Assembly (NCBI GenBank): GCA_003211205.1
Contig: QCTJ01000009.1
Span: forward strand, 1-64,000
Length of the DNA stretch: 64,000 nt
Direction: 5' to 3'
DNA from: Synechococcus sp. AG-673-F03
GTDB lineage: Bacteria > Cyanobacteriota > Cyanobacteriia > PCC-6307 > Cyanobiaceae
A program made the translations under genes and the position numbers. Shown piece after piece: positions 1 through 64,000 of the stretch. Numbering within the stretch: position 1 is the first letter of the stretch; each line of letters starts with the position of its first letter. The notes beneath the pieces were generated by a model. That model made no database searches. It was not told the origin of the DNA and was given only the letters and a program-made list of their open reading frames with translations.

Positions 1-1
1 C

Positions 2-3000
2 TGGAACGATGCGGTCAGCGAGCAACTGATGCAATTCAGCAGCCGCTACAGCAGCAAGGACCAGCAAAAACTGATGCGGTTAGCGGGCCTTCCCATCGAC
101 ACCCAGACGACGCATCCCGGAGGAGTTCTTTCAACACTGGGAGCGCTTCTGGAAATCCAGGATTCCGAAGTTCGTCTTGATGACATTCCCGAACTCCGAC
201 CACACTTCGAGGATGCGCTGAACAACGCGACATCACTGGGGCAACTCCAGCAAAACCTCCGTGACCTTCCCCACCAGGACTGGACTCTTGATCTAATCAG
301 TTCAGAAGGAACGCCTCACCTTGACGCACAAGAAGGCGTTGCCGAAATGTTGGCAAGTCATCTCAGCCCCCTGCTTCAGGAGGAAGGGTTAACAAGAGCC
401 CTATCAGCCTCAGCACAGCCAGATGTTCTACGACAGCAATGGCAGGAGCAGGGCAGAGTCCTGGCTCCAGAAGCATTCGCGCAGCTGCTGAGTCACGGAA
501 TAGCTGCTACTGAAAACACACTCAGCCTGGCCCAGTTCGAACAGTTGACGAACGGCATCAACGGTTTCTCCGCATGGATGGATGAACTGTCTCCCCATGC
601 AATCGAACGGCTGAAGCAACTACCGACAGAGGCTTTCAGCACACTGGAAACATTGTCGATGAGTGGCTGGCAACAGCTGGTCAAACTCAGCAGCAGTGAA
701 TGGGCCGCGATGGAACGCCTGCCCTTCCAGCACTATGGAGCCGAGGTGCTGGAAGCGATAGCGAACGCAGATGAAGAGGCCCTCACCCGAATACTGCGAT
801 GGGATCTGGCCACCGTGGAACAGCTGGTTCAGGGCGTGTGCGAACTCAGTGATCAGGTGGCAGGACTGCTGGGCCAGACCCTTTCATCATCAGGTTCATT
901 AGCACTGGCCCTCTCACCGGATGAAAGAACAGCAGCTGCCAATCGGTTGCAATCCACGTTCAAACGTCTGCAGAAGAACCTTCACGGTGGGCTGATGGAT
1001 GGCAGTCTTCAAATGTTGCCTTCCGATCTGATCAATGCGCTCAACGAACAACTAAGACAGAGCGGACTGCAGCTCAAGGTCTCCGATGATCTCGATGATC
1101 TGCTCAGTCACAGCACTGAACCTGTATGGCTGGATCTTCAGCTCACCGATACCAAGCATGAACTGCAGTTTGATCTGAATCTGGCTGCTCTTGTGAACCA
1201 GGCCACAGGATTGGCCTTCGCCGCTGAGGATCTCCCAACTCTGCAAGCGAATTTGAACATTGGATTAGCAGGAGGGGTTCGACTTGGAATCGATCTGAGC
1301 CAGAGCGACCCCGGCCATCGCATCAAGATCGACACAGCTGTTGATCAGGATCTGGAATCTGCCTATGAAGCAGCGGTGGAAGAGGGGTACGGGGATGTAC
1401 TGACATCACTGGATCTTCAGTCACCAGACTGGTCGGCAACGGAACTACTGGCCACAGTCAGCGCCAACCTGACGCTCTCAACGGAAGAGGCAAACAAGCT
1501 GCCTCTGCCGGAAGAAGTGGAACTGACCTCGCTGCTGGAAATTAAGGGTGCTGCAGCCTTGGATCTGCGCAGCGACCATCCTGCCCCCGCTGAAGCTGAA
1601 GGCATTGTTTCTCTGGTCGATCTTGATTCACAGCTGAACGTTGAATCTGACAGCGCGCTGCAGCTGTCATTTGATTTCAATGGTGATTCTCTTTTGAATG
1701 CACTTCAGCAGCGTTTGAACCAGCTGCTGCAAGAACTGGATCCAGGAGAGATCGGCAACTGTCCAGAGGCCTGGCTGAAGTTCATCAACCGCTTCATCGC
1801 AACTCTCGACCGCCTCGCACACGCCATGCCGGCGTCATCGGTGTTACCAGGCTGGATCCCGCAGACGATTGGAAGTGAATATGAGGACTTCAACAATGGA
1901 CTGCAGAAGGTCGCCAATCAACTGCGACGCCTCAACCGCACGATTCTCACAGCAGATGGTTTCACTGCATTCGTCAACCGGGAATTCGACGAAGCAGGTG
2001 TACCTCTGCGACTACGGCTCTTGTCCAGACCAGAAGAGAATGGGGAGCCCCTCGAATGCTGTGATGATGACGCCGGCGAGGAGGTGAGTCCACCGCAATT
2101 GCTGAGCAGCGATGATCTGCACCATGACTCGGCAATCGGAGCCGACGGCACATTGAGCCTGGAGCTTGACGAAGCAGAGATTCCGGAACAGATCAACCTG
2201 AATCAAATCGGTGGACAGGTCTTCATCAAGGCTGATGGCACAGCACAAGAGCCCTTCATTGATCGCACTGAAGGAATCAGTAGAAGCGGTCTGCGTGAAG
2301 TGCGGCTGAACATTGAAGGATTACAACCCGGAAGACTGCCTGATCCGCAAACACTGGTGCTCCGCGCAGAGCATCAACTCTTGCAACCGACAAGGATTCA
2401 GCTGAGTGAACACGAAGAATCGGCACTCTTGCTGGAATTTGAAGATGCACTTCCCGAGAGTGAAGTCCTGGAGCTCAGCTACATCCCAAATGAAGGGAGC
2501 CTGGAATACCGTCTCGACAATGCTCCGGAAGGCGATTGGCAGGCCTTCGGTGCAGCCCAGATCTTCCGGCTAAACGGAGATCAGACAGACAACCTGCAAC
2601 TACAGCGAATAGATGCGGAAGGTCAGATCCGCAACGTTGAGCTGCGTCAACCGCAAATCTCTTTGAGGAGTATGCGAGAGAAGAGGTTCAGCTCAGGCGC
2701 ATTCAGCATCGGCGATGACTTCAAGCAGGAAATCGCGGCAACAGCGGGGATTTTGCAGACAGCAAAGCAACCGATCAAGGTCACTGTCGTGGCCTCAACT
2801 GATGATGAAGGTGTCTCAAATGCTCTGGAAGAAAGATTGGATAGGGAGCTGTCGCGTCAGCGCAACTCGAGTTCCGAACTGGATCGCATCAAGGCTCGAA
2901 TTGTTGATCGAGCTTTAATTGAGTGGGCCATGGTCACACCTTTGGAAGGTGAAGCTGAACTGGGAGAGGAAGGGCTGGGTGATCAGGCCAATCAGCAATT

Positions 3001-6000
3001 GGCCCAGGCCCGGGCACTGGCAGCACTCGATGAACTGACCCAGAATCAATTGCTGGGGTTAGAGCAACTTCGAGATATTGAACGAAGCTGGATCGACGAC
3101 GCAGAAGCAAGCGATCAGGTGATCCTTGGTCGAAACAACAATAACCAACCTCTGACACTCCGATTACTACCAGAAAACGACGCCGTAAATAATGGAAGCG
3201 CCAATGTCGACCACCGCTTTGTGCACGTGGATCTCGACCTTGTGCGGCAACCGAAAACTGAGCTTCTGGTGCAATTACCACCGAATGAAGATGAATGTGA
3301 ACCGAAGGTCTATATCTATGAACTGAGCGCGAAAGCCAGTGACAAGATCAGCCAAAAGGGCTCGCTCAGCCTGGAACAACTCATGTCAATCCTTCAACTG
3401 GAGGGTGGTGATTCAGGCATGGCGCAACTTCAACAGGGCATCGAGTCTCTCGGATTGGAGCTGGAAGCAGAAACCAATTTCGACTGGACAATAGATGGGC
3501 GCATGGTCTTTGGCTTCGATAGCACCGCAACCGGAGACAATGCCTTCGTATTCATCGACCCTGTAGGTCTTGACAGCAATCCACAGCAACCGTGGCCAAA
3601 TCAGGCAGACGATCACAGTGTGTATCTCGAATTCGGCGATTCAGCAGCGCTCGACAGCAGTGAGAGCGAACTCCGTATCAACACCAAGCTTCAACTCAGC
3701 CATCTGGAGCTCAATCACGCACTGATCGAAGGAGGTAATCCATCAGAGGGAAATGAACTTGAGGAGCCATCCAAGACACTGAAAATCCAGCTGACAGCGG
3801 CAACTGATCTTCGTCATGCGAATGGCAACAACGGTCTGCAACCGCTCGATTCGTCCGTTGAAATGCAGTCTGGTCTGCGAATGGCCGCAGACTTACAGCC
3901 AGGCAATCTTGTTGATCTCTTGGGAGAGACCGCACTATCTCTCGATCTGGATTTACCAACAGTGGATCTGCCCAGCAATGAAGAACTGAACTGTTGGCGG
4001 ACAACACTGCCAGCAATTGCTGAGCTGGCGAAATCAGTAGCCTCGAACTTCACACAGACATCGGAACGACTTGACCAATTACCCATCAGTCTTGCAGATC
4101 ATACAGTACTTCTACAAGAACTGGAAGACATCGGGTTAGGCCTCCATGAAATTGGTGACGAAATCATGGAATTTCACGATACATATATGGAACCGTTGCT
4201 CTTGAAACAGAGCGTTAATCGGCTGCTCGATGCTTACGCGATACCATTAAATTTCGAGATAAGCGAAAACGACGACACAACCACCTTTACTCTTGAAGCC
4301 ACTAACGCGCTGAACCAAAGCCGGAACTTCGCGCTGAATTCCGATTCTCTGTTTGAGCTGCTTGAACAACGGGGAAGTCAAAGCGTTCAAATCCTCAGCG
4401 AAGTTGTTGATCTGGCTGTCGGAGACCTCAGTGCAGACTTCTCGATTGACCTCAACTTTGGGGGCAGTATTCAGTTGCAGGAGGAATGCGGTGAACCACT
4501 GCTTCTGATCAACACGCACCAGGATCTCGCGAACACGCACATGGGGCAGTTCGCTGAAGAGCTGGGAGCTGATCAACTTCAACGTCTTGAGATGGCAGCT
4601 CTGGCATCCATTCAGTTGGACGAGCTCCATTTCAGCAGTCCATTACTACAGGACCAGAACGGACCAACTGATTACCTGCTGAGCAGCTTTGCTGAACCAG
4701 ATGAAGGAGGACGTCCCACCCCACAACAAAGCTTTCATGCTGCGATTGGAATGGGCCTCGATGCAACGCCAGAGGATGTTGCATCGATCGAACTGTCGCT
4801 GGATGATCTTGAGCTGACAAGTGATCTGACCATCAACCTTGATGAACGTTCGCTGCTTGCGATGGCAGAGCAGATCAGTGCTGATGCAATTGCGACAGGC
4901 CAGGCGTGGGCAGATGATTTCACATCAGTGTTTGATGATCTCAATGATCTCGAGCTTCCAGACTGCCCGGCAGACTGGAGTGGATTCGTGCAGCAGCTCA
5001 CTGCCACTTTTGCAGGGATCACTGGAGAGCTGACTTCAAGCAGTGAAAGCCTGGCCTCTGCTGCCAATACACTTCCGGATTGGTTTCCATCAGAGGCATT
5101 CAATTCCACCGCTGAATTCATCGGACAACTCAATTCAATCACCCAAGATCTCAATGATTTAAGTCATGAGTGGCTAACAGTGGATTCGCTTGTTGACGCA
5201 GTTAATGCTACATTCAACGAGAGAGGAATTGATCTTAAACTACGACTAATCAGCACACCGCCAGAGACGATAAAAGAAGATGCATATAACAATAATCAAA
5301 CGAACGCAATGTCCATAGAGGCTACAAATAAAAGCAGCAACGAAACGATCAACCCAATTATATTCAGAGACAACAAGGGAGACTTTGAGACAAGTGAGGG
5401 AGACAGATTCTCAATAGATGTCGAGTCGATTGGAACAGCCGCTCCACCAAGTTCCAAGAGAGGTATTAGCCTTTCTAAACTTGACACAAAAACGAAAGAA
5501 TACTTTCGCCAAAACCCAACCGGCTTAATACAGATCGGCCAGCTAGGAGAGAAAAGCGAGCAAATAAATCAAACATTTTATTTGACTGAGTATGAGATTC
5601 AAGTTCCTAGCCATGAAAAACTGACGAGCAGAGTAGAAAGCTTTTTTGATATCAATGAAGTATCAGTAGTCCCCGAAATCATCATCAGAGAACCCCACAT
5701 AGACATAAAAAAAAATAGGCAACAACTCTTTACGCTTCCAATTGCAATTCCAGCCAGCGATTTAACACCAATAAGTGTTTACATTCAGGCAGACACAACA
5801 GCAACCCCCATACCGGACTCATCTGGATTACTTCAAGATGATGGGGTAGATCTAAGAAATAGAAATACCCAACTTCAAATCAGAATCGAATCAGGAAAGG
5901 GCAATACCGACTGGATAGCCATCTCAACTCCAGGAGGGTTAAACTTAAGACCGGAGAGTTATATCGTAGCACAATTAGGACAACAGCCATTTGCAATATC

Positions 6001-9000
6001 CGACATTACGGATATTAAGATGAGACTATTTAACGAAGCAGATCCAAGCAAAGCATACACGCTAGATACAATGGAATTAAGCGCATTAGTAATCTCTGGG
6101 CTCAAAAAAGATAGAAGCGGTTTAGAATATTTAGCCGTCAATATACCATCCGATGATATTGAAATTGACTATCAAGATGGCTTATTAAGCATGCCTGAGT
6201 CCTATCTCCTAAGGAATGGCAAAAGAGATGAAAACTGGGATATAAAAGGAAATACAGAAGACAACACAATTATTTCAAGGATGAACATTGCAAGGGACCA
6301 ATATTTGGAAAGTAGAGATGGGAATCATGAAAATGGCCTGTTTAATCCTAATGACGTTATAGGAGGCGTCTGGTTCCACGGTCTAAGGCCATACTCCGAA
6401 ATAAATAATATCGACCTAAAAACTTCAACAATGAAAATCGAAGAAGGGCATTACGGAATAGGTAAAAAATATTTAGATCCAAGTGATCCAACTATTTTTA
6501 TTATTCATGATATTGATGAGGGATATGGCTCCAATTGGTTAACTCAAAATCGAGCGATGACAGTAGAAAGAGATAGTAAATTTGGCCCTAATCTACTTGG
6601 CAAGGAAAACGAAGGTAGTCTAGTGGATTGGCAAGTCGACATTGGCGACCTCTACGCCAAAGAATATTCCAACAACGCAAATGTAATTATCGTCGACTGG
6701 GGAGATCATAATTTTGCCTATTCTCAACCAGAAAGCACAGCGGCTCTTGGTCCAATTATTTGGGACATGACATTTGAGGTAATTGATAATCTAAAAAAGC
6801 TGCACCCAGCACTACTTATTGCTGGTGAACTATATAAATTTATGTCGATAACTAACTTTCATAATAACCCCCCAAAGAGCATGGAGGATTTCTCAAAGAG
6901 ATCAGCAAGTGCACTTATAGGCATGTCAACATCATATATTCCAAGTGGAAAAGTTCAAGAAATAGCAAAAACTCTGGGATATATATTTCATTCAGCAAAT
7001 ATAGCCGCTCATACTAATACCTATTCTGAATCAGCAATGAGTGGGCGCATAGTTGCAGAACAAGTTGCTGAGTACATCGCAAAATATGCATTAGATCCAA
7101 GCGACGTAACATTGATAGGACATGGAATTGGTGCGCATATTGCCGGAATGGTATCCAATCACATCAATTCTTATGATTCAAATATGAAAGTGGAAAATAT
7201 AATTGGTCTTGATCCTGCTGGTCCTGATTTTGCTGGAGGGTTTGCTGCAGGAATGGCACCATCATTAGATGGGGTTTTAGATAGTGAAATCGAACAAGAA
7301 ATCGTTGGATTTTTAGATTCGGTTGTGCAAAGTACGTTTGGAGGTTATGCAGGATGGAAAGGAGATGCCTCCTCACTTTACACTACGCCATTAGATCAGC
7401 CTGTAGACGAAAAACATCGCCTCGATTCGGACGATGCAGAAAATGTAATTGCGATTCATACATCCTGGGGCTTAGGATACAATTCAACGGAAATTGCAGA
7501 CCAAAACTTATATATAAATGCATTGCCACATATTTATAACTTCAACTTACCAAAACCTGTTAGAGATTTATTGTCAAAGCAAGACCCAGAAGCAAGCGAA
7601 TACGTAATTTTAGAAAGCTCTGCAGCAAACAATCCAGTAGCCATGAGCTACAAACATCCTGCAGGCCAAGATGACTCGCTTTCACAAATATTTTTAGACA
7701 TGCGATATGAGAATTACGAGCAACTCGGACATATTAGTAACGCAATGGAGATAAATCAACATAAGCATTCAATAGATATTTTCAAGGACATACTCACAGA
7801 GTCATTGCAAGGAGATGGAATCACATTAGACCACAAAGGATTGTATGCACCTTATATTTTCACAGATTATAATCCAAAAAAACCTCAACAAGAAAACTAT
7901 TCTGAGGGTGGTAGTTTATTTATAAATGAGCTATTTCCTGATGGAAGCACTCACGGTTTACCAACAGATAACGAAATGAGATTTCATCATATTTCAACAG
8001 AGTTTCTTTTTCATTCAAGTCAAATACATGAAAAACATATTAAAACTGGGAGGAAGACAAATATAACTATTAGCGGCGATTTGATGGATAACTACAGTCA
8101 AATAAGAAGCTTTAAAGGAAGGCAACCTGAAGCCGAGTTTTCAATAGTAAGCAAATCACCAGACCCAGATAACAGGATTATTAAAAACATTGAGAATAGT
8201 CTCCTAGCCGGATGGAATAGAATACCAAATATCCCTAAAAGAGTCAGCAGTAGCAGTGAAAATACAATGACAGCCAACGGCATGTATGGCTCGTTAGAAG
8301 TAAATAAAAATGGCACGTATAATTATACAACATATAACTTAGACGATCCTATACGATTGACACAACATCAAGAAGATGGATCAAAAAATTATCTAGCTTT
8401 TTCTGATACCGGTGCAACTACAATCATCAAATCACCTGGCGATTATAATCAAGAGATAAAACTTGAGAGAGATTTAAATCAACGATTTGTAGACTCTTTT
8501 GGAATTCAAGTTGACTACGAATCCCAATCTGGAAAATGGTCTAAGCCAGAATCACTTGATATATACATAGATTTGATTAATTCAAGTCATGAAGATGCAA
8601 AAATAGCTACCTATGATATATCATCTAAAACCCTTGGACAATGGGACCCAGGCTTACAAGCAGAAGACAAACTTATTGTAAGACTGGTGGAAAATAAGGA
8701 CACCTTTGATAGCAATAATCAAGGAATAGAAGGCTCAATCTCTGCATCATGGCTCATTGACGATTCAAATGATCATAGTATGCAATTTATTAGCCCATCA
8801 AGTCAACAAAAAATTGTAGAGCCGATTGATGGAAGATATTTTTATCGAGTTATCAATAATAGGATTAAGCTGTACGAAAATGAAGAAAACTTCAACGCAT
8901 CAAACCCAAATCAAATACTGGGCGACTATGAATTTAGCTCCACTGCATTTGTTACTCCCGATTCGTTCATCAATGACGACTATCAGGTGGTGATTGATGA

Positions 9001-12000
9001 TGTCGATAATCATGAAACAACAACTACATCTAGTTTTATCATACCATTTCGAGATCGCATAGATGCAACCTTTTTGGATAATGAGTTATTGAGCGAGCTA
9101 AATCTTTTAAAATTAAAAGCTGAGACTTATAACCCCAGTGACGGGATTATAGGCATAGAAATAGTAAGTGCGGCGCCTGCCGATGCAGATGAAGAGGATG
9201 TTCAAGATCTCATCAAGTATCACAAAGAGAACTACAAAGGTGATGAATCTATTTACTCGAAAGCTGCAGCAGTTGCAGGTAAATTTTTACAAATTCAGAC
9301 AAATCTAGATGATAACGAAAAGGAAAAGCTTACCCAACCAAATTCAGATCCTTTCTCAATATTGATTGCATCAGACAACGGTAGTGAACAAAGCTATATC
9401 AATCCACACGCGACAAAGATATCAGAGCTTTATGCAATCGAATCACTGCTAAATCTTTTAGACACTGGAGTAATTAGCACCAAAGACATTGCCATCAAGG
9501 ACGAATCTTTGTCACTGCTAATAGATAGCAGTGCAAACTCAAAAGCTGGGTCTGTTAATTTGAATAGTGATGGCATTGTTGACATCGACATAAAGATTCT
9601 TGGAGGCGATAGCGTTCTCGCGGGAAACAAAGTCTTGATAACGGAGGACTTTCAAGATGGATATTTAGCATTGCGAATTCACGAATTCAGCAAGTCTGAC
9701 TCTGGTCTCGTCTTGATGCCTATTAGTACTAATAATCAAGATTGCCCACCTCAACCGTATGTCTTTGACCTTTCTTTTGAAAACGCCTTCTCTGCAGCTG
9801 ATCAAACAGAATTAACCGGCAATCAATTGGCAGCGTTAGCAGGCTCAGTCATCCCGGGTGGCAATGTCATGGTTGACATACTCGACGAGGTTGCCGCCGA
9901 TTACAGCGCTGGCTTTGCCTACAACGTGATGTTGGATGGCGGTGTCACCTTTGCCGTTGACCTCAACAGCCCAGATCTTGTGATGGTGGATCCGAGAGGA
10001 CCTGGGGTTGTAGGCACTTGGCCTGAGCAAGGAGGTAATCCAACTTTCGACTTCAACACAGCCGACACAGGCTTCACAACTGAGGATGCAGAAGCATTGC
10101 TCACGGTGCAGGCTGGTCTCACCAGACTGCAAAGACCCGACAGATTTGTATTAAAGCAGTCTGAGTTAGGCCAATCCATGCCGTTTAGATCGTCCGAGGA
10201 CGGTAGCACTCTTATCCTTACCAACCCTCAGCAAATCGGACTCAATCTTGCCAACGCAGATACGGTATTCAGCCTGAAGCTGGATGCAATTGAATCTGAA
10301 CAGAATCACCATTTACTTATAAATGGAGGAGAAGCCTATAAGGAAGCCATCACCTTGCGCTTCCAGCACTCACCAACTGAGGATGATCCTCAACGCTTTA
10401 GCGCAGTCTTAGAGGAAGGTCTTTCGCTGCGGCCATCGGAGCAATGGGATCAAGTCAATATCCGAGCCACAGCACTGGTCAATCTTGCTAATCCACATGC
10501 ACATCTGGGCCTCACAGGTGGGCTTGCTCTCGATCTCAGAGCTGCCGATGCGAACGAAGAAAATTCGATGCTCTCTCTGGCTGAGACGGAGATCACCAGT
10601 GAAGCTGCCCTCAGACTGAATCTCGATCTAGCTGGGTTAGGAGACTTTCTCACCAATGGCAACCCCATTGGCTCGATTGGTGATGATCTTGAAAATGCAT
10701 TGGAAGCTGTCGAGACTTTTGCTGATGAAGCACTCTGCGGTTTGGATGATGGTGCATTTACACCTGCAAACTGGCTGGGGATGATCACAGGATTGGCTCA
10801 AAGAGTCCGCGATCTTTCTGATGGCCTCGAGAGTTCAGTAGGAAGCAACCCACTGATTACAGGTGCCCTGGGATCCCTCGACCTGAACTTCAAAGGTGTC
10901 AGCAATGCCTTGGATGATGTGGCTGACGTGATCGAAAGTTTCAGCGATCAGATCCTCACACCGGTGGATTGGGCTGAAGCATTCAACCGCAGCATGGATG
11001 AGGCCGACATGGCTGACATCACTCTCACGCTCGTTGAACAAGCAACACCAGATGCTTTCGCAGGCGAATGCCCGGAACATAACCCTGAACAACGCAATCC
11101 TCTGCTGTACCTCTTCGATCTCGACTTTGGCGATGCACTTGACATAAGCCCAGCGTCAGCGAACAACAACAACAACACTCTGACGAATTTTCTGGGTGAT
11201 GCCTTTGATGTTGATCTGAGTGATCTTGCCGGTGATCTCGATCTTTCCGCAGACATCGATTATGGAGTCGAAGTCGAAGCTCGGATGGGCTTTGGCTTTG
11301 ACCTGGATGCTCGCTCAGCCGGCGAGTTCTTTGTTTTGGAGACACAACCAGGCAACCAGACCATCACCCTGCCGCAAGCTCTGGACCCAGCCGCTTTCGC
11401 TGAATTGAATCTGGATGGCACAGAACTGTTTGCCAAGGCCTGGGTGGATATCGACAATGTGGCACTGGAATTCGCAGGGCTGGAAGCACGCTCGGAACCG
11501 GGGGAAGTGCTGTTGAGCGCAGGCATGGCCACAGGAGCGGATCTACAGATTCCGTTCGGTAACGGCACTGATTATCTACCGGAAACACTGGTGGATATTG
11601 GCCAAGCAGGCCAAGCTCTGGATCTATTGGTTGGGTTCGATCTCAATGCGGAACTGAATCCACAGCTTTTGCTCGATTTGGCGGAAGAACTTGGCGGAAA
11701 TGTTCTCAACACGTTCACACCACTGGAACAAGCTGCTGACCAGGTCATGCAGAGCATTGATTCTGTTGGAGATGCGCTTGGGTGCAATGGCTTTGGACTT
11801 CAGGAAATACTTCTGATTCTCAGCGAACTCGAACGCACGATTGATGGCCTGCAATACGGAATTGAGAAGGGAATTGCTGATAATCCCTTGATGACAACCT
11901 TCGCTCCTGAATTCGGGACTGAGATCAAGTCATTCACAGATGGATTTGATGATGTGGAAAATGTCTTGGCGACTGTTCGCGAAACAGGGGAAGTCTTACT

Positions 12001-15000
12001 TCCCTGGAATCTCATTCCTGCACTGGATGAGCAGCTTTCAGACGAATTTGAACTGCGCTTGCAACCGAGACCAAGCTTTGAGGTTGATTTCTGCGTTCAG
12101 GCGTTGCCTGACGACCAAATCAAGCAAGTGGATCTCAGCCGGAGCGCCAGATATTTCAATGCCATGCCCGGTAATACACAGATTCAATATCAGCTTCCCA
12201 ACCTCAACGATGCTGGATTAAGTCCAGGTGTGGTATTTACACAAATCACATTAGAAGGGAATGACAACATCACACTGCCAACCGGGTACAAGAAACTTCC
12301 AAATATCAACATACAACAACACGAGAATGACACAAATGATCAGTTCCACGCTTATCAACGTTTAGATGTCAACAGCGGAGTCGACCATCTTTTGTTATTG
12401 CATAGAGAAGTCAACAACGGCAATAATGGGAATCAAAACGAACAGGGACTAGATTTCGTCAAAAGTGAAAATGGTGAGCCGTATAACGCAGAACAGCTGG
12501 ATTCCTTCATTTATCCAGTCCTTGGTGATGATCCACTGGAATCGATTGAAAATTATCTAAACGACTGGTGTGGTGCAGATCGCAAACTGATCAATGCTCC
12601 CGATTTCTACCGCTTTGATTTGAAACTTGATGGTTTACAAAACTCATTTCCCTTGGATTTCGAGCAAGAGTTTCTTGATGGAATCATCGAACTGGAAGGA
12701 GGATTTAATCTCGAGCTTTTTGCCAAAGGTGGGCTCTCATTTGTAATTGATGCCAATGCTCCGGATATGGCGTCCACTCTGCTGCTCGATACAGAATCCT
12801 CCAGTGCCACTGGCATAGATCGCCTGATGCCAGGTGACATGGCGTCGTTACTCAGCTCAAGCACTGAATCGGAGCTGGTGATTGGTGCGGTTCTACAAAG
12901 TGACGAACCTCTTCGAGGCAAACTTGGATTTCTTGAGTTAACAGCCTCATCCTCGCCAGCAAATGTTCTGGGAATCGGTGCAACACCCGATGGTTCTAAT
13001 CAGGCGTTTGAAGGCGTAACACTAAGTACAGATGATGGTTTCGGATTTCTTGAAGCGGAACGAGATCCATTCCTGAGTGGAGCTGCAATTGCTGCACTTG
13101 ATATATCATCAGACAAATCTCTTGTTCCACTCAGTGAGCTATCAGATCTCGGTTTTGAGTTCCAAGTAGAAGCTGGTTTTGAACTGGATCCACACATCAC
13201 AGCCTCACTGGGAAATGTAATTGAAGTAGAGGGCGACCTCCATCTAGGCGGTTACTTTGGCAGCAATGTCGAGACGATTGACTTTGGCCTCACCCCCCTG
13301 ATTTTCAGACCTGACGACATCAGTGTGAATCTTGGTGGCGAGCTCGCGTCAATGAGCGGCCCACTGGTCAAAACAGCGGACTTCCTCACGAATTATTACC
13401 TGGATCCACTGGAGCCCGTGGTTGAAATCCTCGAGACAGAGTTTTCAATCGCCGGAGTGAGTCTTCTTGGCAGTGGCAGATTGCATAATATTATTGATCT
13501 CAAGCTCGAGAATAAAGCTGAAGGAGATCTTACAAAATGGGTTGAGCTATATCGAAATATCGATGATGTTGTCGATGCTGTTGGTCAATTAGCGAATGCA
13601 GATGGTCTTTCACTGGATCCCGCTCTTTACCTTGAACAAAGTCAATATATTATTTCTACAGATGATGGCTACACACCTGACCCAGTCTCGGCTGAGGATC
13701 AGGGAGATCAGGGTATATCCAAATCGGCTCTATTTCAATCACATTTAGCTATTAAAGACAGGTGGAAAGAGGCTATTCGCGATCAAGATGAAAATAAAGT
13801 CGATCTTCTGAAAAAGCTCGACGAGGATTTGCGCGACACGCTGAACTCAGTGCTTGCACCTCAGCCAGAGAATCAATATCTCAACCCTCCCCTGGGCGAA
13901 ACAAAGCTCACCTTCCCCTTCATGGAGGACTGGGACAAAACATCAAGCAAATTGTTTGATCTGATTCTTTCTGACGACGATTCCAGTCGCTTTGAACTGG
14001 ATCTGATACGTCTTCAACTCGCCGGATTCTCAAAAAACTTCAGCGAAAGTCTGTCTTTTCCGGTCTGGCCAGCTCCTCCGATCTCCATCGAGGTTGGCGC
14101 GGGCATCACACCCTATCTGCGCCCAACCGTTCTGGGCTACGACCTCACCGGACTGGCTGGTTTCGTTGAAACGGATGAATTATCTTCACTGGCCGACGGC
14201 TTTTACGTGCTGGGAGATGAACCCGGCAGCATGATCGGTGACCAGCCTTATCACGGCGCTGGTGCAGAAATCCGGCTTGAGGTGAATGCGGGCCCGCAGA
14301 TTGGCTTACCTGGAGCTTCGGTCTCAGGACTGCTGGCCATCCGCGGCAATGTAAACCTCGAACTGAATGATCCTAATGCTGATGGTCGTGTTCGCTTTGA
14401 TGAGCTGCTCCACAACGCAACCTATGCAGTCGATGGCGAAGAGCCGAATGCACTGAAAATATTTGACACTGCATTGAGAGTGACAGGACTGGCGCGAGTG
14501 AATGCCAATGTGCCCATTGTTGGTTCAATCAACATCTATGAAACTCCGGAATATGAACTTTTCAGCCTTGATATCGAAGGTGGCGCCCCTCCAAAGCCTT
14601 ATTACGCAACTGCCCCGGACGAAGCGAGATCGCTTCTTCTGAATATCGGCAATCGATCTGATCTTCGTAACATCAACCCTGGGCAAAGTGATGAGAATTT
14701 TGTTCTCTCATCCCAAGAACACAACAGCCTGGAGATCAGCGTTCCGGGAGATCAGGCAGAGCGTTTCTCCAATCTAGAAACGGTGATTGGTGATGCAGGT
14801 TCTGGCAATGACACCATCAATGCCAGCGCAGTTTCAATCACAGTTGATCTTGCTGGTGGTACTGGGGCCGACTCTCTTCAGGGGGGATCAGCCGCTGATC
14901 AGCTCAGTGGTGGTGCAGACCACGACACGCTGCATGGCGGAGCTGGTACTGATCAACTCCGTGGTGACGCTGGCAATGATGTTCTTGACGGTGGAGATGG

Positions 15001-18000
15001 TGATGATGAGATCCACGGTGGCCAGGGAGATGACAATGCTCTTGGCGGGAAAGGCGCTGACCGGCTGTTTGGTGGAAGCGGATCAGACACTCTCGATGGC
15101 GGAGAGGGCAGAGACATCATTGCCGGCGGGCTTGACGATGATCTGATCAGCGGCGGCGGAGGCAATGATCAGCTGCGCGGTGATCAAGGTGATGATCATC
15201 TTGACGGTGGTGGTGGTGATGACTTGATCTACGGTGGCAGTGGTGTTGACGATCTTGCAGGCGGAGAGGGCGATGACACCATTATTGGCGAAGCTGGTGA
15301 AGATCATCTTCTTGGTGGTGATGGTGATGATCTACTGATCGCCGGAACCGTCATTAACGACGAGACCCAGATTCAGGCTTATCGCCAGGGAATCGCGCTG
15401 GGCATCACCGGCTTGGAAGCCGACCATCTGGAGGGAGGCGAAGGCAATGACCTGCTGGTTGGCAATGCAGGCAACAACAAATTGGAGGGTGGTTCAGGAA
15501 GTGATGTCATCGCCGCCGGCTCCGGAGATGACACCGTCTCAGGAGGCCGTGGTGTGGACAGATTGTTCGGGGGTGGTGGTGACGACAGGATCTCAGGAGA
15601 AGAAGGCGCCGATGAGATCCACGGCGGTGCTGGTGTTGATTTGCTGCTGGGTGATGCCGGTGCGGACCTGATTCACGGTGATCAAGGTGATGACGACATC
15701 AAGGGAGGAGCCGATTCAGATGTGTTGTTCGGCGATGACGGCAGAGACCACATCCAGGGTCAGAAAGGAGCCGACATGATCCACGGCGGGGCCGGTCAGG
15801 ATTATCTCGATGGTGGAGCGGATAACGATCAGCTGTTTGGTGGCGATGGGCGTGATTCCCTGCATGGAGGCAGTGGAGCTGATCAGCTGCATGGCGATGC
15901 CGGCAATGACACTCTCGCTGGCGATGGTGCAGCCGATCAGCTGTATGGCGGCAGCGGTCACGATGACCTCTCAGGGGGGGCAGGAAATGACATCCTGCAC
16001 GGAGAGAGTGGTGACGACTCACTCTCAGGTGGCAGCGGCACCGATCAGCTTCATGGAGATGATGGTGCTGACATCCTTGCTGGAGGCAGTGGTGATGATG
16101 AGATCCGCGGTGGTCGCGGCGATGACACCGCTCTCGGAGGAGCAGGGGCCGACCGCGTGTTTGGCGATTCCGGTGAAGACATCCTTCTGGGTGGCTTCGG
16201 TGGAGATCTGATCGTCGGCGGCCTTGGTGCCGATGTCTTGGCCGGAGAGGAGGGTGCCGACCAGCTGCGTGGTGATCTCGGTGATGATCACCTCTATGGT
16301 CAGACAGCTTCGGACCAGTTGCTGGGTGGGGCCGGTAACGACGAGCTCGACGGCGGCGGCGACGATGATGAACTGCTCGGAGGCACAGGTGATGACCTCC
16401 TGAGCGGCTCACAGGGGGTCGATATTGTCGATGGTGGCGATGGTGATGACATCATTGCCGGCGGCTCTGGCAAGGACCAGTTGCTTGGTGGCGATGGCCA
16501 TGACTGGTTGTTAGGTGACCACTACGAACTCGATGCTGAGCTCAGCACCGCTGAGTTGCTGAGTGCGGCTCAGGAGGTCGAGAGGAGCACCGATCTCAAT
16601 CGTTGGATCGACGAAAAAAGTGCGTTCGATGATGTTGGACTCAGGATCGCCGATCGAAAGCCGGACTGGGCTCGCGGCCTCAACGCGGATGCCTGGTCTG
16701 CCGTGCTGAATCTCGACTCTGTTGCTCTGACTGGAGCCGACGAAGACCGCTTGCAGGGTGGATCCGGTCATGACGTTCTCTTGGGTGGAGCGGGACCCGA
16801 CCTTCTTGAGGGAGGGATCCACTCCGACCTGCTTGTTGGAGGCAGCGGAAACGACATCCTCAAGGGATATCAGCTGACGCTCAATCTCACAGACCAATTT
16901 GAGGACGGTGATGATGCTTTACACGGTGGTGCCGGGAATGACGAGCTATGGGGAGGCATCGGCGACGACTGGCTGGCTGGAGGTGCCAACGACGACAAGT
17001 TGGTTGGCGATGATAGCGACGATCCAATGCTGCTCAGCCTTGCGGCAGATCTTCCCTATGCCGGTGCTGATCTGCTCTCCGGCGGCACAGGCAACGACAC
17101 GCTGTTCGGTGCACTCGGCACAGATGTACTCTTCGCGGGGGATGGACCAGAGGCTGGTCTCGACGCAGATGTAAGCCTCCTCTTCGACCCAGAAGCAGAA
17201 GAGATGAATGCTGAGGCATTCTTCCGTCAGCTGAGTAATACTCCCACAGACACTCGCTCCCTAGGTTTTGACCGATTGGTGGGTGGCATCAATGCTGATG
17301 TCTTGGTGGGTCATCGACTTCGCAGCAAAGAACAACGAAACAACGACGAAGTCAAAAAAAGCTTGAGGAGTTGGCTGGGAACGATTGTCGGAGATGCGAC
17401 ATCGGCAGAACTCGGTTTACCCGCGGATCAACCGGTTCAGGTCAGCTTCACCGTTGAGGACCAGGGCTACACGATTGAACAAGACAATGTCGATCAGCTG
17501 CATTCGGATCAGGGATTACCTCTTGACAATGCACTGACAGCGTTGATGGGTGGTAATCAGCACTTCGCTCTCAATCGACGTGCAGAGGATGGCGTGGTCT
17601 TTGAGCTGGCACCGGGGACCGGAACTGACATCGTCTGGAATTTCCATGCAGGTGACCACGATGCCAACCCGCTCCGCACCCTGGGGCTGAATCTGGCCAT
17701 ACCCGAAGAGGAAGGCGACGCCTGGTCCCTCAATCTCGAGGTTGAGGATGTCGAAACCGACATCATTCACCTCACAGCTGGGCTCAGCTTCGGTTCGATC
17801 GATCTGGCGTGGCGTAACTGGTCCGCTTCTGAGCTGACGGCGCAGCTCAGAAGCGATCTCGGCGATGAGCTGTTGCTCAACCTCTACAAGCAAAACACAG
17901 GATCAAACGAAAGCAGCCTGAATGAGATCGATACCTGGGAGCTCTGGAATTCACTCAACGACCTGTTCACCGGTGATTCAGATCTGCACTGGAATGACAA

Positions 18001-21000
18001 TGGCGATAACTCTCCTGCCTCCAGCCCATCTTTAGGTGTGATGTCGCTGGTTGATCGCGATACCGACCAAGTCCTCGCCCGATTCATTGATGTTGCTGAA
18101 CACGCCATCGGCCGTCACAACATTGACGAACAGAATGTGCCACCGGATGTGCTGATGGCGAAAGCCAGCAAAGCTGCATACTCACCGAGCGAGCGGTTTG
18201 CACTCAGCGCGGGGTTGGTGCGTGATGCCAACGGAGCCAGTGACATCAGTCGCATCAATGTCGACCTGAGAGAGATTACAGCGATTGATTTCTCAACTGC
18301 TACGGCTGACGGTGAATGGCAGAGCTGGCGTGATCTAGGCCTTCAGGGCAACAAGTTCGGCAGCAGCAATTGGTTTGATCTCAACGGAAACCCTGCCGAT
18401 GGTCTGGAGATTTTGGTGAGTGGAGGCAGCACCATCGCTGAGGAAATCGACCCCACACTGAAACTCTGGGTGGCTGATCTGGATCCTGAAAACTCTGATG
18501 TGAGCGAGGTCAGTGCATCTGCCGTACCGGTCAATTCCGGAACGGCTCTTGAGGGATATCAGCATGCGATCGTTCTGCTGGATCGACAGCCTTCTCCCTT
18601 CATCCGACTCAGTGAGGATGGCCTGACCAGTTCTGTCGAGTGGTCGAACAGCTTGCACTGGATTGATGGCAACAACAATGGCCGTCTTGATCTCGAGGCC
18701 ACATCAGACGGTGTTGACACGTTCCATCACGTCGCGGAGGGCAACAGCATTCATCTCTCGACCGTCGCCGATGTGCTCCGCTACGACGGCTGGGACTTAC
18801 TTGAAGAGCTCTTCTACAGCGGAGAACCCCGTAATGAGGCCTCAACCGAGAAAGTGATCGTGGGGCTGAATCGACCTGTTCAGGGCGCTGAACTGCAACT
18901 TGATGACCCCCGCACCGGATTGGTTCCTCTGACCGCGCTGCCACCCTTGGAGCAGTCAGTGTTCAGTCTTCTACCGTCACCGTCCAGTGCAGCGAGCCAC
19001 CAGCTGCTTCAGGCTGGCTGGCTGGCGCCTACCGCAGCTGGCGAGAGCGAAGCCGCTCCAGCGCACGTCCTCCAGCTATTGATGACCCCCATCGACAGTC
19101 GTCTCAACACAGATGGTGAACTCCAGCTCATCAACGTGGGGGATTCGCAGGCGATTCCACTCAGCCTTGAGGGGCTGGATGGCCTGAGCCTTGACGGCAG
19201 CGTGATGCCGCAGCTGATCCAACGTCCAGACCAAGCAGGCAGCAGCATTCCCACCATTGATCTGGTGGTGGATCGCTTCATCTGGTGCGATGTGCTGCAA
19301 AGCAGCGATACACCCATCACGGCGCAACCACTCCTGCTGACCGCAACTCCAGCGGAACAGGTGCAGCTGGATGTCGCTAACGCAATCGCTGAAGGCACCA
19401 ACATCGATTTAGCCCGTAACAGCGATCAGGCATCAGCTCTATGGCTGTCCCTACAGGACCATGGTGCGCTTCTGCCCAGCCTCACCCTCGGCGATGAAAC
19501 TCCTGAGCAGGGACGACAGCGCACGCTTGAGCTACTCAACAGTTGGACCCCAGATCTGAGTGGAGATGCTGTTGGCCTCAGCATCAGCGACATCGTTCCT
19601 CTCAGCGATGACGCGGCCAGGATTACCGGCTCCTTGCAGACCTATGCACTAGACAGCAATCCAACAGCAGCCAAACCAAGGGCACTGCTGGATCTCAACG
19701 GTGCGCAACTGGAGCTGCTGCAGTCCACTGAGGGGACTTACAGCCTGGATCTGCGCGGATCAGGCGGCGACGTACGGGTCAGCAAAACCCTTGATGCCAT
19801 CCCGGCCGAAGCCAACTTCCTCAGTCTTACTTCAACTGGAGCGGTCTTCCAGTTGCCTGTCGGAGATCTGATTCTTCAGCCCTTCGGGGCTACGTGGAGA
19901 AAGGCCGAGTGGTCCATTGCCCTGGACCAGCCCCGCACACTGCTCGATGCCGACGGACTGCTCAACGACACTCTCCCCAGCCTGATCACAACAGGAGATG
20001 GTGATCTGCTGCTGCAGTTGCCGATCAACACCAGCTCTTGGATGCTCGAGGGCGATGCAGCATCACTGGAGGAGGTCTCCTCCTTCCCAGGGCAGGCCCG
20101 CTTCCAGCTCGCACGCGAAGTGATGGGGGACGGTCTCTCGCCCTCTAGCCAGGCGGCGATTGAAAGCCCTGATGGCCGCTTCCGCTATGCCCTGGCCGGG
20201 GATAGCAGGGCGATGCAGCATGCCAAAGGACTGCTGGCATTTGATGCCGCCTCGGGCGCTGTGACGGACCTCACTGATGCCCTTCAACTGAGGTCGAAGG
20301 AGGTGCTGCTGAATTCCAGTCTGATCAGCACGAACAATGGCTCCTATGCCGTAGCCGTTCTCTATGGCGATGATCCAAACAGCTGGCCTGCGCCGCCTGT
20401 CATCGGAACACGACTGTTGCGCCTCGACGGCGACAGCGTCAAATCCACAGACCTTGGTGAACTCAGCATCGGATCTCTACCAAGTTCCCCCTATTCCAGT
20501 GAAACAACTCCTCCCTGGATTCAGAGCAGTCTTGGCACAGATTTCATTCTGCTTGAACAAGCAAATGTCAAGGCAACATTGGCGGCCCTCCATGCTGATT
20601 CCGCTGAGGTTCAGTTCACTGATCTTTTGGTCTCAGTGGGATCTGAGCTGTTGATCAGTGGAGATGAGTTGTTGATCAGCCAGCCCAATGATAATGGGGC
20701 AAAGGAGCTTTCCCTGTTCCACTCCGCGAATGGAGATGTAGCCGAGATTGCAGGTGTGCCGCTGCCGGAGTTAAACGCTGGAGTGAACTTTGCCAATCAA
20801 ACCGTTGCGCTGGATGAGAAAGGTTTCCTGATCAAACTCGCTGATGGCAGCGAGCGCTTGCTCGCGCTGGCACCCGGTGGCGTGCTGAATGATCTAGGAG
20901 AACTCAGTCAACCCTTGAATAGCGATGGTTACGGCGAGCCCAGCCTCACAACCGGCAGTTATCGGATTGTGCTCGACACGACGGGGGATCAGCCTCAACT

Positions 21001-24000
21001 CGAGATCCTGAGCAACCAAGACCGTCAGCAGGTTGCACTGCCAGAAGGTTTCGCCCTTGAGGCTCTTGAGCCAATGGAAGCAGGCGTGGCGGCCTGGTTG
21101 ACCGACACCAGCGCTGGAGAAGCGGCACTGTTGCTGCTGAACACCTCGGATAACAAGCTGAGCACCCGTCAACTTGACCTGCCGCTACCCGCAGATCCTG
21201 CAGAGGAGGGGAATGTTGGCTTCTCCCTGTTCACGAGCGAAGGCCACTTGATGGTTCAACGCAGATCCAACAACTGGAGCAACGCAGAACATCAACACTC
21301 TCTGTTTGCTCTTCCTCGGACTGCATCAGTGACGGACAGCAGCACCTGGATCGAACTCAGTGCCGACCTGTCTCATTTCGGTTCAGGCCCGCAGATGCAT
21401 GCGCTGGCTGACACCAACAACGGCATCGCAGCCGTGATTGGTGGGTACGCAGCCAACACTGGTCAAGCATTACAGCTGCTGCAGTGGAATGAGCTAACTC
21501 CTGGAACCCTTCCTCAGGCGGTGGATCTCGAGATCTGGGACAGCCACGAGGGATCAGCGCTGCTCGATCTTTCCGATCGACTTTTGGTTCAGAGCGGCGG
21601 CTTCGAGCAGCCAACGAGCTGGCTGCAATTACAGCCAGCGACGGGAGGCAGCACGCCTCCCGAGTGGCTGGAGGCAACCGGTCTGCCCACCGATAACACC
21701 GCATTCCTCGAGATAAACGAACTGCAGCTGCGCATGCCTGCTGCGGGAGGCATCCAGGTGCTGCAACAGCTGTCGGATCGACTGCAAAGCAGCGATTGGC
21801 TCACAGCTGAAGGCAAGCGGCCCCAGCTGCTGATCCAGAAGGGGGATCAGGTGCTGCGCCTTGAAGACAGTGGCACTGGCCCACTGGCCGAAATACGGCT
21901 GCCGGCACTGCCATCCACCGCTGATAACGCCGTGCTGCTGGATGCCACTCGCTACGAGAGCGGACTCTTTGTCTTGATGGATCAGAACAACAAGGAAGGA
22001 ATCAACCCTGTTCTGCATCACCTCGCCGAAGGAAACACTCGCTGGGAGTCCGAGATGCTCCCCATGCTCCCAGCGGACAGCACATTCGTGCATCTCGACA
22101 TGGCCCAGGATCAGCCTGTGGTGATTGCTCGACCTTCGCAGTCATCGCTGGCGCTGTGGCGCCCGGGCCTGGAAACATTCCGATTACAGCCTTTGCCGGA
22201 TGGGGCCGAACAGGTGGCAGTCGCGGCTGATCCACAGGGGCAGCTGCTTGTGAGCGGGCTAAGCAGTGACGGCACGGTTTTTCGCTTCTGGGAAGGAAGC
22301 CAAGGCACACCGGTCACCGCCCATGTCCATGGACTGGATGCGGCGCAGGGCCCTCTGCAGCTGCTGCCACTGCCGAACGGCCTGGATGTTCAGCAGGCCG
22401 CGGCCTCGATTGCCGTCTCTGCTGATGATGTCCTCGGGATCTTCAGCAATGAAGCGGGAGATGAAACAGCCGGACTGTGGAGGAGGTCGTCGGGTCTGGA
22501 CAGCTGGCAATCACTGATGATCGACTTTGACGTGCCTGTTGCTGCAGCTGGTCAGGATGTCGTGATGCTGTGGCCTGAGTCTGCCCAGCAGTTCTGGAAA
22601 CAATCCTCTCTCGATGAAACAACGCCGACTGCGACAAAGTTCCTGCCCGTTGCTGAGTACGGACTGATTCAGCAGATGAACAGCAATGGTGAGTTCCTCA
22701 GCCTTGCTGATCCCAACGACGCCAACAGCATTGAGTTGCTGCGTCTCGACGGCGACGATGGTGCGCTGATGCAGCGGCATCGACTCACCACACTGCTACC
22801 GCCTGAAGCAGAGCTTCTTCACAGCGATCTACGCAGTGATCATCTCGATCTGCTGTACCGCATTGGTGAGAAAGTGCAGCTCTCCAGCCTGAATCTCAGT
22901 GAGCCCTATGTCTGGCCCTCCACTGAGACGACGTCATTGCTGAATCTTGAATTGGAGGCAATGTCCAGTGATGGCAATGCCATTCTGTTCAGCCGCGGCG
23001 ACGGAAACCTGATCCTGCGCGAAGGGAATGATGATGGCAATCTGCTTCTAGCCAAACCCAACGAAGCATCCGATGCAAGCGAACCTCCTCAGGACGAGAA
23101 CTCTTCGCGGTATCGCGAATTTGACCTTGACCTGAGTCTGCTGGCAGACCTGCCGGAGCTGGCTGGTGTGAGTGCTGACTTCATGCATGATCAGCAGGGC
23201 CAGCTCACCCTGCTGATCAGTGGCAGCACCGGAGATCCCACCAATCCCAAAAAGGCTGAACCGCAGCTGTGGTCACTGAGCCGCGGGGAGGATGGTTGGC
23301 AGGCCAGCAGGCCGTTGATCTGGAGTGATGCCGACGGCAACGGCGAGATCAATGACGGTGAGCTTGCACCGACCGGCATCTATCGAGGTGATCTGAGCAT
23401 CGCTCAGATTGATGGCACAGGCCCCCTGGATCTCGCCCTGATGGGCTTTGGCGATGCCAGCCGGCGAGCGGCTGATGGTGCGACTCTGGCCATCCCCCAG
23501 ACCATGGTTCTGCTGGGTGAGGGTCAGCTTGGTGATCTCGCTCCCGATTTGGTCGACGGCCAAACCAAACAGGTTGACACCTTGGTCTATCGAGATCCCG
23601 GGCTAAGTCTCTACGGGCTCGCCAATGGCACGATCCGGGCTGCAGATTTTGATGGTGATCATGATGTTGACCTGTTACTGAACGGCGAAGACTTCTTTGC
23701 CCTGCCAGCCAGCGAGAACAATCTCAATGATGCCGCCCAAGCCGGTGGCAATCCGGTCACATTGCTGCTGGAAAATACTCAGATTGATGCTGATGGCAGC
23801 AGCACAGACGAGCTGAACTTCAGGAATCTGCATTTCCAGGCCAATGCTGCAGATCCGCGCTGGGCAAGCTTCGACTACCGCTTTGATCTCAGGACCCTGC
23901 CTGCTGATGCGGCCATCATCCCTCCAGGGCTTTCATTTGATGCATCAGGCCATCAAGACCTGATGGTGGCTTTCGACAACACTGACGTTGTCTCCGTTCC

Positions 24001-27000
24001 GTTCTACGAACAGTTCTTAGGAGGAGCGGCTTCACGCTACCCCGCCCATCAGAAGCTGGGCCCGCTACCGGCACAGGAAAGCCGTGTGATCGCGGAGCTG
24101 GATCAGTTGCCGCATCAGTGGACAGGCTTCGCCAGGGTTTGGAAAGGCAACACCCTCCAGCTGGCCCCTACCTCAAGCTCAGTGAGTGGCATGTCTCTCG
24201 ACGGCAACCATGCTGTGACGTTGAACACCACTCCCAAAACCAACACTCAGCATGAGCTGGTCTTGAGTTGGGTCGGTGCACCAGCTGAACTCACCGATGC
24301 GGGGGTGAGTTCGCCAAAAAACGGAACCGACCAACGCTTCTTCGCCGTCGAGCCTGATGCATCCTTCCTAGTCCTGCATCTGCGCGGCAGTCAGCAGCCC
24401 ATCGGCGTGTTCACAGCAGAGGCGCTTCCGGGTCAGAAAGAACCCACACTGCAGCTTTCAACACATCACAAGAGCATCGCTGACCACTCTGATGATCGCT
24501 ATGCGGTCGCGGGTCGTCTGAGGTACCGCGGAACAACCCTCCCAGACAACCTTTCGCTTCCCGGAGCTTTACAGAAAGAAGAAGAAGCCAGCCTCAGGGC
24601 TCTGAGCGACGGCCTCAGTGATGCTCTTCAACAGGACCTCGCCGCCACCAGCACTCTGCTCAGCTTCACCACCGGTGACACCCTGGGCAGCCGGGTCTCA
24701 CTGCCGCTGAATGATCTCCGATCCAAGCTGATCCCTGCAGGTGGCTCCGCATTCGAGCTGGGTAGCCTGATCCTCACGCCGGTTGAAGGTCGATCAGACG
24801 ACGCCGACAGATCCGGACTTTATGAGCTCGAACTCGCGGCACTCGACCACCGGAGTGCTGGCGTCAGCCTGCAGCCTTCGGTGTCTGAACAAGACCGTGA
24901 GCCTGATGTTTTACCGACCGGCTTCAATCCTGCATTCACCCAGCAACTCGGGCAGGGAATCGGCGAGGTGGTCAGCAACCTGACCAGCAATGACCAGAGG
25001 GAGTTCACACAGATCACGAATAACGCCGACCTGTTGTTCGGCGACCCCACACTGCTGCCGACCAACCAGCTTCAGAAGATTGGTTCCTATGACCTGATGG
25101 AGGTGTTGGCAGCAGATCCAACCCAGGATCTGTTCAGACTCGGTAACAGCAGAGAATCGTTTTTCGCCGAACCAGTGAATGACGTCGACGGCAGTGTGGT
25201 GCTGATCACGGATTTCAATCCCTTCCTCGATCAAGTGCAGCTGCATCTGCAACCTGATGCCAGCTTCGTCTGGGATCAGGTTGTGAGCCTCAAGGAGACT
25301 GACGGCGGTGGCAACGAACTGTCAGCTGAACGTTTCCGCAGTCAGCCGCTGCTGGATAGCTACGGACAGGAGGTGAACCACAGCTATGTCATTCAAGAAT
25401 TCCGTGATCAGGCCGGCCTGCATGGTTCGGTGCTGCGCATCAACAGCGTGGTGGATGGCCAGGCAGCTCCCGAGACGCTGGTGTTCTTTGAGGGCGTCGA
25501 TCAGGACCAGTTGCACTTCCAGACAAGCTTCAACGAAGGTCAGATCCGCTTTGCCAATCCGGATGGCGAGGCCCGCGAACAGCTCCGCTTTGTAGTGTCA
25601 GATCACGGCAGTCGTACGAACGACCAGCTCAGCAGTGCTGATGCCTATCGCCTGCCCTTCAATCGGTCAATCCTTGGAGACGACTTCGTCGAACACTTTT
25701 CCGGGCTGCCTGACTACTTCGGCATCCTCACCGGCGGTGAGGGAGATGACGTTCTGCTAGGCAGTACGTCTACCGAGCCGCTGCCAGTGGTCTTCCTCGA
25801 TGGCGGTGAAGGGGATGACACCCTGTACGGAAGCGATGTGAATGGGTACGTCGACCGGCTTTACGGCCAGGAGGGCAATGATCACCTTGTCGGCATGCGT
25901 GGGGTGAACCTGCTGCACGGAGGCAGTGGCGCTGACACCCTGCAGGGGGGCTTCAACAATGACCTGCTGGATGGTGGAGAGGGAGCCGACCGCCTCATCG
26001 GCGGCGAAGGCCACGACACAGCCAGCTTCAGTTCGGACTCTGCAGGAGTTCAGGTCAACCTGAGTGCCAGACAGACAGACCTGCTGCTATTGCCTGATGG
26101 TCTGGGTGAACCAATATCTGTCAGGGGCACAGAAGCCCTCGAGTCATTGCCTACAGAACTGCTGCAGCTATTGAAGGCGATGGCGGCCAGTGGCTTCCGC
26201 CGCTTCGATCCTCTGAGCTCGATCAGCGAGCTCGCTGATGTGCTTGAGAAAGATCTTCTGCCTCAGCTGTTCGACACAACCATCCGTAATCCGATCATCT
26301 GGCTGAAGCACACGGAGACTGCGTCCCAGGCCGCCCAACCTGTGGCTCTGGAGCGCGATCAACTCGTCAGCGAACTTGATGACGACGTGCGTGAAGTCGT
26401 TGAAGGAACGTTGTTACGCGCTGGTGTCAGTCCCCGACCGACAATCAGCCTGGCCGAAGCGTTGCAGCTGGCCCCCAGCGATCAGCTCATCGACCCAGGA
26501 CATCTCAAGCTGCTGCGCAACGCAGCAAAAGCCTTCTCCGCTGTCGATGGCGGTGGCAGCCAGGACACAATCGCCACCAGCCTCGTCCACCTGCCAGGAA
26601 GCCGAGTTGCAGAGGCCAGCCTGGAACGTGATGTGGCGCGCGTGCTGGAGATTCAGCCATCAAACATTGGCGCTGTCGCCTCCGACCTGGCGGCCGAGGA
26701 ACAGGCGCGTCTTCAGGCTGTAGCCGCCGGTGAATCACCAAAGACAGACTTACGCGATGCCGTGCGCAACACACTTGCGCGCAGCTTCCGATCGGAAGAG
26801 CTTTTAAACGGCCTGATCAGCAGCGGCATCACGGGCGATACAGAGCAGTGGCTGGAAGTCTTCGCGCGGGCTTTCAGCGAGGAAACACCCTCCGGGCTGA
26901 GCAGTCGTGCCCTGGCGGAGAGTCTGAGCGGAGTGGGCAGCCAGATCGAAGCCGTGGAGGGCAGCAACTACAACGACCTGGTCATTGGCGACCATCAGAA

Positions 27001-30000
27001 CAACACTCTCAGTGGCGGCAGTGGTGCTGATGTGCTCAGCGGTGGCGCCGGCCGTGATGTGCTCGAGGGTGGTGCCGGCGCTGATCGTCTGTACGGCGGC
27101 GCCGGTGCCGATCGGCTTGAGGGTGGCGGAGGTCGCGATTTACTCGTTGGAGGTGCAGGAGACGATCACTACAGCCTGCTCACCCCGCAGATGACTCTCC
27201 GTGATGCATTCCGAGCACTCGGAGGAGACCCCGATGCTCTGACACCGATACGGATCGGGAACGAGTCGATCAGCTGGGAAAAATTCCGCCGCTGGGCAGA
27301 TCCCACGCGCTGGCAGGGCCAGGTGCAGTGGCAGCAGTATGAACGCCTTGGTTTCCAGCCCGACAGGCTTCTGTACCAGAGAGCTGCGGCTGATGACAGC
27401 ATCGGCTGGCTGCTGCATTCCGCGGCGGGCAGTGTGATCCGCGATGCCGGTGGTGTTCAGGGTGCTGAGGATGAACTGATTCTGCAGCTCCCTGCTGAGC
27501 TCAGTCTTGACGGAGCCCAGCAGGGTTTCATCGGATTTGGTCGAGGGAACGGTGATGGTCGCAGCGGCAACAGCGATCTCCTCATCGACATCGATGCCGA
27601 TGGGGTGCTTGACCCGTTGGCAGATCTCACGATTGAGGACTACTTCGCTGGTGACGGCAGCGGCAGCGGAGCAATTTCCGCTATCCGTCAGTACGGGTTG
27701 CAAGCGGTGTATTACCGCGGAGCCAGCTTCGAAGAACCGCTGCTCAAACGCGTGGATGCTGGAGTTGACTTCAACTGGGGCTATCGGCAACCCGACGGAT
27801 CCCTCGATCCAGCCAATGGACCACTGTCAGCCCGATGGAGTGGTGAGTTGCTTGCGGATGGAGAAGGTCTCTACAGCTTCCGGGTGATCACAGACGCGAA
27901 TGCAAGTTGGGAGCTGTTTGTCGACGGTGAACAAATCAAGAACAGCGATGGCGTGCTCGATCAGCTCGAACTGCGAGCTGACCGTGCGATTGATCTGGAT
28001 CTGCGCTGGAGCGATCCTGCCTCTGAGTCCGATGGTGGTTCTGGTCACCATGCGGTGCGTCTGGAATGGAGTCGCAATGGCTCCGACTTCACGCCGATCC
28101 CCGTGGAGCAGCTACGCACCGGCAAGACCGTCACCAGTCTGGATGTATTGGGCAGTGCTGATCTGTTGGTGCCACAACTGGACAGGGCACTGTTCCGGGG
28201 CACAACCAGCGGCTGGGAGGGCGGTAATCGCTGGGGCGACATTGACAACGACGGGGACCTTGACCTCGTGACCTGGGGCTTTGATCAGGCCGGCAACGCT
28301 GAGGCACAGGTGCTGATCAATGCACTCAATGCCGACGGAACTCGCCACTTCAGCACAGGATTTGACTTACCCAGTCTGGATCGCATTCACAGCGCTGATT
28401 GGGGTGACTGGGACCGTGATGGCGATCTCGATCTGCTGGTGACGGGGCTGCAGACCGACATCAGCACATTCGATCGCAAGGAAACGGTGGGGATCCTGCT
28501 AAATCAGCAAGGAAACAGCTTTACCTGGCATCAGCCTGCCGGCTGGCAGGAGCAGATTGGGCTCTGGCAAAACGGTGACGATCAGATCCTGCGCGCAGCA
28601 TGGGCGGATCACAACAGTGACGGTCAGCTGGAAGTTGCCGTTTCCAGCGAAGGAAACTCCGAAGTGCTGTTCCTACTCGAAACCGACAAAGAAATAGGAG
28701 ATGTCTCCGATTTGGAGATATCCGCACTCCCGGACGGGATGACGGGTTCTCGGCTGAGCTTCGGCTTCCACGCTAGTTCCTCGGCCTTGGCCACTGGCGC
28801 AGACCTGGAGGCGCATCGCAGCTGGAACAGCGAGCTGGAGGCCAGCAGCAGTGGCTCTGAGCGAATTATGTTCTGGGACTCCGACAGCACCCTGTTTGAC
28901 GTCAGTCGCGATCTTGTCAACCTGGATGAGCTCCTCAGCAGGCTGGAGAAGGATCTTCCGGGTTTTGATTCCTTAACGGAGGATCTGCAAAACAACAACA
29001 TGCTGGATCTCACCACAGTGGTGAGCCTCGAGATTGGCCGTGGTGACTTTGATCCCAGTTACAGCCTCTATCGCGTGAACCGCGATCGCTACAACGACGC
29101 AGTCAATGGCCTGGGCGACACATTTGATGATCAGATCGCGGACATCCGCCGAGACAGCCCAACTGAGGCTCTCGCATTCAGAGCCTTCGGTGCGAGTGAT
29201 CGCGAAGACCTAGCGCTTCTGCAGATCGAACAGGACTGGCAACATCTCGGCAATGGTGCCTTCAACATCGCACCGCTCACCTTCCGTTATGAAGCGGGTG
29301 TCAATAGTGGAGCACCGGATTACCTCTATTTTCTGGCGTTCGATGACGCTCTTGTGGAGAATCCCACCGCAGCCTCTCCCGCCTCAACGGAGGTGAACCC
29401 TGAGTTCCTGCTCTCAGAGCTGGTTGGAGACGAAAGCGCACCACGGGTTTGGGGAACAGATTTCAACGACTTGCCTGATGAGACGCAGACCATTCTGGCT
29501 GAGCTCCTAGTGCGTGATTCCGGGTTTGCTGGATCAGGAGAGCCGACCGACGGACATCTCGATGCCTTCAGTTCGCTTGCATATCTGAGGGAAGTCCTCG
29601 AAGATCAAAATCTAGCAATAGACAACATCAGATTAAAAAGTGCCAACAGTGAAGAGAATGTTCAAATAAAAATCACAAAATCAGAGCCCCAGCTTTTAAA
29701 CGCCACCCAGGCATCATCTGCGGTTATCAAAAATATAAGCACATTAGACGTTGAGCTGCCGACACAATTGGTCACTGCTCATTTTGGCATTCAATCCAAC
29801 GATCAACCTTTCGGCGAAAGCGTTCACATTCAACGAATACCTCTTGATCAAGAAGGCAATATTGGCTTGGCAATTTATCGCGACCTTCCAACTGGCGTCA
29901 CAGGGCTGATATTCGAGGGCGGCAATGGCGAAGAGCAAATAGCAGACAATACCTTTAGCTTTTTCACGGATGATATAAGCCACATTTACAGCTATCTTCC

Positions 30001-33000
30001 AACAGGCATCACAGAACTAATTCTCGAAGGTGGCAACAGCGAAGAGCAAACATCCGAGAGAACCAAGAACTTTTTCACACATGATGCAGGGCACATTTCC
30101 AGCAAATATGGACGCATTGACTTTTCAAATTCAGACTTCAGCGCTCCAGAAGAGGAGAACAGAAAACATGGCGCTGTTGGATATCACTCTCAGGCCTACC
30201 AAAGCATTGAAGGCACATCTTCACCGAATCAACTGCTGAATACAGCTGATGAGTGGGATGGATACAGTCACGCCATATGGATTAGCGGCGTTGGAGATCT
30301 TCGCTCATTCACCGCTGAAGGCGAAATCAATGCAATCGGAAGGGCAGGAAAGCCAAGTGCCGCCAATCATCAAATCATTTCAGTGGAAGGCCAGGACCCT
30401 CTGCAAAGCCTAATCTCTGTATTGATAAATCCATCAATAGCCGAATCTTGGCCCACCCAAGACTTTACTGTCCTAGACAGATCAACACTCAGTGTTGATG
30501 CCGCGAAAATTCAAGACCTGGCATCACCTAGCCCAGAATCAAATTCATTCATTTCCGCCATTAAATTTGACCCTTCAAAAACTTACCAACAGCTCGACCC
30601 AAAACGTACCAATGCTCATATCGACAAATTATCTCTATATATTGATGACGTTGAATTTGCAATTTCTGATACATTAACACGTGTTCAGTTCGAATCACGA
30701 TTAAGTGATTCTCAAGGCCTGTTGATCTCAGGGTTGCGGAGTGAATCTGAATTTGACAAAGAATTGAGAATCAATTCCGAAGGTTATACCTTCCCTGGCG
30801 ATATTGACGGATATCAAGCAATTGAATCATATGGCGACATCTCACTGTTGCTCGAAACAAGTTCACAAACCCTCCACGCCGGCTTCGCGAACGGTGTGAT
30901 TCTTCGCCTGGAGCGTGAATCGGTTGGTCAAGGAAGCTACGGCACTGATAACGACGGAGTTCCGTGGGGTGAATCTCGCTCAAGTTCTTTCGAAATCACC
31001 TCTCTATCTTTATCAGAGTCCGGAGAAATTCTCGCGCTGGACTGGAATGAGTCAACTGGTACGGCATATGTTGGTCGTTACGATTCAGAAACTGGCCAGT
31101 ACCTTGCTGACATAGAAGATTTCGCAGACCCAAATAATTCAACCAAAACCCAGCTCACAAGCGCAGCAGAGATTCATCGAATTGAGTCAGTATTCACTGT
31201 GGATCTTGATGGTGATGGTGGCATCGGCGAACATGATTTCTCTGTTGTATCTGCACATCCTCAATACACTCTCCTGGCTGCAGCTGACAGACAAATCTGG
31301 GTGAAAGCTCCGGTCCCTCAACCATACCCTCAGGAGCCACAAGGGCACGATTTCCGCGACCCAATTGCCAGCGGTGTCTTCATGCGCCAGGGTGCCCTGG
31401 CTGATCTGCGCTCTGATCAAGATGGTCTTGTGGCCTCCGCATCTCTTGATTCAAGTGTCGATGTTGCGGGCATAGACAGCCTTCTGGATTTACAGCTCTC
31501 GACCGGCGACAGTTTCTCAATCGCAGATCTTGATTTTGACCAACTAATTGGCAAATTTGCAGTCAAAATTCTTTCAGTGAGCGGAGAACAGAGCACTCGC
31601 GAATTTGATCTTTCCAGTGATGATCAGGCTTCGGATGTATCGATATATCTTGAGCAAATCGAAATCCCCTCACTTGCGATTTCGTTTGTTCCATTAGAGC
31701 CCACTGCGACATCCGGACACATCATTGAAATTGCATCCCTTGACCTGCAGCTCCATTCAGGGGACCTGACTCTGGATATTCCGCTTGCTGTGGTCGGGTC
31801 AGCAATTCACGCCCAGGCAATACCGTCTGATGCCTTGATTCACCCCAGCTCAGCCGTTCTGCTTGGTGTTCAACCGAACGATATTCGTATTCTTGAATCC
31901 GTTAAACAACCATTCAATTCAATTCTGACTAACCAGGCAGAAATCCGCTTGCTCGATTCATCAGGAAATCCCTACATCCTCTCGAGCAATCTGGAACCAG
32001 TTTCACTGTTCAACGGTCTCAACGCCTCAAACAATCTGCTCAGGAGCACCAGCTCTGAGGCACATGGAGCCTCGCAACTCGCGGCAACTGCCTATCTGAC
32101 TCTTGAGCCAGAGGACCTGAAGCTCGACCTGCTGCAGTTGGCCTCAGTGCCAGACCTTGTGGGAATCGGTCGAAAGCAATGGCTTACCGAGTTCCGGCAG
32201 GATGCATTAATGAACCCTGCATCACTACGTCAACAGTTGCGTAGTGAATTGGTCGTCGAGCCCGCAGACATCCGACTGAAGGATGTGGTTCGTCAGACGG
32301 ATGGTGATGTGCAGATCACGCTCACGGCATTGGAGTCTCCTCTGGAGGTTCTGCGCAACGAGGCCGCACGCACCCCAGGCACTCACACCTTCACTCTGGC
32401 CAATGGTCCAACCATCGCGGATGCAGCCCTGGCCGCCTTCGGTGATGTTGACCTTAGAGGCTCCTTTGATGATCTCTATCTCAGTGGTGCTGCAGGTTCA
32501 GGACTGAACCAGAGCCACCTGTTCCCGTTCCAGGCCGGTGAGTACAACGATGAACCATTCCAGTGGGCCAACCTCTCGCAGGTGGTGCTGCACAGCAGTA
32601 CCGAGCAATTGCTCGAGCCAGGCCATCTGCAGATAGCAAGCTATGCGGATCGCATCAGCCAGCTGCCTGGTCCAACTGATCAGCACGGTGACCCCCTGAA
32701 TCAGGGGGCAGTGGTTGTGTTCCGCGACTATCCCCTCGCCGAACTGCTGCCGAACCCACAATTCGGCAGCACTTACAGCATCAGCGCCCTGAGTGAGTTC
32801 GGCAGTGCGAGTGTGCCCATCGGCCTCAGGCTCCAGCTGGTGGATGCTGAAGGTGCTCTGATCCAGAGCCTCCAGGATGGTGATTCACGTCTGAGGCCTG
32901 GCAGCAGACTTGACCAGGATCAGCTGACCTACACCTGGACAGGTGCAGGTCAGCTGGCAGCACCGGGTGCACGCCTGCGCGTACTGCCAGCAATCAACCT

Positions 33001-36000
33001 GGCTGATGGTGTTGATCTTGATGGTGCTGCAGCGCTCCTGGAGCAAAGTGAGTTCCAGCTCACTGTGGGGCAGCTCGATCTGCCTCTATTCCATGAAGGC
33101 TCCGCCACCTGGGCTGATGTCGACAATGACGGTGACCAGGACCTACTCATCAGTGGAGTCGGTCATGAGGGACAACTCAGCTCTCAGCTACTGCGCAATC
33201 CCCTGATAGGCAGCAACGACAATTTCGAACGCATGTCAGTGGCGCTTCCTGGTCTGCAACGGGGCCATACCAGCTGGGCCGACTTTGACCTTGATGGCGA
33301 TCTGGATCTGGCGATCAGTGGCGCCCAGGGATCGGCTGAACTCCCTTATCTGCAGATCTTCAAGAACACCACCAGCGAGCGTGCAGATGCAGAACAGGCG
33401 GAATCAGCACCGTTCATCGGTATCGCCAACCGCCAACCGGATCAACCAGAAGATTTACAGCACGCTGTCTGGAACAGCAATCAATCAGCCGTTGAGTTCC
33501 GTTGGTCCATGAGTCATCCCTTCTCAGAGGATGCGCCCTACACCTACAACCTTGGGGTCGGCACCGCTCCACGTCTGGGTGATGATCCCGTGCCCCATGG
33601 AGACGCCGATCATGCATTCAACGTGATCGCACCAATGGCCGATGCATCCACTGGATCGCGTCTGATTGCTGCTCCAGGCAACCTTGGCCATCACAGTGCA
33701 GGCTTGCTTCGCGATGTGCAGCCAGGTGAAACCTACTTCTGGTCGGTTCAGGCCATTGACGCCGGCATGCGCAGCTCGACGTGGGCCGACGGCAGCAGCT
33801 TCACACAGCAGCCGCTGAGGATTGATCTGGACGGCACTGTCATCGATCCTATCTTCTCCATTGCTTCAGCTCTGCAGCCGCAAAACCATGCCTTGTCGAT
33901 CGATCTCGACAATGACGGTCAACGCGATCGGATCAGCCTGGAGGAGAACGGCTTGCTCACCATTCAGCAAGGTTGGGGAAAAGAGCTCCGTTCTTTTGTC
34001 GGTCCCTCTCAGGACGCAGAGGGCATGCTTTTTACAGCCGGCAAATCAACAACTCCAACGCATCTCTCAAGCGTTGACCGCAGCACGCAAACAGACAGTT
34101 CGCGCGCACTGTGGACATTTGCTGTCGGCACTTCACCGAACAATCTCGAAGAGATTCTGAGCTTCCGCTCGACAGAAGAGGCAGCAGCCACTGCACTCAC
34201 CACAAGCCTCGAGCTTCGACAGCTGTATCGCCTCAGCAGAATCGGAAATGCTGGTCTCGAGAATGTTGAGCTTGAACTCGATGGTGAGACGCTGCTTCCG
34301 GATGGCGACATCTCCAGCCGCAGCTTCACTCTGGAGGACGTGCGCAAGGGAAGACTGCGCTTTGCCTTCTCCGGGGAAGCACTCAACAGAAGTGAACAAC
34401 CCTCTCTCACATTGTCTCTGGAGCCAGTGGCTGAGGCAGTGAATAACCTCAGCAACTTCCAGCTCACCCTCAACGACGAAGGAGATGGTCGTACCGATCT
34501 GCTGCTGGGTTGGAGCGGTGCAGAGGGATACTCCGCTCAATTGATCGTCAATGATGCAATTCATGCCAACCAGTTTCCTGCAGCTCCATTACTGCAGGAA
34601 TTGCTCTGGCGGCCATCAGATCAAGAGGGTGTCAACGGTGAACTGCAGATCACCGCTCTGCTCGGACAGGACAGCGAAACAGCAGCAGCTGACCTGCAGC
34701 ACACCTGGCGCGTGCGTCAGGCCGACGGCGAATGGTCAGCTTGGCTGGCTGTGCCCGCAGCAGAGGCTGTTTCAGCTTTCTCCCTATCGACACAGCAACT
34801 GGAGCAGGCACTTGAGCTTGATGGTGCTCTAACGACCTCAGAGGAGCTCGAGCTCCAGTTACAGGTCACCGATGCCGCTGATGCCAGCAGCAGCAGCGAA
34901 GTGCTCAGCGTTAAACTGCCAAAACCTCCGCAACCCAAGCGCAGCAATAGCTTCCTCCTGCCGCAGAATCTGGAGGTCAGCGAAGGCCAGCTGCTTCAGC
35001 ATCGCGTTGTAGGCAGTATTCCCCTATTGCTGCGCGACCGACTGCCTGGGATTGAAGAGATGGCGGCTGGGTTGGGGGACACTGCTGAGCTCGCCTCCGT
35101 GGTCTATCGCCTCACGGTGCCCAGCTGGCTGATGGACGTCGGCACATTCGGCGTATTGAACGCTGATCCAGTGGAGGCCGAGGGATCGAACACATCCGAG
35201 TTCAACCTCACAGCGGAGGAGCTGAAGCAGTTCAGTTACAACCCGGGGCAATGGGCCGCTGGTGATGCCTCACTGGAGTTCACGATTGAAGCAAGCTTCC
35301 GCGACAACGAAGGGGAAATACCTCAAAAGCTGCGTCTCAGCCAACCTCTTGAGCTGCGACTGCGAACGGCTGCTGATCCGATTCCCTCCTCGTACGAAGT
35401 GCTGCGCTCGCTGCAGTCGCCGGGCGACGGCGATGTCAATCGCTGGCAACTCACCCTTACGAAGGAGTGGTCCAACCTCGATCTTCGACTGATTGGCAGC
35501 GATAGCCTCGAAATCGCAATACCGACATCAGAGAACCTTGAGCCGAACTCAGAGCAATGGCTGATCAACACAGGCGATGAAACCTTGAATGTCAAGGCCG
35601 TCTGGACGGGTGAACAATGGTTGCTGCAGGCCAATGGATCTGGCTCTCGTTCATGGTTGGACAAGCTGAGGGTGCTGACTCCTCAAGGCTTCGAAGGTTC
35701 CAACGTCTTCACTCTGCAGGTGGGGAGTGCGAATGATGAAACCACCTGGATGGGTCCAGCAACCGAAGGCCAGCTGTTGCATGCCCAACGCAGCATTGAT
35801 GCTGGTTTCTTACCGGTAACACAACATAAACATGACACGGCTGTTGATGAATTTGAGAGTTTTGAAGTCGAACCGCTGCTGTTCAGGGTGGATGGTGATG
35901 CCGATTTCCCCCTTAGCTTTGGCTCTCAGTTTCAGAACGTTTCTTCTGTCAGCCTGTTGCGTCGAGGAGAGGAAGCACCAGTAGGAGATGATCATCACCT

Positions 36001-39000
36001 GCAGCTGATAGGCGATGGCAGTGATGAAAACCCACTAGTACTGAGAACTCGGTTCAACAGCACAGAACTGCCATCTGAAAGCAACGGCTACCTCCTGAAG
36101 ATCACTCATTCTGGAGACGACGGAAGAACAGAAATCACCTGGTGCTCATTCGAACTCGGGATACAAAAGCCGCAAGCAGTGATTGCACATCTGAACAACA
36201 GCACTGGCTTTGCTGAAGATCACCAGCTCAGGATTCCGGTGGGCCTCAAGAACCTTGATGCCGAAGGGGTTGTTAAAGCCCGGGCGCAACTGCGGTTAAG
36301 CGAAACCGAGGAAAAACTGCTCAAAGCAAAACCTGGGCTCGATCTCGGTCAGGGTCCCGAGGAATCGGAACTGGTTTGGCAAGCGAACGAACGTTGGAAG
36401 AGTCTCACGATTCCTCTGAAGGCCGATGCAATTGCTTCCGGAGATTTCCCGCTGGAAGATCCCCGCTCAGATGCAGGAAGTGAAACAGTACAGCTCAGGT
36501 TCGAAGCAGTGAGTGATTGGGAAGTGAACGGTAATGCGAGCGTCAACATTCAATTAATAGATGATGACCGCCACCCAACCATCACTCTGGACAATGTGGA
36601 ATTTGATCCAGCCACGCGGAGGATGGTGGAGGGCACTCTTGAAGTATCAGTACCGGAGACGGACCTACCACTGCTGAGCAGCGACCTCGATGAGCTGCGC
36701 TTGCGACTGCATCGTGCCGGAAGCGGTCTGCCAGATCTCACACTTGGCACGATGCCGGTGACACTAGACGGTCTAAGCAGTCAAATCAGGATCGATCTTG
36801 CCTCAGATCAGTGGGGTCTTGTACTGCCACGGGGTCTGAAACGGGGCACATTCTCATTGGTGGCCGAAATTGGCCGCAACACAACGCCTGCCCACCAAGT
36901 TGTGAACTGGGAACCTGCTTTAGCGCAAGCATCAACGATGCCAACCGCAGGACAACTGGGCGCATCTCTACAACTTGATGCTGACAAGCTTATGCTCGAG
37001 ATTGAGGAAGACGCGGTCTCATTCTTCCAGGCAGATCCGGGAACAAACGGCAGTGAAGTGGCACTGATTCTGTCTGCGGATGCTGTAATGGCACAGAATG
37101 ATCTGCTGTTCAGCTACGACCCAGAAAACAGGAACCTATCAACGGCTCAGGGGCCTGTCATTGAAGAACTCGACAAACGAATCCGGGAGGATCGCTGGCT
37201 TGTAGCTCAACACCAAGAGGAAGAGACAAACCACGCCTATTACAGGCCGGTGCTTCCTTCAGGTGAAACAGCGGAAATCAGAGGTTTGGATCTACCGGAG
37301 TCAGTCAGTGAAGTGATAAAGACGAAGCTTCGGGATCAACGGGGAGAGCCAATGGAGCGTTACCTGCAACTGAGCATCAACTCAGAGACACTGGACGTCG
37401 GTAACAACTACGTTTTCAAAGCCAGTGAAAACGGAGCGAGGGACATTGCAGATCAACTTAGGGAACTACGAATTGAAGTACCAGAAGGCATCTTCGACGA
37501 TCTACAAGTAGAGATTAGCGTAAGTGAAATAACAGAAGACAATTTCGACTCAATCGGTGTCGATCAGAACACGGAACAGGGCGGAAACGAGAATCAAACA
37601 ATAGCTCTGATAGAACTATTCAAACAAACCCTCCATTTCAGAACAAGCGATAACGTCACAACAGATTCAGAACTAGAAGTAAGGGATGAAACAGGTATAG
37701 CAATCGCACGCAAGGAGGAGCAGGGCCTGCTGATCGTGGACAGTCACTCGATAGACGAATTACAGGAACTACTGAGAATAGATAATATCGATATAAATGA
37801 CACAACAGAAAACGAGCGACTGGCAATGCTGAATAACCAGTTGGCACTGGTTCATTTGCAGCAACTGGGTTACGAGAAAGATGAATACTTGAGTGCAGTG
37901 GAGTCACTCGTAGGAAGAGATTTATTACCGGAAAACGATGAAAATGCAGAGGGAACACAGTGGCGACTCGAGTCCATCGCGATTGAAGACAACCAATTGG
38001 AACGAGTAAAGCTTTCAATCAGCAAAGTCAACGAAGATGATAAGTTAATAAAGGAAGAGATCACAGGGTGGCAAGTACATGTGCGACCGGATCATTTCAG
38101 CGAAGAAGAAATCTTGCAACTGACATACAGCAATGGGATTGCAGTGGAAACACGTTCTGGAAGCATCAGTATTTCTGGCATCAATGACGATCCACAGATC
38201 AAACCAAATATAAAGCCAGGAGAAATGGCCGAGATACTTCGTAAACGCATACAGAGCGGTAAGAACCAGGAATCAATAAATCTGAGCGACTGGATTTTCG
38301 ATCCAGATATCGACAACGGGGATGGCGAGGCAAGTCTGCACTTCGTGGTCATCGACGGAGAACTGCCCGAAGGTGTGAACCTCAACTCAGATGGAGAGCT
38401 TCTGATTGGCAGCCTGCCAAGAGAGAGTCTTGGCAACCATCATTTCAGCCTAGGAGTTAGCGATCTAAACGATGACAACGGAGCGTTCTGGATGGAAAGC
38501 GATCTAAAGCTAGATTTTGAATGGGTGGTCGAGGAACGCAACGGTGGACCAATATGGCGTATGCCAAAAGTTGTTCGGGTTGATGCGGGTGAAAGAATCA
38601 ATATGGATCTAGAGAAAAAAAATTGGCTATTGGATCCCAATGGTGATTCATTGAGTATCGAACTGGACAATGCACCAAGCTGGATAAGCTACTCAGGGAG
38701 TGAATTGGAAATACAGGCTAATGCAAAACCTGGCAATTACCGACTTCCAATAGTGGCAAGTGATGGAAGATTGGAAGAACAGTCAATACTGGAGCTGGAA
38801 ATAAGGAAACCGAGCATTCAGAGTTCACCAAGAATTAAGGCAGGTGGAAGAATGCGGAACAAAGAAGGTTCCTTACTGTCAATAGAGTTGAGCACCAATA
38901 TTCCAGTAAGTGAAGAAACACAAGTGGCATGGACGCTGAATCCACAAATGGGAAGCGACACAAAAATCCTCCCACTCACGTCTGGAGTAATGAGGTTTGC

Positions 39001-41866: not shown

Positions 41867-41923
41867 GATGGAAAGAGGATTAATGCCAAATAGCAAAGAA
41901 TATGCAAATAGCTTATCCCCCGC

Positions 41924-41952
41924 CAATGCATCAATGCATCAATGCATCAATA
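41924..41952. repeat. 8-bp tandem repeat over the protease stop codon
   Basis: CAATGCAT is repeated three times (41924-41931, 41932-41939, 41940-41947) with a partial fourth copy. It lies in the short gap between the convergent giant and protease genes and covers the last codons and the TGA of the protease (stop at 41931-41933). The unit is not a multiple of three. With one copy fewer, the protease frame would pass the present stop and add about 22 residues. I see no clear terminator in the 64-base gap. Confidence 0.85.
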
Positions 41953-43541
41953 TTGAACGCAACCATTTCAGCAAGAGCATGGGAAGGAGCAGAATTTGAA
42001 AGATCTTGCAAAGAGTCGATGAAAGATGAGTCAGGGCTAATTGCTTTACTGATAAGGGAATCACCAGAGAATGATGATCCAAGTAAGTAACGAACAATCA
42101 TAAGGCCATCACCAAAAGGTGTAACAACGCCATCACGGTCAACATCTAGGGCTAGTGAGTCGATGCCGGTCTGAATATGATGACGAATATGTGCTGCCGC
42201 ATCTATAAACGAAAGACCTTGTTCGACGAGTAGTGGAGATGTCGGGTTGATAGCCTTAGAAATTAAATCCTCACCAATAAAACTGTTACCAAACATATGG
42301 CGAATAATCATCAACCCGTCTCCAAAAGCCGTGTAATGACCATCACTGTCAACATCTAATGAGAAAAAAGGACGTGCAGGAAATAAATCGAGTCTTAATG
42401 GTTCAAGAGAATAATGACCGGTCAGAGAATCGAACGATAGATTTAACGGTGTTGTAAGTAGCCCGCTAAAATCCGATTGTTCAAATCTGATGATCGGAAG
42501 ACTTTGAGGAGAACTGGGAACTACAAAACTACGAATATCTACAAATTGATTGGTTAAGGGATCATTATCGAGGTCATCCACATCAAAAGTAGGAACAGAA
42601 AACAAAGATGAAAGGGCTTGGTTGTAAGGGAGTTGAAAATCAAGGCTTGGAACAATATGTGTGGAGTTGTAGAACAACCTGGATGCGCTGTAGGTGTATC
42701 CACTAGGGGGAGTTAATAGGTCCAAGGGAATCTCCCAAATTCCATATGGGGAAGCGCAAAGTGAAACAAGATCAAGGGAGAGGGAAGGCCTGTCAAGACC
42801 TAAAAACAATTCACCAGGTCGATTTGAGGCAAGCCTGAGATTTGCATCGAACGTGGACAGACTTGATTGAGTCCCATCAGAATTAGCAAAAAGCCAGCGA
42901 CCGGAATGATCGCTTTCAAGGCCCCATATAGAAGCCAATGCAGCATGGTCAAGATACGAATATGCCGTCGGCCATCCATCCAGTGGTTCCGTATAAGACA
43001 TAACAGTGATCGAACCATCAGGATCAGCAAAAATATTGCCAATACCGTCAGAGTCGGAATAATCGAATGGATGCTCTAAACCGAGTGAGTGACCAAACTC
43101 ATGCAGAATTGCGTACTTGAGGAATGAAATGTCTGAGAACTGAGGGGTGTTGAGAATGATCTCCCACGAATAGCTGCCTAAATGAAAGTGCGAAGAAGTA
43201 TGATTGGGTATCGCAAGACCTAGCGTAAGTCCGGAGCCACCGATATTAATCTCAGTATCAAGAAAGATGGAAATAATCGAGTCTGAACGATGTTGAGTGA
43301 AAACAAAGTCTAATTCGAGAAATAAGTCTAAGTTATGAAGAGTTTGCTCAAACCAATCATAAAGCGTTGGATCAAAAACCTGCGTAGTAATTAATTGTGA
43401 GCCATAGGAGCCGCCATTAACCTCGACAACACTGGCGGGACGATGAACATAAACAGGGACAATAGAATGCGAGGAAGCAAAAGCTTTCTCGGAAAAAACA
43501 ACTAGATCATCTCCAATCAAATGAGAAGGGGTGACAAGCAA
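41931..43541 (-). CDS. M10-family zinc metalloprotease with C-terminal dockerin-like doublet
   Basis: The 536-residue protein carries the metzincin zinc site HEFGHSLGLEH at residues 147-157 and a Met-turn MSY at 181-183, as in serralysin-like M10 proteases. It should be an active secreted endopeptidase: the three zinc His and the catalytic Glu are all present. No Sec signal peptide is seen. RTX repeats, usual in serralysins, are missing, and the C-terminus (from residue 392) instead has two DxDxDG loops starting at residues 396 and 466, followed by a terminal helix ending IDALMH. The start is a TTG at 43541, because the frame is closed by TAG at 43551-43553 and no early ATG exists; no clear ribosome site is seen, so the start is uncertain. 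Only four Lys and one Cys are present. The gene is last in a series of four - strand exoprotein genes and converges on the giant gene. Confidence 0.88.
   Translation of the reverse strand: MLVTPSHLIGDDLVVFSEKAFASSHSIVPVYVHRPASVVEVNGGSYGSQLITTQVFDPTLYDWFEQTLHNLDLFLELDFVFTQHRSDSIISIFLDTEINIGGSGLTLGLAIPNHTSSHFHLGSYSWEIILNTPQFSDISFLKYAILHEFGHSLGLEHPFDYSDSDGIGNIFADPDGSITVMSYTEPLDGWPTAYSYLDHAALASIWGLESDHSGRWLFANSDGTQSSLSTFDANLRLASNRPGELFLGLDRPSLSLDLVSLCASPYGIWEIPLDLLTPPSGYTYSASRLFYNSTHIVPSLDFQLPYNQALSSLFSVPTFDVDDLDNDPLTNQFVDIRSFVVPSSPQSLPIIRFEQSDFSGLLTTPLNLSFDSLTGHYSLEPLRLDLFPARPFFSLDVDSDGHYTAFGDGLMIIRHMFGNSFIGEDLISKAINPTSPLLVEQGLSFIDAAAHIRHHIQTGIDSLALDVDRDGVVTPFGDGLMIVRYLLGSSFSGDSLISKAISPDSSFIDSLQDLSNSAPSHALAEMVAFNIDALMH
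41934..42368 (-). other. Dockerin-like doublet of the M10 protease
   Basis: Residues 392-536. Loop 1 is LDVDSDGHYTAFGDGLMI and loop 2 is LDVDRDGVVTPFGDGLMI, 70 residues apart, each followed by RxxxGxxFxGxxLISKAIxP. The final helix contains VAFNIDALM. Spacing and wording match the giant protein's C-terminus. Confidence 0.85.
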
Positions 43542-43603
43542 TATAAAAAACTAAAAGAATGAAGTACTAAATGCTAAAGGTAAAAAAGTAGATGGCTAGG
43601 AAA

Positions 43604-46600
43604 TCACAAGGAGGAGATTGATTGGTCTAGCAGTGAAACCTGAGAAACAATATCAGGTGTCACACCAGGCAAACTTTCGTTGAAGACAATCTGATCAGGA
43701 TTAATCTGCGAGGATAAAATACCCTGAAGAATAACAAGGTCACCATGACCAGTCAGCGAAACTTTAGCACCAGCAGCAGTATCGGTAATTAACATCTTCG
43801 CGTCAAGGTTAGTTCCATTGAAGTCGATATCTTGATGGCCAAGAGATGAAATATTATTGACCGCAATCAGATCATCTGATTTGAAGTCGAGAATACGGTT
43901 AGTCCCGGTTCCCGACTCGTTCGAAAATTCAAACTGAGAAGTATGGATGTGGAAAATATCCGAGCCTGAACCACCAAAGAGACGATTGCCCGAACCACGA
44001 ACAATCAAAGTGTCATCACCTGAACCAGCAACAAGTGAGTCATTGGAACCACCAATTAACATGTCCTCACCTGCGCCACCAATGAGCTGAGATGTTCCAA
44101 GACCGCGTTGGGCAATAAGAAGGTCACGACCAACACCACCAACTGAACGACTGCCATCGGAAGAAACAATAGAGTCGTTGCCAGCAAATCCATAAACAAC
44201 AGGGGTATCCGAAGCAGCTGCAGGGCTATCTAATGCATTCCTTAGCAATGAAACCGAGTCGTTGAGATTCGATGCGAGGATCGAATCTGCTTGGTTATGA
44301 GACAGATCAATATTGAGTGATTGAGTTGAGGTGACTGGTGATGCATCAGAAATTATCAGAGAATGATATTGAGAAGAGAGAAGAGAAGAAAGGGTAACAG
44401 GTGCTTGAACCGCCGTAGTTGCTGAATCAGCGTAGGAATGCCACTGAAAACTGACATCAAATGACTGTTCCACATCAGAAAGCACGGTTAGAGACGAAAG
44501 AAGCTGACGTAGATCTGAGATATCAGGAATGGACTGATTAAGAGGGGTGGTTCCTACATATCCAATACGTGCTTGAGATGGATCATTATCATCAATAGAA
44601 AGACGCCAATCACCTAGGTCGATGTCAGATGATAAGTCTAAAGCAGAATTGATAAGAGAAAAGCCAGCGTTTGAAGATGCATTAGAAGGCACAAGCGAAA
44701 GCTTAAGAAATCTTCCTAGATCACCTGGTTCGATGACTAACGATGAATTTATAATAGGACTGACACCACTAATAAAAGTCTTGGTGGACAAAAGATTAGG
44801 AGCGCTGGGAACACCAAGTGAAGGAGATGAAATAGACTGGATAAAGCTAGAATTCTGAAGTTTTAAACCTGCAGACGAAAGAAGCTGATGAATATTAGAA
44901 GTGAAAAAATCAGAACGATGGAGTAGTTCAAAGGAATCCTCTGATATGGAATTAGAGACTTTATCGAAACCCAATTCAAAATCAGAAATTGTCAACTCAT
45001 GCTGCGGAGACTGATTAGTAAAAACACTAATAGTGTCACGACCAACGCCTAAACTACCAGTTAAGGGTTGTGAAAGTAGCGATGTCAAAGAAAGCAAATC
45101 ATCGCCAGCATTTAGGGTAAAACTCTGAAGATCGTCAAAAACAATCAGCTCGTCATCAAAGCCTGTCGCAGATACGTTACGAACAACGAATGATGATTCG
45201 TCGTAGGGCATGGGAAAATCTGACTGGCTAATAATTTCAGCTTTTTTGTCCTGTGGATTAACTCCGCCTTTGATACGAAGAGGGGCAGAGAAAGCAGACA
45301 AGTCAAGATGACCTGTTTCATCAATAAAGGAATCTGCTTTTGAGGAGATAACGTAAGAACTAGAAGAAACCTGAGAGACAAGCCGTGGATCAAAGTCTTG
45401 AGCTAAATGAAGATTGAAGGGACCGGTGGCATCAGGATTAACTGCAGTGAATGCAAGTGTTCCTGGATTTCCTACAAGGCTAGAAGAATCTTCAGAAGAA
45501 AGGAGAACAGTGCCGAGAGAAGAATCAAAGGAAGTGAAATCAGTGAGCTCAGAGAGTTCGGGTTTGAACTCAAGCTCTTGAGGGTCGTAAGATAAAGTGG
45601 ATGAATAAGTGGAGGGAAGTGATAAATCCTGAGTAAAAGAAAGATCAACATTAAGAATATTGCCGGAACCAGGGATATGAACAGGTGTATTGAGAGTTAA
45701 ATCCTGGGATTCAAAAACATTAACAATATCAACCACAAGGGATCTTGAATCTGAGTAAGGAGTATGTTGATCGGAGACTTGTTGATCGGACAGAATTACA
45801 TCAACAGAGTAACTTGCCTTTTGCTCAAAATCTGCTGTAGATTCAAGGGAAAGAAGACCATTAGAAGTAATACTGAAGTATGGTGCATCAGGACCTGCGA
45901 TTAACCATTCTAGAGAATCTTGATCAAACTGACCACCAGAATATTCTAATGAAAATGGAGTATTTTCATTGAGCTGAATAGAGGTATTCGGAGTATCGAT
46001 GAAAGGTGAATCATCGACAGGGGCAACAAGTATTGAGATATTGGAAGAATCTAGAGAAATTGCACCCTGATCACGAGCTGATACGGAGAAAGCATCAACT
46101 AAACCATTAGTATTACTATTGGCAGACCACTCTACAAGATCAGTATGATAAACAACATCGCCTACAGAAAGATTGTTGATAGAACCATCAATTTGCGACT
46201 GAGAAATAATGGAATAGGTATCAAGACCAATAGAGTCAATTACGAATTCACGCTGATGTGGAGCGGAGTCAACATCATCTAGGCCGATGGAAGATGCAAT
46301 ATCATAGAAGTTAAGCAAGAAAGGAGTGTCTTCAGAAGCTGTATGTAGATCAGCTTGATTACCAAACGTATGAGCCTGCTTTAAAATAGTAGGGGCATCG
46401 TTAACTCCTTCCACATCGAATTTAAATAAGTAGGGATCAGAAATTGCACCAAAGGAATCACTTGACGTAATGTTGATACTATATGATGAAACAACACCAT
46501 CACTTAATGACTGGAATAGCTCATGCGAAGTGTCAATAGATAAAAATCCAGTTGATGATATTGATGCAAATTGCTGGCTAGCAGGATCTAATTGAATGGT

Positions 46601-48385
46601 TAGTTGGTCATTAGGGTGATCAACATCAGAAAAGTCAATTTGGAAGGAATTGACAGAGTCTTCAAGAACTATAGGAAGTAAACCGGTAAAAGTAACCTCG
46701 GGAGAATCATTAAGAGATGCAATATTGGCAAGCAACGGACGTGTTGCAACTGAAACATCATTGCCATCAAATGCAGTTACAGATAGAACATGGAAATCAT
46801 TACCATTAAAGTTATAGGGAGGTGTAAATGAAACAATGTCATTGGAATCGGAAGTTAAATCTAAAGTTGCTTGAGTGTCGACAAGATTCTCAGAGTTGAG
46901 AACAAAAATACTGTCGGGATCGTAATTAGAGAGTCTAAACTGAATAGCATCATTGTCGATATCATTGGTCTCAAAGATAGACGATAAAAGTTGATAATTA
47001 ATATCAAACTCGAGATCTTCAGTAAGAGTTAAATTACTAGAGCGTGTTCCAAGTTCAGGGGCATCGTTGACAGGAGAAACAGTTAGAGGGATTGAAAAGG
47101 ACTTAGACCCCGAAGCATCGGAAGGAGACGCAATAAGGTCTAAAAAGATTTGACCGTTGAAGTCAAGAGGAAGATTTCCTTGAATGGAATAGGGAACTGC
47201 TGAGTCGTTAGAGGCAATAAGTTGAAGACTCCCTGGCAGTGGGGATGTATGAGACCAATCAAGCCGCTGTGATAGCTCTCCACTGGTTGCGAAGGGAAGA
47301 TCAATAACAACAGCTGAATCCTCACTGAAAGCAAAATCAGTGGGGATAGTCACGTCGAAATCGAACTTGGGGGCTAAGCTAAACTTATAACCTCGTTGGA
47401 TATATTGCTCAAGAGAATCGTCTATTGAGAAATTACCGAATCCAGTATGGTTGATTTCAACAAAATAACTTCCAGGAGCCAAAGAGGAGTCTGCTAAAAG
47501 ATTCTGACCTGGTAATAGTGTTGTGAGAGAGTCAGAATTTCCAAATTCAGCAGAGATAACGGGGCCAAACTCAGGGGATGAAATGGTAACAGTGCCAGAT
47601 TCTTGAGCTGGAGCTATGTATTCATCTAAAACAAAGGTATCAATTTCAACACCTTCAGGTACTTCAAAATAAACATAATCAACATCATTACTGTCAATAC
47701 CGTTAATGATGGAACCTAACCCAGACTCAGTAAGTGAAAGAAGAGAGGGGTAGCTGGAGCTGTCAGAATATTCCAGAAGTGCAACATAGCCAGATTGGAG
47801 TTGGGAGGGAACTAAAGCAATCGGACCTTGATGGAAAGATCCTTCCACCTCAGGTCGGAAGTCAAGAATTGGAACGTTAACAGGTAAATCGTTAGATGGG
47901 AAATTACCCCCAAGGGATGTATAAATAACAGAACGACCTAGACCAGAATCAGTTAAAATGGAACTTGAAAGTTCTTCTGAAATATCGTATTCATTTGAAT
48001 AAAATTCATTGGCATCATCACTATAATTGTGAAAAGAACCGAAATTCGGAATTGTGGTCTCATCACGCAAAAAACCCTCAAGGCTTGGACTACCAAAATC
48101 TACCTGTAGACCTTCAAAAGGTAAGTTACGGATAGAAAAACCAGCACCAACTAAACCGTAATCCGCAATGCCATTAAGACTTTCAGGGGTATTGGTAAAA
48201 CTACTATATAAAACGCTAAATACGTCGATTGTTGGTGTTAAATCGGTAGCTTGAGGAACAAACTCAGCTTGCGTTAAAGCTTGAGTAATAGATCGACGGA
48301 CAACCTCAAAAGTTTGATTCTGCGTATCAGCACTCACATAGTCTAATAGATTAGAAATAGGAGTTGCAGACATGGGGAAACTCAA
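43604..48385 (-). CDS. Cadherin-like/RTX adhesin-type exoprotein with a cohesin-like domain
   Basis: About 1,590 residues. The long frame begins with TTG at 48385; an ATG four codons later (48373) is the more natural start (MSATPISNLL). After an unrecognised N-terminal 230 residues comes a stretch like a bacterial pre-peptidase C-terminal (PPC) beta domain (residues about 250-345). A series of cadherin-like units follows, marked by the linkers VNDAPEL, LNDSPEV and VNDAPTI. A cohesin-like segment lies at 45325-45710. The C-terminal third ends in RTX units (GGAGEDMLIGG, GSGDDTLIV, GGSGSDIFHI) and a hydrophobic tail, typical of type I secretion substrates. Cadherin-like repeats mediate calcium-dependent adhesion, so a surface or matrix role is likely. 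Unlike its neighbours it lacks the dockerin-like doublet. Lys is about 1% and I see no Cys. Confidence 0.82.
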   Translation of the reverse strand: MSFPMSATPISNLLDYVSADTQNQTFEVVRRSITQALTQAEFVPQATDLTPTIDVFSVLYSSFTNTPESLNGIADYGLVGAGFSIRNLPFEGLQVDFGSPSLEGFLRDETTIPNFGSFHNYSDDANEFYSNEYDISEELSSSILTDSGLGRSVIYTSLGGNFPSNDLPVNVPILDFRPEVEGSFHQGPIALVPSQLQSGYVALLEYSDSSSYPSLLSLTESGLGSIINGIDSNDVDYVYFEVPEGVEIDTFVLDEYIAPAQESGTVTISSPEFGPVISAEFGNSDSLTTLLPGQNLLADSSLAPGSYFVEINHTGFGNFSIDDSLEQYIQRGYKFSLAPKFDFDVTIPTDFAFSEDSAVVIDLPFATSGELSQRLDWSHTSPLPGSLQLIASNDSAVPYSIQGNLPLDFNGQIFLDLIASPSDASGSKSFSIPLTVSPVNDAPELGTRSSNLTLTEDLEFDINYQLLSSIFETNDIDNDAIQFRLSNYDPDSIFVLNSENLVDTQATLDLTSDSNDIVSFTPPYNFNGNDFHVLSVTAFDGNDVSVATRPLLANIASLNDSPEVTFTGLLPIVLEDSVNSFQIDFSDVDHPNDQLTIQLDPASQQFASISSTGFLSIDTSHELFQSLSDGVVSSYSINITSSDSFGAISDPYLFKFDVEGVNDAPTILKQAHTFGNQADLHTASEDTPFLLNFYDIASSIGLDDVDSAPHQREFVIDSIGLDTYSIISQSQIDGSINNLSVGDVVYHTDLVEWSANSNTNGLVDAFSVSARDQGAISLDSSNISILVAPVDDSPFIDTPNTSIQLNENTPFSLEYSGGQFDQDSLEWLIAGPDAPYFSITSNGLLSLESTADFEQKASYSVDVILSDQQVSDQHTPYSDSRSLVVDIVNVFESQDLTLNTPVHIPGSGNILNVDLSFTQDLSLPSTYSSTLSYDPQELEFKPELSELTDFTSFDSSLGTVLLSSEDSSSLVGNPGTLAFTAVNPDATGPFNLHLAQDFDPRLVSQVSSSSYVISSKADSFIDETGHLDLSAFSAPLRIKGGVNPQDKKAEIISQSDFPMPYDESSFVVRNVSATGFDDELIVFDDLQSFTLNAGDDLLSLTSLLSQPLTGSLGVGRDTISVFTNQSPQHELTISDFELGFDKVSNSISEDSFELLHRSDFFTSNIHQLLSSAGLKLQNSSFIQSISSPSLGVPSAPNLLSTKTFISGVSPIINSSLVIEPGDLGRFLKLSLVPSNASSNAGFSLINSALDLSSDIDLGDWRLSIDDNDPSQARIGYVGTTPLNQSIPDISDLRQLLSSLTVLSDVEQSFDVSFQWHSYADSATTAVQAPVTLSSLLSSQYHSLIISDASPVTSTQSLNIDLSHNQADSILASNLNDSVSLLRNALDSPAAASDTPVVYGFAGNDSIVSSDGSRSVGGVGRDLLIAQRGLGTSQLIGGAGEDMLIGGSNDSLVAGSGDDTLIVRGSGNRLFGGSGSDIFHIHTSQFEFSNESGTGTNRILDFKSDDLIAVNNISSLGHQDIDFNGTNLDAKMLITDTAAGAKVSLTGHGDLVILQGILSSQINPDQIVFNESLPGVTPDIVSQVSLLDQSISSL
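45325..45710 (-). other. Cohesin-like domain in the cadherin/RTX protein
   Basis: The stretch reads LNTPVHIPGSGNILNVDLSF, then STLSYDPQELEF, then GTLAFTAVNPDATGPFNLHL. A first strand with IPG, a strand ending in SYDPxxLEF and a later G-x-L-x-F strand follow the cohesin pattern (PVxxxN, LxYDxxxLE, GxLxxxxF). It is a pattern match only, but notable because neighbouring proteins carry dockerin-like loops. Confidence 0.45.
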
Positions 48386-48450
48386 TCTAGAGGTACCCTA
48401 GCAAAAGAAAACCATATCAGCCACAATTAAAGTATGAACAGGTGGCGAAA

Positions 48451-48493
48451 ATGCAGAATTTGCATGAAGCAGGTTCTTAGGGTTGGCTAAGAA
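48451..48493 (-). terminator. Two hairpins after the FKBP gene (weak terminator candidate)
   Basis: A perfect 7-bp stem, TTCTTAG/CTAAGAA with a 6-base loop, lies at 48474-48493 and overlaps the stop codon of the FKBP protein. Next in the direction of transcription is a 5-bp AT-rich palindrome, ATGCA/TGCAT (48451-48465), followed on the - strand by TTTT. Stems are short and the T run is weak. Confidence 0.3.
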
Positions 48494-51400
48494 AGTGGTA
48501 AAAGGGTATCAATATGAGAGGAAATAGATTGTGAAGCTTGATGTATGTTGAGATCTAGGTCAGTAAATAGTGGTGATTCAGGGTTAATCGCCTTACTGAC
48601 AAGTGATTCACCGACAAAACTGCCTAACAAGTGACGCAAAACCATGAGCCCATCACCTAGCGGAGTGACCTGTCCGTCACCATCAAGATCCAACAAACCG
48701 GAATCAATACCATACTGAATATTTTGAGAGACATTGGAAGCTGCAAACACACGCGAAGTAGAAAGATAGGGTGAATCTGGATTAATAGCCTTTGAAATCA
48801 AAGCATCAGAACTAAAAGAACCAAACAAGTAACGAATAAGCATCAAACCATCACCGAATGCAGTAGCGACTCCATCACGATCAAAATCAAGCGACCAATC
48901 ATCTTTTATGAGAGTCAGATCAGAGGAAAGGTTAAAAAGGTCAACAGAAGGGGATATTAAAGTATTGCCAAAAGAATCAACAAAGGAGTCAAAAGATGAC
49001 AGGCGAAGAGGACGAAGATCATCTACATTATCAGTCAAAAGGCCTGTTAATAAATCAAACTGAAAAACATCAGAAAATTGAGGTTGGTTCTGAGTGATGG
49101 AGAGTAGTGCCTTAGAACCATTAGAAAGTACTAATGAAGGTGGTGGTGTAAATGAGTCATATAAGACAGGTTCTGAAAACTGTAAATAGAAGGATAAAAT
49201 TGAATTGGAACCGAAAGAACCAGTAGGTGAGCGCAAATCGACTAAGAATGGGGCCTGATCATCAGAAAAAGGCAAATTGAATTGAGGATGACTGAAAACG
49301 GCATTACGTTCGGATGCGTTACCGAGAAGGGAAGTGAGATTGGGAGTAGAAATAGTTGCTAGAGACAAAGATGCTAATTCCATGAGTATTGCGGAGTCGA
49401 TCTCGACATCATCAATAACAATATCTTGATTATTAAGCGAAACAATCTGATTAGAATTAAACAGGCTAAGAATATCGTCAGAAAAGCCAGACAACTTGAC
49501 CACATTAGAAAGGTCGACATGTAGCTCGCCAAGACCTGACAAAAGAGATAAAAGCTCAAAACTATCAAGTTGCTGGTCATTTAGAATAACAAAATCATCT
49601 TCTAAAACATTGATGACACTATCATCCGAAATGCTCAAAAAATCACTAATCGATCCTTCTGAGGAAAGAGAATAGAGCTCAACTCCATGGGAGTAGACAA
49701 TTTGCTGAGTTAATAGAGCAGCAGTGTCATCAGAATTTTTGCGATAACGAATTAGCTCATACCAAGGTACATCGTTATATTGACCGTCAGACCCTAACTG
49801 CCAATCACCAACAGGAAGAGTGACTGTGTCTGAACCAGGACCACCACTAATCCAAGTAAGCAACGAATTGGTTTCAAATAAATCATCACCTTCACCACCA
49901 TCAAGAAAAGCGTAATGAACAGATTCTGATTGAAGTGTATCGTTACCCCATTCACCAAATAAGATTGATGATTGGTTGAAAGATGATAAAAGGTCGTTGC
50001 CATCACCGGCTAGTGCCAGTTTAGGAAATGATATAGAGCCTTCACTCAAGAGAAGATTCAAACCTAGATCAGGTTGATCAGGAACAATATCTATGATATC
50101 AACAGCGGAAGAACCATCGCCAGGACCATAATACTGAGCAAGACTCAAAACATCTCGGTCTGGGGGCAGAACATCATTCAGTTCATTGTAATTAAAAGGA
50201 AGGTCTAAGATCTTATTAGGAACAACCTGAGAAAGAAATAGATGTGGTAATGTGAGATCAGCACGAAGGTCAATATCAAATACTAAATCAGAATCAGGAG
50301 GTATCAGTGAACCACTACCGAAAGTCCCATAAGCAAGTGCAGAGGGAATTAATATTTCAACTGAAGAACCAATAGGAAAGTCCTGAAGACCATATTTCCA
50401 ACCATCAATGACAGGGCTGGACCCAAGAACAAGATCAAAAGGACTGGCACCAGGATTAAGAGAACTATCGAAGACAGTGCCATCAAGTAATTGTCCTGTG
50501 TAATCTACAAGAAGCCTTTGTTGCTGGTAAGTATTAGAACCACTACCAAGTCGATTGATTTGACGTTGGAGGTACAAAGGGCTGCTTGGTCCATCAGGGC
50601 CATCGGGATCTATGGGGAATAATTGAGGGAGATCACCAGGAAGACCAGTACCAGTCAGAAGAGCAGCTTCTACATGGGTATCGGAGTAAAGTCCATTTGG
50701 ACTGGATGCTTGCAGAAAAAGGAAAGAGGGGCCAAGAGAGTCAACATCGAAGTGGTCAATCGGTAGTGAAAAAGACCAATTATTTTGTGATGGATCGGTT
50801 ATGAATTGTGAGTTAGCAATCTCAGAACCTAAAGAAGAAGCCAAACTTAAGGTGATAGATGAATCAGAATCAGATGTACCCTCAACATCAACATAATAAC
50901 CATCAGTAGAATTAGATTTAACAACCACTAAAGATGGCATGGGAAAAGGATCAGATGTATCGCTCTGATTGAAAAGGAAGGTAGGCCGAGAGGGTGGTAA
51001 ATTAGAAGAATAAAAAGAGTTTAAGTCATCTAAATCTATTAATTGAAGCCAAGCACGGCGGTAACTATCGTCAACAAAACCAACAGCAGTTATAGTAGAA
51101 GAAATGGAGGATAAATCGGATTGATCAATAGGGAGATCATGAATATCAAAGGAGACCAAAACATCATCGAAAACAGAGCCAAATTGATGAGTCCATAAAC
51201 GATTGCCATTATTGTCATATCTAGTTATAAAAGAATCAACATCAGTACCGTCTCCGGCAACATCTTGGCCATAAGCACCCTCTGAAGACCCGGATGTCAG
51301 ACCAAGCAGCAAAACGGAACCATCATCAAGAGCAAATAAATCAGTGAGAACTTGATTACCAGGTAGTGCTAAAACACGCTGCCATCTTTGCGATCCATTT

Positions 51401-52305
51401 GAAGAGTAACTAGCTAACGCAATATCATCGCCACCACCCGGAAGATTGAGACCAATGGAACCCTGCAAGGTGCCGCCTATGAAGACAGAATCGAGATTGG
51501 GTTTAGCTGCAATACGTGGGTTTTTTTCAGAGGATGCATTCCCTAATGATGACTCCCAAAGGAAAGAACCATCATGAGAAAAAGCGCTCAAAAGAATATC
51601 AACATCTCCACGTGGAGTCAAGCCACTAGATGATGTGCCAGAAAAGGTAGAGGCTATAAAGTGTATAGGATCTGAAGAGGAGGAAGGATTAATGAAAGTA
51701 GCGTCAAAGGCATCTCCTAGGCCAATAATCGGGTCAGACGACCAGTGAGATGATTGAGGTATTGTAGATAAAGAATTTGTAGAATAAGCAGAAAGGATTG
51801 GTGATTGCTGGAGAGAATCTTCAATAGCAAAGAAAAGACCAGAGTCAGAATCAGTAGAATATATGTGGTTAATATCTTGATCTAACGAATATATGGCATT
51901 GATTTCAAATGAATCATTTGATCCAGATAGATTAACAAGGTGGGATGCTGATGATTGGTGAATAGCGTCTGAGAACAGAGAGATCCACAAAGACAAACCA
52001 CCTTCGGAATCAGAGGATTCATCAACCAATAAAAAACCCGGAAGAGATAAAGATAAATCATTACCGAAAAACTCTTCGTCAGTAGAAAGTGAGAATGAAG
52101 AATTATCGCTGTGAGTAAGTAAACTTGACCAATCTGAAACACGGTGAACGAGAATATCGTTGGCTAAAGAAAGACTGCTGTCCGCAGGAGTAGATGATGA
52201 AGCACCTAAGACAAAACCATCAATAACATGGGAAAACCAAGACGAAGAAGTATTAGATTCATCAAATGGAAATATACTGAGTTGGCGCAGATCGGATGAA
52301 GCCAT
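48487..52305 (-). CDS. Beta-propeller/FKBP-type prolyl isomerase/RTX exoprotein with dockerin-like doublet
   Basis: 1,272 residues from ATG at 52305. Residues about 230-430 show propeller-like repeats (ILLSAFSHDGSFLW, DSFITRYDNNGNRLW), similar to SBBP units. A PSRPTF-led Ig-like unit follows. The FKBP domain (50240-50530) keeps the FKBP active-site landmarks: VDYTG, FDSS, PVIDGW, ALAYG and LVFDIDL. It should therefore catalyse cis-trans isomerisation of Xaa-Pro bonds. RTX-like units (AGDGNDLL, GGEGDDLF, GGPGSDTV) lie downstream, then an Ig-like unit, then two DxDxDG loops (DFDRDGVATAFGDGLM, DLDGDGQVTPLGDGLM) and a terminal helix with SHIDTLLP. No Sec signal peptide is seen. About 1% Lys and no Cys by eye. 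An exported FKBP could assist folding of the Pro-containing exoproteins encoded beside it. Confidence 0.85.
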   Translation of the reverse strand: MASSDLRQLSIFPFDESNTSSSWFSHVIDGFVLGASSSTPADSSLSLANDILVHRVSDWSSLLTHSDNSSFSLSTDEEFFGNDLSLSLPGFLLVDESSDSEGGLSLWISLFSDAIHQSSASHLVNLSGSNDSFEINAIYSLDQDINHIYSTDSDSGLFFAIEDSLQQSPILSAYSTNSLSTIPQSSHWSSDPIIGLGDAFDATFINPSSSSDPIHFIASTFSGTSSSGLTPRGDVDILLSAFSHDGSFLWESSLGNASSEKNPRIAAKPNLDSVFIGGTLQGSIGLNLPGGGDDIALASYSSNGSQRWQRVLALPGNQVLTDLFALDDGSVLLLGLTSGSSEGAYGQDVAGDGTDVDSFITRYDNNGNRLWTHQFGSVFDDVLVSFDIHDLPIDQSDLSSISSTITAVGFVDDSYRRAWLQLIDLDDLNSFYSSNLPPSRPTFLFNQSDTSDPFPMPSLVVVKSNSTDGYYVDVEGTSDSDSSITLSLASSLGSEIANSQFITDPSQNNWSFSLPIDHFDVDSLGPSFLFLQASSPNGLYSDTHVEAALLTGTGLPGDLPQLFPIDPDGPDGPSSPLYLQRQINRLGSGSNTYQQQRLLVDYTGQLLDGTVFDSSLNPGASPFDLVLGSSPVIDGWKYGLQDFPIGSSVEILIPSALAYGTFGSGSLIPPDSDLVFDIDLRADLTLPHLFLSQVVPNKILDLPFNYNELNDVLPPDRDVLSLAQYYGPGDGSSAVDIIDIVPDQPDLGLNLLLSEGSISFPKLALAGDGNDLLSSFNQSSILFGEWGNDTLQSESVHYAFLDGGEGDDLFETNSLLTWISGGPGSDTVTLPVGDWQLGSDGQYNDVPWYELIRYRKNSDDTAALLTQQIVYSHGVELYSLSSEGSISDFLSISDDSVINVLEDDFVILNDQQLDSFELLSLLSGLGELHVDLSNVVKLSGFSDDILSLFNSNQIVSLNNQDIVIDDVEIDSAILMELASLSLATISTPNLTSLLGNASERNAVFSHPQFNLPFSDDQAPFLVDLRSPTGSFGSNSILSFYLQFSEPVLYDSFTPPPSLVLSNGSKALLSITQNQPQFSDVFQFDLLTGLLTDNVDDLRPLRLSSFDSFVDSFGNTLISPSVDLFNLSSDLTLIKDDWSLDFDRDGVATAFGDGLMLIRYLFGSFSSDALISKAINPDSPYLSTSRVFAASNVSQNIQYGIDSGLLDLDGDGQVTPLGDGLMVLRHLLGSFVGESLVSKAINPESPLFTDLDLNIHQASQSISSHIDTLLPLS
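48490..48905 (-). other. Dockerin-like doublet of the FKBP protein
   Basis: Loops DFDRDGVATAFGDGLM and DLDGDGQVTPLGDGLM are 66 residues apart, each followed by xRxLxGSF and LxSKAINPxSP. The last residues form a helix with ISSHIDTLLP. It is the same module as in the giant protein and the M10 protease. Confidence 0.85.
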
Positions 52306-52488
52306 CAGAAGACGTATTGGAAGTTAAGAGAAGAAATTAAGTAAGAAATCATTTAAACAATATAGCTCAACCGGCGAGAAATCACAACAGAAAAACAACA
52401 GAAGTCCATTGTTGCATTGACATCAAAAAAAAAGAGTCGTTAAAGTGGAAAGGATCAGCAGCTAAAAAGATAGAAACAAGGGCGAAAG

Positions 52489-52516
52489 GATTATTGACAC
52501 AAGAACAGCAATAATC
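52489..52516 (-). terminator. Hairpin overlapping the haloperoxidase stop codon
   Basis: A perfect 8-bp inverted repeat, GATTATTG/CAATAATC, with a 12-base loop overlaps the TGA at 52515-52517. On the - strand it is followed only by a short TTTC run, so it is a weak terminator or an mRNA-end stabilising stem. The rest of the 209-base gap (52306-52514) is A-rich with no gene. Confidence 0.3.
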
Positions 52517-55500
52517 ACTCAGGAGAAAGTGCTTCAATACGATCTAGAAGAATTTGAGATATGGATTCAGAACTATGAAAAGGGGAATCTAATAAACCAA
52601 ACAGTGGAGAAGCCTCAGAGATAGCTCCTTTTGTAAGGTCAGAACCAGTCATCCCCACCAAACCTCTCATAAGCAAAAGACCATCGGTAAAAGCTAAAGA
52701 TTGACCGTCACCATCAAAATCAAGCCAACCGGAATCGAAGCCGGAATCAAGCCAACCTGTAATGTTATCAGGATTAGAACGTAATCCAGAAGAATTGATT
52801 GCCTTGCGTAAAAGTGAAGGGCCTGTAAAACCAAAAAGATAGCGCATAACAAGAAGCCCATCAGTAAAGGGTCGAACAGAGCCATCACCATCTACATCAA
52901 GGGACCAATCAACAATTTGAATGGGAATAAAATGCTGATCAACGACGACATCAGTTGCAGGATCACGAATTGATAATTCAAGACCAGTTATAGAATCAAT
53001 AGAAGAAGGAGTTAATGGAAGTAAACTCAGACTGCCGAGATCAGTGTTAGTACTAGTAAAAGGGTGATCAAGATCTGAAAAATCTAGTCGGAAATTACGA
53101 ACGTTGCGTCCAAAAGAATCAATTGAATGGCGATAAGACAAGTTGGACGTAATAGAGCTAGTGCTAGGTAAATATGATATTGCTGAAAAATCGTAAGGAA
53201 CATCAAGAGTCAAACTTAAACCATCACGCCAAATATAATTTGAATCATTAGACAAATGGGAAGAAGACAGATTAAAGTTGAGCGGTAGTTGCGGAGGTTT
53301 ATGAGTAGAGAACCAGATGGGTAAAGGAGATGGACTGTACTGTTGAATAACGGTCGAAAAGGTATAATCTTGAGGAACTAACTGAATAGGAATTGAATCG
53401 TTACTCCAAAAAGCCTGATTAAAAGTGTCAATAGGCTGATTTAAAGGTAAATCAGCAAATTTAACTGAACAAAGGTCTAGAAAACTGATGTCAAAGTTTT
53501 GCCATTCAGAGCTCCATTGAAAAGGCAACTCAAGTTCTGTAATATGACTGCCAGATGGGACAGATACTGACCATGTCAGAGGGGAATTATCAATGGGTAG
53601 GAATTTTCTAGGATAAGAATAGCCAGAGTCAGATAAAAGCTCAGATTGATTGGACAAGTGAAATGAAAGCATTAAGTCGCCAGATAGATCTCCCTCGCGC
53701 TTAACCCTAAGAGAAATAGATTCAGATATATGATCAGGGTTCAAAACATCATAAGAAATAAAAGTGGCAAGACGATCAAACAACTGATCAGGTGACCAAG
53801 TGCCATTATCGAAACGAAGCAACTCGATACCAGTAATACGGTCAATATCAGCAAAGCCATTTTTATTAGTAATAGATTCAATGCCTAAAGGAGTGAACTG
53901 ATAATTAAAAACATCTCCTTGAAAAACAACGACATCATTACTGCCATTGCCAATTAAATGATCACTTCCAAGGCCACCGACAAAGATGGTTGATTCGAAA
54001 GAACCCTCAATGTGATCATTTGCAGAACCACCATATACAATCTCAAATTCAGAGAAAGAGCCAGGTGAAGAAGTTGACAACGATAAAGGATTTAAACTGA
54101 TAACAACAGGATCTGTCCAGTTAGAAAAATCTAAAACATCAATACCTGAACCACCGCTGGCGATGCCTTGCCAAGAATTCCCCGGAGTAAGTTGAAGACT
54201 GTCATCTCCATCAGATAAACTAAAATAATCAAGATAGTTGAACGTAAACCCGTCTACAATTGCAGATGAATCAAGATCGATAACCACTTGGTTGGATAAG
54301 AGAAAAGGGTCATGTAGTTCAGTAGAGTGTTGATCATAGGAATGATGGTGTGCTTGATCAAGGACTAAGGTCGAAAGGTGAGATCCAAGTTCTAAGCCAT
54401 CTAAGTTACCGTCAGTAAAATGAATTCCACCATAGAGACGTGATAGCCCTGCATCATTCGATGCTGATGTTAACGTTGGCCAAGAGAGAATGGTATCGAC
54501 AGCAGGTGTTATGGATGGCTCAAACCGCGAACTACCAGCTGGGAAAAGTAAAGAAAGTTCTAATTGATCAGATCCAAAGTATGAACGAAGAACACCAGCA
54601 GCAGCAGAGCTAAAGGTTGAATGACCAGAAACGTATTCAGGGAAAGGAGGTGAAGGATCAGAGCCGGGTAGTTGATAAGGAACCCATGCTTCGAGATTGG
54701 ATCCATCAAGTAAATGTAATGATGAAAGATCCCTAATCGCACGAACTGGACGGGCATAATCAAAGAAAGTTTTAGAATCCCAGGCAGCGATTCCTGCGTC
54801 ACCGAGTGCTTGAGCGACAGCAAAATAAAGTTGAATCTGGTCGGTAAGGTTTAAGTCATACTTGGAAGACATATAGGATGTAATCGCCATCCAAGTGCCA
54901 GGAGGGAACGAGGTGCCGGAACCGTCTTCCCAAAATTCTGCACTAAGTTTTTGTCGATCAGTAAGCGATTCCTGAATATCGACAACGTATTGAGCTTGCG
55001 AGATGAATTCAGGATTAATAAGGAGACCCGTGAAAAAATCATGAGTAGTTGGGTCTTGAAAAGAATAATCTCCAGCAGGAATTTTTATATGATCTGGCGA
55101 TACATCAACGTTATAAACGGACTCGGAAAGAGAAAATATAGCAGAGCTAAGATCGATTGTATAATCAAGATTAGAATGTAGTAGAAATGGTTCGGGTCCA
55201 CCTGGACGCAAAAGTGCAACGTCAGCAAAAGAAAAACCAGGTATTGAACCCCAATACGGAGTTAATTCTGACTGGAGTGGAGCTGATTTATCATCAACGG
55301 GAACATGCTCGGGTCTCCAACGATCAAGACGGGGTATTTGTAGCAAACTATCATCAATCCGTTCAACTGAAGAACTGAAAGGTTCAGAAGGCTGGGAAGA
55401 TAGAGGATCAAGAGGGGGTATTTGTTTTAATTGCTCAATTAACTCAATATCACCTGAGGACAATGAATAATCGGGATTTAAGGGCTCTGAAAACCAGCTT

Positions 55501-55874
55501 GAAAGAAGCCAATTGGCAGATTTAGATAACAAGGAGTCTAAAGAGGTGCTGGGTGAAGATGAAAAGTCAGGGTCAAAATAGACAGGATTTCCTTGACCAG
55601 TAACAATAACAAGTAGATCATGGAAAATAGTGTTTAAAAGGGCATATGCACGAGATGATCTTGTTGGACCAATGGTGTGCTCTGCAATTAAATCAGAGAG
55701 TTTAGAATTCCAAAAGTCAACAGGGGAAGTATCAAGACCTTGAAAATTTATCGAGAAATTTAAAGGATCTAAATAGATATCAGAAGGAAACGATTGAGAA
55801 GATGCAGCATCAATATCGACTGGATTATCCACATATAAAAGACGAGCAAAATCAATTATTGGCTGATATGACAT
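52515..55874 (-). CDS. Vanadium-haloperoxidase-type enzyme with RTX and dockerin-like doublet
   Basis: 1,119 residues from ATG at 55874. The vanadate pocket of the PAP2/vanadium haloperoxidase superfamily is complete: KTFFDYARP (Lys and Arg seven apart, 54733-54775), YVSGHS (Ser-Gly-His, 54620-54645) and SRLYGGIHF (Arg and His six apart, 54410-54450). The enzyme would bind vanadate and oxidise halide with hydrogen peroxide, or act as an acid phosphatase; sequence alone does not decide. It is not the algal-type bromoperoxidase as far as I can tell. Downstream are a few RTX units (GGSGIDVLDF, GGSANDHIEG, GGLGSDHLIG), beta-rich sequence, and two loops of the TDGLL variant (DVDGDGSVRPFTDGLL, DFDGDGQSLAFTDGLL) 59 residues apart, with terminal helix LDRIEALSPE. 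No signal peptide, one Cys, about 15 Lys. It is the first of the four - strand exoprotein genes. Confidence 0.87.
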   Translation of the reverse strand: MSYQPIIDFARLLYVDNPVDIDAASSQSFPSDIYLDPLNFSINFQGLDTSPVDFWNSKLSDLIAEHTIGPTRSSRAYALLNTIFHDLLVIVTGQGNPVYFDPDFSSSPSTSLDSLLSKSANWLLSSWFSEPLNPDYSLSSGDIELIEQLKQIPPLDPLSSQPSEPFSSSVERIDDSLLQIPRLDRWRPEHVPVDDKSAPLQSELTPYWGSIPGFSFADVALLRPGGPEPFLLHSNLDYTIDLSSAIFSLSESVYNVDVSPDHIKIPAGDYSFQDPTTHDFFTGLLINPEFISQAQYVVDIQESLTDRQKLSAEFWEDGSGTSFPPGTWMAITSYMSSKYDLNLTDQIQLYFAVAQALGDAGIAAWDSKTFFDYARPVRAIRDLSSLHLLDGSNLEAWVPYQLPGSDPSPPFPEYVSGHSTFSSAAAGVLRSYFGSDQLELSLLFPAGSSRFEPSITPAVDTILSWPTLTSASNDAGLSRLYGGIHFTDGNLDGLELGSHLSTLVLDQAHHHSYDQHSTELHDPFLLSNQVVIDLDSSAIVDGFTFNYLDYFSLSDGDDSLQLTPGNSWQGIASGGSGIDVLDFSNWTDPVVISLNPLSLSTSSPGSFSEFEIVYGGSANDHIEGSFESTIFVGGLGSDHLIGNGSNDVVVFQGDVFNYQFTPLGIESITNKNGFADIDRITGIELLRFDNGTWSPDQLFDRLATFISYDVLNPDHISESISLRVKREGDLSGDLMLSFHLSNQSELLSDSGYSYPRKFLPIDNSPLTWSVSVPSGSHITELELPFQWSSEWQNFDISFLDLCSVKFADLPLNQPIDTFNQAFWSNDSIPIQLVPQDYTFSTVIQQYSPSPLPIWFSTHKPPQLPLNFNLSSSHLSNDSNYIWRDGLSLTLDVPYDFSAISYLPSTSSITSNLSYRHSIDSFGRNVRNFRLDFSDLDHPFTSTNTDLGSLSLLPLTPSSIDSITGLELSIRDPATDVVVDQHFIPIQIVDWSLDVDGDGSVRPFTDGLLVMRYLFGFTGPSLLRKAINSSGLRSNPDNITGWLDSGFDSGWLDFDGDGQSLAFTDGLLLMRGLVGMTGSDLTKGAISEASPLFGLLDSPFHSSESISQILLDRIEALSPE

Positions 55875-55928
55875 AAAAAAGATAAGGCTTAAGGATCATG
55901 CGCCGAAATACATTTTTAATACGAACCA

Positions 55929-55948
55929 ATTATAGTATTAACATTATA
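55929..55948 (-). promoter_or_regulatory. Two TATAAT boxes upstream of the haloperoxidase gene
   Basis: Two perfect TATAAT hexamers lie on the - strand at 55943-55948 and 55929-55934, 55-75 bases before the ATG at 55874. No convincing -35 box is seen at 16-18 bases. They sit in a 154-base AT-rich gap with no gene. Confidence 0.4.
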
Positions 55949-56028
55949 GTTGAGAGTGAGAGCTCAGAAGACAAGTAAACATTACAAATGCAATAATCGC
56001 ATCATTACCAAAACACGTTCAGTCAGGC

Positions 56029-57135
56029 TCAAAACAAAGCCATATTCATCACAAAAACTCTAAGAAACCCTTCTAACAAGACAAAGAATAGAACTAGAAA
56101 GCTGGTAAAACGTATTAGAGATACACGGTTACGTTGACTGAGTGGCAGATGTATGGAATAACCAAGGTATTTCTCTAATGCACGGAACCTCCGCATCGAT
56201 ATTTCAGTACGAATTAAATTGACCGATGCAATAACAACAGCGAAAAGAGTAATAATAATACGCAGCCAATAGCTCATGCCTATAAACTTCCAAAGAGGAG
56301 ATATCGAGGCAAAAAGTGCAGCTAAACCTAAAAGGGATGCACCAGGTGCAGCAACAACCATTACAGCACATGGGATCGATAATATCGCCAAAATCAGGCC
56401 ACTAAATTGAGAGAAAAAAGATCTATTCCAAGATTCATATAAGGAAAAAGACTTCTGAGGTAACGAAGAATTATATGAGCGATCATAAATGACAAGATTG
56501 GTTTGATCAGGGGAAGCAAATCCAAGCTCACAAGCAACGTTTGGTTCAGCGATGAGTTGATTCTCTTTTGCAAAGCGAAGTAACTCAGGCGCCCGGAAAG
56601 AAACCTGTCCGATAGGACAAACGGGGGAGGTTCCAAGCTGTCCAAAGATCTCTACGTATCCATTAGCAATCGATGACTTAAAGGGAAAAGAGAGACCTGT
56701 AGCTGACTCCTCATCCTGAACCCAGGCAAAAACAGCCATAACAGAATCGAATGCGACCTGAGAAGGATTATTAATACGAACGGGTGCATTAAAACAAACT
56801 TGAAGAACACCGGGAGGAGAAGATGCCTCAGGCATAACAAGACCGCCTCTCTGCTCAAATAATTCTACAAATCGTGTACGGATGGCCGGTAGCTCCCTGG
56901 CAGACAGTCGGTCTAAAGAAACACGACCAAACCCCAAAGAGTTGGGGAACGAAAGAGAAACGATAGTGACTGGATGTATTTGTCCAACAGTCAAATGCGA
57001 TTCGCAACGATTACACAGATTAGGGTTATCTAGACTTCGTTTAACACCACGCAGTCGTGATAAGGATCCTAAAAATCCACGAAAAGGAACAGAACAAGCT
57101 AGACAATAGGAAGAAAGAGGGAGTCTTCTTAACAT
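56029..57135 (-). CDS. Membrane protein with zinc ribbon and degenerate class III cyclase-like domain
   Basis: 368 residues from ATG at 57135. The N-terminus has a CxxC pair (CLAC), a PFRGF segment and a second CxxC (CNRC) after NPNL, the zinc-ribbon layout found before some bacterial adenylate/guanylate cyclase domains. Residues about 50-220 follow the class III cyclase outline: an opening VTIVSLSF strand, RTRFVELFEQRGGLV, GYVEIFGQLG (like GxxxxGxxG) and a final helix in place of GDxVNxAARL. The metal-binding Asp residues, expected in the first strand and after GGLV, are replaced, and the Asn/Arg pair of the late helix is missing, so activity is unlikely. Residues about 240-365 hold three or four membrane helices. 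The gene follows the LysR-like gene by 17 bases and is probably co-transcribed with it. The cyclase reading is an inference from pattern and order, not from strong identity. Confidence 0.6.
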   Translation of the reverse strand: MLRRLPLSSYCLACSVPFRGFLGSLSRLRGVKRSLDNPNLCNRCESHLTVGQIHPVTIVSLSFPNSLGFGRVSLDRLSARELPAIRTRFVELFEQRGGLVMPEASSPPGVLQVCFNAPVRINNPSQVAFDSVMAVFAWVQDEESATGLSFPFKSSIANGYVEIFGQLGTSPVCPIGQVSFRAPELLRFAKENQLIAEPNVACELGFASPDQTNLVIYDRSYNSSLPQKSFSLYESWNRSFFSQFSGLILAILSIPCAVMVVAAPGASLLGLAALFASISPLWKFIGMSYWLRIIITLFAVVIASVNLIRTEISMRRFRALEKYLGYSIHLPLSQRNRVSLIRFTSFLVLFFVLLEGFLRVFVMNMALF

Positions 57136-57152
57136 CGTTTTGAGGAGTTTTA

Positions 57153-58106
57153 TTAAGTGTAGCTAGGTTCAAGTGAACGATACGAATCTCTCAATGCTTT
57201 CATAAGTTCCTTAAATAGAGGTTCACGAACTAAAGATGGTGATGCAATAGCAACCATCGACGACCTAGAATCAAATTCGGTGGGTAGTCGATGAAGATTT
57301 GGGGAGAATTCATCGAAGGATAGAGACTGATAAAAACTATCTGGAAATACAGTTAATGAAGCATGATTGGTTTCAAATACTTTATCTAGGTAACAAGAAA
57401 ATTCGAGGTGAGTATCACTCGGAAGGTCATCAACTGCGATAGAGCAATGAGTGGATAAAACAGACTGGACAAGAGTTCTCTGCCAGGATGAACAGTTGGA
57501 GGCAGTAAAAAGTGTGAAAACCTGTCCAAACAAGTCATTAAGCTGAAGAGTTCGTTGAAGCTTTGCCAGATGATGATGAGGTGAAACAAGAAAAACAAAA
57601 GGCTCAGTACCAATCAAAGTAGCAACGGAACCATGGCATGGAGTGAATAGATCTTGTCGAGAAGTTGGTGGGGACCAAGGAAAAGAACATGAAAATTCAA
57701 TATTAGATACTATTAACAAGTCAATGACACCACTATGGATCATATTCATCCGCTCTTGAAGAGAAACATCAACAGGCGGTAAATCCATTAATAATGGAAG
57801 TGACTTGTTGGGGAGACGAATAGAAAGAGGAAAACTAGATAAAACACGTAACTGACCTGATTCGCGGGAACGTAATCTCTGATTGACACGACGAAGGTCA
57901 CGCTGAACATCATGATTCTTCTGAATATTATACAAGCCTGATTTCTTATCCTTTACTAAATCAAGGCTTAAAAGCTTGGCACAAGCAGTTGCTCCACGAA
58001 AAACATTGCTTTGAGCTACACCACAAATTTCAGCAACAGAATAAGTACTGCCATAAAGCTCTAGCAGATCTAAATACAACAAACCTTCGGAGAAAATATC
58101 ACGCAT
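57153..58106 (-). CDS. LysR-like transcriptional regulator
   Basis: 317 residues from ATG at 58106. Residues about 8-50 can form a helix-turn-helix (YSVAEICGVAQSNVFRGATACAKLL), followed by a charged linker helix rich in Arg (QRDLRRVNQRLRSRE). Residues about 85-315 resemble the substrate-binding half of LysR regulators, with SLQERMNMIHSGVIDLLIVSN (like ExxxLxxGxxDLxI) and FVFLVSPHHHLA (like LxVxxxHPLA). It would bind a small ligand and control nearby genes. It is transcribed divergently from the HNOBA-like gene across a 142-base gap with palindromes. The N-terminal HTH departs from the LysR consensus, so family membership is likely but not certain. Confidence 0.6.
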   Translation of the reverse strand: MRDIFSEGLLYLDLLELYGSTYSVAEICGVAQSNVFRGATACAKLLSLDLVKDKKSGLYNIQKNHDVQRDLRRVNQRLRSRESGQLRVLSSFPLSIRLPNKSLPLLMDLPPVDVSLQERMNMIHSGVIDLLIVSNIEFSCSFPWSPPTSRQDLFTPCHGSVATLIGTEPFVFLVSPHHHLAKLQRTLQLNDLFGQVFTLFTASNCSSWQRTLVQSVLSTHCSIAVDDLPSDTHLEFSCYLDKVFETNHASLTVFPDSFYQSLSFDEFSPNLHRLPTEFDSRSSMVAIASPSLVREPLFKELMKALRDSYRSLEPSYT

Positions 58107-58212
58107 TATTTATTCCGGTAAACAAAGTTGAACCGAAGGCGAGAAAAACTTAAGTATATTAAAATATCCAAACAAGGACACTGGCAATAGAAGTGCTAAG
58201 TTAACAAAATAA

Positions 58213-58241
58213 CTACCGAAGGGTAGCTTAAGGTGCTTAAG
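58213..58241. promoter_or_regulatory. Inverted repeat and paired CTTAAG palindromes in the divergent gap (operator candidate)
   Basis: A perfect 5-bp inverted repeat, CTACC-GAAG-GGTAG, lies at 58213-58226. It is followed by two copies of GCTTAAG (58226-58232 and 58235-58241), each holding the palindrome CTTAAG. The block ends seven bases before the ATG of the HNOBA-like gene at 58249 and lies between it and the LysR-like gene. It is a candidate binding site for that regulator or a 5' UTR hairpin; no clear ribosome site is seen. Confidence 0.45.
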
Positions 58242-58248
58242 CATTTCA

Positions 58249-58767
58249 ATGAACATAAACAAGCTCACATTTGATATTAGCGAAATAGAGCACGTCTGCC
58301 CATTCTATTGCCTAACAAACTCTACAGGAATTATACTGAAAACAGGCACGTCCCTCAAAAAGATTTTACATGAGAAAACTACAGAACAAATAAAAGGACA
58401 TATAAGTGATTGGCTGGAGTACGCTGGAGAGGAGTGTGATGCGCAGGACTGGAGACTTGAAAACATAGAGGCAATGCAGCACAGACCATTCAGAGTGAAA
58501 TGTAAGAATGCAGATATTGAACTTGCATGCGAAGCAATTGAGGTAAGCACAAATAAATGGATGGTCATAAAAGAAAAGTACTGGATAGTACTTATGAGAC
58601 CACTATTGCGTAACAGCGAGGACTTGGAAAAATGGGGGCTAACGCTTCAAGACTTTAGCCTAATAGACCCAGCAAGAACAGAACTAGTGAACATGCTCAT
58701 GGAGGAATCACTAAGGAATGAACTAATTAGAGCGGTGAAAATGGAAGAATTTAATACAGAAGAATAA
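58249..58767 (+). CDS. Stand-alone HNOBA-like (PAS-like) domain protein
   Basis: 172 residues from ATG at 58249. The whole protein reads as one HNOBA-type domain: CPFYCLTNSTGIILKTGTSL near residues 18-37 (like PFHxxxDxxLxIxQxGxSL), a central RPF segment, then WIVLMRPLLRNSEDLEKWGL and TLQDFSLIDPARTELVNML (like FLxSPxxxSLxELxxxGLxLxDFxxHDPxRDLL). HNOBA is the PAS-like domain linking H-NOX heme sensors to guanylate cyclases in animals and some bacteria. Here there is no heme-binding H-NOX and no cyclase domain, and the signalling helix at the end is short, so it may act in trans with another protein. It is the only + strand gene after 41866, divergent from the LysR-like gene, and ends two bases from the convergent HlyD gene. 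Confidence 0.65.
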   Translation: MNINKLTFDISEIEHVCPFYCLTNSTGIILKTGTSLKKILHEKTTEQIKGHISDWLEYAGEECDAQDWRLENIEAMQHRPFRVKCKNADIELACEAIEVSTNKWMVIKEKYWIVLMRPLLRNSEDLEKWGLTLQDFSLIDPARTELVNMLMEESLRNELIRAVKMEEFNTEE

Positions 58768-58769
58768 AA

Positions 58770-60137
58770 CTAAAGTTTTTCCATTGAATCCCAGAAGGGT
58801 AAAACACGTCCAGTAAAAATTGCTATAACGGGTCTTTGTCTTAAAATAATATTTGCGGAGACAGACATTCCGGAAAGAAGCTGAAGCTTACGACCTCGAT
58901 AATTCAGATGATCGGAAGCTAAGCTCACAGTAACTGGAAAACGAAAATAGTTATATGTTTGGTCGGGGGAGAGTACATCGGAACCAATAGATTTAACCTT
59001 GCCATCAATATCACCAAACTCATTATAAGGAAAAGCATCAACACGAACATGAACCTTTTGTCCCTTATCAATAAAACCAATATCTTTATTGGTGAGGAAA
59101 ATCCTAGCGACAAGTTGATCAGCTGGTACTATTTTTAAAACAGCTTCGGGTACGTTACCACTAATTACATAACCTGGAGAAGTCGGTTGAAGATCGAAAA
59201 CCACACCCTGGACGGGTGCTTTTATTTTTTGATACTTTAAAGTAAGTTTAGTTTCACTGATTTGATTATCAAGTTCAGCAAGCTGCTTAAGGCCTTCTTC
59301 AACCTTCGTAGAAAAATCAATACGAGTTAAAGCTTGTGTATTAGTAAGCTTCTGCTGAGCTTCTGATAAAGCAGCATTCGCACGAGCCACTGAAGACTTA
59401 AGAGAAGCAACCTCACCTCGCAAAAGCAAAAGATCCTGAAGCTCCTTTAAATAGGTCGATCGTGCAAGCGCACCAACCTTCTCTAAGGGTGAAATATCTT
59501 GGACAACTTGTTCGCGAATAATCAACGCTTCTTTCTTAGCTGATAGTTGTTCTTGGGAAGACAATAGATTTTGCTCTGCCTGCAATACACCAAATCGAGC
59601 TGCTTTGACTCTAGATTCAAATTCAGCACGAAGTGCAGAAAGCTTGCCAGCCTGGTTGGTGTTTAATTGTTCTAAGTCAGCGTCTTCACCAAGTTGAGCT
59701 TTACTAAGTTGTAAATCTGCAGCTACTCTGGAGCGAACCTCTTGAAGGGCTTTAAGTTTGGCAGCTGCAGCCTCTGTATCAATAATCAATAATATCTGAT
59801 CCTTATCAACAAACTCTCCCTCCTTAACAAGAATGTCACGGATAACACCACCAAGAGGGGCTTTAACTTCCTTCGTTGCACCACTCGGTTCTAATTTACC
59901 GACAGCTTGAACGGTCTCATCAATACGCGCAAAACAAGACCATAGGATTCCAAAACCGGCTACTCCTAGAAGGCTATAAAGAATTAAAACGCTCCAACGC
60001 CTACTGGGTTGGAGTGCAGTCCAATGCTGTCGAGAACGATCACGTACTAAGAGATTTACAGCCTTCTCTGATTGTGTTTGTAAACGTGGAAGCGCTCGAT
60101 GTTGAAGCCAATATAAGGGCTTAATTGGTTTTGACAT
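58770..60137 (-). CDS. HlyD-family membrane fusion protein of type I secretion
   Basis: 455 residues from ATG at 60137. Landmarks are a cytoplasmic N-terminus, one membrane helix at about residues 49-68 (VLILYSLLGVAGFGILWSCF), a first lipoyl half with APLGGVIRDILVKEGEFVDK, a long alpha-helical coiled-coil hairpin (about 120-300), the second lipoyl half with IKAPVQGVVFDLQ, and a beta-barrel end. HlyD proteins bridge the inner-membrane ABC exporter and an outer-membrane TolC channel. It lies six bases after the DUF4177-like gene and downstream of the ABC gene on the same strand, so the three probably form one operon. No TolC gene is in the window. Confidence 0.93.
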   Translation of the reverse strand: MSKPIKPLYWLQHRALPRLQTQSEKAVNLLVRDRSRQHWTALQPSRRWSVLILYSLLGVAGFGILWSCFARIDETVQAVGKLEPSGATKEVKAPLGGVIRDILVKEGEFVDKDQILLIIDTEAAAAKLKALQEVRSRVAADLQLSKAQLGEDADLEQLNTNQAGKLSALRAEFESRVKAARFGVLQAEQNLLSSQEQLSAKKEALIIREQVVQDISPLEKVGALARSTYLKELQDLLLLRGEVASLKSSVARANAALSEAQQKLTNTQALTRIDFSTKVEEGLKQLAELDNQISETKLTLKYQKIKAPVQGVVFDLQPTSPGYVISGNVPEAVLKIVPADQLVARIFLTNKDIGFIDKGQKVHVRVDAFPYNEFGDIDGKVKSIGSDVLSPDQTYNYFRFPVTVSLASDHLNYRGRKLQLLSGMSVSANIILRQRPVIAIFTGRVLPFWDSMEKL

Positions 60138-60143
60138 AAAAAC

Positions 60144-60959
60144 TCATCGAAGAAGAGCATCAAAGCGCTCAGAAGTAATCACTTTCCAGAGTCGTTGGGG
60201 TCGACCTCCGTGAACAGAGACCTGTTCACCAAAATAAATGGCAACCAAATTCGATAAGGAACGCTTAGTGATACCAACTTGAAAATTATGCCTCGAGGCA
60301 AAATTAAGTAGACTGGCAGGGGATCGATAGCCTAAAAGACCAGCAGCGCGTGAAGTAGGTATCGGAGTGTCATTAGATAATTGACTCAACAAGTCCGAGG
60401 ATAGAATTGGAACGCTATCATTTAATCGAGAAGGCGTAGAACCAACAGATTCTTGGGCATATCGATTATGTGTAGTACTGAACAATGAGAATTGTTGAGT
60501 TAAGTTAGCGACAAGTGCTTCCAAGCGTTCAAGACGTATATCAGCAGCGTTCGATGAATTAGTAGGAATTGAAGAATCAACGGAGTCATTAGGTGATTGA
60601 TCGCTTGCGTCACTAGGAACAAGAAGTGGACGCTTGAAAATCATAGTTGTCATAGAACCAACCGGAAAAATACCTATGAACTCCCAACCATCTGCACCGA
60701 ATTGGTTGAAAACGTTTTGAAGCTGCAATGCAGGGTGGACAGGTTTTTGAGAAGCCTGTCCAGAAGAAGGATCTTTATGGGATTGAGCGTAATGATCTGG
60801 GAACTCACTCTTTAAATATTGCTCTGAAAATACAGGATCAACCGATGGACGGGGTGATGTATCGGAATCAGGCTGCTGCTGAGCGGGAGTATTATTGATA
60901 TTGACATTTAAGTGTATAACACGTGTTTCCCAACGAGGAATGCCTGAGGGATGCTCCAT
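60144..60959 (-). CDS. DUF4177-like protein of unknown function, between the ABC and HlyD genes
   Basis: 271 residues from ATG at 60959. The N-terminus RWETRVIHLN and the later segment FNQFGADGWEFIGIFPVG followed by MIFKRP match the two ends of DUF4177-type small domains. They are separated by about 60 residues of Pro/Ser/Gln-rich insertion. Residues about 140-165 can form a helix, and residues about 190-225 (IPTSRAAGLLGYRSPASLLNFASRHNF) look like an excisionase/MerR-type helix-turn-helix. Its place inside the secretion operon suggests a regulatory or assembly role for export, but none can be named from sequence. It is soluble, with no membrane helix. Confidence 0.6.
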   Translation of the reverse strand: MEHPSGIPRWETRVIHLNVNINNTPAQQQPDSDTSPRPSVDPVFSEQYLKSEFPDHYAQSHKDPSSGQASQKPVHPALQLQNVFNQFGADGWEFIGIFPVGSMTTMIFKRPLLVPSDASDQSPNDSVDSSIPTNSSNAADIRLERLEALVANLTQQFSLFSTTHNRYAQESVGSTPSRLNDSVPILSSDLLSQLSNDTPIPTSRAAGLLGYRSPASLLNFASRHNFQVGITKRSLSNLVAIYFGEQVSVHGGRPQRLWKVITSERFDALLR

Positions 60960-61043
60960 GTAAAGGGAGAGGAATTACTTGTAGAATACTCTAAAAAGCA
61001 TAAGGCAAATAAAAAGAGTTTGAAGAAGTGGAAACGTTAATGC

Positions 61044-64000
61044 TTATGATGACTCACCGGCAGCTTCCTGCTGACGATATAAAGCGTAGTAGCGCCCTCT
61101 CAACTCAATAAGTTCATCATGGGAGCCGTCCTCAGAAAGAGAGCCTTCATGCATCAAAAGAATTCGATCAGCGGAACGGATAGTGTTTAATCGATGAGTG
61201 ATGAAAAGGACAGTTCGACCACGTAGTGCTTCCATCAAATTCAAACAGACACGACGTTCGGTAGCTACATCAAGGGCACTAGTCGCTTCATCCATGATAA
61301 GAATGCGTGGATTCTGGAGAACAGTCCTAGCAATCGCAATCCTTTGTCGCTGGCCACCAGAGAGTGTGCCACCACGTTCACCTACAGGTGTATTGTATCC
61401 CATCGGTAACTGCATGATGAAGTCATGGGCGCAGGCTATGCGTGCAGCAGAGATGATCTCATCGCTAGAGGCCTCTGGATTGGTAAGTGAAATATTATCC
61501 TGGACAGTGCCTTCAAACAGTAATGACTCCTGAGGCACAATACCAATTTGCCTTCGAAGTGAGTAAAGTTCAACCTTAGCAATATCATAACCATCAATAA
61601 AAATGCGGCCTGACAATGGAGGATAAAGACGTGGTAATAATTTAGTGAGGGTGCTTTTTCCAGATCCAGATTGACCGACAATACCAACAAACTGTCCAGG
61701 GTTAATGACGACAGAGACATTCGAAAGCTGAAGGGGACCTTCTTTGCCAAAACGGAATGAGAGATCTTCATAAATAATTTTGCCCTCAATCTGAGGCATA
61801 GGTATATTAGTACGATCAACAAGTTCAGACTCTTGTGGTGTGTCAACAATGTCCGCAAGTCGTTCCATCGAAAGGGCGGTTTGCTGAAATGTTTGCCAAA
61901 GTTGAACTAAACGCAAAAGTGGACTTGTAACATATCCACCAATAATGCGAAAAGCTATAAGACCTCCTAATGTTAGTTGACCCTGGAGAACAAGCCAAGC
62001 ACCTACACAAAGAACAAGAAGACCAGATAATTGATTTAGAAAATTAGTGAGAGAATTAGCAGTCGTTGAAGTCATTGCATTACGGAATCCCTCAGCAACA
62101 AAACGGGAATAATTTTCTTTCCATCTCCACCTTGCTTTAAGTTCAAAATTCTGAGCTTTAACAGTCTGAATTCCGCTCAAGACTTCAACAAGATGACTCT
62201 GTGTACGAGCATTAAGCTCTGCTTTACTACGCAATTGCCCGCGAACGACAGGGGATATACCAATCGTGATAAGAGCTAGTAGAGGAACAACAACTAAGGC
62301 GACTATGGTAAGAATCCAGCTATACATGAGCATGACAGCGATATAAATCAAAGAAAAGACAGAATCAAGAACTACAGTTAAAGCAGTTCCGGTCAAGAAA
62401 GATCGAATATTTTCCATCTCGCCTAAACGCTGAGAAAGCTCACCGACTGCACGTCGATCAAAATAAGAAAGAGGAAGCTTAAGCAGATGATCTATAATGA
62501 CTTCACCTAGCGACAAATCAATTCTATTAGTTGTTTCTACAAATAAATTTGTACGAAGGGTTGTAAGTACGTTTTCAAAGATAGAGAAGGTAACTAGGAG
62601 TACACCTAATACTGGCAAAGTACTCATTCCATTCTGCCCAATAACCTTGTCAATAATCTGCTGGATAAGCAAAGGATTCATTAACTGGAACAACTGAACA
62701 AACAAGGATGCGACAAGGACCTCAATAAGAGAACGTCGATTCTTGCGAATTGAGGGTATGAACCACTTCAACCCGAATCGAGCCTTAGGAGTAGTCGGTA
62801 AAGTTCGTAACAATAAGACTGGCAGGTCTTTAGTATCTTCAGGAAAAAGGGCAAGGATAGAAGATACAGAACGAGTTACTAGACCTTCACGAGGTGAGCC
62901 AAGCAAGACTTCACCGGGGCGTACAGCATATAAAACACAAAGCTCATCCCCGAGTAAAATCATTGAGGGTGTTGTAACACGCTCAATAAGATCCTCAGGA
63001 ACAGATGCTAGTTGGGTTTGTAGTCCGAGATATTCAGCGATAGCAGCACAAAGCTGCAAAGACAGACCACCACTGCGTTGAATATTTTCATCGAGTAATC
63101 TTGATAGAACATCCGGCTTCAGTGGAAAATCAAGACAACGACCCAGCATTCTGAAACATGCAACAACCTCAGGGATTTGTCCTTCAGCCCGGATCAGAGG
63201 AAAGGAATCTTTTGTAGCTTCAGGTATAAGAGAGGGCTCAGACTCTACTTCATTATTAGAATTGGAAGACTGATGCTGGGATTCGTCAGTTAAATGACTA
63301 CTAGCTGTAGTCAAGGATTTATCTCCTGAATCCCAAGGATCGTTTAAGACAATATCGGATGAATTACTTAGGCTCTGACTAGATATCTGCTGAGTATCAA
63401 CCTGAGAAGCTCCAATTAACGAAGGGGCTAATTTAACAAGTTTGAATGTAAGACGAGAGTCAACTTTAACAAGTGGCAAAAATTCCGAAAGGGGTTTGCC
63501 AATAAAAGGATCAATTATATGAGTATCGTTGTGCGAAGAAGATCTCAAACAAAAAATAAAAGGGGCATCACGAAGATCCGAAAGATCGGATGCTACACAA
63601 TCAAAAACATGTGCAGATGAATGAAGAGAAGCAAACCATTTACGAAAGGATTTTGTATCAGTAGGAATATGTTCGTTAGATATGTAGGGTAAAACAGGAC
63701 CTAGTTGCGGAAATTCAAGACGTTGGTCAAGAGCTTGAAGTAACTCAGTACTCTGAAGTACGAATTTATGAAAGACATCATAATCAAGACTGAATATCTT
63801 GCCAGGACTAGAGATTGTATAACGATAGGTCGACTCATCCGGCAACAGTTGGGGCTGGATTAATTGCGAACTTGAAATGAGTGCGTAAGATATCTGAGAA
63901 CCGGTCTTAGTATCATGAACTGCAGGACCCGACAATCTAATTGTAGAATCGATATTGATATAAACGACAGGATTGGAATCGATAGTAGGGCTCAAAGAAG
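61044..64000 (-). CDS. Type I secretion ABC exporter with C39-like and cNMP-binding-like N-terminal parts (5' partial)
   Basis: The frame is open to the right edge. The apparent first codon is a TTG at 63995 and the codons before it are also open, so the N-terminus is outside the window. Residue numbers here count from that TTG. Residues 1-110 resemble the end of a cyclic-nucleotide-binding fold (TYRYTISSPGKIFSLDYDVF). A C39-like domain at about 275-400 (FRMLGRCLDFPL, SGGLSLQLCAAIAEYLGL) has no convincing catalytic Cys site, as in HlyB-type exporters of RTX proteins. Six membrane helices fall between about 425 and 700. The ATPase has Walker A GQSGSGKST (774-782), signature LSGGQ (878-882), Walker B ILIMDE (898-903) and the H-loop His at 934; all are intact. 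It should power export of the neighbouring exoproteins. It is followed after 84 bases by the DUF4177-like gene. Confidence 0.93.
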   Translation of the reverse strand, partial: SLSPTIDSNPVVYINIDSTIRLSGPAVHDTKTGSQISYALISSSQLIQPQLLPDESTYRYTISSPGKIFSLDYDVFHKFVLQSTELLQALDQRLEFPQLGPVLPYISNEHIPTDTKSFRKWFASLHSSAHVFDCVASDLSDLRDAPFIFCLRSSSHNDTHIIDPFIGKPLSEFLPLVKVDSRLTFKLVKLAPSLIGASQVDTQQISSQSLSNSSDIVLNDPWDSGDKSLTTASSHLTDESQHQSSNSNNEVESEPSLIPEATKDSFPLIRAEGQIPEVVACFRMLGRCLDFPLKPDVLSRLLDENIQRSGGLSLQLCAAIAEYLGLQTQLASVPEDLIERVTTPSMILLGDELCVLYAVRPGEVLLGSPREGLVTRSVSSILALFPEDTKDLPVLLLRTLPTTPKARFGLKWFIPSIRKNRRSLIEVLVASLFVQLFQLMNPLLIQQIIDKVIGQNGMSTLPVLGVLLVTFSIFENVLTTLRTNLFVETTNRIDLSLGEVIIDHLLKLPLSYFDRRAVGELSQRLGEMENIRSFLTGTALTVVLDSVFSLIYIAVMLMYSWILTIVALVVVPLLALITIGISPVVRGQLRSKAELNARTQSHLVEVLSGIQTVKAQNFELKARWRWKENYSRFVAEGFRNAMTSTTANSLTNFLNQLSGLLVLCVGAWLVLQGQLTLGGLIAFRIIGGYVTSPLLRLVQLWQTFQQTALSMERLADIVDTPQESELVDRTNIPMPQIEGKIIYEDLSFRFGKEGPLQLSNVSVVINPGQFVGIVGQSGSGKSTLTKLLPRLYPPLSGRIFIDGYDIAKVELYSLRRQIGIVPQESLLFEGTVQDNISLTNPEASSDEIISAARIACAHDFIMQLPMGYNTPVGERGGTLSGGQRQRIAIARTVLQNPRILIMDEATSALDVATERRVCLNLMEALRGRTVLFITHRLNTIRSADRILLMHEGSLSEDGSHDELIELRGRYYALYRQQEAAGESS

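Follow-up and report, generated by a model that had tools for sequence, protein, structure and literature searches.

A free-standing HNOBA domain is encoded at positions 58249-58767 of the window, the whole 64 kb (64,000-nucleotide) stretch of DNA that was analysed, and all five solo HNOBA genes that were found occupy the same place and orientation in one conserved secretion cassette. HNOBA domains are described as linkers coupling an NO-sensing H-NOX domain to an output; here a known domain family appears in a new genetic setting, and family searches in the genomes of four of the five genes detected neither H-NOX nor a class III cyclase. The gene is under purifying selection and is inherited together with a divergent LysR-like regulator. 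The protein is most likely a stand-alone, probably dimeric, probably cofactor-less PAS/helix domain that serves the cassette as a dedicated regulatory adaptor; this is the best-supported reading, though belief and doubt about it are evenly balanced. The cassette in the window comprises the following features.

52515-55874 (-): 1119-aa vanadium-dependent haloperoxidase (VCPO_2nd) whose active-site motifs are intact
56029-57135 (-): membrane protein with an N-terminal Cys4 zinc-ribbon-like motif, a tentative degenerate class III cyclase-like middle and three C-terminal transmembrane segments
57153-58106 (-): LysR-like regulator whose N-terminal HTH is atypical and whose C-terminal half resembles LysR_substrate; transcribed divergently from the HNOBA gene
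58107-58248 (no strand): divergent promoter region of 142 bp with CTTAAG at 58149, 58227 and 58236, a candidate operator
58249-58767 (+): solo HNOBA protein gene, 172 aa, with a PAS core at about residues 7-122 and a C-terminal helix at 141-171
58770-60137 (-): HlyD-type membrane fusion protein, convergent, its stop codon 2 bp from the HNOBA stop
60144-60959 (-): 271-aa protein encoded between the HlyD and ABC genes; it weakly resembles DUF4177/Sp36 and recurs in loci L077 and L078
61044-64000 (-): type I secretion ABC transporter, 1019 aa, the gene running to 64103 on the contig

Identity and predicted fold of the solo protein

The open reading frame fills 58249-58767 (+) exactly, from an ATG start to a TAA stop. 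Its product matches Pfam HNOBA (PF07701) with E=1.4e-5 and 25.1 bits against a cut-off of 23.4, a score that would be marginal if taken alone, and no other Pfam family rose above its own cut-off. The four homologues score 28.3, 33.1, 41.4 and 45.2 bits, placing all five proteins above the cut-off. When a profile of the five was compared with all PDB sequences, guanylate cyclase beta-1 was matched at E of about 7e-8, the alpha-1 chain of soluble guanylate cyclase (sGC) at 1e-4 and the Nostoc STHK PAS domain at 0.012. Within the 172 residues there is no H-NOX domain, no transmembrane segment and no output domain, be it a fused cyclase, kinase or GGDEF. The earlier note, made from the sequence alone, had called this a free-standing HNOBA-like domain, and the significant family match, shared by the homologues, bears it out; its remark that the gene holds only that domain also stands, except that the model ends in a helix of 31 residues (141-171) in the position where the coiled coil of sGC begins. 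A search for freestanding HNOBA found no paper in the literature collection covered.

The AlphaFold2 model of the window protein (pLDDT 74, pTM 0.67) adopts a PAS fold, as the note's family assignment would predict. At E<=0.001 Foldseek gave 19 hits, every one an sGC chain, with 2p08/2p04 coming after these, and VIA-align gave Z 12.5 to sGC beta-1 (8hbf_B, 155 residues) and Z 9.9 to the Nostoc STHK PAS domain (2p08_A, 104 residues, 3.1 A), both higher than the background of 7-8 for PAS domains in general. The top rows of the two programs were sGC, then 4gj4 and 2p08/2p04, and the closest structural match of the predicted model is the PAS domain plus the coiled-coil start of sGC. The H-NOXA/HNOBA domain and the coiled coil of sGC are described as dimerisation elements (PMC2828450), and dimerisation through HNOBA is known for 2p04 as well as for sGC; the solo protein is probably dimeric.

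Residues of the five proteins were compared in window-copy numbering. The five have no haem or flavin ligand in common: C17 and Y20 of the window copy are variable positions, and in place of the usual PFH histidine that copy has a tyrosine. The positions that are conserved among the five are mostly structural or lie within the LTLQD/DP.R linker. P18-F19, G33, L126 and D135, near-invariant in H-NOX-coupled HNOBA, are kept in all five, and T132 and Q134 are fixed in the solo clade. F17, R60, F70, K93, F114 and D144, which are 83-98% conserved in the coupled proteins, are largely changed. As far as the alignment can tell, these losses fit an ancestral H-NOX partnership that was later lost.

Relatives of the solo protein and their genomes

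The picocyanobacterial genome that holds the window (G000) is fragmented, with 2.0 Mb spread over 82 contigs and a completeness of 81%. No relative of the solo protein occurs in the 30 remaining genomes of the genus. Among 400 family genomes, queried with the protein or with its relatives' profile, three further solo HNOBAs were found (G521, G568 and G582); a direct scan of genome contigs with the window protein gave no match, the regulator then served as anchor, and a fifth solo HNOBA (L078) was reached through this neighbour. The four relatives are 22-32% identical to the window copy in a five-way alignment; for L077 a three-way alignment gives 33%. Phages, plasmids and viral contigs yielded no relatives. 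The L078 cassette (NHEC01000070.1) belongs to a metagenome-assembled genome (MAG) labelled Planctomycetes TMED75 and is very close to that of the Synechococcus MAG L077; because the genes of L078 and L077 share about 74-87% identity, the contig was probably misbinned.

Two kinds of candidate were set aside. Weak profile matches to ORFs of 160-180 aa in small picocyanobacterial genomes belong to a different protein family, which we take to be EVE-domain-like (YWLMKSEP), and short HNOBA ORFs in other cyanobacteria are contig-end fragments, frameshifted genes or parts of HNOBA-PAS proteins rather than true solos.

In a tree of 47 HNOBA domains, in which long branches are present, a 100/100 branch separates the solo proteins from picocyanobacterial kinase-type and GGDEF-type, other cyanobacterial and sGC sequences. 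This tree and that of the regulator agree in placing the window copy nearest L077 and L078. Between the last two, dN is 0.16 and dN/dS about 0.07 with dS saturated, which points to purifying selection.

Multidomain picocyanobacterial proteins carry HNOBA ahead of histidine kinase/REC/Hpt or GGDEF domains, and a search for H-NOX (family HNOB) was positive in all eight genomes with such proteins that were checked, each time in a gene adjoining the HNOBA gene. The same search detected no H-NOX in the four solo-HNOBA genomes that could be searched (81-97% complete, carrying four of the five solo genes). A Guanylate_cyc match, the mark of a class III cyclase, was likewise found in 0/4 of these, against 10/11 of the other genomes searched. 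The four genomes contain no second convincing HNOBA by the profile of the solo relatives (A1), on which this absence rests because the HNOBA family search missed even the window gene.

The cassette, its regulator and its membrane protein

The conserved cassette consists of type I secretion genes, the divergent LysR-like regulator, the zinc-ribbon membrane protein and, on every contig that extends far enough, the vanadium haloperoxidase; one carrier is Synechococcus sp. HJ21-Hayes. A divergent HNOBA-regulator pair beside HlyD or ABC genes is also seen in L077, L078, L079 and L080, and the HNOBA gene is convergent with the HlyD or ABC gene, nearly touching or overlapping it. The 271-aa protein scores 25 bits for Sp36, under the cut-off of 50. 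The window haloperoxidase matches VCPO_2nd at E=4e-19. A haloperoxidase gene is present in 4/4 cassettes whose contig extends far enough, and all four enzymes carry the three vanadate-binding motifs (K-x6-RP, SGH and SRxxGxH); as a background, a haloperoxidase-domain match occurs in 26 of 300 family genomes. The haloperoxidase is likely to be a substrate of the type I secretion system.

Large open reading frames surround the cassette. A single ORF of 13,945 aa occupies 29-41866 (+), longer than SwmB of Synechococcus WH8102 (10,791 aa; PMC4949707), and at the C-terminus it is similar to putative secreted proteins encoded nearby. These are encoded at 41931-43541 (-), with a weak Matrixin-type metallopeptidase match and a dockerin-like end; at 43604-48385 (-), of 1593 aa and with no Pfam match; and at 48487-52305 (-), of 1272 aa and with an FKBP domain. 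Beyond the ABC transporter, a giant repeat-like ORF of at least 3142 aa (L137, contig G000:C9, 64499-73927, -) is cut by the contig end. Several of the large putative secreted proteins and the haloperoxidase have a C-terminal ending like I(D/E).L, which is perhaps a common secretion signal.

The regulator scores 24.7 bits for LysR_substrate, below the 28-bit cut-off, and has no standard LysR HTH match. A scan of 84,980 species genomes with two short peptide patterns, which is not exhaustive, found four loci (L077, L078, L079 and L080), each with a divergent solo HNOBA; with the window, the regulator stands beside an HNOBA gene in 5/5 loci. Many picocyanobacteria have more distant relatives of the regulator, most of which are not near secretion genes. 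The nearest outside relative (L117, contig G469:C320) is convergent with HlyD/ABC with no HNOBA between, its far side being cut by the contig, and the haloperoxidase of that genome lies on another contig; since regulator and secretion genes stand together there with no HNOBA between them, the two can occur without it.

Genes for LysR-type regulators classically diverge from a neighbour with which they share a short promoter region, as the pair does here. The 142-bp region contains three CTTAAG sites against ten in the whole 64 kb window, and those at 58227 and 58236 form a GCTTAAGGTGCTTAAGC palindrome (58226-58242) before the HNOBA gene. Another CTTAAG lies at 55888, just upstream of the haloperoxidase start. 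The CTTAAG/GCTTAAGGTGCTTAAGC sites are possible operator sites; neither they nor the palindromes are conserved in the other cassette loci.

Among 40 genomes searched, strong matches to the membrane protein were obtained only in the four solo-HNOBA genomes, and Pfam and NCBIfam contain no family that matches it. A degenerate class III cyclase domain was predicted from its sequence pattern prior to folding. The model of the protein is poor (pLDDT 52); with this low-confidence model the majority of the top 50 Foldseek rows were class III cyclases, the best being Cya2 (2w01, E=7.7e-4), and VIA-align gave Z of about 9 to Rv1625c, while hhalign against a cyanobacterial cyclase profile gave a weak E=0.044. 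The two metal-binding aspartates (FAD.., GD..) are absent from the weak cyclase alignment and from the conserved columns of the family. The membrane protein may thus hold a catalytically dead cyclase domain, a lead drawn from weak structural evidence. A bolder proposal, and a doubtful one, is that the HNOBA domain and helix on a soluble chain and the degenerate, membrane-anchored cyclase-like domain together would form a split, dead relative of sGC, a protein switch controlling haloperoxidase secretion with the LysR-like regulator. It is weakened because the membrane protein of G582 lacks the cyclase-like middle altogether.

Possible roles and comparison with known systems

The function of the solo protein is proposed by guilt by association, from gene association at five loci. 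That it is a cofactor-free dimer, that it regulates, and with which direct partner, on which signal and in which direction it does so are all matters of inference. The protein would have descended from H-NOX/HNOBA signalling and been cut loose from H-NOX and the fused output. The regulator would bind the promoter region that the two divergent genes share, and the HNOBA protein would modulate the regulator or the membrane protein, its two candidate trans partners, through PAS/helix-mediated binding, so that haloperoxidase expression or secretion could be tuned.

Other readings were weighed against this regulatory adaptor. The earlier note had offered a small PAS-like sensor or a partner acting in trans, and while the PAS fold and the free-standing state were found as it supposed, a partnership with H-NOX was not supported. 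A split NO-sensing pathway, in which the protein acts with an H-NOX or another HNOBA protein encoded elsewhere, would agree with the regular pairing of the two families in the eight multidomain picocyanobacteria; against it stand the four solo-HNOBA genomes with neither an H-NOX match nor a second convincing HNOBA, G568 being 97% complete though G000 is at 81%, and the loss of the residues that the coupled set conserves. An H-NOX partner is rejected on good evidence, which is not absolute because the genomes are drafts, and this pathway is very improbable. An autonomous PAS sensor, binding a ligand or cofactor and then acting on the LysR-like regulator, is a possibility of some weight, still rather unlikely: PAS domains are common sensors and the fold is right, but no typical haem- or flavin-binding residue is conserved among the five, and the PFH histidine has become a tyrosine in the window copy, so the sensor of the earlier note finds no support in a conserved cofactor ligand, although a small-molecule ligand could be bound.

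The convergent gene, nearly touching or overlapping HlyD or ABC, might instead encode a protein that assists the secretion machinery or chaperones a substrate, rather than a regulator; this is unlikely, the gene being transcribed against the secretion genes and divergently from the regulator, and the protein being homologous to a signalling domain. Least credible of all is that the protein is a decaying remnant, without function, of what was once an H-NOX/HNOBA/kinase or GGDEF protein. The two missing flanking modules and the long branch of the window copy would suit such a relic, but because the solo HNOBA is conserved (intact in five genomes despite 22-33% identity to the window copy, constant in place and orientation, and with strong purifying selection between L077 and L078 at saturated dS), the relic reading is strongly opposed.

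An HNOBA family conserved without H-NOX or output, in genomes in which no H-NOX is detected, would indicate a stand-alone use for this PAS domain. Its genetic setting also links a signalling protein, together with a regulator and a membrane protein, to a haloperoxidase secretion cassette in picocyanobacteria.

Among known systems, the PAS/H-NOXA (HNOBA) domain of sGC (6jt0, 8hbf, 4gj4) has the same fold, gave the best Foldseek and profile matches and shares the C-terminal linker into a helix; unlike sGC, the solo protein is free-standing and has lost several near-invariant residues, and H-NOX and class III cyclase are neither fused to it nor detected elsewhere in the searched genomes. The H-NOXA/PAS domain of Nostoc punctiforme STHK (2p04, 2p08) has the cyanobacterial HNOBA PAS fold and was crystallised as a dimer, but belongs to a histidine kinase. 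The picocyanobacterial pairs of H-NOX with HNOBA-histidine kinase (REC, Hpt) or HNOBA-GGDEF proteins (for instance L062, L067, L063 and L066) have the same domain of the same family, yet their HNOBA is fused to an output, their H-NOX adjoins and their clades are separate from the solo proteins. The class III cyclases Cya2 (2w01) and Rv1625c (4p2m) resemble the middle domain of the membrane protein in fold as weakly modelled (pLDDT 52), whereas that protein has neither recognisable metal-binding aspartates nor a Pfam match. Synechococcus sp. CC9311 has a vanadium bromoperoxidase (Johnson et al. 2011, cited in PMC10427571), a marine picocyanobacterial vanadium haloperoxidase like the enzyme of the cassette.
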